From Desulfovibrio sp. (lineage in GTDB: Bacteria; Bacillota; Dethiobacteria; DTU022; UBA8154): a DNA stretch of 47,773 bases. A program made the translations under genes and the position numbers. Location: positions 1 to 47,773 of the forward strand of contig JAGVAS010000147.1 in NCBI GenBank assembly GCA_020060185.1, given 5' to 3'. The notes under the pieces were generated by a model. That model searched no databases. It saw only the letters and a program-made list of their open reading frames with translations, and was not told the origin of the DNA. This document shows, in pieces, positions 1 to 47,773 of this stretch; positions within the stretch are counted from its first letter, which is position 1, and each line of letters starts with the position of its first letter.

Positions 1-207
1 GGGGTAGGCTTTCCCAGGGCCTGCCCCGCTTTTTAAATGGAAAAACCGGGCTGTGGAAGTGTAAGGAGTTTATTTCCCGGGAAATTAACCTGCTTCTGTT
101 TATGATCAGATCTTTTAATTGTATCTCTCTTTAATTTATAATAGGATATAAATAATAATAATAATGTAGTATTTTTTGGAAGGGAGACATTAAGGAGGAG
201 GCCAGAA

Positions 208-549
208 ATGTCCAGAGGGTGGTTGCTGAGGTGGTTCCTTAATATTGCGGGTATTATCCTGGCGGCATACGTTATCAAAGGCTTTGAAGTAACTTTGTTA
301 GGTGCGATTTTCGGGTCTATTACTCTCGGTATTATTAATGCCATAATCAGGCCGGTTGTTATACTGTTAACGCTGCCTATTAATATTGTGACATTGGGGT
401 TATTTACTTTGATCGTAAACGGCCTGATGTTATGGTTGACCAGTACGGTGGTACTGGGTTTTGCCATACAGGGCTTCGGGACGGCTGTTATTTCTGCCCT
501 GGTCTTATCAATTTTTAGTTTTATAATCAGCCTTTTTGTAAAAGACTAG
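208..549 (+). CDS. Four-helix membrane protein, phage holin superfamily IV (PF04020-like)
   Basis: The 113-residue protein is almost entirely hydrophobic, with about four membrane segments (roughly residues 8-23, 28-48, 55-78 and 88-110) and conserved-looking glycines and an 'IIRPVV' stretch after the second helix. This pattern matches the small YvlD/'phage holin family 4' proteins, which are common chromosomal membrane proteins of unknown role and not evidence of a prophage. ATG at 208 follows an AGGAGG at 193-198 with good spacing. It lies 22 bp upstream of menG on the same strand and may be co-transcribed with it. Family assignment is by recognition of the fold pattern; no function is claimed. 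Confidence 0.75.
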   Translation: MSRGWLLRWFLNIAGIILAAYVIKGFEVTLLGAIFGSITLGIINAIIRPVVILLTLPINIVTLGLFTLIVNGLMLWLTSTVVLGFAIQGFGTAVISALVLSIFSFIISLFVKD

Positions 550-571
550 CCTTGTAAAATTCGGCAGGGAT

Positions 572-1303
572 GTGGGATATTTGCAATACGATAATGGAAT
601 GTGCCAGTCAAAAGAACAACGGGTACAGCAAATATTTGACAACATTTATAAAAAGTATGACGTGATGAATTCATTAATCAGTTTTAGATTACATAAAGCC
701 TGGCGCAGGGATATCATAAATAATCTGAAAGTCGAAGAAGGAGCGAAAATACTGGATCTTTGTTGTGGAACAGCGGAATGTACTATCGCCCTGGCCAGGA
801 AAACCGGCCCTGGCGGAAAAGTGTACGGCCTGGATTTCAACGAAAACATGTTAGAGGTTGCCCTGGAGAAAATAGGAAAACAAAAGTTGCAGAACATTGA
901 GCTTCTTTGTGGTAATGCCATGGAGCTGCCTTTTGAAGATAACCAGTTTGATTATGCCACCATCGCTTTTGGTTTACGCAATGTAGCTGATTATATGCAG
1001 GTCTTAAGGGAGATGTATAGAGTTATTAGGCCTGGTGGAAAAGCCGTTTGCCTGGAAACTTCAAGGCCGTCTTTACCTGTTTTTAGACAAGTATCCTATT
1101 TTTATATCCACATGATTGTGCCCCTGCTGGGAAAAATTTTCGCCCGGAATTGTTACAGAGAATATGCCTGGTTAGAAGATTCGACGGCGGTATTTCCGGA
1201 TAGGAAAGAGCTTGCTGAAATGTTTGCTGAAGCAGGGTTTAAGCATGTTCAAGTAAAAGCGTACTGTGGAGGGGTTGCCGTAATGCATCTTGGATATAAG
1301 TAG
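572..1303 (+). CDS. menG: Demethylmenaquinone methyltransferase (MenG/UbiE family)
   Basis: SAM-dependent C-methyltransferase that makes menaquinone from demethylmenaquinone at the cytoplasmic membrane face. The UbiE signature 'YDVMNSLISFRLHKAWRR' is at residues 29-46, the SAM-binding motif I 'LDLCCGT' at 61-67, and 'IAFGLRNV' and 'RVIRPGG' follow at the expected distances. The 243 aa length is normal for the family. The start is uncertain: GTG 572 has GGCAGGGA just upstream but only 1-2 nt spacing, whereas ATG 599 gives an N-terminus more like other MenG proteins but lacks an obvious ribosome site. No other menaquinone gene is in the window. A general UbiE-like methyltransferase is the only alternative. 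Confidence 0.88.
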   Translation: MGYLQYDNGMCQSKEQRVQQIFDNIYKKYDVMNSLISFRLHKAWRRDIINNLKVEEGAKILDLCCGTAECTIALARKTGPGGKVYGLDFNENMLEVALEKIGKQKLQNIELLCGNAMELPFEDNQFDYATIAFGLRNVADYMQVLREMYRVIRPGGKAVCLETSRPSLPVFRQVSYFYIHMIVPLLGKIFARNCYREYAWLEDSTAVFPDRKELAEMFAEAGFKHVQVKAYCGGVAVMHLGYK

Positions 1304-1373
1304 GAAAGGCAATAAACAACCTGTTGCGTTTATTTAAATAACACGGATTAAGCAAACACCCCAGAGCTCGTCC

Positions 1374-1400
1374 GCAGCTTTAACGGCTGCTATTTTTTAT
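1374..1400 (+). terminator. Probable rho-independent terminator after menG
   Basis: A short hairpin (GCAGC at 1374-1378 with GCTGC at 1386-1390, 7-nt loop) is followed at once by TATTTTTTAT. It lies about 70 nt past the menG stop. The stem is short, so the call is moderate. Confidence 0.5.
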
Positions 1401-1498
1401 CCCTTTTTCTTTGGAAAGTTTTCTTAAAAAATGCCTGATGGATGAATATATAGATATTTTTGTAATATTAATTGTACTTAAAAGAGGAGGTAATTCCC

Positions 1499-1912
1499 GT
1501 GAAACCAGAAAAGATGATTAAATATCTTGTTTATGCTCTGGTCTTATTCGGTTTTCTCCTGTCATCCCAGCATGTTATAAAAGAGTTTCGAAGGATGGCC
1601 AGTATAACATATAATACTTATCCATTTATTTATGTTTCTATTTTTAGCTCCATCCTTATGGGGGTGTTAATCGGGCTGGAAGTACTTTTAAAGGAAGCCG
1701 GAAAGGGGGGCAGATGGAAGATTGATGCAGAAAAATTGCTTTTTCTGGGGCTTCCATCCCTGTATTTTACCTTTAAAAGTTTTATTCCGCTGCCGGTTTT
1801 TTCGCGTGCCTTACCTCTTCCCTTTTTGCCGCATGTAAATCCGGAAACAATATCTATTGTCGCAATAATATTGGGTTATGCTCTCGTTACAAGTTTTTAT
1901 AAAAAGGAATAG
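1499..1912 (+). CDS. Hypothetical membrane protein, three to four helices
   Basis: I do not recognise the family. GTG at 1499 is chosen because AGGAGG at 1485-1490 sits 8 nt before it; an in-frame upstream start at 1472 would place the ribosome site inside the gene. The resulting 137 aa protein begins KPEKMIKYL and has hydrophobic segments near residues 7-24, 42-62, 82-97 and 114-130, with a basic C-terminus (FYKKE). It stands alone between the menG terminator and larB. The length and topology would suit a small inner-membrane protein of unknown role. Confidence 0.6.
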   Translation: MKPEKMIKYLVYALVLFGFLLSSQHVIKEFRRMASITYNTYPFIYVSIFSSILMGVLIGLEVLLKEAGKGGRWKIDAEKLLFLGLPSLYFTFKSFIPLPVFSRALPLPFLPHVNPETISIVAIILGYALVTSFYKKE

Positions 1913-2224
1913 AAGATTTAAGTTTTGCCGAAAATTAACCCCCGGCAAAGTAAATCCGAAATTTAGCCTTTATATTTTTTCCATAATGGCAGACCTTATA
2001 CTTACCGGTACCGCCTGAATCCATTTTCTTCTGCTGCGGAAGGGTTTTTCCTCCCGGCGGTTCACCCTTTAAAGCTTTGTATTATAAGCATTAGCCCTGC
2101 AAGCCTTTTCAGCGCTTTACCCCGCTCTTCACCCTTCTTACTTAATAAAAAGGAAGGGTTTCCTTGTTATCCTAAAGAGGGAATTGAGCTTTTATAGAGA
2201 ACATTTATTAAAAAGGGGGTAAGT
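1913..2224. other. Intergenic region before larB
   Basis: About 310 bp with no convincing gene. It holds two small inverted repeats: TTTGCCG/CGGCAAA just after the upstream gene, without a T-run, and ACCCTTC (2131-2137) with GAAGGGT (2153-2159), followed by a weak T-rich stretch. Either may be a weak terminator. The larB ribosome site (AAAAAGGGGG, about 2210-2219) is at its end. I see no recognisable riboswitch here. Confidence 0.4.
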
Positions 2225-3007
2225 TTGGGCTTAATGAACATTGAGTATCTTGTTAAGCTATTGGAAGATTATAAAAATAACATAAAACCGCTGGATAATG
2301 TTCTTAAAGAATTAAAAAAACTACCCTATGAAGACCTGGAATTTGCCAAAGTCGATCACCACCGGGCACTGAGGCAGGGTTTTCCGGAAGTAATATTTTG
2401 CCAGGGTAAAACCATTGAACAAGTAGTAAAAATATTCCAAAACTTAGCTTCGTGCAATTACAATATCCTGGGAACCAGGGCCTCCCGGGATGCTTTTGAA
2501 GCTATACGGCCTTTGTATCCAGCGGCAAAATTTCACGAAATGGCCAGGATCATCAGCCTTATTACTAAAGAGGTCAAAAAGACTTCCCGCAAAATCCTGG
2601 TAATTTCAGCCGGGACTGCCGATATCCCGGTAGCGGAAGAGGCTGCTGTAACAGCCGAAGTTATGGGCCATAATGTGGAAAGGATTTATGATGCCGGGGT
2701 TGCGGGAATACACAGGCTTCTGGCCCACTACGAAAACCTGCATTCCGCAGCGGTAATTATTGTTGTGGCAGGGATGGAAGGGGCCTTGCCCGGCGTAGTG
2801 GGGGGGCTTGTGGATGTGCCGGTTATCGCCGTGCCTACCAGTATAGGGTACGGTGCTAACTTTAACGGGTTATCGGCCTTGCTGACCATGTTGAACAGCT
2901 GTGCCAGCGGAATCGGAGTTGTTAATATTGACAACGGATTTGGTGCGGCTGCCCTGGCAGATGCTATTATCCGCAGCGGTTTAAGAGAAAAGGAGGCAGG
3001 CAGTTGA
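2225..3007 (+). CDS. larB: LarB: pyridinium-3,5-biscarboxylic acid mononucleotide synthase
   Basis: LarB starts nickel-pincer nucleotide synthesis: it carboxylates nicotinic acid adenine dinucleotide and releases AMP, giving the biscarboxylated pyridinium mononucleotide. The C-terminal half resembles PurE (AIR carboxylase), with 'ISAGTADIPVAEEA', 'DAGVAGIHRLL', 'VAGMEGALPGVVGG' and 'VPTSIGYG' in the usual order, and the 260 aa length is normal. TTG at 2225 is preferred over ATG 2234 because the GGGGG ribosome site is about 6 nt upstream. The stop overlaps the larE start by 4 nt (TTGA), so the two are translationally coupled. The family is known from the lactate racemase cofactor system; neither larA nor larC is in the window. 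Confidence 0.9.
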   Translation: MGLMNIEYLVKLLEDYKNNIKPLDNVLKELKKLPYEDLEFAKVDHHRALRQGFPEVIFCQGKTIEQVVKIFQNLASCNYNILGTRASRDAFEAIRPLYPAAKFHEMARIISLITKEVKKTSRKILVISAGTADIPVAEEAAVTAEVMGHNVERIYDAGVAGIHRLLAHYENLHSAAVIIVVAGMEGALPGVVGGLVDVPVIAVPTSIGYGANFNGLSALLTMLNSCASGIGVVNIDNGFGAAALADAIIRSGLREKEAGS

Positions 3008-3825
3008 CGGACAGAAAGGAGAAAATGTTAAAACTCAGGGAATTACTGGCCGGTTGCGGAGGAGCTGTGATCGCTTACTCCGGTGGAGTAGACAGTACTT
3101 TTTTGGCCAGGGTGGCCCATGAAGTGCTGGGAGAACGGGTTCTGGCGGTAACGGCATTTTCAGAAACCTACCCGGACCATGAACAAAAAGCAGCCCTGGA
3201 GACGGCCCAACAGCTGGGGCTGCCACACCTGACCATTTATACGGATGAACTGGCAAATGAACAATTTGCAGCCAACCCGCCTGAACGTTGTTATTTTTGC
3301 AAGAAAGAATTATTCGGCAAGCTCCTGGATATTGCAAGGAAACATGGGCTTGCCTGTGTACTGGATGGGGCGAATTATGATGATCAATTCGATTTCCGCC
3401 CTGGTATGCAGGCTGCCCGGGAACTGGGGATAAGGAGCCCTTTAAAAGAAGCCGGGCTTACCAAAGAAGATATCCGGGAACTTTCCAGGGAAATGGGCCT
3501 TCCTACGTGGGATAAACCTTCTTTGGCCTGCCTGTCCTCTCGTTTTCCCTACGGGGAGCGTATAACCAGGGAAAAGTTAAGCAGGGTAAGAGAGGCGGAG
3601 GATTACCTTCGCTCCACTGGTATAAATGTATTAAGGGTAAGACACCACGGAAATATAGCCCGCATTGAGGTAACTTATGATGATTTTCCCAGGATAATAG
3701 GCGCAGCTGGTAAAATTGTAGAACAGCTGAAAGCATTTGGTTATAACTATGTAACCCTGGATCTCCAGGGTTTCCGTTCAGGAAGTATGAATGAGGTTTT
3801 AGATGTAACTTCAGCAGAATCGTGA
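3004..3825 (+). CDS. larE: LarE: ATP-dependent sulfur transferase for the nickel-pincer cofactor
   Basis: LarE adenylates the LarB product and inserts sulfur to make the bisthiocarboxylate that later binds nickel. The PP-loop 'SGGVDS' is at residues 26-31, followed by the LarE-typical 'SSRFPYGERIT' and C-terminal 'LDLQGFRSGSMN'. Cysteines are present at 96 and 99 (in 'RCYFCKK') as well as 176 (in 'LACLSS'). Cys176 corresponds to the sacrificial cysteine of the Lactobacillus enzyme. The added CxxC suggests the class that carries a [4Fe-4S] cluster and can turn over, which is an inference from family knowledge. TTG start at 3004 overlaps the larB stop, with AAGGAGG upstream. Confidence 0.9.
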   Translation: MTDRKEKMLKLRELLAGCGGAVIAYSGGVDSTFLARVAHEVLGERVLAVTAFSETYPDHEQKAALETAQQLGLPHLTIYTDELANEQFAANPPERCYFCKKELFGKLLDIARKHGLACVLDGANYDDQFDFRPGMQAARELGIRSPLKEAGLTKEDIRELSREMGLPTWDKPSLACLSSRFPYGERITREKLSRVREAEDYLRSTGINVLRVRHHGNIARIEVTYDDFPRIIGAAGKIVEQLKAFGYNYVTLDLQGFRSGSMNEVLDVTSAES

Positions 3826-3951
3826 TAAAAATACAACATAAATAGACCATAAATATCCCCGGTGGGAAATGGAAAATTTGTTCTTTATTTGTTAACTATT
3901 ATAGGATAGACAACTGGATCGCTTTTTAATGCTGTTAATCGCCAGAAGCTA

Positions 3952-3991
3952 TTGACAAGTCTTTAAAAGTACGGTAAAAAGTAAATATAAT
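3952..3991 (+). promoter_or_regulatory. Probable sigma-A promoter of the first trp operon
   Basis: TTGACA at 3952-3957 is followed 17 nt later by TAAAAA (3975-3980). A perfect TATAAT also occurs at 3986-3991 but has no good -35. Either would start transcription just ahead of T-box stem I. Confidence 0.55.
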
Positions 3992-4020
3992 TTTTTGTAG
4001 TTCAAGTATGGTTAATAACA

Positions 4021-4301
4021 GTGAACGAGACTAGTAGCCCTCAAGCGGAGGTCCAGAGAGCCGGGGGAGGTGGAAGCCCGGTCCTAGCGCAGGTGGTGAA
4101 TGGACTCGAGAGTTGCAAAGACGAAAGGTGAAACCTGAGTAGTTTTTGCCGGAGTGAGCACCGTTAGCAGAGCTCAGGGTATCGTCCTCGGAAAGCCTGG
4201 GCCGTACCTGAAGGAGATGCCGGTGACTTTTGTTTTGCCGGCAATTAAGGTGGCACCGCGGAAGCAAGCCTCTCGCCCTTATTTGGGCAAGAGGCTTTTT
4301 A
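4021..4301 (+). promoter_or_regulatory. T-box riboswitch, Trp specifier
   Basis: Stem I carries the usual AGAGAGCC...GGTGGAAGCCC distal elements (about 4055-4080), and the specifier loop reads GAA-TGG-AC with TGG at 4101-4103, the tryptophan codon. The T-box core AAGGTGGCACCGCGGAAGC is at 4247-4265. Its TGGC would pair with a tRNA ending GCCA, and bacterial tRNA-Trp has G as discriminator base, so the two sites agree. Uncharged tRNA-Trp should stabilise the antiterminator and let transcription enter the trp genes downstream. Confidence 0.93.
4266..4300 (+). terminator. Terminator of the first Trp T-box
   Basis: AAGCCTCTCGCCC (4266-4278) pairs with GGGCAAGAGGCTT (4285-4297), with one C-A mismatch, and a T-run follows. 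Its left side competes with the T-box antiterminator. Confidence 0.88.
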
Positions 4302-4322
4302 ATTTTAAAAGGAGGAATTGTT

Positions 4323-4439
4323 ATGTTTTTACTTCTTAATCAATGGGCCTGGCCCGTAAGGGCCTGTGAAAAAAATTGTTTTACCGTAAATCGCAGAGAT
4401 TTTAGAATAAACCTGAACCCCAAAGAAGGGAGAATGTAG
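4323..4439 (+). CDS. Putative trp leader peptide with two Trp codons (38 aa)
   Basis: A small ORF lies between the T-box terminator and trpD. It has the best ribosome site in the area (AAAGGAGG at 4308-4315, 7 nt from ATG 4323). The peptide starts MFLLLNQWAWPVRAC, with tryptophan codons 8 and 10 at 4344-4346 and 4350-4352. GGCCC (4351-4355) and GGGCC (4360-4364) can form a hairpin with a GTAA loop over the codons just after the second Trp. The stop (4437-4439) is 3 nt before the trpD start, so a ribosome ending here covers the trpD ribosome site. This resembles the T-box plus Trp-leader arrangement of the Bacillus anti-TRAP operon. Expression and function are inferred. Confidence 0.5.
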   Translation: MFLLLNQWAWPVRACEKNCFTVNRRDFRINLNPKEGRM

Positions 4440-4442
4440 ACC

Positions 4443-5477
4443 ATGAAAGACATTTTACAGAAAATATCCAGAGGGCAAGAGCTGGGCCAATCTGAAATAG
4501 ATGACCTGATCTTTGGTATCAAAGAAGATCGTTTTTCCCAAACACAAATAGCAGGATTTCTGATGGCTCTCCTGATGAAAGGCCCTACAACCGGTGAGAT
4601 AGTCGCTATTGCCAGGGCCATGCGGAAAGCCTGTATTCCCATCAGCCCAAGAATTAATGCTGAATTGACCGATACCTGTGGGACAGGTGGCGGGCTTACC
4701 ACTTACAATGTCAGTAGCGCCAATGCACTGCTTTCAGCTGCCGCCGGCGTTAAGATTGCCAAGCACGGTTCTCGTTCTATTTCCGCTTCTTCGGGAAGCG
4801 CTGACGTTTTGGAAGCGCTGGGAATAGAAGTGGAGTTAGAACCCGGCCAGGCGGAAATGCTTATCGAAGAAGTTGGTTTTTCTTTCCTCTATGCCCCTCT
4901 TTTTCATCCGGTGATGATGAAAGTGTTTGCTCCGGAAAATGACCTGGGCATCAAAACCATTTTCTTTACCATCATCGGCCCCCTCATAAACCCTGCCAAT
5001 GCCAAAAGACATGTTCTCGGTGTTTACCAGCCCCAGCTGGTAGAACAGGTGGCCGAGGTAATAGCAGAGCTGGATTTTACCCATGCCATGGTTATTTACG
5101 GCCTTGATGGGGTTGACGAGATTTCACTTCTGGGAGAAACCAAAATAGCGGAAATTAAAGAAGGAAAGATAAAAAATTATACTATTACCCCGGAAGAATT
5201 TGGTATGAACCGCTGTACCATAGATCAGATCCAGGGGGGAAACCCTGAGTCCAACGCCAGGACTATTCTGGATATATTTAACGGGAAAGAGAAGGGCCCC
5301 AAACGGGATATGCTGCTGCTGAATGCGGGGGCTACGCTGGTGGTTGCAGGTAAGGCTTCTTCTCTGCACGAGGGAATAGCACAGGCTCAGGAGACTTTGG
5401 ATTCCGGTCAAGCTATGGCCAAGCTCATGGAGATTCGCAGTAGATCCCGGGAATTAAAGGGGGTAAGCGTGGGTTGA
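4443..5477 (+). CDS. trpD: Divergent anthranilate phosphoribosyltransferase (TrpD paralogue)
   Basis: By family this transfers phosphoribosyl from PRPP to anthranilate. The 344 aa protein has the TrpD fold order: N-terminal helices, glycine loop, 'GSADVLEALG', the Mg-binding 'GVDEI' and C-terminal 'LLNAGATL'. Several usually invariant motifs are altered. The PRPP loop GTGGDG is GTGGGL (80-85), KHGNR is KHGSR (107-111), and the anthranilate-side segment, usually with arginines and 'RTIFNxLGP', reads 'ENDLGIKTIFFTIIGP'. The canonical copy at 23255 keeps all of these. ATG 4443 has GGGAG upstream and is coupled to the leader ORF; the end overlaps the next gene by 4 nt. Altered specificity, lowered activity or a regulatory role are all possible. 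Confidence 0.8.
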   Translation: MKDILQKISRGQELGQSEIDDLIFGIKEDRFSQTQIAGFLMALLMKGPTTGEIVAIARAMRKACIPISPRINAELTDTCGTGGGLTTYNVSSANALLSAAAGVKIAKHGSRSISASSGSADVLEALGIEVELEPGQAEMLIEEVGFSFLYAPLFHPVMMKVFAPENDLGIKTIFFTIIGPLINPANAKRHVLGVYQPQLVEQVAEVIAELDFTHAMVIYGLDGVDEISLLGETKIAEIKEGKIKNYTITPEEFGMNRCTIDQIQGGNPESNARTILDIFNGKEKGPKRDMLLLNAGATLVVAGKASSLHEGIAQAQETLDSGQAMAKLMEIRSRSRELKGVSVG

Positions 5478-6223
5478 ACCTGCCGGAGTCTATAAGGCTT
5501 GCTCGATCCAGGGGGGTAGTCCCCATTGTTGCCGAGATAAAAAGGTTAATTCCCAAACTGGCAGCCGAGTATGGCCGGCCCCGCGATGAGCGGGAGGCCG
5601 GCCAGCTGGCCAGTTTGTACCAAACAGGTGGAGCTGCCGGGATTTCCCTTGTTACGGAACAGCAGCATTTTGGTGGAGAGCCCGAAAAAGACGTTCCTGC
5701 AGTCCTGCAGGCCACCTCTTTGCCCTTGCTTATCAAGGATTTTATCCTGGATTCCGCCAGGGTAGACTTTTATGCAGGGATTCTTGGAGGAATTGACCCC
5801 AGTTTTACCCGGAGGGCAACCTTGCTTCTTCATGCCCATATGCTTGGCGAGCAGCTCCCTGCCATGCTGGGGTACGTTTATTCCTGCGGGATGCACGCTC
5901 TCATTGAAACAAGGGGACCGCAAGATCTCCATTACCTGAGCAGGCTGGGTAGAAGAGCGCTAATGGTTGGCATAAATAACAAAAATATTGACGAGCTGGA
6001 AATGGGGAAAGATCAGGTACGCATAACTCCGGAGATTATCGCCGGCTACCGTGAGATGATAGGAGATGCTGTCATAATAAGCCAGAGCGCCCACCGGAGC
6101 ACGGCGGATATACGGCGTTCAATAGAGGCTGGAGCTGATGCGGTGCTGGTCGGTACCGCCTTAATGCTCTCCCGGGATCCTGCCGGGACGGTTTCCTCTT
6201 TTGTGCGGGCCGGAGGGGGTTAA
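5474..6223 (+). CDS. trpC: Divergent indole-3-glycerol phosphate synthase-like protein (TrpC paralogue)
   Basis: A TIM-barrel protein of 249 aa that lacks the N-terminal extension of normal IGPS (about 45 residues before 'AEIK'). It keeps E21 and K23 in 'VAEIK', K88 in 'LIKDF', E145 in 'LIETRG' and the 'GINN' motif (166-169). However, the invariant 'SPS' after AEIK is gone (RLIPKL), and the late catalytic glutamate in 'SESGI' is glutamine (Q204, 'SQSAH'). The normal copy at 24297 has 'AEIKKASPS' and 'SESGI'. TTG 5474 overlaps the trpD-like stop (TTGA) with GGGGG upstream. It may be a slow or re-purposed IGPS, or an inactive partner; the operon position next to trpF-like and trpBA supports a role on the Trp route. 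Confidence 0.7.
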   Translation: MNLPESIRLARSRGVVPIVAEIKRLIPKLAAEYGRPRDEREAGQLASLYQTGGAAGISLVTEQQHFGGEPEKDVPAVLQATSLPLLIKDFILDSARVDFYAGILGGIDPSFTRRATLLLHAHMLGEQLPAMLGYVYSCGMHALIETRGPQDLHYLSRLGRRALMVGINNKNIDELEMGKDQVRITPEIIAGYREMIGDAVIISQSAHRSTADIRRSIEAGADAVLVGTALMLSRDPAGTVSSFVRAGGG

Positions 6224-6224
6224 A

Positions 6225-6893
6225 ATGACCAGGGTGATGCTTTGTGGCAGCAGAAATGCTGGAGATATTCGCTTGATGGTGGAGGAGGGGGCCGATGCTA
6301 TCGGATTGATTACTGAGGTGAGGCAGGAAATCTCCTGCCGGCTTTCCCTTAAAGAGGCCCGGCATCTCTGTACCCTTATTCCACCTATGATATCCGGGAT
6401 CCTTATTCTTACCGAGGAACGGGAAGAAGAGGTATACCGAATGGTAAGATACGTTTGTCCCGATGCGGTGCAGCTGCATGGATTCAATACCCCTGAGGAT
6501 GTTGCTTTTCTGAGGAGGAAACTTAATAGCAAGATTATCAAAACCCTTCATTTCCAGGATGGTTGTATGGCAGAAGGAGGCAATCCTGAAGGCGTTGCCC
6601 TGGAGTACTTAAAAGCCGGGGCAGATGCTATCTTGCTGGACACTTACGGTGAAAGCAAATATGGATCGACCGGCAGGACCTTTGACTGGGATACTGCACG
6701 CCGTATAAGGGACGTGCTCTGGCCCAGGCCTCTTATTCTTGCCGGTGGTTTACATGTGGATAATGTGGCAGTGGCGTTGAGAGCAGTGCAGCCGTATGCA
6801 GTTGATGCCTTTAGTGCCGTCACTTCGGAAGGAAAACTGGATAGGGCAAAGGTACGGGATTTTATGGCAGCGGTAAGGCGATGCCAGCGGTAA
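6225..6893 (+). CDS. trpF: Divergent phosphoribosylanthranilate isomerase (TrpF paralogue)
   Basis: By family this isomerises phosphoribosylanthranilate by Amadori rearrangement. The 222 aa barrel retains the base Cys7 ('LCG') and the acid Asp in 'ILLDTYGES', plus 'VQLHG', 'TFDWD' and '[10 protein letters not shown]'. Departures from the norm are loss of the basic residue in K(I/V)CG (here MLCG), a changed 'SSPRxV' loop, GGTG to GSTG, and the phosphate-binding 'VDVSSGVE' changed to '[11 protein letters not shown]'. The copy at 25087 is canonical in all of these. ATG 6225 is chosen over an in-frame start at 6201 because GGAGGGGG lies 8-12 nt upstream and it begins 2 nt past the trpC-like stop. 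It is likely to act with the two genes before it. Confidence 0.72.
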
Positions 6894-6937
6894 TGGGGAA
6901 GTTTTTTCAAAACAGCAAAAGACAGGAGTGCATGCGC

Positions 6938-8125
6938 ATGGTACCGGATGAACGGGGTTATTTTGGAGAATTTGGCGGACGGTTTGTCCCCGAAGTGTTA
7001 ATTCCCGCCCTGGAAGAACTTACGGAGGCGTACCGGTGGGCCAAAGAAGATCCCGCCTTTCAGGAAGAACTTCACTGCTTATCAAGGTTCTGGTCGGGAC
7101 GCCCCACACCTCTTTATGAGGCGAAGCGCCTTAGCGAACTGCGGGGAGGCGCCCGCATTTACCTGAAACGGGAAGATCTTTTGCATACAGGAGCGCACAA
7201 GATCAACAATGCTTTAGGACAGGGGCTGCTGGCCAAAAAGATAGGGAAAAAACGCCTGGTGGCCGAAACAGGGGCTGGACAGCACGGTGTGGCTGTTGCC
7301 GCAGCCTCTGCCCTGCTGGGACTGCAATGTGTTGTTTATATGGGGGAAGAGGATGTTTACAGGCAGGCTCCCAACGTCAATCGCATGCAGCTTCTGGGGG
7401 CGGAAGTAAAAGCTGTTACCAGCGGAAGCAAAACCCTCAAAGATGCAATTAATGAAGCTATCCGCGACTGGGTGACTAATGTAAAGAGCACTTACTACCT
7501 GTTGGGTTCAGCTGTGGGACCGCATCCCTATCCCTTGATGGTACGGGAGTTCCAGGCAGTTATCGGGAGAGAAGCAAGGGAGCAGGTGCTGGCGTTAAGG
7601 GGCGCTTTGCCCGATTATGTTATAGCCTGTGTAGGCGGAGGTTCCAATGCGATAGGGATATTTTATCCTTTTTTAAACGATGTTCAGGTCAAGCTGGTAG
7701 GTGTGGAGGCGGGTGGCCAGGGGCTTGATAGCGGTAAACACGCTGCTTCCCTGGCGGCAGGAAAAGTTGGGGTGCTGCACGGGGCAAAGTCTTTTGTATT
7801 GCAGAATAAGGCCGGTCAGATTCAAGCCACTCACAGTATTTCCGCCGGACTGGATTACCCCGGCGTAGGCCCGGAACACAGTTATCTGAAAAATACCGGC
7901 CGTGCTCAATACGTGGTTGTGGAGGACAGTCAGGCTCTTCAGGCTTTCATGCTTCTCAGCAACACGGAGGGGATTATACCAGCTCTGGAGCCTGCTCATG
8001 CCATCGCTTATGCCCTTAACCTGGCCGGCTCCCTGGAGCAGGATCAGGCCATTGTCGTTAATCTCTCCGGCCGTGGAGACAAGGATATGGAGATCGTGAG
8101 CAAAATGCTGGAGGTGAAGCAATGA
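6938..8125 (+). CDS. trpB: Tryptophan synthase beta chain
   Basis: PLP enzyme that condenses indole with serine. 'GRPTPLYEA', the PLP lysine in 'HKINN', the catalytic glutamate in 'AETGAGQHG', the phosphate-binding 'GGGSNA' and '[14 protein letters not shown]' are all intact, so this looks fully active. ATG 6938 is preferred: AGGAG at 6924-6928 lies 9 nt upstream and the protein then begins [16 protein letters not shown] as in other TrpB1 proteins; the longer ORF from 6881 overlaps trpF. Length 395 aa is normal. Its stop overlaps trpA (ATGA). This is the only trpB in the window, so the trpEGDCF operon must rely on it. Confidence 0.96.
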
Positions 8126-8910
8126 CGCACATCGCTTCTGTGTTTGCCGGAAAGGAACATGCCGCCCTTATTGCCTTTATTACGGTAGGCTATCCTACCC
8201 TTGAGGCCACGCTGGAGGCGGTACCGTTGCTGGAAAAATGCGGCGTCGATATGGTGGAGCTGGGCATCCCTTTCTCCGACCCGCTAGCTGACGGCATAAC
8301 CATCCAGCAGGCCAGCCAAAAAGCCCTGCAAAATGGAATTACACCGGCTGCCTGCCTGGAGGCTGCCCGCCTCATCAGGCAGAAGACGGATCTGCCCCTG
8401 CTCTTTATGACCTACTATAATCCCGTCCTTTGCTATGGTCCGGATCTTTTCTGCGCTGACTCTTTCCGTGCCGGTATCGACGGGCTAATCGTTCCGGATT
8501 TGCCCCTGGAGGAGGCCGGTCTTTTGGAAGAAATCACCTGCAGGAACAACCTGGATTTAATCTATCTTATTGCTCCTACCAGTCCCGAGGATCGCATCAG
8601 GCAGGCTGCACAGCGTTCGCGGGGATTTATCTACCTGGTCTCGGTCACAGGGGTTACCGGCATGAGGAAAGACCTTCCCGAAGGATCGGCCGGGTTTGCT
8701 GCCAGGGTCAAAAGATTTTCCGACAAGCCGTTATGCATGGGCTTTGGAATATCCACACCGCAGCAGGCGGCACTGGTGGCAGGCAGTGTGGACGGCGTCA
8801 TCGTCGGCAGCAGTATTGTCCATCTAATGGGCAGCCAAAGGGACTGGAAACCAGCCGTTTCCGAATTTGTTTGCTCTCTTAAAAAGGCCATAATGGAGAG
8901 CGGGAAGTAA
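8122..8910 (+). CDS. trpA: Tryptophan synthase alpha chain
   Basis: Cleaves indole-3-glycerol phosphate to indole, which is channelled to TrpB in the alpha2beta2 complex. The catalytic Glu is in '[11 protein letters not shown]' and the Asp follows in 'DPLADG'. The flexible loop '[10 protein letters not shown]' and phosphate site 'GFGIS...GVIVGSSIV' are present, and 262 aa is normal. The start overlaps the trpB stop by 4 nt. It ends the operon, about 60 bp from the convergent pheA stop. No strong terminator is visible in that gap. Confidence 0.96.
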
Positions 8911-8973
8911 TTTAAAAGGGTATTACCGCTTGAAACTGCCGCCCTGTTACAAGCCCTGCAAGATGCTGGATGC

Positions 8974-9810
8974 TCACAAAAATGTTTGCCCGGCAAGGGG
9001 GTAGCTTCCTAGTATTTTTAAGAATAAAACTTTTTCTTTTATCTCCTTCAGTGCACGGGCAACTTTTGTATCTTTCCGGTGCCCTTCAACGTCCAGGAAA
9101 AATTTATATTTTCCCAGGTCGCCACGAACAGGGCGGGATTCTATTTTTGTGAGGTTAAGTTTATAGCGGGCAAAAATGCCAAGGGCCGAATATAAGCTTC
9201 CCGGCCTGTCATGCAACCCAATTAGTAAAGATGTTTTATCATTCCCCGTCCAGGGGGCGTCAGCCAGGGCGAGGAGCAGAAAACGGGTGATATTAGAGGG
9301 CTCATCCTGGATGTTCTCCTGGAGCACCTCCAGGCCGTAAAGCCAGGCAGCACGCCGGGAGGCAATAACGGCCTTTCCTTCGTTCTGGCTCGCCAGCGCA
9401 ACAGCTTCTGCAGTGCTGGCCATACTGATACGGGATGCTTCCGGGATGATTCTATCTAAATAGATACGGCACTGGGCCAGGGCCTGGGGATGGGAATAGA
9501 CCTCCTTGATCTTTGCAATTTCCTGTCCGGGGCGGGCAAGCAGGCAATGCTGTACTCTTAAGAGCAGCTCACCCTTTATCTTCACCGGGCTGTTTTTGGA
9601 TAAAAGGTCAAGGGTCAGGTTTACGGTTCCCTCCAGGGAGTTTTCCACCGGGACCACCCCCTGAACAACCTCTTTTTTTTCCACCGCAGTGAAAATCCGG
9701 TCCATAGTGGGGTAGGGTTTTGGCCGTAAAGATTGGCTGGTGCAATATCTTACCGCTAATTCCTCGCTAAAAGTTCCCGGCGGCCCCAGGTAGCCCAGCA
9801 AGTTTCTCAT
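8974..9810 (-). CDS. pheA: Prephenate dehydratase with ACT domain
   Basis: Converts prephenate to phenylpyruvate for phenylalanine. 'YLGPPGTFSEEL' opens the catalytic domain, 'PVENSLEGTV' and the catalytic Thr in 'NITRF' follow, and the C-terminal ACT domain has 'GLHDRPGSLYSAL' and 'ESRP', the phenylalanine-binding motifs. No chorismate mutase domain is fused; a separate aroH is at 34791. ATG 9810 has AAAGGAGG 8 nt upstream. It lies 45 bp downstream of the DAHP synthase gene under the Phe T-box, so it should be controlled both by tRNA-Phe charging and by allosteric Phe inhibition. Confidence 0.95.
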   Translation of the reverse strand: MRNLLGYLGPPGTFSEELAVRYCTSQSLRPKPYPTMDRIFTAVEKKEVVQGVVPVENSLEGTVNLTLDLLSKNSPVKIKGELLLRVQHCLLARPGQEIAKIKEVYSHPQALAQCRIYLDRIIPEASRISMASTAEAVALASQNEGKAVIASRRAAWLYGLEVLQENIQDEPSNITRFLLLALADAPWTGNDKTSLLIGLHDRPGSLYSALGIFARYKLNLTKIESRPVRGDLGKYKFFLDVEGHRKDTKVARALKEIKEKVLFLKILGSYPLAGQTFL

Positions 9811-9855
9811 TCTTGTAACCTCCTTTCCTATGTACTTTTTAGGAAAGAAAAGAAT

Positions 9856-10923
9856 TTAGCTGCATACATGGACGAAGCAATCTGGTAAAGAGCTATTTGC
9901 CTGTTCCTGTAAGGTACGTCCACAGGCTGCTGCGATGCTTTGCAGTGATTTCATTAACAGGCAAAAATCCTTGATAGTTAGAGATTGATCGCCGTCGCAG
10001 TAAGCTTTTTGCGGTTCCGGGTGAACCTCTATTAAAAGGCCGTCGGCACCAGAGGCAATGGCAGCCCTGGAGAGAGCAGGAACCAGCTTGCTGTCTCCGC
10101 TGCTGTGGCTGGGATCCACCATCACGGGAAGGTGGCTCAAACTGTTAACAAGGGGTACGGCGCTGATATCCAGGGTGTTGCGGGTATAATGTTCAAAGGT
10201 GCGAATACCCCTTTCGCAGAGAATAACGTTAAAATTCCCGCCTGCAAGGATATATTCTGCAGACATAAGCCACTCCTCAATGGTTGCCGAAAAACCCCTT
10301 TTTAACAGTACCGGCTGCTTTTGTTTCCCCAGTTTTCTTAACAGGGGATAGTTGTGCATGTTGCGAGCACCTACCTGCAATATGTCAGCGTAAAAAGAAA
10401 CGAGCTCCACATCCTGGGGGGTTATCACCTCGGTAACGACTTTCAGCCCTGTCCTTTTCCTCGCCTCTGCCAGGAGCTTCAGCCCTTCTTCTTCGAGACC
10501 CTGGAAGCTGTAAGGTGATGTCCGGGGTTTAAAGGCTCCACCGCGCAGGATTTTTGCACCGGCTTCAGCAACTTTCTCGGCAATATTAAACAGCATTTCT
10601 TCATTCTCAACAGCGCAGGGGCCGGCCATTACAATGACTTCTTCACCCCCGATGGTTATTCCATTCCCCAGATCGACGATGCTTTTTTCTTTCTTAACTT
10701 CCCTGCTCACCAGTTTATAGGGGGTCTTTAATGGTACTACTTTTTCCACTCCTGGCAGCAGCAACAGGTTGGTTGACCCCTCGTGGTTTTTCCCGCCTGT
10801 GGCGTCGATAAGAATTTTTCCTGCACTTTTGATGATATGGCTGTGGTAACCCATATCTGTTATCTGTTTTTTTACCTTTTCGATTTCTTTCTCGGTAGCT
10901 TCCTGATTCATTACTAGAATCAC
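9856..10923 (-). CDS. aroF: DAHP synthase, type I-beta, under Phe T-box control
   Basis: First enzyme of the shikimate pathway (PEP plus erythrose-4-phosphate). An N-terminal ferredoxin-like regulatory domain (about residues 1-65, 'MILVMNQEATEKEIEK') precedes the barrel, with 'MAGPCAVEN', 'LRGGAFKPRTSPYSFQG', 'QVGARNM', 'LLKRG', 'CERGIRTFE' and 'VDPSHSSG'. GTG 10923 has GGGGAG about 9 nt upstream. At 355 aa it is longer than the paralogue at 16224, with a C-terminal tail ending in FVHVCS that has no obvious counterpart. It is the first gene after the Phe T-box, followed by pheA. Confidence 0.95.
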   Translation of the reverse strand: MILVMNQEATEKEIEKVKKQITDMGYHSHIIKSAGKILIDATGGKNHEGSTNLLLLPGVEKVVPLKTPYKLVSREVKKEKSIVDLGNGITIGGEEVIVMAGPCAVENEEMLFNIAEKVAEAGAKILRGGAFKPRTSPYSFQGLEEEGLKLLAEARKRTGLKVVTEVITPQDVELVSFYADILQVGARNMHNYPLLRKLGKQKQPVLLKRGFSATIEEWLMSAEYILAGGNFNVILCERGIRTFEHYTRNTLDISAVPLVNSLSHLPVMVDPSHSSGDSKLVPALSRAAIASGADGLLIEVHPEPQKAYCDGDQSLTIKDFCLLMKSLQSIAAACGRTLQEQANSSLPDCFVHVCS

Positions 10924-11003
10924 GCAACATCACTCCCCGCATAATTTTTTAAAAAAATAAGGTTTACACTAACAAAGGGACGAAAGTGTAAACCTTGTAA
11001 AAT

Positions 11004-11325
11004 AAAAACTTCCTGTCCAGGGACAGGAAGTTGCTTCCGCGGTACCACCCTAGTTGGCTTTTTGCAAAGCCCACTTTTTCAGGAGCGGGACCTCTTTCGA
11101 GATCCGATTCCTGTTTCGTTGCTAACGGGTGAAAAACCCGGCACAGCTTACTTTTCCCGTATCATCGCTGAAGCGCAAACACGAGGTTTCAGCCTGCAGC
11201 TCCGGAGGGAACTTCGACCGGGTGCTTTTCCGGCAGGGCTTTCAGCCGCGGCCCCACCTCTCTGCAGCAAGCAATACCGGCTTACTTTCCTCTTTCAATG
11301 CTTTTTGCCTGTTTTTAACTTTCTT
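11004..11325 (-). promoter_or_regulatory. T-box riboswitch, Phe specifier
   Basis: On the minus strand, stem I has the AGAGAGGTGGGG...GGCTGAAAGCCC type distal elements. The specifier loop reads GAAG-TTC-CCTCC, placing TTC (phenylalanine) at 11211-11209. The T-box core AGGGTGGTACCGCGGAAGC is at 11051-11033; TGGT would pair with tRNA ending ACCA, as tRNA-Phe does. It controls DAHP synthase and pheA. Confidence 0.92.
11007..11032 (-). terminator. Terminator of the Phe T-box
   Basis: AACTTCCTGTCC and GGACAGGAAGTT form a perfect 12-bp inverted repeat with only 2 nt between, followed on the minus strand by TTTTATTTT. Confidence 0.92.
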
Positions 11326-11328
11326 GTT

Positions 11329-11357
11329 AGTTTAGCAAAAAAACTCTCCGGTGTCAA
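11329..11357 (-). promoter_or_regulatory. Promoter of the Phe T-box operon
   Basis: On the minus strand TTGACA (11357-11352) and TAAACT (11334-11329) are separated by exactly 17 nt, just before stem I of the T-box. Confidence 0.7.
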
Positions 11358-11548
11358 CAACTTTTTTACGGGCCCGGCCGGCCCTCAACCGGCCGCCCCT
11401 CCTGCAGAGGGGGTATTAATTATATCAAGGATGCTTTTCTGCTCTTTTCTTTTCCAGTCTTTCATTCTTGTGATAAAATTAGACCAGATTTCACGAAGCG
11501 ATGATTTTATAACCTTCCAGGAATAGCCATTTATGGGGGTGACAGGTA

Positions 11549-12064
11549 ATGGAAACTGAGAAAAGGCGTCGTGAGCTGTTAAAGCTCTTGCGTAAAGCAT
11601 CCAGGCCGCTTACAGGTGCAGAGCTGGCCAGCCACTTTAATGTAAGCCGGCAGGTTATTGTTCAGGATATTGCCATATTGAGAGCTTCAGGCGAGCAGAT
11701 CTTTGCCTCTCTCCAGGGATATCTGGTCCCTTCACGGCCACAGGAGAGCTGGGTGCGGGCTGTAGCAGCCTGCAGGCACACCCGGGAACAGATTGAAGAC
11801 GAATTGGGTATTGTCGTGGACCTGGGCGGCAGGGTCCTTGACGTGATCGTAGAACACCCTGTGTACGGGGAACTGCGGGGCAATCTGATGGTTGCCAGCC
11901 GTCGTGACTTGAGTTTATTTTTGGAGTCGCTGGATAAAACAGCAGCAAACCCGCTTTTGGCCTTAACGGGGGGCATCCACCTGCATACTCTCGAGGCACC
12001 AGATCAAAAGGTAATGGAAGAAATTACAGCAGCACTGGATAAGGCAGGATATCTTGTAAAATAG
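11549..12064 (+). CDS. niaR: NiaR: niacin-responsive repressor of NAD synthesis
   Basis: A 171 aa regulator with an N-terminal HTH_11 winged helix (residues 5-60, 'RELLKLLRKASRPLTGAELASHFNVSRQVIVQDIAILR') and a C-terminal 3H domain that binds nicotinic acid. The three spaced histidines of the family appear in 'CRHTREQ', 'VEHPVYGEL' and 'GGIHLHTLE'. Members repress NAD synthesis and niacin uptake genes in Firmicutes. It lies directly upstream of nadABC on the same strand, which fits control of that operon. ATG 11549 follows GGGGGTGACAGG. Confidence 0.93.
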   Translation: METEKRRRELLKLLRKASRPLTGAELASHFNVSRQVIVQDIAILRASGEQIFASLQGYLVPSRPQESWVRAVAACRHTREQIEDELGIVVDLGGRVLDVIVEHPVYGELRGNLMVASRRDLSLFLESLDKTAANPLLALTGGIHLHTLEAPDQKVMEEITAALDKAGYLVK

Positions 12065-12086
12065 CTTAAAAGCTGTGACTTTACAA

Positions 12087-12115
12087 TTGACAAGACAGGT
12101 TTGCAATGGCATAAT
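12087..12115 (+). promoter_or_regulatory. Promoter of nadABC, possibly with NiaR operator
   Basis: TTGACA (12087-12092), 17 nt spacer, CATAAT (12110-12115). The segment from TTGACA to TTTGCAA has partial two-fold symmetry (TTGACAAGACAGG...TTGCAA) and could hold the NiaR operator. That is inference from position. Confidence 0.72.
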
Positions 12116-12151
12116 TAATTCAAGAAAAGCGGTTAAAGGGGTATCGGGAGG

Positions 12152-13066
12152 ATGGAAGAAGAGAAAAAGGCACTATTCCAAAGAATTCAGGAATTAAAAA
12201 GGAGGCACAACGCTGTTATCCTGGCGCACAACTACCAGAGCGAAGAGGTTCAAGATGCTGCTGACTTTGTCGGTGATTCTTTTGAACTCAGCCGGATAGC
12301 CGCACAGTCGGGGGCAGATGTGATTGTGTTTTGCGGTGTTTATTTCATGGCAGAGGTGGCGGCTATTCTGGCACCGGACAAGATCGTGCTGCTTCCCGAA
12401 ATCCTGGCCGGTTGCCCTCTCGCAGATATGATCACTTCAGAAACGCTCCGGGAAAAAAAGAAACAACACCCGGCTGCAATGGTAGTTACCTATATTAATT
12501 CCCCGGCGGTTGTTAAGGCGGATAGCGATATTTGTGTTACTTCATCCAATGCCGTTAGCGTGGTCAATTCCCTGGAAGCAGAAGAAGTTCTTTTTGTACC
12601 CGACATGAACCTGGGGAGCTTTGTTGCCGGGCAAACGGATAAACGCGTTATTCTATGGGACGGCTACTGTGTGACGCACCACCGTGTAAGGCCGGCTGAC
12701 GTAGCTGCCGCCAGGGCATCACATCCCGATGCCGTTGTAATGGTCCACCCGGAATGCCGTCCGGATGTAGTGAAAACTGCAGATTATGTTTTTTCAACCG
12801 GCGGGATGATAAAGTTTGCCCGGGAAACGGAACATAAAAAAATAATTGTTGGGACAGAGATGGGCTTAATTTACCGCCTGCAAAAAGAAAACCCCGATAA
12901 ACAATTTTATCTCCTTTCTCAGGGTTTAATTTGCCCCAACATGAAGTTTACCAACCTGGAAAAGGTTTATAAAGCACTGGAAACACTGCAGCCACGGATT
13001 ACCGTCCCCCAGCCCATTCGCGACCTTGCCCGCAGACCGCTTGAACTCATGCTGGTTGCAGTTTAA
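12152..13066 (+). CDS. nadA: Quinolinate synthase A
   Basis: [4Fe-4S] enzyme that condenses iminoaspartate with dihydroxyacetone phosphate to quinolinate. 'ILAHNYQSEEVQDAADFVGDS' (substrate histidine), 'MAEVAAIL', 'NMNLGSF'-like 'DMNLGSFVAGQT', 'HPECRPDV', 'ISTGGM'-like 'FSTGGMIKFA' and 'GLICPNMKF' are present. These supply the three cluster cysteines in 'LAGCPLADM', 'PECRP' and 'LICPNM'. 304 aa is the usual length. ATG 12152 follows AAAGGGG. It opens a compact nadA-nadB-nadC operon. Confidence 0.96.
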   Translation: MEEEKKALFQRIQELKRRHNAVILAHNYQSEEVQDAADFVGDSFELSRIAAQSGADVIVFCGVYFMAEVAAILAPDKIVLLPEILAGCPLADMITSETLREKKKQHPAAMVVTYINSPAVVKADSDICVTSSNAVSVVNSLEAEEVLFVPDMNLGSFVAGQTDKRVILWDGYCVTHHRVRPADVAAARASHPDAVVMVHPECRPDVVKTADYVFSTGGMIKFARETEHKKIIVGTEMGLIYRLQKENPDKQFYLLSQGLICPNMKFTNLEKVYKALETLQPRITVPQPIRDLARRPLELMLVAV

Positions 13067-13083
13067 TAAAGGGGTTGGAGCGC

Positions 13084-14685
13084 TTGGTATATTTGAAACG
13101 GGAACATCCCTATGAATACGATGTAATAGTTGTCGGTAGCGGTATGGCAGGCCTGTTTGCTGCCATCAAAGCGGCGCGCTTTGCCCGTGTCTGTCTCTTG
13201 GCCAAGGATGCCCTGTCCAATACCAATACCTGGCTTGCACAGGGCGGCATCGCTGCTGCACTTGGAGATGATGACACTCCCGAGAGTCACCTGGAGGATA
13301 CCGTACAAGCAGGAGCCGGCTTGTGTAACCGCGAGGCCGTTAAAGTGATGGTGGAGGAGGGGCCACACCGCATAAAGGAACTCCTGGAGTTAGGTGTGCC
13401 GTTTGACCGGGTAGAGGGGCAACTGGCCATGACCAGGGAAGGGGCCCACAACAGGAATCGTATCGTTCATGCCGGAGGCGATGCTACCGGGCAGGTTCTT
13501 CATGAAACTTTGCAAAACCATTTGCTTAACAACAGGGCGATTGCTGTCCGGGAATACACTTTTGTTACAGATTTGTTAACCTGTGAAGGACAGGTCACCG
13601 GCCTAAAAACTTTGAGGGGAGAAACCTACCGTGCCGGGGCAGTGATCCTTGCCACGGGAGGGCTGGGCAGGGTTTTTTTCTGCACGACAAACCCGGAGGT
13701 TGCTACGGGAGATGGCGTGGCCATGGCGTTCCGTGCCGGGGCGGAAGTTGTCGATATGGAGTTTATCCAGTTTCATCCCACTGTTTTTCAGAGTCCAAAG
13801 GGAGAAATGATCCTGATTTCAGAGGCAGTGCGTGGTGAAGGGGCGGTGCTCCGGAATTCTCGTGGTAAACGGTTTATGGATAAATACCACGAGATGGCCG
13901 AACTTGGCCCGCGGGATATAGTGGCCCGTGCTATCGTGGATCAAATGAAAAAACAGGGGAGCAGGTGCGTTTACCTTGATGTTACGCTCCGGGATCCCGT
14001 TTTTCTTAAAAGTCGTTTTCCCACAATATATGGTATGGCCTCGAAATACGGTCTGGACCTGGCAAAGGACTGGCTCCCCGTTAGTCCTGCAGCACATTAT
14101 GCTATGGGCGGTGTGCATACAGGCCTGGACGGGGAGACAAATCTGGCCGGTCTTTACGCTTGCGGCGAGGTTGCCTGCAGCGGGGTACATGGAGCCAATC
14201 GTTTGGCCAGCAATTCCCTGTTGGAGGGGCTTGTTTTTGCCGGGCGCGTCGTGGAGCGGATTGAAAAAACCGGGAAAAAACTTCCGGGTACTCTGCAGCA
14301 AAAATATAAAAGTAATTATAGCCCCAAAAAACTTTCCTTAAAATTCGCGCGTGGAAAAAAACTGCAGGATGAACTCCGCAGGTTAATGTTCAGCAAAGCG
14401 GGCATCCTCCGCCACGAGAAAGGTCTTTTAGCAGTACAGCGTTTCCTCAAGCAGCATGCCTGGCTTGTAGATGCGGTACCGGAAGACCGGGCAGCATGGG
14501 AGCTAAAAAACCTGTTTGTTGTGGCCAACCTCATTGTTAACAGTGCATTTATGCGTACTGAAAGCCGCGGCAGCCATTACCGGGTAGATTACCCGCAGCC
14601 TGATGAAGCGTGGCGCTTGCGCCACCTGTCCCGGTCGGCAAAGGGAAAAAAGGAGGAAGATTTGCTTGCACCGCTTAGTTTATAA
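13084..14685 (+). CDS. nadB: L-aspartate oxidase
   Basis: FAD enzyme that oxidises aspartate to iminoaspartate for NadA; in anaerobes it uses fumarate or another acceptor in place of oxygen. The N-terminal FAD site 'VVGSGMAGLFAA', 'TWLAQGGIAAAL', the FAD-covalent-family 'HAGGDATG', 'FIQFHPT' and 'LYACGEVACSGVHGANRLASNSL' are intact, and the C-terminal helical domain is complete. TTG 13084 (MVYLKREH) is chosen because AAAGGGG ends 9 nt upstream; TTG 13075 is in frame but touches the ribosome site. nadA ends about 10 bp upstream and nadC begins inside its 3' end. Confidence 0.95.
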   Translation: MVYLKREHPYEYDVIVVGSGMAGLFAAIKAARFARVCLLAKDALSNTNTWLAQGGIAAALGDDDTPESHLEDTVQAGAGLCNREAVKVMVEEGPHRIKELLELGVPFDRVEGQLAMTREGAHNRNRIVHAGGDATGQVLHETLQNHLLNNRAIAVREYTFVTDLLTCEGQVTGLKTLRGETYRAGAVILATGGLGRVFFCTTNPEVATGDGVAMAFRAGAEVVDMEFIQFHPTVFQSPKGEMILISEAVRGEGAVLRNSRGKRFMDKYHEMAELGPRDIVARAIVDQMKKQGSRCVYLDVTLRDPVFLKSRFPTIYGMASKYGLDLAKDWLPVSPAAHYAMGGVHTGLDGETNLAGLYACGEVACSGVHGANRLASNSLLEGLVFAGRVVERIEKTGKKLPGTLQQKYKSNYSPKKLSLKFARGKKLQDELRRLMFSKAGILRHEKGLLAVQRFLKQHAWLVDAVPEDRAAWELKNLFVVANLIVNSAFMRTESRGSHYRVDYPQPDEAWRLRHLSRSAKGKKEEDLLAPLSL

Positions 14686-15493
14686 AGATATTGTGGCAAA
14701 TGCTTTAGCCGAAGACCTTGGTTCTGGCGACTGGACCACGAGCAGTATCTTTACCGGGGAAGAGGGAAAAGCTTTTATTGTAGCCAAAGAAGCAGGCGTT
14801 TTGGCCGGGCTGCCTGTGGCGGAAGAAGTGTATGCCCAGGTTGACACGAGGGTACATTTTAGGACGAATTTTCAGGATGGCAGCAAAATAAATGGCGGCG
14901 ATTGTGTTGCTACCCTGGAAGGGCCTGTAGCCGGTATCCTTATGGGCGAGCGCGTGGCTCTTAACTTCCTGCAGAGAATGTCGGGAGTTGCCACGGCGAC
15001 AAGGGCTGCTGTAGAAAGTGTTCACGGCACCAGGGCCAAAATTACCGATACGCGCAAAACAGCTCCCGGATTGCGCCTTCTCGATAAGTACGCGGTGCGC
15101 GTTGGCGGAGGGGTAAACCACCGTTTTAACCTTGCTGATATGGTGTTGATCAAGGATAACCATATCCGGGGAGCCGGCTCTATCCGCGAGGCAGTGGCCC
15201 GGGTCAGGCGGCACTGCGGTTTCCCCGTAAAAATTGAGGTAGAGACAGAAACGCTTGATGAGGTCAGGGAGGCGGTGGCTTGTGGCGTGGAAATCATTAT
15301 GCTGGACAATATGACTACAAGCCGGATGGCTGAAGCAGTTAGCTTGATAGCGGGGCGAGCACTGGTTGAAGCCTCGGGAGGAATCTCCAGGGAACGGCTG
15401 CCTGAAGTGGCTGCTACCGGTGTGGATTTAATTTCCCTTGGTTATTTGACAAACAGCAGTCGTGTACTGGATTTGTCGTTAAAATTAGGTTAG
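14666..15493 (+). CDS. nadC: Nicotinate-nucleotide pyrophosphorylase (quinolinate phosphoribosyltransferase)
   Basis: Makes nicotinate mononucleotide from quinolinate and PRPP. 'EDLGSGDWTT', 'ERVALNFLQRMSGVAT', 'DTRKTAPGLRLLDKYAV', 'GGGVNHRFNLADMVLIKDNH', 'IEVETET', 'IMLDNM' and 'EASGGI' are all canonical. TTG 14666 is selected because AGGAGG at 14651-14656 lies 9 nt upstream; it overlaps nadB by 20 nt. The protein is 275 aa. It completes de novo NAD synthesis to NaMN. Confidence 0.96.
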   Translation: MHRLVYKDIVANALAEDLGSGDWTTSSIFTGEEGKAFIVAKEAGVLAGLPVAEEVYAQVDTRVHFRTNFQDGSKINGGDCVATLEGPVAGILMGERVALNFLQRMSGVATATRAAVESVHGTRAKITDTRKTAPGLRLLDKYAVRVGGGVNHRFNLADMVLIKDNHIRGAGSIREAVARVRRHCGFPVKIEVETETLDEVREAVACGVEIIMLDNMTTSRMAEAVSLIAGRALVEASGGISRERLPEVAATGVDLISLGYLTNSSRVLDLSLKLG

Positions 15494-15551
15494 AAACTCC
15501 AAGGAAAAGCATCATCGAAACAGCGCATGAGCGGATGGAGAAAAAAATTTC

Positions 15552-15580
15552 TTGACATGAAGCGTTCAGGAGTATAAAAT
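15552..15580 (+). promoter_or_regulatory. Promoter of the Tyr T-box operon
   Basis: TTGACA (15552-15557) and TAAAAT (15575-15580) with 17 nt between; an overlapping TATAAA gives 15 nt. Transcription would start shortly before T-box stem I. Confidence 0.72.
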
Positions 15581-15604
15581 ATTTTCTAATCAGTTAAATT
15601 AAAC

Positions 15605-15902
15605 AAAAAATCGATGACGGGGAGAAGTAGGCACGACGATAGGCTGCAGAGAGCCGGGGGATGGTGTGACCCGGTGCCATCAACTGCTGAAATACACCCC
15701 TGAGAAGCAAACCAAAAGCCTTTGCTTTACTTGAGCGGCCAGTAGGCTTTGACGGAAACTCCCACCGTTAAAAGGGAGGGGGTATAATGCTGGAACACAA
15801 CACCAGTCCGTACCCTGAAAAGAGGGGGGCATTTATGTCCAACCAGGGTGGTACCGCGTGAAGATAGAACTTCCGTCCCTATGGGGAGGGAAGTTTTTTT
15901 AG
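15605..15902 (+). promoter_or_regulatory. T-box riboswitch, Tyr specifier, with terminator
   Basis: Stem I has AGAGAGCCGGGG and GGTGTGACCCGG distal elements. The specifier loop CTGAAA-TAC-ACCCCTGAG puts TAC (tyrosine) at 15693-15695. The T-box core AGGGTGGTACCGCG is at 15845-15858, with TGGT matching the A discriminator of tRNA-Tyr. A hairpin at 15868-15895 (AACTTCCGTCCC with GGGGAGGGAAGTT) runs into seven T residues as the terminator. It controls the DAHP synthase-tyrA-aroC-aroB operon. Confidence 0.93.
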
Positions 15903-15904
15903 TA

Positions 15905-16205
15905 TGAAAATGGGGTGACGCAAAGCTGGTGCTCGCTCCAAGTTCAGCTGGAGCCAAGTTCTACAGCTCAGCTCAAGACTCCGATGACTTTCCCAGGAGA
16001 GCTCGCCTCCTACTCGCCTCCTGGCTGCTGGCGTCCATGCCGGCAGGGCCATCTCCAAACTTCGCTTCAACATGAGCTTTTATCTTCGCTGCACAAGTCG
16101 CTCGCTACAACCTTGTGCCACCTGTACGGAACATAGTGCGGATTAGAAGCCATCATTTTCATCCATTGTTGTGGACCGCAGGGCCCTGGCCGTTAGTATT
16201 AAAAA
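15905..16205. other. Unexplained 300-bp spacer between the Tyr T-box and aroF
   Basis: No supported gene on either strand. The segment contains a direct repeat of CTCGCCTCCT (16002-16011 and 16013-16022), many AGCT/CTCG words, and an isolated GTGACGCAAAGCT near 15915 that resembles the core of a c-di-GMP-I riboswitch but lacks the rest. The aroF ribosome site AAAAGGAGG is at its end. The other three T-box operons have much shorter spacers. Confidence 0.4.
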
Positions 16206-16223
16206 TTAAAAGGAGGATGTTTT

Positions 16224-17237
16224 ATGATCGTTGTTATGGATTCCGGTGCCGGTGAAGAGGAAATCGGGGAGGTAGAAAAGAGAATCAAAAGTTTTGGCTA
16301 TGACGTGCACCGTTCCAACGGCGTGAACTGTACTATCCTGGGCGCTATCGGCTACCCCAGGGAAGATGTCAGGGATGCTCTGGAGGTAATGCCTTCCGTG
16401 GAAAAAGTAGTGCTGGTTTCACACCCTTTTATGCTGGTAAGCAGGGAGTTTAAGAAGGATAAGACTGCGTTTAAGGTGGGAGAGGTGGAAATCGGAGGCG
16501 AAAAAATTGTCCTGATGGCCGGGCCGTGTGCAGTAGAAGGAAGGGAATCTTATCTTCAAGCCGCTGAAGCTGTAAAAAAAGGGGGAGCGGATATTTTAAG
16601 AGGAGGGGCATATAAGCCTCGCACTTCTCCTTACAGTTTTCAGGGCCTGGAGGAAGAGGGTTTAAAAATCATGGCAGAGGCCAGGGAAATGACCGGACTT
16701 CCCATCATAACAGAAGTTCTGGACCAGCACTCTATTGAAATTGTGGTCCGCTATGCCGATATCATCCAGGTGGGGACACGCAACATGCAAAACTTTAAAC
16801 TGCTTAGAGAACTGGGACAAATAAATAAGCCCGTTTTGATAAAAAGGGGGATGTCAGCGACGATTGAAGAATGGTTGATGGCAGCAGAGTATCTTCTCAG
16901 CAGCGGAAACTACCAGGTCATCCTCTGTGAAAGGGGAATACGGACGTTTGAAACATATACCCGCTATACCATGGATATCAGTGCTATTCCCATAGTAAAA
17001 GAGTTAAGCCATTTGCCGGTATTTGTAGACCCAAGCCACGGTACCGGGAAGTGGAAATGGGTGCCTTCCATGAGCCTGGCTGCGGTAGCGGCAGGTGCTG
17101 ATGGCCTTCTGGTAGAAGTACACCCCTCCCCCAAGGAGGCGCTTTGTGATGGCCCTCAATCGCTGGTTCCGGAAAAATATTCACAGATGATCGGTTCATT
17201 GAGGGGAGTGGCACAGATAATTGGCCGGACGCTGTAA
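16224..17237 (+). CDS. aroF: DAHP synthase, type I-beta, under Tyr T-box control
   Basis: Paralogue of the enzyme at 9856, with the same architecture: N-terminal regulatory domain 'MIVVMDSGAGEEEIGEV', then 'MAGPCAVEG', 'LRGGAYKPRTSPYSFQG', 'QVGTRNMQNF', 'LIKRG', 'CERGIRTFE' and 'VDPSHGTG'. Length is 337 aa. ATG 16224 follows AAAAGGAGG. tyrA begins inside its 3' end (17 nt overlap). Two DAHP synthases with different tRNA sensors let each end product tune its own share of pathway input. Confidence 0.96.
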   Translation: MIVVMDSGAGEEEIGEVEKRIKSFGYDVHRSNGVNCTILGAIGYPREDVRDALEVMPSVEKVVLVSHPFMLVSREFKKDKTAFKVGEVEIGGEKIVLMAGPCAVEGRESYLQAAEAVKKGGADILRGGAYKPRTSPYSFQGLEEEGLKIMAEAREMTGLPIITEVLDQHSIEIVVRYADIIQVGTRNMQNFKLLRELGQINKPVLIKRGMSATIEEWLMAAEYLLSSGNYQVILCERGIRTFETYTRYTMDISAIPIVKELSHLPVFVDPSHGTGKWKWVPSMSLAAVAAGADGLLVEVHPSPKEALCDGPQSLVPEKYSQMIGSLRGVAQIIGRTL

Positions 17238-18093
17238 ACCTTTGTTTGCAAAATGCTGTATTATAGGGCTGGGTCTCATCGGGGGGTCGGTGGGCATGGC
17301 CCTGGGAAAGTATAAAGTTGTCGAGGAGCGCTGGGGGTACGATGTTAGTCCCCGGGCCATGGTTGAAGCCAGGGAAAGAGGGGCAGTAGATGAAACAGCA
17401 GTCCTGTCCCAAGCCCTGCAGGATGCCGAGCTGGTCATCCTTTCCATGCCCGTGGGGCAGATCCTCAAAGTACTGGAGGAAATATCTCCCTTTCTTCAAA
17501 AAGGCGCCCTGGTAACCGATGTGGGGAGCACTAAAAAACAGATTGTTAAGGCCATGGAAAGTTTATTGTTCCCAGGGGTAACGGGCATTGGCGGTCATCC
17601 TATAGCCGGGTCAGAACAGGCAGGAATTGCGGCAGCAGATCCCTTGCTGCTGGAGAATGCCATTTATCTATTAACTCCCACGAGGCAAACACCAAAACCG
17701 GCACTGGAAAAGATGGAGAAAGTTATCCGGGCTATCAGGGCGTGCCCTCTCATGTTAGGGCCGGAGGAACATGACAGGCTTGTAGCCCTGGTCAGCCACC
17801 TTCCCCAGCTGGTTGCTGTTGCCCTCGTCAATGCTTTAAGAAGTTGCGGCCATGAGCGGGAACTGCTTCTTACTCTGGCAGGGAGAGGCTTTAAAGACAC
17901 AACCCGCATTGCCATGGGGGAGCCTTCCATGTGGTATGATATCTTTACAACAAATAAAGTTTTTTTAAAGGATTCCCTGAAAATTTTTCTGGAGGAATTG
18001 CATTTGCTGGCCGGCTATCTGGAGCAAGAAAACGAAGGAGAAGCGGTAAGGATCTTAGAAAATGCCGGGTTTTTGCGGCGTGCCCTTCATTAA
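17221..18093 (+). CDS. tyrA: Prephenate dehydrogenase
   Basis: NAD(P)-dependent oxidative decarboxylation of prephenate to 4-hydroxyphenylpyruvate. The Rossmann motif 'GLGLIGGS' is at residues 16-23, followed by 'DVGSTK', the catalytic 'GGHPIAGSE' and '[13 protein letters not shown]'. The 290 aa protein has no ACT domain. TTG 17221 overlaps the end of aroF, with GGGGAG a rather long 13 nt upstream; TTG 17242 is a possible alternative. The 3' end abuts an aroA remnant, and the sequence may have lost material at this junction. Confidence 0.93.
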
Positions 18094-18247
18094 CCGGCGG
18101 TGTTCAAGCCATAGCGATCATCGTATTGCCATGGCCCTGGCCATTGCTGCCCTTTTTGCCAGGGGCGAAACAGTTATTGAAGGAATCGAACCGGTACAGG
18201 TTTCTTTTCCCGGGTTTTTTGAGCTTTTACAAAGTCTAACCGCTTAG
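18094..18247 (+). pseudogene. aroA: Remnant of EPSP synthase (aroA), C-terminal end only
   Basis: From 18116 the frame reads [23 protein letters not shown] in two contiguous pieces and ends '[14 protein letters not shown]', which is the invariant C-terminus of 5-enolpyruvylshikimate-3-phosphate synthase (about 43 of some 430 residues). Just before it, 'LTGGV', which also looks like EPSPS sequence, lies in a different frame, so the remnant is both truncated and frameshifted. It sits between tyrA and aroC, a common place for aroA in Clostridia. The rest of the gene is absent from the window, so an intact copy must be elsewhere or the step is missing. Confidence 0.85.
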
Positions 18248-18334
18248 CCCTAAATATAATAGAAGGGGGGTAAGGGCAGGGAGACTTGGCGGTGCCATGG
18301 AGATGATACTGCTAAGGTGGCCTGCCTTCTGGAG

Positions 18335-19510
18335 ATGCGTTATTTGACAGCAGGTGAGTCTCACGGCCCCGCGCTCGTGGGTATTATTGAGGGGTTGCCG
18401 GCAGGTCTGGTCATAAAGGAAGATTTTATTAACCGGCAGCTGGCCAGGCGCCAGGGAGGTTACGGCCGGGGAGGGCGCATGTCCATCGAAAAAGACCGCA
18501 TTAAATTCCTCTCAGGCATTCGTTTTGGCAAGACAACAGGCAGCCCCCTGGCCCTGGCCATTGAAAACAGGGATTGGTTAAACTGGCAAAAGGTGATGTC
18601 CCAGGACCCGCGGGATGAAACAGGTGAAAGAAAAGTAACCAGTCCCCGACCGGGGCATGCCGATCTGGCCGGGGGGATAAAATATTTCCACCGCGACCTT
18701 CGTAATGTCCTGGAGCGTGCCAGTGCCAGGGAGACGGCCATGCGCGTAGCCGTTGGCAGCGTAGCTTCTTTATTGCTGGGCCATTTTCAAATCGAGTGCG
18801 CCGCTTTTGTTGTGGCGGTGGGGGGCATCACAGCGTCCCCACGAAGGCCGGAATGGGGCGTAAGTGTTATTAAAGAAAAAACAGCTGCCTCCCTTTTCTA
18901 TTGTCTTGATGAGGAGGCAGAGAAGCTAATGCTGGAAAAGGTTGACCGGGCCAGGGAGATGGGAGATACTCTGGGAGGGGTTTTCGAGGTCCTGGTAGAA
19001 GGGCTTCCTCCGGGACTGGGGAGCCATGTCCACTGGGACAGGCGCCTGGATGGCCGGCTGGCCGGTGCTGTAATGAGCATTCCCGGTATAAAAGGTGTGG
19101 AGATCGGCCTGGGCTTTGCTGCTGCTGAAAGACCCGGATCTCTGGCACACGATGCCATTGTCTTTGATAAGCATAAAAAGATTTTCCGGTCTGCCAACCA
19201 TGCCGGAGGGCTTGAAGGAGGCATAACCAACGGCGAGGCCGTTGTCATAAGAGCGGCCATGAAGCCCATCCCTACCTTAAAGAAGGCCCTGCCCAGCATA
19301 GACCTGGCTGCCGGGGAGATGGGATATGCTGCTGTGGAGCGCTCTGATATTTGTGCCGTTTCTGCCGCTTCAGTAATAGGGGAAGCTGTTGTTGCCTGGG
19401 AGATGGCCAGGGCCTTCCTGGAAAAATTTTCTGGGGACACCATGACAGAAGTGGAGATGGCTTTGCAGAATTACCTGGAGCTGGTTAAACGTTACCTGGG
19501 GGAAATATAG
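18335..19510 (+). CDS. aroC: Chorismate synthase
   Basis: FMN-dependent conversion of EPSP to chorismate. 'YLTAGESHGPALVG', 'RRQGGYGRGGRM', 'SGIRFGKTTGSPLAL', 'TSPRPGHADLAG', 'RASARETAMRVAVGS' and 'SANHAGGLEGGITNGE' are all present. ATG 18335 gives the family-standard N-terminus MRYLTAGESHGP (391 aa); GTG 18317 is in frame but adds only MACLLE. Neither has an ideal ribosome site, perhaps because the upstream aroA coupling was lost. aroB starts on the next base after the stop. Confidence 0.95.
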   Translation: MRYLTAGESHGPALVGIIEGLPAGLVIKEDFINRQLARRQGGYGRGGRMSIEKDRIKFLSGIRFGKTTGSPLALAIENRDWLNWQKVMSQDPRDETGERKVTSPRPGHADLAGGIKYFHRDLRNVLERASARETAMRVAVGSVASLLLGHFQIECAAFVVAVGGITASPRRPEWGVSVIKEKTAASLFYCLDEEAEKLMLEKVDRAREMGDTLGGVFEVLVEGLPPGLGSHVHWDRRLDGRLAGAVMSIPGIKGVEIGLGFAAAERPGSLAHDAIVFDKHKKIFRSANHAGGLEGGITNGEAVVIRAAMKPIPTLKKALPSIDLAAGEMGYAAVERSDICAVSAASVIGEAVVAWEMARAFLEKFSGDTMTEVEMALQNYLELVKRYLGEI

Positions 19511-20626
19511 ATGTTTAAAATTAAAGTAAGGACCGACAAAAAAAGTTATCCTGTTTACCTGGGCCAGGGTATTATGGAAAGTATTGGTCCCGTGATGTCC
19601 AGATGCCTGCCAGCCCGTCCGGTCCTGGTAGTAAGCGACAGGAATGTTGCGCCTCATTATGCGGAAAAATGCCTTAAGAGCCTGCAGCTTGGAGGGTTTA
19701 AGCCTTTCCTGGAAGTGCTGGAGGGAGGAGAGGAAGATAAATCTTTAATGGCAGCATCAGGCCTTTACGAGCGGTTACTGAAAACAGGCCTGGACCGGCA
19801 CTCAGCTATTGTCGCCCTGGGTGGAGGAGTAATAGGCGACCTGGCAGGATTTGTAGCTGCTACTTATTTAAGGGGCGTTCCCTATGTCCAGGTGCCAACA
19901 ACGCTGCTGGCGATGGTGGATAGCAGTATAGGAGGCAAGGTAGCCGTAAATCACCCCCTGGGGAAAAACCTTATCGGTGCCTTTTACCAGCCCGCACTGG
20001 TTGTCGGCGATGTAGACGCTCTTAAAACTTTGCCCGGGCGGGAGCTTAACGCCGGGTTGGCCGAGCTGGTAAAATATGGGATTATCAGGGATAAAAAGCT
20101 TTTTGAGCAACTGGAGTCTCTAATCCAGAGTGTCCCTCCAGAGGATTGGCTCCTGAAAATTGACAGCCGCCAGCTTTTGAAGTTTATTATCCGGGCTGTT
20201 CTTATTAAGGGGGAAATAGTTTATTTTGATGAAAAAGAAAAAAACCTTCGCCGCATCTTAAATTTCGGGCATACTTTTGGGCATGCTCTGGAATCAGCAA
20301 CCCGCTATGCATATTACCTTCATGGAGAGGCGGTGGCCTGCGGCATGGCCATGGAAGCCAGGTTGGCGGCGCTGCAAGAAATATTAGACCGGGTTTCTCA
20401 ACAGCGGATAATAAGTCTCATTAAACAGCTGGATCTTCCTCGTCCTCCGGCGGGTTTGAGCGTAAATGCTGTTATGAAAGCTTTGTCTTATGATAAAAAG
20501 AAAGAGGGGGAAGAGTTAATTTTTGTTCTTCCTGCCGGTATAGGAAAAGTACTAATGTATAAGGCGCCTTCTTCTAGCCTTGTTGAGAAGGTTGTGGAAG
20601 AATATTTACGAGGGGATCTTTTTTGA
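19511..20626 (+). CDS. aroB: 3-Dehydroquinate synthase
   Basis: NAD- and metal-dependent cyclisation of DAHP to 3-dehydroquinate. 'ALGGGVIGDLAGFVAATYLRG', 'VPTTLLAMVDSSIGGKVAVN', 'KNLIGAFYQP', 'AELVKYG' and 'NFGHTFGHALE' (metal ligands) are canonical, and the 371 aa length is typical. ATG 19511 abuts the aroC TAG with GGGGGA upstream. It is the last gene of the Tyr T-box operon. Confidence 0.96.
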   Translation: MFKIKVRTDKKSYPVYLGQGIMESIGPVMSRCLPARPVLVVSDRNVAPHYAEKCLKSLQLGGFKPFLEVLEGGEEDKSLMAASGLYERLLKTGLDRHSAIVALGGGVIGDLAGFVAATYLRGVPYVQVPTTLLAMVDSSIGGKVAVNHPLGKNLIGAFYQPALVVGDVDALKTLPGRELNAGLAELVKYGIIRDKKLFEQLESLIQSVPPEDWLLKIDSRQLLKFIIRAVLIKGEIVYFDEKEKNLRRILNFGHTFGHALESATRYAYYLHGEAVACGMAMEARLAALQEILDRVSQQRIISLIKQLDLPRPPAGLSVNAVMKALSYDKKKEGEELIFVLPAGIGKVLMYKAPSSSLVEKVVEEYLRGDLF

Positions 20627-20674
20627 ATTCTGGATTATATCGGAAAAAGCGACGGGGAAAAAGCGAGTTTGGGA

Positions 20675-20703
20675 TTGACAGGGAAAAAATAATGTGATAA
20701 TAT
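20675..20703 (+). promoter_or_regulatory. Promoter of the trpEGDCF operon
   Basis: TTGACA (20675-20680) with either TAATAT (20698-20703, 17 nt) or GATAAT (20696-20701, 15 nt) as the -10, directly before the second Trp T-box. Confidence 0.65.
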
Positions 20704-20724
20704 TCATTCCAATTAAAGAAGTAA

Positions 20725-21055
20725 ATCCAATGGTGGGGAAGAGTAAGTAAAGGGGATTTTCACAGAGAGCCGGCAGCTGGTGGGAATCCGGTAAAAGGCT
20801 CCTTTACTGAATGGGCCCCTGAGGAAAGGACCGAACGCTGCAGCTAAAGGCATCCAGTAGGCTCCTGCGGAGAGTCTTACCGTTAAAAGAGACAGGGTAT
20901 TGGAGAAAGAAACCTGTGCGGTAGCGGTATCACCGCTCCCGTAAAATAGGGGACTGAAAGTACCTGGAAGGGGAAACCGTAATTAAATTTTTTTACGGTT
21001 TAACTAAGGTGGCACCGCGGAGAAGCCTTCCGTCCTTAAGACGGAAGGCTTTCCT
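20725..21055 (+). promoter_or_regulatory. T-box riboswitch, Trp specifier, with terminator
   Basis: Distal stem I elements AGAGAGCCGG and GGTGGGAATCCGG are present. The specifier loop CTGAA-TGG-GCCCCTGAG has TGG at 20812-20814. The core AAGGTGGCACCGCGG (21006-21020) carries TGGC, matching the G discriminator of tRNA-Trp. The terminator is AAGCCTTCCGT with ACGGAAGGCTT (21023-21051), followed by TTCC. Unlike the first Trp T-box, only about 50 nt separate it from the first gene and no Trp leader ORF is seen. Confidence 0.93.
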
Positions 21056-21102
21056 AATTATATTAGTTATATTGATTATGGTTGGAAAGCGAGGTGTGGC
21101 AG

Positions 21103-22608
21103 GTGATCAGGCCTGACAGGGAAACATTCAGCCGGCTGGGCGAAAATTATAACATCATACCCTTATTCAAAACAGTTCCAGCCGACCTGGAGACGCCTAT
21201 TTCCCTCTATCTCAAGCTGGCTTCCCCTTGTGGGGAGAGCTTTCTGCTGGAAAGCGGGGAACTGGGGGAAAAAGCCAGGTATTCATTTATCGGAAGTGAA
21301 CCATTTTTAACCCTCTATACCCTGGGCAGTGATACTGTGGTTCAGGGAGAAATTGGAAAACGATGGCGCTCGGAGGGCGACCCCTTAAGCGTCTTGGAAA
21401 ATATATTTAAGGGTCTCAATGTTTACCAGCCGGGGGAACTTTCCGCTTTCTGGGGGGGAGCCGTTGGATATCTCTCCTATGATATGGTGAAGCGGTGGGA
21501 AAAAATTCCCGGCATACAGGAAGAAAGCCGCTGGCCCTCGTGCTACTTTTACTTCCCCCGCAAGGTTTTTATTTATGACCACAGGCAGCATCTCTTAACA
21601 GTTATTTACCTGGCTTCCATAAATGGAAAAAGAGATGACCCGGGAAGAGTTTACGAGAAGGCCTCTAAGGAACTGGAAAGTATTTTACTTAATCTTGGCC
21701 GGAGACAGGGGTACAATAGTGTGGCTTTTTCCCCTGCCGGCGATTGTATGGCTTCTCCGGGGGTTAGCCAGTCGTTTACCAGGGATAGCTTTGTTGCAGC
21801 GGTTAACAGGGCCAAGGAATATATCAGGGCAGGAGACATATTCCAGGTCGTGCTCTCCAGGCGAGCGCAGCAGGAAACCAGAGCCCTTCCGTTTAGTATT
21901 TACCGCGCCCTGCGCAGTTTAAACCCTTCGCCTTACCAGTTTTACCTTTCTTTTCCTCATTTTCAGATGGTAGGTTCCTCACCGGAGATGCTGGTGAGGC
22001 TGGAGAAAGGCCTGGCTTATACCAAGCCCATAGCCGGGACCAGGCCGCGAGGTCAGGACGATAAAAGCGACCTTTCCCTGGCTAGGGAGCTCAGCAAAGA
22101 CGAAAAAGAGAGGGCCGAGCATATGATGCTGGTGGACCTGGGAAGAAATGACCTGGGGAAGGTCTGTTGCTACGGCAGCGTAGAGGTAATCAAGCTCCTG
22201 GAGATAGAATATTTTTCCCATGTTATGCACCTTGTTTCCGAAGTCAGGGGGAAAATCCGCCCGGAATGCAACTTTGCCCATCTTTTACGGGCTGCCTTTC
22301 CCGCGGGAACAGTCTCCGGTGCACCCAAGGTCAGAGCTATGGAGATTATTGCTGAACTTGAACCGCGTCCCCGGGGACCCTATGCCGGTGCCGTCGGCTA
22401 TCTGGGTTTTAACGGGGATATGGACACCTGTATAACGATAAGAACAATAATTATGAATCACGGGCAGGCATATGTTCAGGCTGGAGCAGGAATTGTGGCC
22501 GATTCTGACCCCTACAGGGAGTATGAAGAAACAGAACATAAAATGGCCAGCTCTTTCAAGGCCATAAGCTTGGCAGAGGAGTGGGAAAATGATTTTAATT
22601 ATCGATAA
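21103..22608 (+). CDS. trpE: Anthranilate synthase component I
   Basis: Uses chorismate and ammonia from TrpG to make anthranilate. The 501 aa protein has the Trp feedback motif 'LLES' at about 48-51, and the chorismate-binding domain with 'GDIFQVVLS', 'YLSFPHFQMVGSSPEMLV', 'PIAGTRPRG', 'DLGRNDLGKV' and 'FPAGTVSGAPK'. GTG 21103 is chosen: it gives MIRPDRETF as in other TrpE proteins and GAGGT lies 7 nt upstream; the frame opens earlier at TTG 21082. The 3' end overlaps trpG by 20 nt. An intact LLES motif predicts allosteric inhibition by Trp on top of T-box control. Confidence 0.96.
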   Translation: MIRPDRETFSRLGENYNIIPLFKTVPADLETPISLYLKLASPCGESFLLESGELGEKARYSFIGSEPFLTLYTLGSDTVVQGEIGKRWRSEGDPLSVLENIFKGLNVYQPGELSAFWGGAVGYLSYDMVKRWEKIPGIQEESRWPSCYFYFPRKVFIYDHRQHLLTVIYLASINGKRDDPGRVYEKASKELESILLNLGRRQGYNSVAFSPAGDCMASPGVSQSFTRDSFVAAVNRAKEYIRAGDIFQVVLSRRAQQETRALPFSIYRALRSLNPSPYQFYLSFPHFQMVGSSPEMLVRLEKGLAYTKPIAGTRPRGQDDKSDLSLARELSKDEKERAEHMMLVDLGRNDLGKVCCYGSVEVIKLLEIEYFSHVMHLVSEVRGKIRPECNFAHLLRAAFPAGTVSGAPKVRAMEIIAELEPRPRGPYAGAVGYLGFNGDMDTCITIRTIIMNHGQAYVQAGAGIVADSDPYREYEETEHKMASSFKAISLAEEWENDFNYR

Positions 22609-23227
22609 TTATGATTCTTTTACCTTTAACCTGGCTCAAGAGCTGGGTTCCATGGGTCTGGAAGTGGAGGTTCGCAGGAATGATGCCTTTACCCTGGAGG
22701 AGCTGGGACAGATGCCCTTGCAAGCTGTCGTTATCTCGCCGGGCCCGGGAGAGCCCGGTTCCGCCGGGTTGAGCTTGAAAGCGGTAGGTTTTTTAAAAAG
22801 CCGGCTTCCCATTTTGGGCATATGCCTGGGCCACCAGGTTATCGGGGCTTACTTCGGTGCCAGGGTTGTCAGGGCTTCTCGCCTTATGCATGGCAAAACC
22901 TCTTTTATTCACCATAACGGTGACAGCATGTTTAAGGGGGTAGATTCACCCTTCGAAGCCATGCGCTATCATTCTCTTCTAGTGGCCAGAGAATTTTTGC
23001 CTCCCTCCCTGGAAGTTATCGCTGCAACGGAGGAGGGGGAAATTATGGCTATCCGGCATAAATTTTATCGCAACCTGGTAGGGTTACAGTTTCACCCGGA
23101 GTCCCTGTTTACTCCCCCTGGGCGTATGATCCTGGCTAATTTTTGCCAGCTTTCCGGCCTTTTGGCCGCTGGAGAGAACCTGGAGAATAAAATGAAAAAA
23201 CAAGAATTTTTATCTTCTAGGAGGTGA
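22589..23227 (+). CDS. trpG: Anthranilate synthase component II (glutamine amidotransferase)
   Basis: Class I glutaminase that feeds ammonia to TrpE. The nucleophile Cys79 lies in 'GICLGHQ', and His169 and Glu171 lie in 'LQFHPES'; the oxyanion motif 'SPGPGEP' is at 50-56. Length is 212 aa, with a short charged C-terminal tail. The start is inside trpE with GAGGAG upstream. It may also serve p-aminobenzoate synthesis, as no separate pabA is present here. Confidence 0.95.
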   Translation: MILIIDNYDSFTFNLAQELGSMGLEVEVRRNDAFTLEELGQMPLQAVVISPGPGEPGSAGLSLKAVGFLKSRLPILGICLGHQVIGAYFGARVVRASRLMHGKTSFIHHNGDSMFKGVDSPFEAMRYHSLLVAREFLPPSLEVIAATEEGEIMAIRHKFYRNLVGLQFHPESLFTPPGRMILANFCQLSGLLAAGENLENKMKKQEFLSSRR

Positions 23228-23254
23228 ATACCCGGGGATATTACCGGGTAATAA

Positions 23255-24304
23255 ATGATCAAAGATATCCTGGAAAAGTTGATCCGTCACGAAGATTTAA
23301 CCTGTGAAGAGGCCTACCAGGTCATGGGAAAGATCATGAGAGGTGAATTTAAAGAGGCCCAGGTTGCCGCTTATCTCGTAGCGCTTCGTTGTAAAGGAGA
23401 GACTGTTGATGAAATAATGGGGAGCTGCCAGGCCATTCGCGAGCACAGCATTAAAATTTCCGTTACAAGAACTCCCGTGGTGGATACCTGCGGTACCGGG
23501 GGAGACGGCAAGGGGAGCTTTAACATTTCTACGGTAAGCGCCTTTGTTTCCGCCGGGGCCGGGATAACGGTTGCCAAGCACGGAAACAGGGCTGTTTCCG
23601 GGCAGTGCGGGAGCGCAGACCTCTGTGAAGCTTTGGGTATAAATATGGAGTTGCCTGCTACGGATCTAGAGCTTTGCCTTAATGAAATTGGCCTGGGATT
23701 TTTATATGCACCGTCATTGCACCCGGCTATGGCCCATGCACTCCCGGCGAGAAAAGCCCTGGGGTTGCGGACCATCTTTAATATCCTGGGTCCCTTGAAT
23801 AACCCGGCAGGAGCAAAAAGGCAGGTGCTGGGGATTTACGAGGCAGCGTTGACGGAGAAAATGGCAGCGGTCTTAGCCTCTCTTGGTTCCGAGCATGCCC
23901 TGGTGGTGGCCGGTAGGGATGGTCTGGACGAAATTACACTTACGGCAGAGACTTTAGTTACCGAGGTGAAAAACGGGATATTGCGAAGCTATCTTATTGC
24001 ACCGGAAGATTTTGGTTTTTCCAGGGTTTCGATGGATTCGCTGCTGGGTGGGGATGCTGTAGCAGGCACCCGTTCCTGTTTAGCGATACTGAAGGGGGAA
24101 AAAGGGCCGCAGCGGGATGTGGTTCTACTGAATGCAGGAGCGGCTTTGTACGTTTCTGGACTGGTACAGAGTATCAGGGAAGGCATTGAGCTGGCCAAAA
24201 CCTCTATTGATTCGGGAGCGGCTTACGAAAAACTTCAGTCCCTGGTACAGTTTTCCCGGTGCCGGAAACTGCCTGCTGCAGAAGGGGGAAGAACTTATGC
24301 TTAA
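23255..24304 (+). CDS. trpD: Anthranilate phosphoribosyltransferase, canonical copy
   Basis: The 349 aa protein has every standard TrpD motif: 'DTCGTGGDG' (GTGGDG at 80-85), 'SFNIST', 'KHGNR' (108-112), 'GLRTIFNILGPLNNPAGA' and 'GRDGLDEI'. It is therefore the likely housekeeping enzyme, in contrast to the altered copy at 4443. ATG 23255 is preceded by AGGAGGTGAATACCCGGGG about 15-30 nt upstream, with no closer ribosome site. The 3' end overlaps trpC by 8 nt. Confidence 0.95.
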   Translation: MIKDILEKLIRHEDLTCEEAYQVMGKIMRGEFKEAQVAAYLVALRCKGETVDEIMGSCQAIREHSIKISVTRTPVVDTCGTGGDGKGSFNISTVSAFVSAGAGITVAKHGNRAVSGQCGSADLCEALGINMELPATDLELCLNEIGLGFLYAPSLHPAMAHALPARKALGLRTIFNILGPLNNPAGAKRQVLGIYEAALTEKMAAVLASLGSEHALVVAGRDGLDEITLTAETLVTEVKNGILRSYLIAPEDFGFSRVSMDSLLGGDAVAGTRSCLAILKGEKGPQRDVVLLNAGAALYVSGLVQSIREGIELAKTSIDSGAAYEKLQSLVQFSRCRKLPAAEGGRTYA

Positions 24305-25106
24305 AGAGATCGCCGTCCATAAATGGAGAGAGGTCATCAAGCAGAAAAAAGAATATCCCCTGCAGGAAATAATCAAACAACTGCCTTCGCTCCCTTCTCC
24401 AGGGAACTTTAAGGAGGCGCTTCTCAAGCGTTTTCCGCAGGTTGGTATTATCGCGGAGATTAAAAAAGCCTCCCCCTCTGGCGGGGTGATTGAATCTCAT
24501 TTTACAAGGGATAAAAGCCCGGCGGAAATCGCTCTTTTGTATGAAGAAGGCGGAGCGGTGGCGATATCTGTGCTCACAGAAGCAAGATACTTTGCCGGCT
24601 GCCCCGCAGACCTGCGCAGCGCCAAAAGTGCTGTAAGCATACCTGTTCTCCGCAAGGATTTTATCGTGGATGAGTACCAGATTTATGAATCCAGGGCCAT
24701 GGGGGCAGATGCTGTCCTGCTTATCGCCTCCCTGCTTGCCATTGCGGAGCTGAAAAGATTTTTGCAGCTGCTGGGCGAGCTGGGAATGGCTGCCATAGTG
24801 GAAGCAGGGAAAAAGGAAGATATTCTTAAGGCGGTTCAGGCCGGGGCGGAGGTAATAGGTATCAATAACCGCAACCTCCATACCATGGAAATTGACCTTA
24901 CGAGGACTCTTGAATGGGGTCCTTATGTTCCCCGTGACAGGGTTTTAATTTCGGAGAGCGGCATCTACTGCCGGGAGCAGGTGCAACAGTTAAAAGAGTT
25001 GAGCGGCGTGAATGCTGTCCTTGTTGGTAACAGCCTTATGACCAGCGGCGATCCTGCTGCAAAAATAAGGGAGCTGATGGGCGAAGATGTGCCCTGTGCG
25101 CGTTAA
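24297..25106 (+). CDS. trpC: Indole-3-glycerol phosphate synthase, canonical copy
   Basis: The 269 aa protein keeps the N-terminal extension and the catalytic set: 'IIAEIKKASPSGG', 'VLTEARYFAG', 'VLRKDFIVDEYQI', 'AIVEAG', 'GINNRNLHT' and 'LISESGI'. ATG 24297 overlaps the trpD stop and follows AGAAGGGGGA; the frame stays open upstream to 24132, but that part lies inside trpD. It overlaps trpF by 20 nt. This is the reference against which the altered copy at 5474 can be judged. Confidence 0.95.
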   Translation: MLKEIAVHKWREVIKQKKEYPLQEIIKQLPSLPSPGNFKEALLKRFPQVGIIAEIKKASPSGGVIESHFTRDKSPAEIALLYEEGGAVAISVLTEARYFAGCPADLRSAKSAVSIPVLRKDFIVDEYQIYESRAMGADAVLLIASLLAIAELKRFLQLLGELGMAAIVEAGKKEDILKAVQAGAEVIGINNRNLHTMEIDLTRTLEWGPYVPRDRVLISESGIYCREQVQQLKELSGVNAVLVGNSLMTSGDPAAKIRELMGEDVPCAR

Positions 25107-25782
25107 GGTCTGCGGTATCCGCACTCCCCGGGAGGCCCTGGCAGCCGTGGAAGAAGGTGTTCATGCCCTGGGATTTCTCTTTGCCTCCAGCCCGCGCCAG
25201 GTAACCCCCGAAATAGCCGCAGCTATTATTAAGGAACTGCCTCCTTTTATTGGGAAGGTGGGCGTTTTTGTTAACGAAGAAAGCGGGAAGGTAAAGGAGA
25301 TTGCCGCTTATTGCGGGCTGGACACCCTGCAGTTTCACGGCGAGGAGACAGCGGCGTATTGCTGCCAGTTTCCCGCTTATAAGGTTATCAAAGCTTTTCC
25401 TGCCTCTCCCTCTTTATCCATGGAAAGGTGCCGGGAATACCGGGTCAGTGCTATTTTGCTGGATACTAAATATGCAGGTAAGAAGGGCGGAGGAGGCCTG
25501 GCCTTCGATTGGCGGCTGGCCCAACCTTTTTGTCAAGGGCCTTTTCCTCTCGTACTTGCCGGGGGATTAAATGAGGACAACGTTTTTAATGCTCTTGAAG
25601 TGGTAAAACCTTTCGGGGTCGATGTGAGCAGCGGTGTGGAAAGAAATGGCTTTAAAGATCAAAAAAGAATAAGGGCCCTTATGGAACAAATTAAGAGGTG
25701 GGAATACCAGCATTTATTTTGTTATAATAAAAGAGTGACCCGTGTGTCAGGTAGTCTAGAGCCGGAGAAAACTCATTTCTAA
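25087..25782 (+). CDS. trpF: Phosphoribosylanthranilate isomerase, canonical copy
   Basis: 'VKVCGIRTPREAL' with the catalytic Cys, 'ASSPRQVTPE', 'LQFHGEE', 'ILLDTKYAGKKGGGG', 'AFDW', 'LAGGLNEDNV' and 'GVDVSSGVE' are all standard. The 231 aa protein runs about 20 residues past the usual end. That extra tail spans an A/T-rich stretch that looks like an extended -10 promoter, so the C-terminus may simply have drifted. It is the last trp gene of this operon; trpB and trpA are 17 kb upstream. Confidence 0.94.
   Translation: MCPVRVKVCGIRTPREALAAVEEGVHALGFLFASSPRQVTPEIAAAIIKELPPFIGKVGVFVNEESGKVKEIAAYCGLDTLQFHGEETAAYCCQFPAYKVIKAFPASPSLSMERCREYRVSAILLDTKYAGKKGGGGLAFDWRLAQPFCQGPFPLVLAGGLNEDNVFNALEVVKPFGVDVSSGVERNGFKDQKRIRALMEQIKRWEYQHLFCYNKRVTRVSGSLEPEKTHF
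25720..25728 (+). promoter_or_regulatory. Possible internal promoter before aroE
   Basis: An extended -10 (TGTTATAAT) lies inside the 3' end of trpF, about 80 nt before aroE. No good -35 is visible. The same TTGTTATAATAAA-like word precedes aroK at about 26729. Confidence 0.35.
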
Positions 25783-25808
25783 ACGAAGGCAGGGAAACGA
25801 TCAGAAAA

Positions 25809-26699
25809 ATGTCTACCAGCAATTTAATGGCCATTGACGGGGAAACAAAAGTGGTAGGTCTTTTCGGGGATCCGGTGGGGCACTCCCTTTCTCCTGCCAT
25901 GCATAATGCCGCCTTCGGGGAAAGAGGCTTGAATTTCTGTTACCTGCCTTTTCGTGTCCGCAGGGAAGATCTGCCGGCAGCAATCAAAGCTATTGCTTCC
26001 CTGGGGTTGAGGGGCGTAAATGTAACTGCACCCCATAAAGAAAGCGTAGTTTCCTATTTAGATGAACTTTCTCCGGAGGCAGGATTTTTAAAGGCTGTTA
26101 ATACCATTGAGAATAACGGAGGAAAGCTGGCAGGCTGTAACACCGATGTTGACGGTTTCTTTTTTCTGCTGCAAAACAATCTTGGAAAGGCATTTCCAGC
26201 AGAGAAGGCCTGCTTGCTGGGGGCGGGAGGGTCTGCCAGGGCTGTTTCCCTGGCTCTGGCCAGAGCAGGAGTAAGTTCCCTGGTTATAGCCAACCGTACT
26301 GTTGCCAGGGCAGAAGGCCTGGCCTCTCTCTTAATTGAGGGCAAGATTTTTGAGGAAGCAGAGGTACGAGTTGTAAAACTTGATAAAAAGCCTCTTCAGG
26401 AGGAAATTGTAAGCTCAACCTTAATTATAAATACACTGAGCAAAGATCCGGTTGAACTCGGGCTTTTACCGCAGGAAGAGATGCGGAGCTGCCAGGCGGC
26501 AATCGACCTGCGATATAATCCCCCGGAGACCTCATTTATAAAATGGGCGAAAAGATGTGGTGCCCGGGGAATTAACGGCCTGGATATGCTTCTGGGTCAG
26601 GGCTTGAAGGCTTTTGAGATTTTTACCGGAGAAAAGGCTCCTTTGCAAATAATGAGGGAAGCTCTTATCAAAGCCGTAAAAATATATCACCATCCTTAA
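25809..26699 (+). CDS. aroE: Shikimate dehydrogenase
   Basis: NADP-dependent reduction of 3-dehydroshikimate. 'LFGDPVGHSLSPAMHNAAF' (shikimate binding), 'GVNVTAPHKE' with the catalytic lysine, 'AVNTIENNGGKLAGCNTD', the Rossmann 'LGAGGSARAV', 'NRT' and 'INGLDMLLGQG' are all present. The 296 aa length is normal. ATG 25809 has AGGCAGGGA a rather long 14 nt upstream. It begins the aroE-aroK-aroQ run after trpF. Confidence 0.95.
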   Translation: MSTSNLMAIDGETKVVGLFGDPVGHSLSPAMHNAAFGERGLNFCYLPFRVRREDLPAAIKAIASLGLRGVNVTAPHKESVVSYLDELSPEAGFLKAVNTIENNGGKLAGCNTDVDGFFFLLQNNLGKAFPAEKACLLGAGGSARAVSLALARAGVSSLVIANRTVARAEGLASLLIEGKIFEEAEVRVVKLDKKPLQEEIVSSTLIINTLSKDPVELGLLPQEEMRSCQAAIDLRYNPPETSFIKWAKRCGARGINGLDMLLGQGLKAFEIFTGEKAPLQIMREALIKAVKIYHHP

Positions 26700-26728
26700 G
26701 TTTTGTGGGGACAAGAAAAATGCCAGCT

Positions 26729-26737
26729 TGTTATAAT
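26729..26737 (+). promoter_or_regulatory. Possible internal promoter before aroK
   Basis: TGTTATAAT (extended -10) lies 28 nt before the aroK ATG. No convincing -35 is seen. Confidence 0.35.
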
Positions 26738-26764
26738 AAAGCAAAGAACAGGTCAGGAGATGAT

Positions 26765-27301
26765 ATGTTTTCGTTAAGGCTTAAGAAGAATATCTTCCTT
26801 ACTGGTTTCATGGGGTCTGGGAAAACCAGCGTGGGCAAAATCCTGGCCTGCATGCTAAAAGTTGAATTTTTTGATACCGATGAGCTTATCACCCGGATGC
26901 TGGGAATGAGTACAGGTGAGATCTTTACCCGGTACGGAGAAGATTTTTTCCGAGACAGGGAAACCGAGGTGCTGAAGCTTCTGGGTAAAAAAACACCGGG
27001 AACCTGTGTGGTCTCCACTGGTGGAGGGGCTGTGCTGCGGGCGGAGAATATGGCTGCTTTGCGGGAAAACGGTATCATAGTTTATTTAGATGTTTCTGCT
27101 GAAGAGGCATACCAGAGGTTAAAGGAGGTAAACGATAGGCCTCTATTAAAGGTGGAAAATCCTCTTGAAAAAATAGAGGAACTGCTGCAAAAAAGAAAGC
27201 CTTTCTACCTTCAAGCAGATCTCTCTATTAATTCCACTGGCAAGGGCCTTCAGGAAATCGCTGTACAAATAGTTAATGCTGTTGCAGACCGGAATTTTTA
27301 G
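26765..27301 (+). CDS. aroK: Shikimate kinase
   Basis: ATP-dependent 3-phosphorylation of shikimate. Walker A 'GFMGSGKTSVGK', the shikimate-binding 'FFDTDELI', 'FRDRETEVL' and 'STGGGAVL', and the lid 'NDRPLL' are all seen. ATG 26765 (178 aa, starting MFSLRLKKNIFLTG) is used because AGGAGA lies just upstream; the frame opens at 26705 but the extra 20 residues do not look like kinase sequence and cover a promoter-like stretch. Confidence 0.95.
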   Translation: MFSLRLKKNIFLTGFMGSGKTSVGKILACMLKVEFFDTDELITRMLGMSTGEIFTRYGEDFFRDRETEVLKLLGKKTPGTCVVSTGGGAVLRAENMAALRENGIIVYLDVSAEEAYQRLKEVNDRPLLKVENPLEKIEELLQKRKPFYLQADLSINSTGKGLQEIAVQIVNAVADRNF

Positions 27302-27336
27302 TAATAAATACAAATTTTTAAAGAAGGAGTATCAAG

Positions 27337-27792
27337 ATGGACGAAGGAAAAAAATGCTTTCTTGTACTTCATGGTCCAAATCTCAACCTGCTGGGAAACA
27401 GGGAAGTAGAGATTTACGGCAGCTTAAGCCTGGAGGAACTGAATATTTTGCTCTATAAAGAAGCAGATAAACTAAGGGTAAAACTGGAATGTTATCAATC
27501 TAACAGTGAAGGTGATTTACTGGATCAAATTCACGGAGCCCCTGGAAAATATCAGGGAATTATCATTAATCCCGGGGCTTTTACCCATTATAGTATTGCT
27601 CTGCGGGATGCCCTGGCAGGGGTTAACGTTCCTGCCGTAGAGGTCCATCTTTCCAATATCCACGCCAGAGAAGAATTCCGCCGGAACTCCGTTATCGCCC
27701 CTGTTGTGTGGGGCCAGATAAGCGGCTTTGGACCGCAAAGCTACCTTTTGGCCTTAAGAGTCCTTTGTGAAAGAGACGGAAATGGAGTATAG
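27337..27792 (+). CDS. aroQ: 3-Dehydroquinate dehydratase, type II
   Basis: Dodecameric type II enzyme. '[15 protein letters not shown]', '[14 protein letters not shown]', '[18 protein letters not shown]' and '[15 protein letters not shown]' carry the catalytic Tyr/His/Arg set. The 151 aa protein starts at ATG 27337 after AGAAGGAG. Its last nine codons and the following bases are repeated 6.9 kb downstream (34671-34709), where the frame ends CKRDGKRI instead of CERDGNGV. This suggests an insertion after aroQ. Confidence 0.95.
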
Positions 27793-27803
27793 ATACCCGC
27801 TTT
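27765..27803 (+). repeat. Direct repeat, left copy (aroQ 3' end)
   Basis: This 39-bp segment matches 34671-34709 at 35 of 39 positions, with TATAGATACCCGCTTT identical in both. It spans the aroQ stop codon. Confidence 0.85.
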
Positions 27804-28010
27804 TCCCACACCGAAATGTGCACGCGCTGTTTCCTCTTCGGAGAGCTGGCTACTAGCTGCTCGGTCAGGTTGAGGCGGTAACGGTGATGTTCTTTGAAGG
27901 CCCTCCTGGGAAAAAAGAAAAATATTTTTTTGTCCTGCAGGAAATGTTTACAGGGGTGTAGAACTTAATAGCACGAAAACAAAATTAATAACACCAGGGG
28001 AGGGTAGCAA

Positions 28011-28628
28011 ATGTGCATGGAAAAGACCTTGTGGGAGCAGGTGGTCGGCTTTCACGGCCACAGTTGCATTGGGCTGGCCATGGGCTACCGGGTGGCCGAG
28101 GCCGCCATGCGAGCTCTGGGGAACAGTCGGGACGTTGATGAGGAGATGGTAGCCATCGTGGAGAACGACAGCTGTGCCGTGGATGCCATCCAGGTAGTAA
28201 CGGGATGTACCCTGGGAAAAGGCAACCTTATCTTTCGTGATTACGGGAAGCAGGCCTATACCTTCGTCCTGCGGGAGAAGGGAAAAGCCGTGCGCGTAAC
28301 GGTGAAAAGCCCGGACGAAAAGAGGCACAGGGAAATCATGGCCCTGCGGGAGAAAGCTGCCGCCGGGGAGGCTACGGAAGAAGAAAAGGGCTTGCTGAAG
28401 TCCAAAACTGCGGAAGTAATGAACGAGTGCCTTTCCGCTCCGCTGGAGGAAGTTGTGGAGGTAAAAGAAGTGGACTGTGTTATTCCGGAAAAAGCCCGCA
28501 TCTTTTCTTCCGTGACCTGTTCCTGCTGCGGGGAGAAAGTGATGGAACCCAGGGCCCGGGTAAAAGACGGGCAGGTAACATGCATACCCTGTGCCGAGAA
28601 CTATACACGCGGGTGGGGAGAGAGTTGA
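28011..28628 (+). CDS. fmdE: FmdE family protein with C-terminal zinc-ribbon
   Basis: The N-terminal FmdE domain has 'GFHGHSCIGLAMGYRVAEAAM' in two overlapping pieces (from residue 13), followed by 'VENDSCAVDAIQVVTGCTLGKGNL'. The C-terminus carries four cysteines in 'TCSCCGEKV' and 'TCIPCAENY', a likely zinc site. FmdE is named after the formylmethanofuran dehydrogenase operon, but its bacterial role is unclear; links with molybdenum or tungsten enzymes and metal uptake have been suggested. ATG 28011 follows GGGGAGGG. It sits 320 bp before an ABC importer of the peptide/nickel type, which hints at metal or metallophore handling. Confidence 0.85.
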   Translation: MCMEKTLWEQVVGFHGHSCIGLAMGYRVAEAAMRALGNSRDVDEEMVAIVENDSCAVDAIQVVTGCTLGKGNLIFRDYGKQAYTFVLREKGKAVRVTVKSPDEKRHREIMALREKAAAGEATEEEKGLLKSKTAEVMNECLSAPLEEVVEVKEVDCVIPEKARIFSSVTCSCCGEKVMEPRARVKDGQVTCIPCAENYTRGWGES

Positions 28629-28846
28629 GAAATCTCAGCAAAAAATTTTTGGCAGCTTTTTTACCTTTAAAATCTGAAAAAAGTTTTAACTTCCTTTTTG
28701 TAAAATGTTTAAGATAAATTTGGAGTAAAATTTGTGGATAGTATTTTATCCCTTATTTTTTGCCCTGCCGGTAGCACTATTTTAAATATTGTAATACAAA
28801 GCTTTAAAGGCTCCAACCTCCTCATAATGGAGATAAATACATTCTT

Positions 28847-28884
28847 CCCGGCAGTCTGAAAAGCCTGCCGGGCACCTTCTTTTT
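28847..28884 (+). terminator. Terminator-like hairpin before the solute-binding protein gene
   Basis: Perfect 8-bp stem CCCGGCAG/CTGCCGGG with a 10-nt loop, then CACCTTCTTTTTT. It may end the fmdE transcript or attenuate the ABC operon. Confidence 0.65.
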
Positions 28885-28885
28885 T

Positions 28886-28913
28886 CACTGGCTGCTGCAT
28901 TGTTCAGCCAGTG
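28886..28913 (+). repeat. Second inverted repeat before the ABC operon
   Basis: CACTGGCTG and CAGCCAGTG form a perfect 9-bp inverted repeat around a 10-nt centre, immediately after the terminator-like T-run and 36 nt before the start codon. It could be an operator or an RNA stem. Confidence 0.6.
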
Positions 28914-28949
28914 GTAGCTGAACATAACAAGAGAGGAGAATGAAAAACA

Positions 28950-30563
28950 ATGAAAAAAACCCCTGTATTATCGTTTTTTTTGATAATGCTATTATTTCTG
29001 ATCCTGGCGGGATGCGCTCCGCAAGAGATTGAGCAAAAAGCAGGGCCTGATGCCAAAGATACCAAAGCTGTCGAAACCCGGACAGAAGAAAGAATAGCAA
29101 AGGCAGAACCCGTCGTCGTGAGGCTGGAAGGCGGCGACTGGGGTTACCCCACACCCTTTGCCCACTATTCCCGGGGACCGGGTTCAGCCCTGATGCGCTA
29201 CATTTTTGACTCCCTGCTGGAAAGGGATGAAAAGGGTTACATCCCCTGGCTGGCGGAAAGATGGGAAATATTCGATGAAGGCAAACGATACGTTTTCCAT
29301 ATCCGTCCCGGGGTAAAATGGCAAGACGGACAGCCTTTGACAGCGCGGGATGTGGCTTTTTCCTTTAACTATTACCGGGAACACCCACCCGTATGGAAAG
29401 ACGACCTGGTTCTGGACAAGGACTACTTGCTGGATATAAGTGTACTCTCCGACCGCCAGGTGGAATTCGTGGTATCAGAAGCCAGGGCCACCTTCCTGGA
29501 GGCTGCCGGGCGGGTGAGCATTATCCCCGAACACATCTGGACGAAAGTGGATAAACCGGATGAGTTTTCTGGTCCGGAAGCCGTTATCGGCAGCGGGCCT
29601 TTACGCCTGGTGGATTACAGCAAGGAACACGGCACCTACCGGTACGAGGCCTATGGGGAGTTCTGGGGGCCCCGCGTTCGGGTGGATGTCCTGGAGTTTG
29701 TCCCCGTAAGCGATCCCGTGCTGGCCCTGGAAAAGGGGGAGATTGACCTGGCCTCCATCCCGGCCGACGTGCTGCACCGTTTTAAAGAAAACCCGGCCTA
29801 TACGGTGATGGAAAACCCCGGTTTCTGGGGCTACCGCCTGCGCTTTAACATGCAAAAGCTCCCCGAATTTCAAAACAGGGATCTGCGCCGGGCCTTTGCC
29901 TACACTATTAACAGGGAAGAACTGGTGGAGAAAATTGCCCGCGGGGAGGCCATTCCCGGAAACCCAGGAATCCTCTCGCCTCACCACCGCTGGTATAACC
30001 CCCAGGTGCCACAGTATGAACACAACTCCGAGAAAGCCCGGGAGTTATTAGCCGGTCTGAATGCCAACCTGAAACCTGCCTACGAGCTGCTGGTGGGTGG
30101 AGACCGGGAGGTGCGCATCGGCGAGCTTTTAAAAGAGCAGCTTTCCCAGGCGGGAATCGAGCTACGGGTTACTTCGGTAGATATGAAGACCCGGGACGCC
30201 CGCATCGCCGAAGGCAACTACCAGCTGGTGCTGGTGGGACACGGGGGCTGGGGCCAGGATCCGGATTATCTCAGGACCCGCTTTGTCGGCGCTGAGGGAG
30301 ACTGGTTCAGCGGCACGCCGGGATACGCCAACCCCGAGGTGGACCGCCTGGCGCAGGAGCAATTGAAGGAAACGAACGAAAGCAGGAGAAAGGAGCTGAT
30401 TTTCCGGCTGCAGCAGCTTCTGGCAGAGGATGTCCCGGAAATACCCCTGTTCCTGACTACGGGGCATACAGTCTTCCGGCACGAGAGCTACGACGGCTGG
30501 ATGCACGTCTTCGACCACCACGCCCCTACGCACAACAAGCTTTCTTACCTGGAGAGGGAATAA
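28950..30563 (+). CDS. ABC transporter solute-binding lipoprotein, peptide/nickel family
   Basis: SBP_bac_5 family lipoprotein of 537 aa. The signal peptide ends in the lipobox LAGC (19-22), followed by a charged linker rich in E and K. Family motifs include 'LAERWEIFDEGKRYVFHIRPGVKWQDGQPLTARDVAFSF', broken here into known blocks 'LAERWE', 'FHIRPGVKWQDG' and 'TARDVAFSF', and later 'NRDLRRAFAYTINREELV' as 'LRRAFAYTINRE'. The protein captures a peptide, an opine-like compound or a nickel chelate outside the membrane; the ligand cannot be read from sequence. ATG 28950 follows AGAGGAG. It begins the five-part importer operon and appears more GC-rich than the aro genes around it. Confidence 0.9.
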   Translation: MKKTPVLSFFLIMLLFLILAGCAPQEIEQKAGPDAKDTKAVETRTEERIAKAEPVVVRLEGGDWGYPTPFAHYSRGPGSALMRYIFDSLLERDEKGYIPWLAERWEIFDEGKRYVFHIRPGVKWQDGQPLTARDVAFSFNYYREHPPVWKDDLVLDKDYLLDISVLSDRQVEFVVSEARATFLEAAGRVSIIPEHIWTKVDKPDEFSGPEAVIGSGPLRLVDYSKEHGTYRYEAYGEFWGPRVRVDVLEFVPVSDPVLALEKGEIDLASIPADVLHRFKENPAYTVMENPGFWGYRLRFNMQKLPEFQNRDLRRAFAYTINREELVEKIARGEAIPGNPGILSPHHRWYNPQVPQYEHNSEKARELLAGLNANLKPAYELLVGGDREVRIGELLKEQLSQAGIELRVTSVDMKTRDARIAEGNYQLVLVGHGGWGQDPDYLRTRFVGAEGDWFSGTPGYANPEVDRLAQEQLKETNESRRKELIFRLQQLLAEDVPEIPLFLTTGHTVFRHESYDGWMHVFDHHAPTHNKLSYLERE

Positions 30564-30649
30564 AGATTGAGTCCAATGCCGTTTACCATTCCATCGCTTA
30601 TCCTGGGGCAGGTACTTGAAAGCAAGGAAATAAGGAAATAGAAAGGTTG

Positions 30650-30763
30650 ATGATTCCGATGGGACAGCAGCAGCAACCGGTAGAGGGGCAGCAGCCGGGC
30701 AACAAGAAGGGATCTCATCAGTACCATGAACAAATTATTAAACGAGAGAAGCAAAAAGAGTGA
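30650..30763 (+). CDS. Possible small Gln-rich ORF overlapping the ATPase start (37 aa)
   Basis: ATG 30650, with GAAAGG a few nt upstream, opens a 37-codon frame starting MIPMGQQQQPVEGQQPG and ending in a basic KREKQKE tail. It stops 38 nt inside the following ATPase gene, so it could couple that gene's translation. Composition is unusual, and I know no family. It may be a chance ORF. Confidence 0.28.
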   Translation: MIPMGQQQQPVEGQQPGNKKGSHQYHEQIIKREKQKE

Positions 30764-32474
30764 ACCAGCTTCTTCTCTGCTCCGGGTAGAAAACCTTTCT
30801 GTTCTGTACAGGGGGCAGCAGAAAGAGGTTCGGGCTTTGCGCGACGTTTCCTTTACCTTGGAAAAAGGCGAAACCTTGGGGATTATCGGGGAGTCCGGAA
30901 GCGGCAAGACTTCCCTGGCCCTGGCTTTGCTGGGGCTGATCGGGTCCCCGCACGGCGTATCGGCACGGGTGCTTGTAGGCGGGCAGGATATCCTGTCCCT
31001 TCCCGAAGAGGCGAAAAAAAAGCTGCGCTGGCGGCAGGTCGCCCTGGTTTTCCAGAACTCCTTAGAGGTCTTGAACCCCGTCCTTAAAGTGGGGGAGCAG
31101 GTAAGCGAGCCCTTAAAAAGGCACCTGGATCTGGACGGGACAGACCTGGAAAGGGAAATGGAAAAGCTTTTTGCCCTGGTCGGCCTGGAGCCGTACTGGC
31201 AGGAGGCCTATCCCCACCAGCTTTCCGGGGGGATGCGCCAGCGGGTGCTTTTGGCCATGGCCCTTTCCTGCCGCCCGGAGCTCCTGGTGGTCGACGAGCC
31301 CACAACCTCCCTGGACGCCGTCTCCCGGAAGGAAGTGCTGGAAATGCTCAAAGCTCTCCAGGAGCAAATGGGTTTTGGAATGATCGTTATTTCCCACGAC
31401 CTGGCCGCCGTTTCCAGCCTGGCGGAACGGCTGCTCGTTCTTTACAGCGGAGAGGTGCTGGAAAGCGGGAATACCCAGGAAATCCTGGAGGAACCCCGCC
31501 ATCCCTACACACGGGGCTTGATCCATTCCTCCGTAGAGGTTTTTCCCTACCGGGACCTCTGGGGCATCCCCGGGGAGCCTTCCGGGGATGCCGGTTTACC
31601 TGCTTGTTCTTTTGTCCATCGCTGCACCCAGGTCGTCAAAAAATGCCGGGAGAGCAGGCCCTCCCTGGTAGAGGTTTCCCCTGGACGTATGGTGCGCTGC
31701 CACCGCGGCGGTATCGCTACCCTGCTGGAAGCCAGGGGTATCGTCAAGGAATTTTTCCTTAAACAAAGAAAGATCCGGGCCCTTGGAGGGGTTAAGCTGG
31801 AGGTGCGCTGCGGAGAAACCGTTGCCCTGGTGGGTGCGTCGGGATCGGGAAAATCCACCCTGGCCCAGATTCTCGCCGGCTTTTTACCGCCGGACCGGGG
31901 CGAGGTGACCTTCCAGGGTAAAAAGGTGGAGGGTAACTGGGCCTCCCGGCAGGAAGGAGGGATCCAGCTGGTCCTGCAGGACCCCTTCAGTGCGGTCAGC
32001 CACCGCCTTACGGTGGAGGATGCTGTAGCCGAACCCCTGGTGATCAATAAAGTTGCCTCACCGGAAGACCGTCAGAAAAGAGTGAAAGAAGCCCTCCAGG
32101 CCGTGCAGCTTCCTGCCGATGAAGAATTTCTCCAGCGTTATTGTTTCGCCTTGAGCGGCGGGCAGCGCCAGCGCCTGGCCATTGCCCGGGCCCTGGTCAT
32201 GAAACCGGCCCTGCTGCTGGCCGACGAGATTACCGCCATGCTGGATGTCTCCACACAGGCCAACCTGATGCGCCTGCTAAAAGGGCTGCAAAACAGCAGG
32301 GGGTTTGCCATGCTTTACATTACCCACGACCTGTACCTGGCACGCAAGGTGGCCGAGCGCATTATCGTCCTGCACGGGGGAGAGGTCGTGGAGGAGGGCT
32401 CTGTAAAGCGGGTGACGGAACATTCCTGCTGCTGCCATACACAGGAGCTGCTGGAGGCAGGGCTTCATACCTGA
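30726..32474 (+). CDS. Fused two-domain ABC ATPase of the peptide/nickel importer
   Basis: Two ATPase domains that are usually separate DppD/DppF or NikD/NikE proteins are joined in one 582 aa chain. Domain 1 has Walker A 'GESGSGKTS', signature 'LSGGMRQRV' and Walker B 'LLVVDEPTT', then the oligopeptide-permease C-terminal segment 'GIPGEPSGDAGLPACSFVHRC' in two pieces, with cysteines. Domain 2 has 'GASGSGKST', 'LSGGQRQRL' and 'LLLADEITAMLD'. ATG 30726 has a modest ribosome site. It powers the permeases at 32604 and 33745. Confidence 0.92.
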   Translation: MNKLLNERSKKSEPASSLLRVENLSVLYRGQQKEVRALRDVSFTLEKGETLGIIGESGSGKTSLALALLGLIGSPHGVSARVLVGGQDILSLPEEAKKKLRWRQVALVFQNSLEVLNPVLKVGEQVSEPLKRHLDLDGTDLEREMEKLFALVGLEPYWQEAYPHQLSGGMRQRVLLAMALSCRPELLVVDEPTTSLDAVSRKEVLEMLKALQEQMGFGMIVISHDLAAVSSLAERLLVLYSGEVLESGNTQEILEEPRHPYTRGLIHSSVEVFPYRDLWGIPGEPSGDAGLPACSFVHRCTQVVKKCRESRPSLVEVSPGRMVRCHRGGIATLLEARGIVKEFFLKQRKIRALGGVKLEVRCGETVALVGASGSGKSTLAQILAGFLPPDRGEVTFQGKKVEGNWASRQEGGIQLVLQDPFSAVSHRLTVEDAVAEPLVINKVASPEDRQKRVKEALQAVQLPADEEFLQRYCFALSGGQRQRLAIARALVMKPALLLADEITAMLDVSTQANLMRLLKGLQNSRGFAMLYITHDLYLARKVAERIIVLHGGEVVEEGSVKRVTEHSCCCHTQELLEAGLHT

Positions 32475-32603
32475 AATGCCCAGCTATCTTGCCAGGATAA
32501 GAACTGAGGCAACAGCACCGCTAAACGCTAAAATAAAAAACAAATAGGGAGTCAGAGCTTGATTTTTTCGTTCCGGCCTCTGGCTAACCTGGAGTTTGTT
32601 GAT

Positions 32604-33638
32604 ATGTCCGTGAAAAAATCTTGGCCAAGAGCTATCGAATATCTCCTGACCTTTCTGGTCATCATTACCCTGAATTTTTCTCTTCCCCGCCTCATGCCCG
32701 GGGATCCTTTTTTGCACCTTTCCGGGGAGGCCGGGGAGATCGTGGAGGCGTACACCGAGGAACAGAGGCGCTACTTCCTGGAATATTACGGCCTGGACCG
32801 GCCCCTGCTGGAACAGTACTGGAACTACCTGGGCGAGCTGGCCCGCGGCAACCTGGGCTTCAGTTACTATTACAAGGAACCCGTAGTCAATCTTATTGCC
32901 CGCCGCCTGCCCTGGACTCTGCTCCTGGTTACTTCTGCTACTTTGTTCAGCCTTCTTTTTGGCGTTTTACTGGGCAGTTTTTCCGCCTGGCGGCGCGGCC
33001 GGTGGCAGGACAGGTTTCTCTACCTGTTCATGGTTGTCTTTGGCGAGATCCCGGCTTTTTTAATTGGGCTTGTCCTGCTCATTTTTCTTGCCGCCGGGCT
33101 GGGGCTTTTCCCCCTGGCTGGGGCCATGACCCATTTCGCCCGGTATGCTTCATTTTGGGAAAAGCTGAAGGACATCCTGCACCACGCTGTCCTGCCGGTG
33201 CTGACCCTTACCCTGGCCCGCACGGGCGGTATCTACCTGCTGGTGCGCAACAGCCTTGGTACCGTCTTAACCAGGGACTTTATGTGCACTGCCCGGGCCA
33301 AGGGGCTGGCTGAGTTTCGTATCCGCTACCGTCACGCCTTGCGCAACGCTCTTTTGCCACTGGTAACCCGGATTGCATTGCAGATGGGAACTATGGTGGG
33401 AGGGGCCGTGCTGGCGGAAAACGTCTTTGCCTATCCCGGTCTGGGGCGGCTTATGCGTGATGCCGTTTTTGTGCGGGATTATCCCCTGTTACAGGGCATT
33501 TTCCTGGTCCTGGCCATGGGGGTCATGGGGGCAAATCTCTGTGTGGATTTGCTCTACAGGCGCCTGGATCCCAGGACAAAAACTGTGAATGTAGGAGATA
33601 TGAAAAACTGGCAAGACTCTGCTGCAGAAGACAGGTAA
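32604..33638 (+). CDS. ABC importer permease, DppB/NikB type
   Basis: About six membrane helices, beginning with 'YLLTFLVIITLNFSLPRLMPGDPF', the typical first helix and 'PGDP' motif (given here as one helix near residues 14-35). The cytoplasmic EAA loop reads 'CTARAKGLAEFRIRYRHALRN' around residue 240. ATG 32604 (MSVKKSW) is preferred because CTGGAG lies 8 nt upstream; the frame opens at TTG 32559. The product is 344 aa. It pairs with the DppC-type permease downstream. Confidence 0.9.
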   Translation: MSVKKSWPRAIEYLLTFLVIITLNFSLPRLMPGDPFLHLSGEAGEIVEAYTEEQRRYFLEYYGLDRPLLEQYWNYLGELARGNLGFSYYYKEPVVNLIARRLPWTLLLVTSATLFSLLFGVLLGSFSAWRRGRWQDRFLYLFMVVFGEIPAFLIGLVLLIFLAAGLGLFPLAGAMTHFARYASFWEKLKDILHHAVLPVLTLTLARTGGIYLLVRNSLGTVLTRDFMCTARAKGLAEFRIRYRHALRNALLPLVTRIALQMGTMVGGAVLAENVFAYPGLGRLMRDAVFVRDYPLLQGIFLVLAMGVMGANLCVDLLYRRLDPRTKTVNVGDMKNWQDSAAEDR

Positions 33639-33744
33639 AGTTAAAGCTTTTAGAGCCATAATGAAACCCGTCCTGACTGGAAGGGTTTTGTTCCTGCTTA
33701 AGATTGTCCACTTTTAAATATTCGCCTGAAGAGGAAAAGTTCTT

Positions 33745-34644
33745 ATGCCTATGTATAACAAACTTACAGCTTTCAAGGTTCTGGTTGGAGGTGCTATTAC
33801 CGGCAATATTCGCAACTTCTGGCGGCAACTGAGCGCTTTTGGAAAAGTTTCTCACCTTATCCTGGTGAGCCTGGTTTTTCTGGCCGTTTTTTCACCCTAC
33901 TTGACCTTGTATCCTCATAATGTTTCTTCTGGCCCTCCTCTTGCCCCTCCCGGGGGGAAGCACCTTTTGGGAACGGATGAGCTGGGGGTGGATCTCTGGT
34001 CCATGATCTGCTACGGAGCCAGGGTAAGCCTCATGGTAGGTTTGTTTACCTCCCTCCTGGCCGGGCTTGGCGGGGGAATGGCAGGGGTAATCGCCGCCTA
34101 CCGGGGCGGTTGGCTCGACCGGACCCTCATGCGCATCGCGGACATCATGATCATCCTGCCAGATCTGCCAGTCATGATTGTTTTGGCAGCTTTTTTCGGC
34201 CCCAGCCTGCGCAACATCATTATCGTGCTGGCTCTTTTCTCCTGGTCCATACCGGCGCGCCTTATCCGGTCCCAGGCGCTGGCCTTGAAGGAGCAGCCCT
34301 ACATCAAGATGGCCGCCCATTTCGGAGGAAGTACAGCCTACCTGCTTTTCAAGCATTTTCTCCCGGAGCTTTTCCCCTTACTTCTGGTGAGCATGATCCG
34401 CCTGGCCGGCATGGCCATTGTAACAGAGGCATCCCTTTCTTTCCTGGGCCTGGGCGACCCCACCTCCCGAAGCTGGGGGCTGGTCATCAATCATGCCATG
34501 AACTTTCGCGGCATATATTTTACTCCCTTCTGGAAATGGTGGCTGCTTTATCCCTGGCTGTTTTTAACGCTTCTTGTATCATCCCTTGCCCTACTGGGCC
34601 GGGAACTGGAAAAAATTGCAGATCCGCGCATGATGAAAAGCTGA
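33745..34644 (+). CDS. ABC importer permease, DppC/NikC type
   Basis: The 299 aa membrane protein has the DppC-type N-terminus (helix near 35-52, then 'HLLGTDELGVDLWSMICYGAR') and the family motifs 'IADIMIILPDLP', 'RLIRSQALALKEQPYIKMA' (EAA loop) and 'TEASLSFLGLGDPTSRSWG'. ATG 33745 is 106 bp past the previous gene. A hairpin (AAACCC with GGGTTT, about 33664-33690) in that gap could lower downstream expression. It is the last gene of the module, 26 bp before the right-hand aroQ-tail repeat. Confidence 0.9.
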   Translation: MPMYNKLTAFKVLVGGAITGNIRNFWRQLSAFGKVSHLILVSLVFLAVFSPYLTLYPHNVSSGPPLAPPGGKHLLGTDELGVDLWSMICYGARVSLMVGLFTSLLAGLGGGMAGVIAAYRGGWLDRTLMRIADIMIILPDLPVMIVLAAFFGPSLRNIIIVLALFSWSIPARLIRSQALALKEQPYIKMAAHFGGSTAYLLFKHFLPELFPLLLVSMIRLAGMAIVTEASLSFLGLGDPTSRSWGLVINHAMNFRGIYFTPFWKWWLLYPWLFLTLLVSSLALLGRELEKIADPRMMKS

Positions 34645-34670
34645 ATTCTAAGTGGAATTAAGCTCGAAAC

Positions 34671-34709
34671 TTGTAAAAGAGACGGAAAGAGAATATAGAT
34701 ACCCGCTTT
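34671..34709 (+). repeat. Direct repeat, right copy (aroQ-like 3' end)
   Basis: Matches 27765-27803 at 35 of 39 positions and keeps the same reading frame and TAG stop (CKRDGKRI-stop), although no aroQ gene precedes it. This marks the right edge of the fmdE-ABC insertion, 82 bp before aroH. Confidence 0.85.
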
Positions 34710-34790
34710 AAAAAAAACGATTAAGGGTTGTTAAAGGAGGGGAAATACTATATTATGGTATAAAAAAATTCTTTTTCCCAACGAGGTGGT

Positions 34791-35186
34791 ATGAAGATGC
34801 AGGGTATAAATTTACGGGGCGTTAGAGGTGCTACTGATGTGCCTTCCAATGATGCTCATGAAATTTTGGAGGCAACTAAAGAACTTCTCCAGGAAATGCT
34901 GCAAAAAAATTCCATTAGGAAGGAAGAGATTGCGGCAATTATTTTTACCATGACAGCAGACCTCAATGCTGTTTTTCCTGCAGAAGCTGCCCGCCAGCTG
35001 GGCTGGACCTATGTGCCGCTCTTCTGCCCCAGTGAAATTGATGTGCCCGGAGCCCTGCCGCGTTGTATCCGTATTTTAATGCTAATTAATACAGCAAAGG
35101 CACAGGAAGAAATACACCATGTTTATTTAAGAGGAGCTGCTGTACTAAGACAAGACCTTGTTAAAAAAGAAGAAGGAAATAATTGA
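34791..35186 (+). CDS. aroH: Chorismate mutase, AroH type
   Basis: Monofunctional pseudo-trimer type as in Bacillus subtilis, converting chorismate to prephenate for both pheA and tyrA. 'LRGVRGATDV', 'TADLNAVFPAEAAR', 'YVPLFCPSEIDVPGALPRCIRI' and 'HHVYLRGAAVLRQD' match the family, including the catalytic Arg, Glu and Cys region. Length is 131 aa. The start may be ATG 34791 or ATG 34797; GAGGTGG at 34783-34789 lies 1 nt before the first and about 7 nt before the second. It probably once followed aroQ directly. Confidence 0.94.
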   Translation: MKMQGINLRGVRGATDVPSNDAHEILEATKELLQEMLQKNSIRKEEIAAIIFTMTADLNAVFPAEAARQLGWTYVPLFCPSEIDVPGALPRCIRILMLINTAKAQEEIHHVYLRGAAVLRQDLVKKEEGNN

Positions 35187-35214
35187 AGAAAAGTGGAGAA
35201 AGCTTCCATATTTT

Positions 35215-35244
35215 GCTGCGTCTGATTTGGACAGCAGCTTTTTT
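35215..35244 (+). terminator. Rho-independent terminator after aroH
   Basis: GCTGC (35215-35219) pairs with GCAGC (35234-35238), extended by GTC/GAC with a bulge, and TTTTTT follows. It marks the end of the aromatic supercluster. Confidence 0.75.
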
Positions 35245-35505
35245 GATACTGATATCATTCTGAACTGTAGCAGCGTAGGTAAGATTATTTGTTACAAAGT
35301 TGGAGAGGATAAGTAAAGACAATCGCAAAAGTAAAAAGCGAGAGTCTCGTCTTTTAAATTTGAAAAGAAAAATTCGGGAGGTTATTATCTTCGATATATT
35401 CTCTCATGGCCTCTGGCAAGAAAAACAAAGTACCTCCAAAAAGAGGGAATTACTCAAAAATAGCAAAAGTATAAAATATTATACTAACAAAGGATTGATG
35501 CCTGG
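35245..35505. other. Intergenic stretch after the aroH terminator
   Basis: With the end of aroH this makes a gap of about 320 bp. A 77-codon frame from TTG 35300 lacks a ribosome site and looks like chance coding. TATAAAATATTATAC near 35470-35485 may be the -10 region for the next gene. Confidence 0.4.
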
Positions 35506-35871
35506 GTGCAAGTATCAAGAGCCCAGTTTATAATCCTTTCTTCTGTTTTCCTCTCTCTGGTTTTGGCCTTTAACTGTATTTATGTTTTGCGGCAGGAACA
35601 ACAAAATATACGGGTTATTATCGAGAGTATAAATGAATATTTATCAGAAAGACCGGGTTATGATAAAGAGAGCGATCATAGTCTATTTAATCAGCTTAGG
35701 GAAATAAAACATTACCTGGAAGAACTTAAGGCACATAACCGCGAGTTAGAGGAAATAGTGTCTCTGCTACAGCAGAACTATGTAATGGCTGTAAGCCTGC
35801 GGGGCGCTGATCTACCCGTTCTTTCCCCCCTTCCGGATTCAGTGCGGGGCCCGAAAAAGTGGCCCGAATGA
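35506..35871 (+). CDS. Hypothetical membrane-anchored coiled-coil protein, probably frameshifted
   Basis: The protein has one N-terminal membrane helix (about residues 6-26, 'FIILSSVFLSLVLAFNCIYVL') and a long charged helix likely to form a coiled coil (residues 55-90). I do not recognise the family. The annotated frame ends 121 codons in, after a run of six C (35825-35830). If one base were added there, the frame would continue through GPEKVARMMALIARAAVEDS to a TGA at 35958-35960, just 3 nt before fxsA. Either a sequencing error, a real frameshift mutation or programmed slippage would explain this. GTG 35506 has only a weak AAAGG site. Confidence 0.5.
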   Translation: MQVSRAQFIILSSVFLSLVLAFNCIYVLRQEQQNIRVIIESINEYLSERPGYDKESDHSLFNQLREIKHYLEELKAHNRELEEIVSLLQQNYVMAVSLRGADLPVLSPLPDSVRGPKKWPE

Positions 35872-35963
35872 TGGCTCTCATAGCCAGGGCTGCGGTAGAA
35901 GATAGCGAGGTTGAAAGATGGGAAAGAATATTAAAAATCGGCAAAGCGGAAGGCAGATGAAAA

Positions 35964-36335
35964 ATGCTCATTAAATTGCTGTTTTTATTTACCGTAATTC
36001 CCCTGTTGGAACTATGGTTGCTGATAGAGGTTGGAAAAATTATCGGGACATGGTTGACAATAATGATCGTAGCATCAACGGGTTTTCTAGGGGTTTTACT
36101 GGCCCGCTCCCAGGGTTTACTAGTACTTTATAATATGCAGGCAGAGCTCCGTCGGGGAATGCTCCCCACAGATGAGCTTTTAAATGGCGTTTGCATTTTA
36201 GTAGGCGGTGCTTTTCTGTTAACGCCGGGGTTGATAACTGATTTGTTTGGGTTTTCTCTTCTTTTTCCCCTTACAAGGAATCCAATTAAAAAAGTAGCAG
36301 TACGCCTGATAAAAAAGATGTTTAAAGTTATTTAA
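35964..36335 (+). CDS. fxsA: FxsA family membrane protein
   Basis: The 123 aa protein has three to four hydrophobic segments and the FxsA hallmarks 'PLLELWLLIEVGKIIGTWLTI' (near the N-terminus), 'STGFLGVLLARSQG' and 'LVGGAFLLTPGLITDLFGF'. E. coli FxsA overexpression relieves F exclusion of phage T7; the normal role is unknown. ATG 35964 has GGAAGG about 10 nt upstream, inside the extended frame of the preceding gene, so coupling is likely if that frame is real. Confidence 0.88.
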   Translation: MLIKLLFLFTVIPLLELWLLIEVGKIIGTWLTIMIVASTGFLGVLLARSQGLLVLYNMQAELRRGMLPTDELLNGVCILVGGAFLLTPGLITDLFGFSLLFPLTRNPIKKVAVRLIKKMFKVI

Positions 36336-36369
36336 TTTTCTCAGTTAAACAACAGGGAAAATTACATTT

Positions 36370-36576
36370 GACTTTACTTCTAATATCTGGCAGCTGAAGT
36401 ACATGGAGGAAAGCAATGCCCGCCAAACAGCCCAACTGCTAAGCAAGGGGCGCTGGACCCATGATTATCCGCTAACCAGTGAAATCCTAAAAGAATTCGG
36501 TTTGAGGATTTCCACGGATATTCCCTGGGAAATATACAGGCTCATGGAACTATACCCCCAGCACCAAAAAACTTAG
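36370..36576 (+). pseudogene. 3' remnant of a ClpP-class serine protease gene (SDH_sah family)
   Basis: A 68-codon open stretch encodes 'KYMEESNARQTAQLLSKGRW', 'THDYPLTSEILKEFGL' and 'STDIPWEIYRLMELYPQ', which is the C-terminal signature of the SDH_sah/periplasmic ClpP-like serine proteases. The N-terminal membrane segment and catalytic region (some 200 residues) are missing; a stop lies 24 nt upstream in frame, and no good start is present. It appears to be a gene tail left after a deletion or rearrangement. Confidence 0.72.
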
Positions 36577-36589
36577 AAAGAGTGATAAA

Positions 36590-37740
36590 ATGCGACCGGG
36601 AAAAATTGAAGAACAAACAGCAGGCAGATTCCAGAGGGTAAAACCGCGTCTGTGGACTTTAAATTTTATCTTGATCTCCTTATCTTCTCTTACCGTGTTT
36701 CTCTGCTTTCACAGCCTCGTTCCCACTCTTCCGGCTTATATCGAAGGATTCGGTGGGACAACAAAAACCGCAGGGCTGGCCATGGCTTCCCTGACCCTGG
36801 CAGCGGTTATGATCAGGCCGTTTACCGGTTGGGCCCTGGATAAATACGGGCGTAAACTGATCCTTCTGGGTGGTCTTTTTGTCTTTTTAATCCCGTCGAT
36901 TATTTATATCTGGATGATTCCCGCTGTCATGCTAATTATTTTTCGTTTTGTTCAGGGACTGGGCTGGGGGGTTTGTAATACGGCTTCAGGTACAGTTGCA
37001 TCAGATATCGTGCCGGCGGAAAGGCTGGGTGAAGGCATGGGGTTTTTCAGTACAACCCTGAGCATCTCCATGGCTATTGCCCCGGCTGTCGGCCTGTGGT
37101 TAATAAGCCGGTATTCCTTCCAGGCGCTCTTTATAACGTGTTCACTTTTAACTCTGGCCTCTCTTCTTCTGGCTATGCTGATCAAATATCCCAAAGTTGA
37201 AAAGCAAGTCACAGGCCTTAGCCTGGTCTTTATGGAAAAAGCGGCCCTCCGGCCTGCCATGGTCATTCTCTTTGTGTCACTGGCATACAGTTCGTTTCTC
37301 TCATTTCTGGCTCTTTATACCCGGGAACAGGGTATGACATCAACAGGGCTCTTTTTTACTACACTGGCTATAACTGCGTTGATATCTCGCCCCCTGTCAG
37401 GAAGAATTATTGACAGGGCAGGACGGAAAGGTTATGACTTAAGCGTGCTGATAGGAAGTATTACCATTATTATCGCCATGCTTATTATCGCCCGGACTTC
37501 CACGCCGTTTCACCTTATAGCCGGGGGAATTTTTTATGGTATCGGCTTTGGCTTCATTCAACCCGCCATGCTGGCCCTTGCCATCAGCAGCGTGCCTCCA
37601 GGTAAAAGAGGAGCAGCGAATGCTACATACTGGACCGCTTTCGATATCGGTGTGGCTGTTGGTTCCCTGACCTGGGGGCTGGTAGCCTCTGCCCTTGGTT
37701 ACAGTGCTATGTTTAACCTGACCATTATCCCGTCAACAGT
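36590..37740 (+). pseudogene. MFS transporter gene, 5' part, interrupted by an insertion sequence
   Basis: Encodes about 383 residues of a 12-helix major facilitator protein: motif A 'GWALDKYGRKLILLGG' after helix 2, 'FRFVQGLGWGVCNTASGTVASDIV' (as 'RFVQGLGWG') in helix 4-5, and a second motif A 'GRIIDRAGRKG' in the C-terminal half. The normal sequence stops at 'NLTIIPST', then runs 17 codons into the insertion element to a stop at 37792. The missing end resumes in frame at 39308. Substrate unknown; a drug or sugar efflux role is typical. ATG 36590 has weak AAAGAGTG upstream. Confidence 0.9.
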
Positions 37741-39307
37741 CCGGGTCTGGGAAATAAACATAGGCACTAGAATATGGAAGTTATATGTGTAGCTGCATAA
37801 TTTTTTTACAATGATTAGATGCAGGATTTTAGCGAAAAAAACTGAAAGAGATCCAGTACGTCATAAAAACAGCCATTAATTGGCTATTAAGGAGGATCTC
37901 TTTCATGGATATTATAACATCAGAAGACAAAAAAAACCAGACCTCTAAGGCTGACTTAGAAGAATTAAGAAACAGTATTCTAAAAGAGATAGAAAAAGTT
38001 TTACGAAGCGCAGAATGTGAAAGAATCCTGCTTTTAATTCACGAGGGTAAAAATCTTTCTGAGAAAGAGACTCATTTAGTAAATCTAAGAACCATTATTT
38101 TGGAAGCGACAACACGGTCCTTATTAACAGAAACCGGTTATCAGGGTTCCAAGCTGCTTTGTGTCTGCGGCTGCAAAGCCAAATTTGTACGCTATGACGA
38201 TAAAAGTTATAATCTGCTTGTCGGTAGAGTTGATCTAAAGCGAGCCTTGTATCAATGTCAGGGTTGCGGGCGGTACTGGCGGCCATTAGATGATAAATGG
38301 GAGTTGCCGGAGGGCCATAACAGTGAAGGAGTAGAACGGGTAACAGCCCTTTTAGGAGCATATATGCCCTTTGAAAGTGCGGAAAAAGTATTACTGGAGA
38401 CATCCGGAGTATCTTTAAGTGACTCCAGCATAAGAGCAATCAGCGAATCTATTGGAGCCGACATAGAATCAATTATAGAGGTGGAGATCGGAAAATCACT
38501 AAATGACGAACTACCCGAACCCGAAGCAGAAATCATGGCGGTATTTTCAGATGGCACCATGGTAAATACCAGAGAAGAACAGTGGAAAGAGGTTAAAGTT
38601 GGAGCGGTAGCAAGCTTTACCCGAACCGGAGAAAAGCAATTAAAGCTTAATCAAACCACCTATACTGCATATTTAGGCGCCGTTGAAGATTTCAAGCCTC
38701 GCCTGTGGGCGGAAGGATATCGCCGTGGCGCAGCGGGTAAAGAAGCGACCCTTTTTCTTGGGGACGGCTCGGTCTGGGTTTGGAATCTAGCCGATGAACT
38801 ATTTCCCCATGCCATTCAAGTATTAGATTACTGGCATTTATGTGAGAATGTATGGAAGGCGTCACATATTATTTTTACAGATGAGGAAGAAAAAAGGAGT
38901 TGGGTCGAAGAAATAACGGAAAATATGTTACGGAAAGGCAAAATACAAGAGGCGATAGATGCCATAAAGAGCGCTTCCACCGGGAAAAAGGACGCCCAGG
39001 AAGCAGTAGAAACCCTCGTTGGTTATATTGTTAACAACAAAGGACGAATAAATTATCCTGTTTTAGAGAGCAAAGGTTATCCCATTGGTAGCGGCATCAT
39101 AGAGAGTGCTTGTAAAAGGATAGTTGGCGCTCGTCATAAGCAATCGGGGATGCGCTGGTCTAAAAGCGGGGTGCAAAAAATGTTAAGCCTGGTTAGCTTT
39201 ATACATAGTAAACGATGGGATGAATACTGGAAATATTTGCGGAAGACAGCATAAGACATATTTTCCATAATTTCCATTTTTTAGTACCTCAAATTTTAAA
39301 GTGCACC
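37741..39307 (+). mobile_element. ISKra4-like insertion sequence (about 1567 bp)
   Basis: The element lies between two copies of CAACAGT (37734-37740 and 39308-39314), probably a 7-bp target duplication; removing the element and one copy restores the MFS frame. The ends are imperfect inverted repeats: the left end is GGGTCTGGGAAAT, the right end (reverse) GGTGCACTTTAAA, with a better inner match between TAGGCACTAGAATATGG (37761-37777) and GAGGTACTAAAAAATGG (reverse of 39274-39290), 13 of 17 bases. It carries a single transposase. A GGGT-type end fits the ISKra4 family. Exact ends could shift by 1-2 bp. Confidence 0.88.
37905..39254 (+). CDS. ISKra4 family transposase
   Basis: DDE-type transposase of 449 aa. 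An N-terminal zinc-finger region has 'CVCGCKAKF' (from residue 86) and 'CQGCGRYW' (from 118). Likely catalytic acids are D216 in 'VFSDGTM', D308 in 'VLDYWHL' and E400 in 'GSGIIESACK', followed by the family-typical 'VGARHKQSGMRWS'. ATG 37905 follows AAGGAGGATCTC. The frame is intact, so the element may still be active. Confidence 0.92.
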   Translation: MDIITSEDKKNQTSKADLEELRNSILKEIEKVLRSAECERILLLIHEGKNLSEKETHLVNLRTIILEATTRSLLTETGYQGSKLLCVCGCKAKFVRYDDKSYNLLVGRVDLKRALYQCQGCGRYWRPLDDKWELPEGHNSEGVERVTALLGAYMPFESAEKVLLETSGVSLSDSSIRAISESIGADIESIIEVEIGKSLNDELPEPEAEIMAVFSDGTMVNTREEQWKEVKVGAVASFTRTGEKQLKLNQTTYTAYLGAVEDFKPRLWAEGYRRGAAGKEATLFLGDGSVWVWNLADELFPHAIQVLDYWHLCENVWKASHIIFTDEEEKRSWVEEITENMLRKGKIQEAIDAIKSASTGKKDAQEAVETLVGYIVNNKGRINYPVLESKGYPIGSGIIESACKRIVGARHKQSGMRWSKSGVQKMLSLVSFIHSKRWDEYWKYLRKTA

Positions 39308-39396
39308 CAACAGTTGCCCTGTTGCTTTATTTTTGGAATAGGTTCCAGAAGAGAAGCACGGTAGAGAAGCACAGTAGAGAAGCAATGAAAACTTGA
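39308..39396 (+). pseudogene. MFS transporter gene, 3' part beyond the insertion
   Basis: Reading on from the target duplication, the frame gives TVALLLYFWNRFQKRSTVEK and a stop at 39394-39396, the expected last helix and basic tail of an MFS protein. Joined to the 5' part this makes a transporter of about 410 aa. Confidence 0.8.
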
Positions 39397-39518
39397 AAAC
39401 CCGGGGTTATTCCTAACAGGTTCTGTTTTGAGGTGCAAAAAAACACTGGCATATAGCTATGTGAACATCCAATTTATCGCGGAACCCTTTGAGTTATTCC
39501 CCGGGTTTTTTATTGTTG
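39397..39518. terminator. Possible long-range hairpin/terminator between convergent genes
   Basis: AACCCGGGG near 39397 can pair with CCCCGGGTT near 39500, followed on the plus strand by TTTTTTATT. The arms are about 100 nt apart, and smaller stems may form between. It separates the MFS gene from the minus-strand Fe-S gene. Confidence 0.4.
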
Positions 39519-40169
39519 TTAGTCCCGGCTGGCCAGGATCCTGATATCCTCAATGTGGATATGCAGCCCGTAGCTTTTTTGTAATAACATATTGACCACT
39601 CCGGTATGGTTAATCGACATCATGCAAAAACCCGGCAGAAAGGTTGCCCGGCACCCGAAGGAGGGCTCCTTGTTTATCCTGCCGGCAATGCCCTCAAAAC
39701 CGATCATGTGGTAAGCAACAATATCCTTGCTTTCATGCTCACGGGAATATTTGGGTCCTACCACCCAGGTGTAGAGCAATCCCGTAACGTTTTCCGCTTT
39801 AATAACCTGTAAAACATGAGGTACGGGGCAGCCGGCTCCCATAGGCCGTCCCAGGACATAGTCCCCTTCTTTTATTTCCATTTTTTCTACCATGTCCCCC
39901 CGGAAGGGGAGGACTATTTTCCGGGCGGAAATTTCTCCCGGCAAAGGTTCAAGGATAAAATCATAGGAGTGCCCCAGAATATCTTTAACAGGATACTCGG
40001 CGGCTGTTATAATGCCGGTTTTTCTACTGGAAAGGGGGTCATTGAAATACGGGCAGTCCGCATAAACTTTTTTAGCTGCATTTACCAGCCGTATAAAACT
40101 TTTGCAGCTCTGTTCACCGCAAAGTCCACAATTTTTTCCAGGAGGCAGCCAGGAATGTTTTACATGCAT
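39519..40169 (-). CDS. Fe-S cluster protein with PF04060-type domain
   Basis: The 216 aa protein begins with a [4Fe-4S] motif C14-x2-C17-x4-C22-x16-C39 ('NCGLCGEQSC ... DCPYF'), the small domain also found in corrinoid Fe-S proteins and RnfB-like proteins. The remaining 170 residues have no motif I know ('PFRGDMVEKMEIKEGDYVLGRP' is the most distinctive block, split here as 'PFRGDMVEKM' and 'EGDYVLGRPMGAGCPVPH'). ATG 40169 is selected: GGGGTGAG lies about 6 nt upstream and it starts 1 nt after the GTPase stop; the longer frame overlaps that gene. It is the third gene of the ATPase-GTPase-FeS operon. Confidence 0.8.
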   Translation of the reverse strand: MHVKHSWLPPGKNCGLCGEQSCKSFIRLVNAAKKVYADCPYFNDPLSSRKTGIITAAEYPVKDILGHSYDFILEPLPGEISARKIVLPFRGDMVEKMEIKEGDYVLGRPMGAGCPVPHVLQVIKAENVTGLLYTWVVGPKYSREHESKDIVAYHMIGFEGIAGRINKEPSFGCRATFLPGFCMMSINHTGVVNMLLQKSYGLHIHIEDIRILASRD

Positions 40170-40170
40170 A

Positions 40171-40881
40171 TTACTCACCCCGGTAAAGATATTCGGCAAT
40201 CTGGCCATCGAGTTTTTGGATGACACCGAAATGATGTTTCCAGCCTATTTCTTTTTTCCCTACGCAAATTGTACAGGTGCCCAGCGGTGGATTCCCTTTT
40301 AGGACAAGGTTATCTTTATTAATATCCGGGGAATTCTGAATCAGGTTATACAAGCGATTTAAAGAATTTCCCTGGAGGGCGTTTGTTTCCATGAGAATGA
40401 TCTTGGTATGTACTTCTCTGATCTTTTGAATAAAAACTTCCCGTTCTGCCTGGCTGACGAGGTCTATTTTGGTAATAATAGCAATATCGGCCAGGCTGAC
40501 CATAGCCCCCATTTTCTCGGGTGCATGAATCCCTGAAATGGAACTGAGGACGATAATCCCCAGGCCCTGGTTTAAATACGGTGAACAGCGTAAACACAAT
40601 CCGGCACTTTCTACAATTAAAAGATCAGCAGAACTTTTTTCCGCCCAGTCAACGGCATCTCCCAGGACCATTACCCCGGCGTGATCCGGGCACAAATCTC
40701 CCGAATAAATTTTTTTGGTAAGGATACCAAATTCTTTTCTTAACTCTATGTCTTCAAAGGCTTTAACCACGTCGATTTTTAAAAAAGCTATGGTTATTTC
40801 ATCTCTAAACCTTTTTACGATCTGCTTGGTAAGAGAAGTTTTGCCGGCCGAGGGGGGTCCGGCAATTATAACAAGTTTCAT
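40171..40881 (-). CDS. HypB/CobW-like GTP-binding metallochaperone-type protein
   Basis: The 236 aa P-loop protein has Walker A 'GPPSAGKTS' (8-16), a G3-like 'VESAGLCLRC' (90-99) comparable to 'ENVGN' in HypB and 'ESGG' in UreG, and G4 'TKID' (137-140). Two CxxC pairs are present, C96/C99 next to the G3 motif and C203/C206 ('TCTIC') near the C-terminus, suggesting metal or Fe-S binding. Such SIMIBI GTPases drive nickel, cobalt or zinc insertion into enzymes. It is flanked by an ABC-type ATPase and an Fe-S protein on the same strand. The client enzyme is not in the window. Confidence 0.82.
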   Translation of the reverse strand: MKLVIIAGPPSAGKTSLTKQIVKRFRDEITIAFLKIDVVKAFEDIELRKEFGILTKKIYSGDLCPDHAGVMVLGDAVDWAEKSSADLLIVESAGLCLRCSPYLNQGLGIIVLSSISGIHAPEKMGAMVSLADIAIITKIDLVSQAEREVFIQKIREVHTKIILMETNALQGNSLNRLYNLIQNSPDINKDNLVLKGNPPLGTCTICVGKKEIGWKHHFGVIQKLDGQIAEYLYRGE

Positions 40882-40926
40882 AATGATTCACCATCCCGGT
40901 TAATTTGACTATTTAAAGTGTTTTTA

Positions 40927-41706
40927 TTAGGCGAAGTTTACGGCAAGAAAATCAAAAGTAATTGCTTTTCCCGCTCTTAGTTCCTCCCTTACATTACCTA
41001 TTTTCTTATCCAGCTCCAGGAGATTTTGGGCGGCCCTTATTTCCGGTTCATTCTGGTACAATACGTTTTTAACGGCCCCGTTTTCCATAATTATTCTGGT
41101 TTTGGTAAGTAAAGCAATAACGGGGTCATGTGTTACAAAAACGACCATTTTGCCTGCATTTTGGATAAGGCTGACAACTTCCTGTTTAAAAATACCGGCA
41201 TTTTCAATTTCATCGAGTAAAATGATCGGAGCCGCACCTATCAGGATGGCATCGGCTATTAACAGGGACCTGGTCTGCCCTCCGGAAAGCACAGTTACTT
41301 TGGTGTCTTTTTTTATTTTTTCGCCGGTGAAATTGTTGGCCAGTTCAATGGTTTCCAGGATTACTTTCTCATCAGGAATCTTCCGGGCGCGGGCATGGAT
41401 ATGCAGGAATTCTTCTATAGTCAGATCGGCAAAACATTTGGTATTTTGGGTGATCATCACAATGGGTTTCATGGCCGGGTTGTACCTGATCTCATCTGCA
41501 GGTATCTCGCCATTAATAATAACCCGCCGTCTTGTGGAAGTATCTCCCTGGGCCAGCAGTTCAATATCGGTAATAAGCGCTGTTTTTCCGCTTCCTGTCG
41601 GTCCGACTATGGAAATAGTTTCCCCGGCTTTTAAGGTTATGTAAGTAAAATTTTCTTTGCATCCGGTCTTATCAAGACCTGGAAGAATAGTGATTTCTTC
41701 GATCAT
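40927..41706 (-). CDS. ABC-type ATPase without membrane partner
   Basis: A 259 aa ATPase with Walker A 'GPTGSGKT' (35-42), signature 'LSGGQ' (140-144), Walker B 'IILLDEIENAG' and the switch His in 'VFVTHDP'. The residue after the Walker B Asp is Glu, so hydrolysis should be intact. No permease or binding protein gene is adjacent; its neighbours are the GTPase and the Fe-S protein, which suggests a soluble assembly or activation role instead of transport. ATG 41706 follows AGGAGGAG. Confidence 0.85.
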   Translation of the reverse strand: MIEEITILPGLDKTGCKENFTYITLKAGETISIVGPTGSGKTALITDIELLAQGDTSTRRRVIINGEIPADEIRYNPAMKPIVMITQNTKCFADLTIEEFLHIHARARKIPDEKVILETIELANNFTGEKIKKDTKVTVLSGGQTRSLLIADAILIGAAPIILLDEIENAGIFKQEVVSLIQNAGKMVVFVTHDPVIALLTKTRIIMENGAVKNVLYQNEPEIRAAQNLLELDKKIGNVREELRAGKAITFDFLAVNFA

Positions 41707-42035
41707 CGGTTTGTCTCCTCCTATAATTTTTTTTGACAGTGTAAACTATGTTTTATTTAGGGAAATGGTTACCTGACTTAAGGGCTTTAGATAATGAACC
41801 GATGGGGTGATTTCCTGTTTTTCGGTGCTCAAACAGGGTACTTTGATACAATAAACAAAAAATATTTATTTTAGGCTTTAAGCGAATTTCTGCCACTCAG
41901 ACTTTCGGCTGGTAATATGGTCTCAAGTAATGTTTCGGCCCTGCTGCTTAATATCCAAAGTGGTATAATTTGGTAGTATTTTTAATTGAAGAATAAGGCA
42001 AACTAAAATAAAATCTCTTTTTGGGAGGTATCACA
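41707..42035. other. Intergenic region between divergent ATPase and DUF1657 genes
   Basis: About 330 bp with no gene. It must hold promoters for both directions; GTGGTATAATTTG near 41958-41970 is a good -10 toward DUF1657 without a clear -35. The stretch 41890-41945 has GACTTTCGGC and TGTTTCGGCC words but no motif I can assign. Confidence 0.4.
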
Positions 42036-42242
42036 ATGACAGTAGGAAAACAGTTAAAAACTACTCTTTCCAGTTTAAAAAGTGCCCAGGCAAGTCTGGA
42101 ATCTTTTGCGCTTGAAACCGAAAGCCAGACAGCTAAACAAGTGTTTTCACAGTTTGCCGACCAGACCAAATCTATTGTGGAAGGCATAGAGGCTAGAATA
42201 CAGGAGATAGAAACACAAGAACCCCAATATAAAGCCCGTTAG
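42036..42242 (+). CDS. DUF1657 family protein (sporulation-associated type)
   Basis: The 68 aa helical protein 'MTVGKQLKTTLSSLKSAQAS' ... 'EIETQEPQYKAR' matches DUF1657, small proteins often encoded with spoVA or DUF421 genes in spore formers. ATG 42036 is chosen because GGAGG at 42024-42028 lies 7 nt upstream; TTG 42021 overlaps that site. The whole protein is predicted to be a helical hairpin. It has its own terminator and appears to be a single-gene unit. A role in spores is an inference from the family. Confidence 0.85.
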   Translation: MTVGKQLKTTLSSLKSAQASLESFALETESQTAKQVFSQFADQTKSIVEGIEARIQEIETQEPQYKAR

Positions 42243-42280
42243 AGGGTCATCAACCAAAGCAGAACATAAATATGAAAACA

Positions 42281-42317
42281 AAAAATAGGGTGTACCTGGC
42301 AATAACACCCTATTTTT
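42281..42317 (+). terminator. Terminator, probably bidirectional
   Basis: AAAAATAGGGTGT (42281-42293) and ACACCCTATTTTT (42305-42317) form a perfect 13-bp inverted repeat with a T-run on one strand and an A-run on the other. It serves DUF1657 and perhaps the permease gene coming from the other side. Confidence 0.9.
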
Positions 42318-42402
42318 GTTTTGTTCTTTTTAATTTTATCCTATTTCTTTCTCACAATAATAACTTCTTCTACCCTGAAAATAGCGCTTTACACATGTTT
42401 TA

Positions 42403-43503
42403 TTAAACTCTGGCGCTTGCTTTATTCTTCTGCTTCACAATTTGGTAAATTCCATACGTTAGTAAAGGAATTATATAAACAATGAAAAATGCCCAGGACA
42501 TTGTTCCGTAACCTTTGCCAATTAAACCCACGATACCAACTGTACCAAGGATGACAGCTAAAAGAATACTCCCCACACCGATAACCCCACGTAAAGGTTT
42601 GCTTAAGGTAGTACCTTTAGTTTCTTCTAAGTACGCATCAATCCGTTCGATAACGCCCTGAATAAAACCGGCACCGGTCTCTATAAATGTTCCGAACAAA
42701 CCGATGATGTATATAATTAGGAGCCAAGTCAGACCTAGTTGACCGATTATCCAGTAAACCGGCAGGTCCTGGTTTATTATATCAGGGTAGGTTCCCATAA
42801 AGGTTAAATGGAAAAGAAAAGCAGGAATCATAACAATAAACGGTGCAATAATACCTGCTGTAATAGCTTCACGCCGGGTTTCAATGGCCCTGGTTGAAAA
42901 AAGGATGGCTGGTACAATAGCAAGGTTGTACCAGGAGTATCTGAAGCCACCGAGTGCCCAACCAGGCATGATTTCCCCCTGCCCTAGACCCCCAAACCTG
43001 GAAATGGCAGCAATGAAATAAATGATAAAAATAGCATAAAGGACAAAAGACCAGTACGCTAGTGATTTAGTAATGGTTTCTCTTCCATAAAAGTTTAATA
43101 TACCAACAAGAATAATCATACCGGCCATTCCAACTGCATAGGGGATGTTAAAATAATTCTGCAATATTGTTCCCGCAGCAGATCCTATAACGGCCAGCAC
43201 AAGAATTAGTAACAGGATATAGACAATCTCGTATACGATAAAGCCAGGGCCTAATAGTTTTTTAAAAAATGTTCTGTAATCATAAACCTGAAAAAGACGC
43301 GCAAACTCATAAGTAACAGTAGTAACAACTGCAAAAAATATAATAGCAATGACCATTCCTAAAAGGCCGCCTATAGGGCCATACTGGGTAAAAAATTCCA
43401 CTAACTCTCTCCCGGTTCCATAACCCCCGGCAACAATAACCGACTGTAGAATAATACCCGGCACCAGGTAGACTCTAAAAAAACGCGTGTCCATAAATTT
43501 CAT
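42403..43503 (-). CDS. YkvI-like membrane transporter (APC-type, COG3949)
   Basis: About ten membrane helices in 366 aa, with an N-terminal 'VIVAGGYGTGRELVEFFTQYG' region (given in parts: 'GGYGTGRE') that resembles the unwound first helix of LeuT/APC-fold transporters, as in YkvI-type proteins. ATG 43503 (MKFMDTRFF) follows AAGGAGGG by about 7 nt; the longer frame starts upstream of that ribosome site. It lies 54 bp downstream of the opine-dehydrogenase-like gene, so it probably moves the substrate or product of that enzyme. Substrate unknown. Confidence 0.75.
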   Translation of the reverse strand: MKFMDTRFFRVYLVPGIILQSVIVAGGYGTGRELVEFFTQYGPIGGLLGMVIAIIFFAVVTTVTYEFARLFQVYDYRTFFKKLLGPGFIVYEIVYILLLILVLAVIGSAAGTILQNYFNIPYAVGMAGMIILVGILNFYGRETITKSLAYWSFVLYAIFIIYFIAAISRFGGLGQGEIMPGWALGGFRYSWYNLAIVPAILFSTRAIETRREAITAGIIAPFIVMIPAFLFHLTFMGTYPDIINQDLPVYWIIGQLGLTWLLIIYIIGLFGTFIETGAGFIQGVIERIDAYLEETKGTTLSKPLRGVIGVGSILLAVILGTVGIVGLIGKGYGTMSWAFFIVYIIPLLTYGIYQIVKQKNKASARV

Positions 43504-43557
43504 TATTTTTCCCTCCTTGTACAATATAGTTACATCAACCCATGTAATGCTAAACTT

Positions 43558-44634
43558 TCAATCACCACCTTTTTCGATAAAATCAAGAAGCTGCCTGGAG
43601 CTCCAATCCTTAATTCCCAGATTTTCTGTTGTTCGCCCTTCCTTAACATAATCAGCACTATTAATAATTGAAGATAACTTGATTAGTGAGTCACAAACGG
43701 GTGTATCAACTCCTGCAAGTTTTCCCAAAGAAGAATAAAAAACCATTCCATAAGGAACGTCCTCCGTTATGTACCTTTCATTCATAGCTAAGGGACCGCG
43801 CATTTTCTGCCCGGCTTCCAGGGCACCCGGTCCAAATTGATCTTTAAAAACGTCGTTTGTATCTGGATCAAGCTGGTAGTGTGGCTCATCTAAGCCAAAA
43901 GCTTTTCTAACCGCAACCCGCTCCCTATCAGCTGCAACCTGAACCTTACGAACTGACTTTGACATCCCTTCCAAATAAAGATAGAAGTCATCTGCGTACT
44001 CAATTCTGCCCGTATTAAGAATGGTAGGGGCTACATGAATGATTGGATTAGTGTTACTCAAGGCAGCGTCAAGTATGTTCTTACAGGGAGCTGTTTCAGG
44101 GAACAATTTGCGAAAGATCTCTACTACTTCTAAGGTCCTGCTGGTGGGTAATACTCCCATTGGTAAGTTAATTGTTCGTATATGAACTATTACCTTGTTG
44201 TCTCCAGCAGTTCTGGCACCGTAGGGTAGAGTTGAAGTTTCGGCTACAGCAAAACCATTACCACGGTTATGCTCTAACAGTTTTTTGTAAAGGATAAAGC
44301 TTCCAAAACCTCCAGGCACCACAAAAATAATTTGCCCGGGGCGTAAATAACGAGCACAAAGCTCTGCCATGCTTTCGTGAGCAAAAGCAGGAACCACGAT
44401 TATCACATAATCTACACCCTCCATAGCTTCAGATATGTCAGTTGTAGCCATTTTCAATTTAGCTTTACCTTCCCTGGCTGCTCCCACAATCTCAATAGTA
44501 CGGGTTTCTTTTATTTTTTTAAATGATTCTTCAAACTCAGGTACCTGGTAGAGATTAACCTCATGACCAGCAAGAGTAAGATCTGCACTCATAGCAACTC
44601 CGCCATGGCCTGCCCCTAAAACTGCAACCTTCAT
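43558..44634 (-). CDS. Opine/octopine dehydrogenase family NAD(P) oxidoreductase
   Basis: The 358 aa protein has an N-terminal Rossmann domain with 'LGAGHGGVAMSADL' (GAGHGG at 7-12) and a C-terminal helical domain with 'NTNPIIHVAPTILNTGRIEY', the catalytic region of the octopine/nopaline dehydrogenase family (His in 'IIHVAP'). Such enzymes make or break N-(carboxyalkyl)amino acids, or act on related beta-hydroxy acids. It is controlled by a -24/-12 promoter and a dedicated activator just upstream and is followed by a transporter. That layout suits catabolism of an imported opine or amino acid derivative. Confidence 0.85.
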   Translation of the reverse strand: MKVAVLGAGHGGVAMSADLTLAGHEVNLYQVPEFEESFKKIKETRTIEIVGAAREGKAKLKMATTDISEAMEGVDYVIIVVPAFAHESMAELCARYLRPGQIIFVVPGGFGSFILYKKLLEHNRGNGFAVAETSTLPYGARTAGDNKVIVHIRTINLPMGVLPTSRTLEVVEIFRKLFPETAPCKNILDAALSNTNPIIHVAPTILNTGRIEYADDFYLYLEGMSKSVRKVQVAADRERVAVRKAFGLDEPHYQLDPDTNDVFKDQFGPGALEAGQKMRGPLAMNERYITEDVPYGMVFYSSLGKLAGVDTPVCDSLIKLSSIINSADYVKEGRTTENLGIKDWSSRQLLDFIEKGGD

Positions 44635-44827
44635 ACTTTCACTCCCTAATTTTTATTCTTAAGCTTATTAATGCACCCATTGAAGGCCTCTAATTAATCC
44701 CCCGGACAAATAACACAAAACAGGCCCTGTTATACCTAAATCATTGCCTGGTTAGAGGCAAATAAGTTTGTACTTTTATTGCCCCCCTTTTGTTATTAAA
44801 TTTTTAAACATCATATTTACTTTTAAG

Positions 44828-44843
44828 TGCAAAAATTATACCA
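44828..44843 (-). promoter_or_regulatory. Sigma-54 promoter (-24/-12)
   Basis: On the minus strand the sequence is TGGTATAATTTTTGCA: TGG and TTGCA with the fixed 10-nt gap between GG and GC, as in the TGGCAC-N5-TTGCA consensus. It lies upstream of the opine-dehydrogenase gene and downstream of a sigma-54 activator gene, which supports the call. Confidence 0.78.
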
Positions 44844-44901
44844 AGCTGTAAAATGAATAAAAAACCAACTTTAGTTAAGTATAGCGAATTAAATAGCTTC
44901 T

Positions 44902-44932
44902 TTTTGATACTTAAAGGTATCAAAATGATACC
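44902..44932 (-). promoter_or_regulatory. Probable upstream activator site for the sigma-54 regulator
   Basis: TTTTGATAC (44902-44910) and GTATCAAAA (44917-44925) form a perfect 9-bp palindrome with a 6-nt centre, and a further TGATACC half-site follows at 44926-44932. It is about 60 bp upstream of the -24 element, a typical place for an enhancer-binding protein. Confidence 0.65.
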
Positions 44933-45033
44933 TGTTCTCTCTATAAACAAAAGAAAGTCAGGCTTTTATCACTGGGAAAAACCCGGCTTTTTAAATAAAA
45001 TATATTCATTTTTAAACTCAAATTATGATGAAA

Positions 45034-46764
45034 CTAACGAAGAGAGTCCTTTTGAAGCTCCGCTAATTCATATTTTTTAATTTTACGGTATAAGCTGGCA
45101 ATTCCAATCCCAAGTTCCCGGGCTGCATTTTCTTTACCCTTTTTACTCCAGCCATATCTGTTTAAAGCCTGTATAATTGTTATCTTTTCAATATTATCCA
45201 GGTTTATGCCTGTATTTTGACTGTTAAGATCAAATAGATACTCAGGTAAGCTATTTAGAGTTATGAAAGAAGAACTTTCCATAATAATTGCGTGATAGAT
45301 AACACTTTGTAACTCACGAACGTTTCCAGGCCAACTGTAACCTAAGAAGAACTTTTCAGATTCCGGCGTTAAACCTGTAATTCTTTTACCCAATGTTGAA
45401 GAATATTTCTCCAAGAATAGTTTTGCAAGTAAGATTATGTCTTGGGGTCGTTCGCGTAAGGGAGGAATAGTAAGGGAAATTACATTTAAGCGCCAGTATA
45501 AGTCTTCCCGGAAAACTCCCTCAGATACTAATTCTTTTATATTTTGGTTGGTTGCAGCAATAAAACGTACATCTAAAGGAACCAGACGCAGACCGCCAAT
45601 TCTTCTAATTTGCCGTTCTTCCAGGACCCGGAGAATTTTAACCTGTAAACTTAAGGATAAATCAGCAATTTCATCTAGAAAAACAGTACCAGTGTGAGCT
45701 TCTTCCAGTAATCCCGGCTTTCCTTCCGGTTTGCATCCGGTAAAGGCGCCTTTTTCGTATCCAAATAGTTCTGCTTCAAGTAAGTTTTCAGGTATAGCAC
45801 CACAATTTACGGCAATAAAAGGACCTTTATTCCTATAACTGAAATTATGAATTTTACGTGCAAAAAGTTCTTTTCCTGTTCCTGTTTCTCCTAAAAGGAG
45901 AACTGTTGCATCTGTATAAGCAAGCGTTTCAGCCTTTTGCTTCAATTTGAGAATAGCAGGACTTTGCCCGACAATTTCCTTAAACTCACGTTCATTTGTT
46001 TCTGTAACAGTTTTTCCCAGGCTGATTATGACACCTTGGACTTCTTGATCTATTACTACTGGATAAAAACTTCCCTGAAATATTTTCGGGCCAATTTTTT
46101 GCTGGAAAGGTTGGGGTTTGTTTTGTAATGGCTCTTGATAAGAAAAAGTTTGTGTGATTAATTTTTTACTAAATTTTTCCATCATTTTGCCAACCTGCCA
46201 TTTAGCCTTCTCATTGAAAATGATTTTAGATGTAGGAATGTCTAATACTATTAGGCCTTTCGAAGATAAATCCAGTAATTTTTGTAAGTAATTAAAAAAT
46301 ATGTCATTATTAGCACTAAACTGGTTTTGTTGAAAACGAAATTCTAACATCCTGATTAGCTGGTTGGCCATTAGTGACATCGTAGGATAATTTTTCATGA
46401 GTATATCTCTCTGCTGATTATTATAAGCAATAAAAGCCCACAGTCCTTTAACCCGATCCTTGTATTTAATAGGAATTGCAAGGGTTGATTCAATTTTACA
46501 TTCGTTCTTATATTGGCATTTATGGCAGGAAGGACTTGCATTTCGACTTTTCATGAAAAGTTGATGCTTACTCTTGATAATTTGAGAAGTAAGGCTTGGA
46601 AAAGAATAATTATACCCCTGTTCCTTTTGAAAAAGCCCAGTACCGGCAATATTTTCACAATTCTCATCGACAAAACCTATCTCGACTCCTAAAATAGGGG
46701 CTAAAGTAGTAGCAAGGTCTTGTAAATCATTTTTAAGATCCCCGAGTTGCGTCACGTCAATCAC
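45034..46764 (-). CDS. Sigma-54-dependent transcriptional activator
   Basis: The 576 aa protein has a sensory N-terminus, an AAA+ core and a Fis-type HTH. The sensor (about 1-145) is GAF-like and carries C80, C83 and C89 in 'SCHKCQYKNEC', possibly a metal, Fe-S or redox site; a PAS-like segment follows (160-250). The AAA+ domain has Walker A 'GETGTGKE' (292-299), the sigma-54 contact loop GAFTGC (339-344, a variant of GAFTGA), Walker B 'GTVFLDEIADL' and 'WPGNVRELQ'. The C-terminal HTH is 'NAARELGIGIASLYRKIKKY'. GTG 46764 or, with better ribosome-site spacing, GTG 46755 is the start. It should control the divergently spaced but co-oriented dehydrogenase operon. Confidence 0.92.
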   Translation of the reverse strand: MIDVTQLGDLKNDLQDLATTLAPILGVEIGFVDENCENIAGTGLFQKEQGYNYSFPSLTSQIIKSKHQLFMKSRNASPSCHKCQYKNECKIESTLAIPIKYKDRVKGLWAFIAYNNQQRDILMKNYPTMSLMANQLIRMLEFRFQQNQFSANNDIFFNYLQKLLDLSSKGLIVLDIPTSKIIFNEKAKWQVGKMMEKFSKKLITQTFSYQEPLQNKPQPFQQKIGPKIFQGSFYPVVIDQEVQGVIISLGKTVTETNEREFKEIVGQSPAILKLKQKAETLAYTDATVLLLGETGTGKELFARKIHNFSYRNKGPFIAVNCGAIPENLLEAELFGYEKGAFTGCKPEGKPGLLEEAHTGTVFLDEIADLSLSLQVKILRVLEERQIRRIGGLRLVPLDVRFIAATNQNIKELVSEGVFREDLYWRLNVISLTIPPLRERPQDIILLAKLFLEKYSSTLGKRITGLTPESEKFFLGYSWPGNVRELQSVIYHAIIMESSSFITLNSLPEYLFDLNSQNTGINLDNIEKITIIQALNRYGWSKKGKENAARELGIGIASLYRKIKKYELAELQKDSLR

Positions 46765-47037
46765 ACCTTACAGTTATTTTATATGAAAAATTCCTTAGTA
46801 AAAGTCTGTTGAGCTGGGTGGTTGTACAACGATTGTCAATTTCTTCTGAAATTCTATCGAAAAAAATCATGTTCTTTTTGCTAAAGAAACTATTAAAAAA
46901 TATGAATAAAAAAACTATTCATTCTCTAGCCAATATATCATATTTTAAGAAAAATTTCACTTGAAAATTGTTCTGCATTCTGCATTCTGTATTTATTATT
47001 TAAAAGCTTTCTCTAAAAAGTGCCCAAATCAGGAATC
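46765..47037. other. A/T-rich intergenic region
   Basis: No gene. GTTGTACAAC (about 46831-46840) is a perfect 10-bp palindrome near the start of the sigma-54 activator gene and could be an operator. A triple ATTCTGC/ATTCTGC/ATTCTGT repeat lies near 46974-46991. Base composition is much more A/T-rich than in the aro region. Confidence 0.4.
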
Positions 47038-47065
47038 TTGACAAATTTATACATAATATGATAAA
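47038..47065 (+). promoter_or_regulatory. Probable promoter of the c-di-GMP riboswitch transcript
   Basis: TTGACA (47038-47043) is followed 16 nt later by GATAAA (47060-47065), about 25 nt before the riboswitch. Confidence 0.5.
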
Positions 47066-47090
47066 ACATTATTATAAAACAAAGAAAATA

Positions 47091-47178
47091 TAAACGATAA
47101 AGGCAAAACTACCGAAAGGTAGTGACGCAAAGCTATGGGGCTAATACGAACCATAAGTGCCAGCCAGCTGCCGTTGCA
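47091..47178 (+). promoter_or_regulatory. Cyclic di-GMP-I riboswitch aptamer (GEMM-I)
   Basis: The hallmark blocks are in order: AAAGGCAAA, a stem capped by a GAAA tetraloop (CTACC-GAAA-GGTAG), GTGACGCAAAGC, a second stem with GGGGCTAATACG, and AAGTGCCAGCCAGCTGCCG closing the fold. These fit the c-di-GMP-I consensus closely. It sits in a long 5' leader about 430 nt upstream of the next gene. Confidence 0.93.
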
Positions 47179-47189
47179 TAAATAAAAAT

Positions 47190-47222
47190 GCTCACCTTTG
47201 TCCAACGGCAGGTGGGCTTTAT
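47190..47222 (+). terminator. Expression-platform terminator of the riboswitch
   Basis: GCTCACCT (47190-47197) pairs with AGGTGGGC (47210-47217), followed by TTTATT. CTGCCGTTG at the aptamer's 3' edge (47168-47176) is fully complementary to CAACGGCAG (47203-47211), which overlaps the terminator stem, so the two pairings exclude each other. Ligand binding that holds the aptamer's 3' strand would favour termination. Confidence 0.8.
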
Positions 47223-47350
47223 TAATTTCCAAAAGACTTTATGTTTTCTAAAGTACACTTTGGTGGTAATTGCTATGAGTTACTCTCAAAATTTATTTGT
47301 ATATAATTTTAAAATTAACGAAATATACATGCATTTTGACATAACGAGCT

Positions 47351-47387
47351 ATCTCTTTAATTTTTTTAATAAAAAAATTAAAGAGAT
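47351..47387 (+). repeat. Perfect 17-bp A/T-rich inverted repeat
   Basis: ATCTCTTTAATTTTTTT (47351-47367), 3-nt loop, then AAAAAAATTAAAGAGAT (47371-47387). Both strands have a T-run inside the stem, so it could terminate in either direction or be a small mobile-element remnant. Confidence 0.85.
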
Positions 47388-47421
47388 ACGTGATATTTTA
47401 AAAGAATTGGCACGAAATTTG

Positions 47422-47497
<76 letters not shown>

Positions 47498-47607
47498 ATT
47501 CCTCTAGAAAACTCTACTTTTTGGATATCAAATATTAATATAGTTAAAGAACCTAAAAATTATCCTATTTTTGGGTTTTTATTTTGTAGAAGAAAGGGGG
47601 AAAGAGA

Positions 47608-47773
47608 ATGTACATAAAAAATACCGCCATAAAAGATCTTGTAGATGCAATTTTAAAAATGAGTTTAACAGATGACCAGGTTCTTTTTATCATGCTTGGA
47701 GAAAAAAACAGCTTAAATGTACTACAGCTTATTCAAACATTAAATGAGCTGAACATTAGCTTTTTTGGAGGAA
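47608..47773 (+). CDS. Start of a FIST-domain-like protein (cut by window end)
   Basis: ATG 47608 follows AAAGGGGGAAAGAG. The visible 55 residues begin MYIKNTAIKDLVDAILKMSL and include 'LGEKNSLNVLQLIQTLNELN' and 'ISFFGG'. The last part resembles FIST-type signalling/sensor proteins in which a small-number helix precedes 'FFGGIFP'. The gene lies downstream of the c-di-GMP riboswitch, so its expression should depend on that second messenger. The family call is tentative because only the N-terminus is present. Confidence 0.5.
   Translation, partial: MYIKNTAIKDLVDAILKMSLTDDQVLFIMLGEKNSLNVLQLIQTLNELNISFFGG

Follow-up and report, generated by a model that had tools for sequence, protein, structure and literature searches.

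The window examined here, a stretch of 47,773 nucleotides (contig JAGVAS010000147.1, assembly GCA_020060185.1), carries two full sets of trp genes with intact, overlapping reading frames (Table 1). One is an ordinary trp operon that encodes anthranilate synthase and served as an internal comparison set. The other consists of divergent copies of trpD, trpC and trpF, denoted trpD', trpC' and trpF' and collectively the trio, followed by trpB and trpA. The original prediction of two trpDCF sets, an altered one at 4443-6893 and one with textbook motifs, was thus borne out. Across the full 2.47-Mb assembly, which is 89% complete, searches found two TrpDs, two TrpCs and a single TrpA located in the altered operon, in agreement with the claim that the altered set lies in the only trpBA operon. 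An extra PF00591 match in the assembly, besides the two TrpDs, is a nucleoside phosphorylase.

Table 1. Features of the window and their positions
Feature	Position	Strand	Basis or remark
LarB and LarE genes (nickel-pincer cofactor synthesis)	2234-3825		Directly upstream of the altered operon
T-box leader, altered operon	4012-4283	+	Rfam RF00230, 116 bits; Trp specifier UGG at 4101-4103
trpD' (anthranilate phosphoribosyltransferase family)	4443-5477	+	TIGR01245, 366 bits
trpC' (IGP synthase family), lacking the N-terminal extension	5474-6223	+	PF00218
trpF' (PRA isomerase family)	6225-6893	+	PF00697
trpB, ordinary tryptophan synthase beta	6881-8125	+	TIGR00263, 621 bits; TrpB tree
trpA, ordinary; sole TrpA found in the genome	8122-8910	+	TIGR00262, 257 bits
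Two DAHP synthases	8974-11307 and 15605-18093		Each under its own amino-acid sensor
T-box leader, ordinary trp operon	20721-21040	+	RF00230; Trp specifier UGG
trpE	21082-22608	+	Anthranilate synthase with trpG; PF00425 match
trpG	22589-23227	+	Anthranilate synthase with trpE
Ordinary trpD, trpC and trpF, textbook motifs	23255-25782	+	Pfam scores, alignments; starts at 23255 (trpD), about 24300 (trpC) and 25087 (trpF)
ORF resembling UPF0236-type transposase	37905-39254		Adjoins an MFS transporter gene
c-di-GMP-I-GGC riboswitch	47093-47538		Near the contig end; directly 5' of an ORF ending in a long simple repeat (LSLSLSL)

One DAHP synthase gene and pheA follow a T-box whose specifier is UUC (Phe); the other accompanies tyrA, downstream of a T-box that reads UAC (Tyr). 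The LarB/LarE pair recurs in genome G004 (L167:5577-7549), where a trpB/trpA relic follows it and the altered operon lies elsewhere, indicating that a trpBA operon once stood at that site and has since been lost.

Altered residues in TrpD', TrpC' and TrpF'

TrpD' passes the TrpD family model well above its cut-off of 199 bits, and its confident AlphaFold model (pLDDT 93.4) matches anthranilate phosphoribosyltransferases (AnPRTs) with Foldseek TM scores of 0.85-0.95. In common with known TrpDs (TIGR01245; PDB 1gxb/1zyk, 4n5v and 9ucw), it has the fold (TM about 0.9), GTGG, K106, H107, P178, the DE metal pair (D223 and E224) and its place in the operon. It is unlike them in having Glu for R164 and Ser for N109, in the deletion of D83 and in a one-residue insert in TIFFTIIGPL, and its identity to any ordinary TrpD compared is 46% at most. 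The predicted changes of GTGGDG to GTGG-GL, of KHGNR to KHGSR and of the anthranilate-side Arg all proved real when residues were numbered by ssAnPRT (1gxb, sequence verified at PDB) in an alignment of 12 altered and about 95 ordinary TrpDs. Position 164 is Arg in 95/95 ordinary and Glu in 12/12 altered enzymes, a reversal of charge (E165 in the window, 4935-4937); position 109 is Asn in 94/95 and Ser in 12/12, respectively (S110, 4770-4772). Equating R164 with the Arg of GIRT, which would give Arg to Lys, was wrong, as numbering against 1gxb places R164 in PVRK, with Glu here. In MtuAnPRT, the corresponding R193 and loop Asn N138 grip the carboxylate of anthranilate; substitutions at these residues impair catalysis and raise the Km for anthranilate, and R193 variants lose both catalysis and anthranilate affinity (PMC9835598, a review). 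The Arg and the Asn that hold the anthranilate carboxylate are therefore both missing from TrpD'. D83 is deleted in 12/12 altered TrpDs. The D83G/F149S pair in ssAnPRT was reportedly made as an activated variant. This variant was stable enough to crystallise (PDB 3gbr).

TrpC' falls under every NCBIfam TrpC cut-off (128 bits versus 284 for the best model), and its model, likewise confident (pLDDT 92.2), finds IGP synthases (IGPSs) as its best PDB matches. It has the TIM barrel and the K53, K110, E159 and N180 of known IGPSs (1igs, 3t44 and 2c3z), residues that are kept in all altered TrpCs, and in the window E51 is kept as well. Unlike known IGPSs, TrpC' has no N-terminal lid helix, Lys in place of R182, no SPS motif and, in half of the clade, Gln at E210; in the window these changes are R182 to K170 (5981-5983), E210 to Q204 (6083-6085), S56 to I26 and S58 to K28. 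R182 contacts both the carboxylate and the phosphate of the substrate (PMC7681013); it is Arg in 68/68 ordinary TrpCs, Lys in 10 of the 12 altered ones and Arg in the other two. The N-terminal extension is absent or short in 12/12; in known IGPSs it carries the lid helix, which reduces Km (PMC7681013). The missing extension, the change of SPS to IPK and the late Gln were thus all present as predicted. Reading this Gln as loss of function was rejected, since MtIGPS with Gln at the equivalent position gains about tenfold in activity (PMC10591298), and since its presence in only 6/12 clade members means that it is not a defining change.

TrpF' scores below every NCBIfam TrpF cut-off. It shares with known PRA isomerases (PF00697; 1lbm/1nsj) the catalytic C7 and D126 (6243-6245 and 6639-6641 in the window), kept in all altered TrpFs, and is unlike them in the loss of R36 and in the greater length of the loop that follows strand 2. 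R36 forms a salt bridge to the substrate carboxylate (PMC2667513). This residue is Arg in 34/34 ordinary TrpFs, and Cys or Trp occupies the position in 12/12 altered ones (C38 in the window, 6336-6338). A changed phosphate loop had been proposed for TrpF'; the enzyme is indeed altered, but its clearest change is the loss of this carboxylate-contact Arg rather than the one in the phosphate loop.

A more distant branch, L163 and L164 (genomes G471 and G384), has an identical TrpD' signature, a TrpC with Arg182 and Asp for Glu51, and a TrpF loop that reads PVPWNL.

Throughout the trio, catalytic and PRPP residues are kept except for D83 of TrpD and for E51, which is Asp in two TrpCs. All four carboxylate contacts are among the changed conserved sites, for which random placement on sites taken to be independent gives a chance of 0.002; this joint value comes mostly from TrpD (0.021), with TrpC alone at 0.30 and TrpF alone at 0.32. 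As judged from these alignments, the coordinated change at predicted anthranilate-carboxylate contacts across three enzymes is a new element. The same residues bear on an alternative in which the three enzymes are divergent isozymes that still act on anthranilate, with carboxylate binding re-routed; they would either salvage anthranilate taken up from outside or provide a second module under Trp regulation. Intact folds and catalytic residues are consistent with such isozymes, two of the changes need not disturb normal function (the crystallised D83G/F149S variant and the more active MtIGPS with Gln), and the Arg to Lys change in TrpC preserves the positive charge, which counts against an altered substrate. 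Five of the 12 altered TrpFs have an Arg one residue after the Arg36 position, so the loop could reposition. Against anthranilate as the substrate stands the change of Arg to Glu, without exception, at the very residue that holds its carboxylate.

Distribution and selection

Of the family's roughly 23 genomes, six contain orthologues of TrpC'. Scanning a genome collection with the TrpD' alignment yielded eight loci at 71-88% identity, with none of the next matches above 45%. Among these are loci of Pelotomaculum terephthalicicum JT (L052) and of MAGs that bear the labels Dethiobacter or Syntrophomonadaceae. Sampling 399 genomes of the phylum brought in the further carriers G419, G471 and G384. 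The trio is thereby found in 12 genomes in all, in the order D'C'F' in every one and with trpBA attached in eight; in G384 the gene order is trpBA-trpD'C'F'. A viral origin was rejected, with no relative found among IMG/VR contigs. A plasmid search returned only TrpCs of <60% identity, and those that carried a name were annotated as ordinary.

In their trees, the altered D, C and F sequences each group as a single clade (SH-aLRT 100, 95 and 92, respectively), as expected from the earlier suggestion that the three diverged together. On the evidence of these trees and the constant gene order, the trio is co-inherited and conserved as a clade. Pairwise dN/dS of the trio among G000, G004 and G009 is 0.10-0.24 (NG86) and up to 0.32 (YN00), like that of ordinary genes, which indicates purifying selection. 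A non-catalytic scaffold or a decaying set, both raised by the original prediction, would account for the several broken family motifs. Both are highly improbable given the low dN/dS, the clade-wide retention of catalytic residues, the intact frames in the window and the fact that the trio is the only source of TrpD and TrpF in five genomes. Such conservation suggests that the trio is very probably functional.

Tryptophan control and shared tryptophan synthase

All carriers (12/12) have a predicted tryptophan-sensor leader upstream of the trio, comprising eight T-boxes and four TRAP-like leaders, one of them weak. A Trp (UGG) T-box precedes the trio in 8/8 carriers with trpBA attached; the UGG specifier was identified in seven of these operons, and the call for the eighth, G384, comes from reading plus Rfam. 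The four operons without trpBA (G060, G061, G419 and G471) instead have a terminator preceded by GAG/UAG triplet runs, as in the layout of a TRAP site. Runs of such length were reached by 0, 141, 1 and 0 of 2000 shuffles, respectively, so that the G061 leader is the weak one. Rfam found no leader at L051 and L052, where inspection of the sequence revealed GAG/UAG repeats with a terminator, which were compared with shuffles. The use of two unrelated predicted tryptophan sensors argues that the output of the trio is tryptophan.

The trpBA genes are canonical, as had been claimed, in their model scores and in the TrpB tree, where TrpBs of altered operons (G000, G004 and G009) cluster with TrpBs from G009 and G007 that belong to ordinary operons. 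G000 and G020 each have one TrpA, located in the altered operon, which must serve the ordinary trio too. Truncated trpA relics persist elsewhere in G009 and G004; in G009 (L037:11304-12736), a second trpBA with truncated trpA stands before an ordinary aroF-trpEGDCF, and the intact trpBA is in the altered operon. Because TrpBA is ordinary and shared by both trios, the product of the altered trio is most simply plain indole-glycerol phosphate (IGP), and we regard normal IGP as the probable product.

These results divide the earlier idea of a modified anthranilate giving a substituted indole or tryptophan. The changes do affect the pocket on its aromatic side and point to an altered aromatic substrate. 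They sit, however, at carboxylate contacts rather than ring positions, the operons have no gene making or using a substituted product, TrpBA is shared and ordinary, and the leaders are specific to tryptophan. Conversion of a substituted anthranilate to a substituted product is accordingly improbable.

Carriers with no anthranilate synthase found

In five carriers, the trio occurs INDEPENDENCE from ANTHRANILATE synthase. PF00425 (TrpE/PabB) is absent from the draft genomes G005, G017, G060, G062 and G384, and present in G000, G004, G009, G020, G061, G419 and G471. Four of these TrpE-less genomes are 94% (G005), 96% (G017), 98% (G384) and about 78% (G060) complete. All five also lack ordinary TrpD and TrpF; canonical TrpC was checked by whole-genome search within the family genomes. 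Chorismate synthase and TrpA were present in nine of nine genomes tested, chorismate synthase in 4/4 of the PF00425-less carriers tested, and in G384 trpA is inside the altered operon.

The ordinary trio is kept by 7/7 PF00425-bearing carriers. This association of TrpE with the ordinary trio has a Fisher p of 0.0013 with phylogeny ignored; the 3-5 tree-independent contrasts all have the same direction and are too few to reach significance alone. It is confounded by the frequent location of these genes in one operon, which could account for part of it, but P. terephthalicicum still keeps trpD and trpF, on other contigs than trpE. If the altered enzymes were isozymes for anthranilate, the ordinary trio should be dispensable, yet it is retained in every TrpE carrier, P. 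terephthalicicum included. Anthranilate isozymes would nevertheless suit the Trp-specific control and the operon without an accessory gene, and they have a precedent in Chlamydia, in which trpDCFBA without trpE is fed by anthranilate made by kynureninase (PMC10242142). The Chlamydia caviae-type trpDCFBA-kynU operon resembles the altered operon in its genes, in lacking trpE and in its tryptophan control; it differs in that kynureninase supplies the anthranilate (PMC10242142), whereas no adjoining kynureninase gene was recognised in the altered operon neighbourhoods. Overall, we view anthranilate isozymes as a serious possibility that falls short of even odds.

Discussion

To our knowledge, tryptophan synthesis has been treated as always proceeding via anthranilate. 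The trio may instead be a live second entry branch, induced by tryptophan starvation, that accepts an amine lacking the free ortho-carboxylate of anthranilate; we assign this reading a probability of about 0.5. The balance tips slightly toward an altered substrate, whose identity is the most conjectural part of the proposal, ahead of activity and product. The amine would probably not be anthranilate, and the simplest one to give IGP would be of the aniline type. TrpD' would transfer the phosphoribose of PRPP onto this aromatic amine, TrpF' would carry out the Amadori rearrangement, and TrpC' would close the pyrrole ring, releasing a proton where an ordinary TrpC releases CO2, after which the shared, ordinary TrpBA would complete tryptophan. 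Tryptophan starvation would switch the trio on, and TrpD', through its Glu, would select against anthranilate in cells producing it.

More tentatively, and with less than even odds, the trio may constitute a natural anthranilate-independent route in which an aniline-like amine is converted to ordinary IGP without decarboxylation and passed to TrpBA, in some hosts lacking anthranilate synthase. Such a route has been assembled in vitro (PMC7681013). There, the ordinary AnPRT of A. baylyi takes aniline, isomerisation of its product falls to a HisA mutant, and the IGPS of P. aeruginosa (PaIGPS) slowly turns the decarboxylated substrate into IGP, with an efficiency about 41,000-fold below that for CdRP. 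Both that route and the one proposed here would give IGP without the carboxylate; the former is a laboratory side activity with the 41,000-fold weakness at its IGPS step. Open-access papers yielded no natural aniline or anthranilate-independent tryptophan route, and our analysis identified no source of aniline or another amine.

Conclusions

Three consecutive enzymes have changed at their predicted anthranilate-carboxylate contacts, while residues for catalysis, control by tryptophan and the downstream enzyme are ordinary. The carriers are little-known anaerobic bacteria, some of them without a visible way to make anthranilate. If the substrate truly differs, there would be natural IGP synthases that act with no decarboxylation step, a reaction so far seen solely as a very weak side activity, and genome-based calls of these organisms as tryptophan auxotrophs would be wrong.
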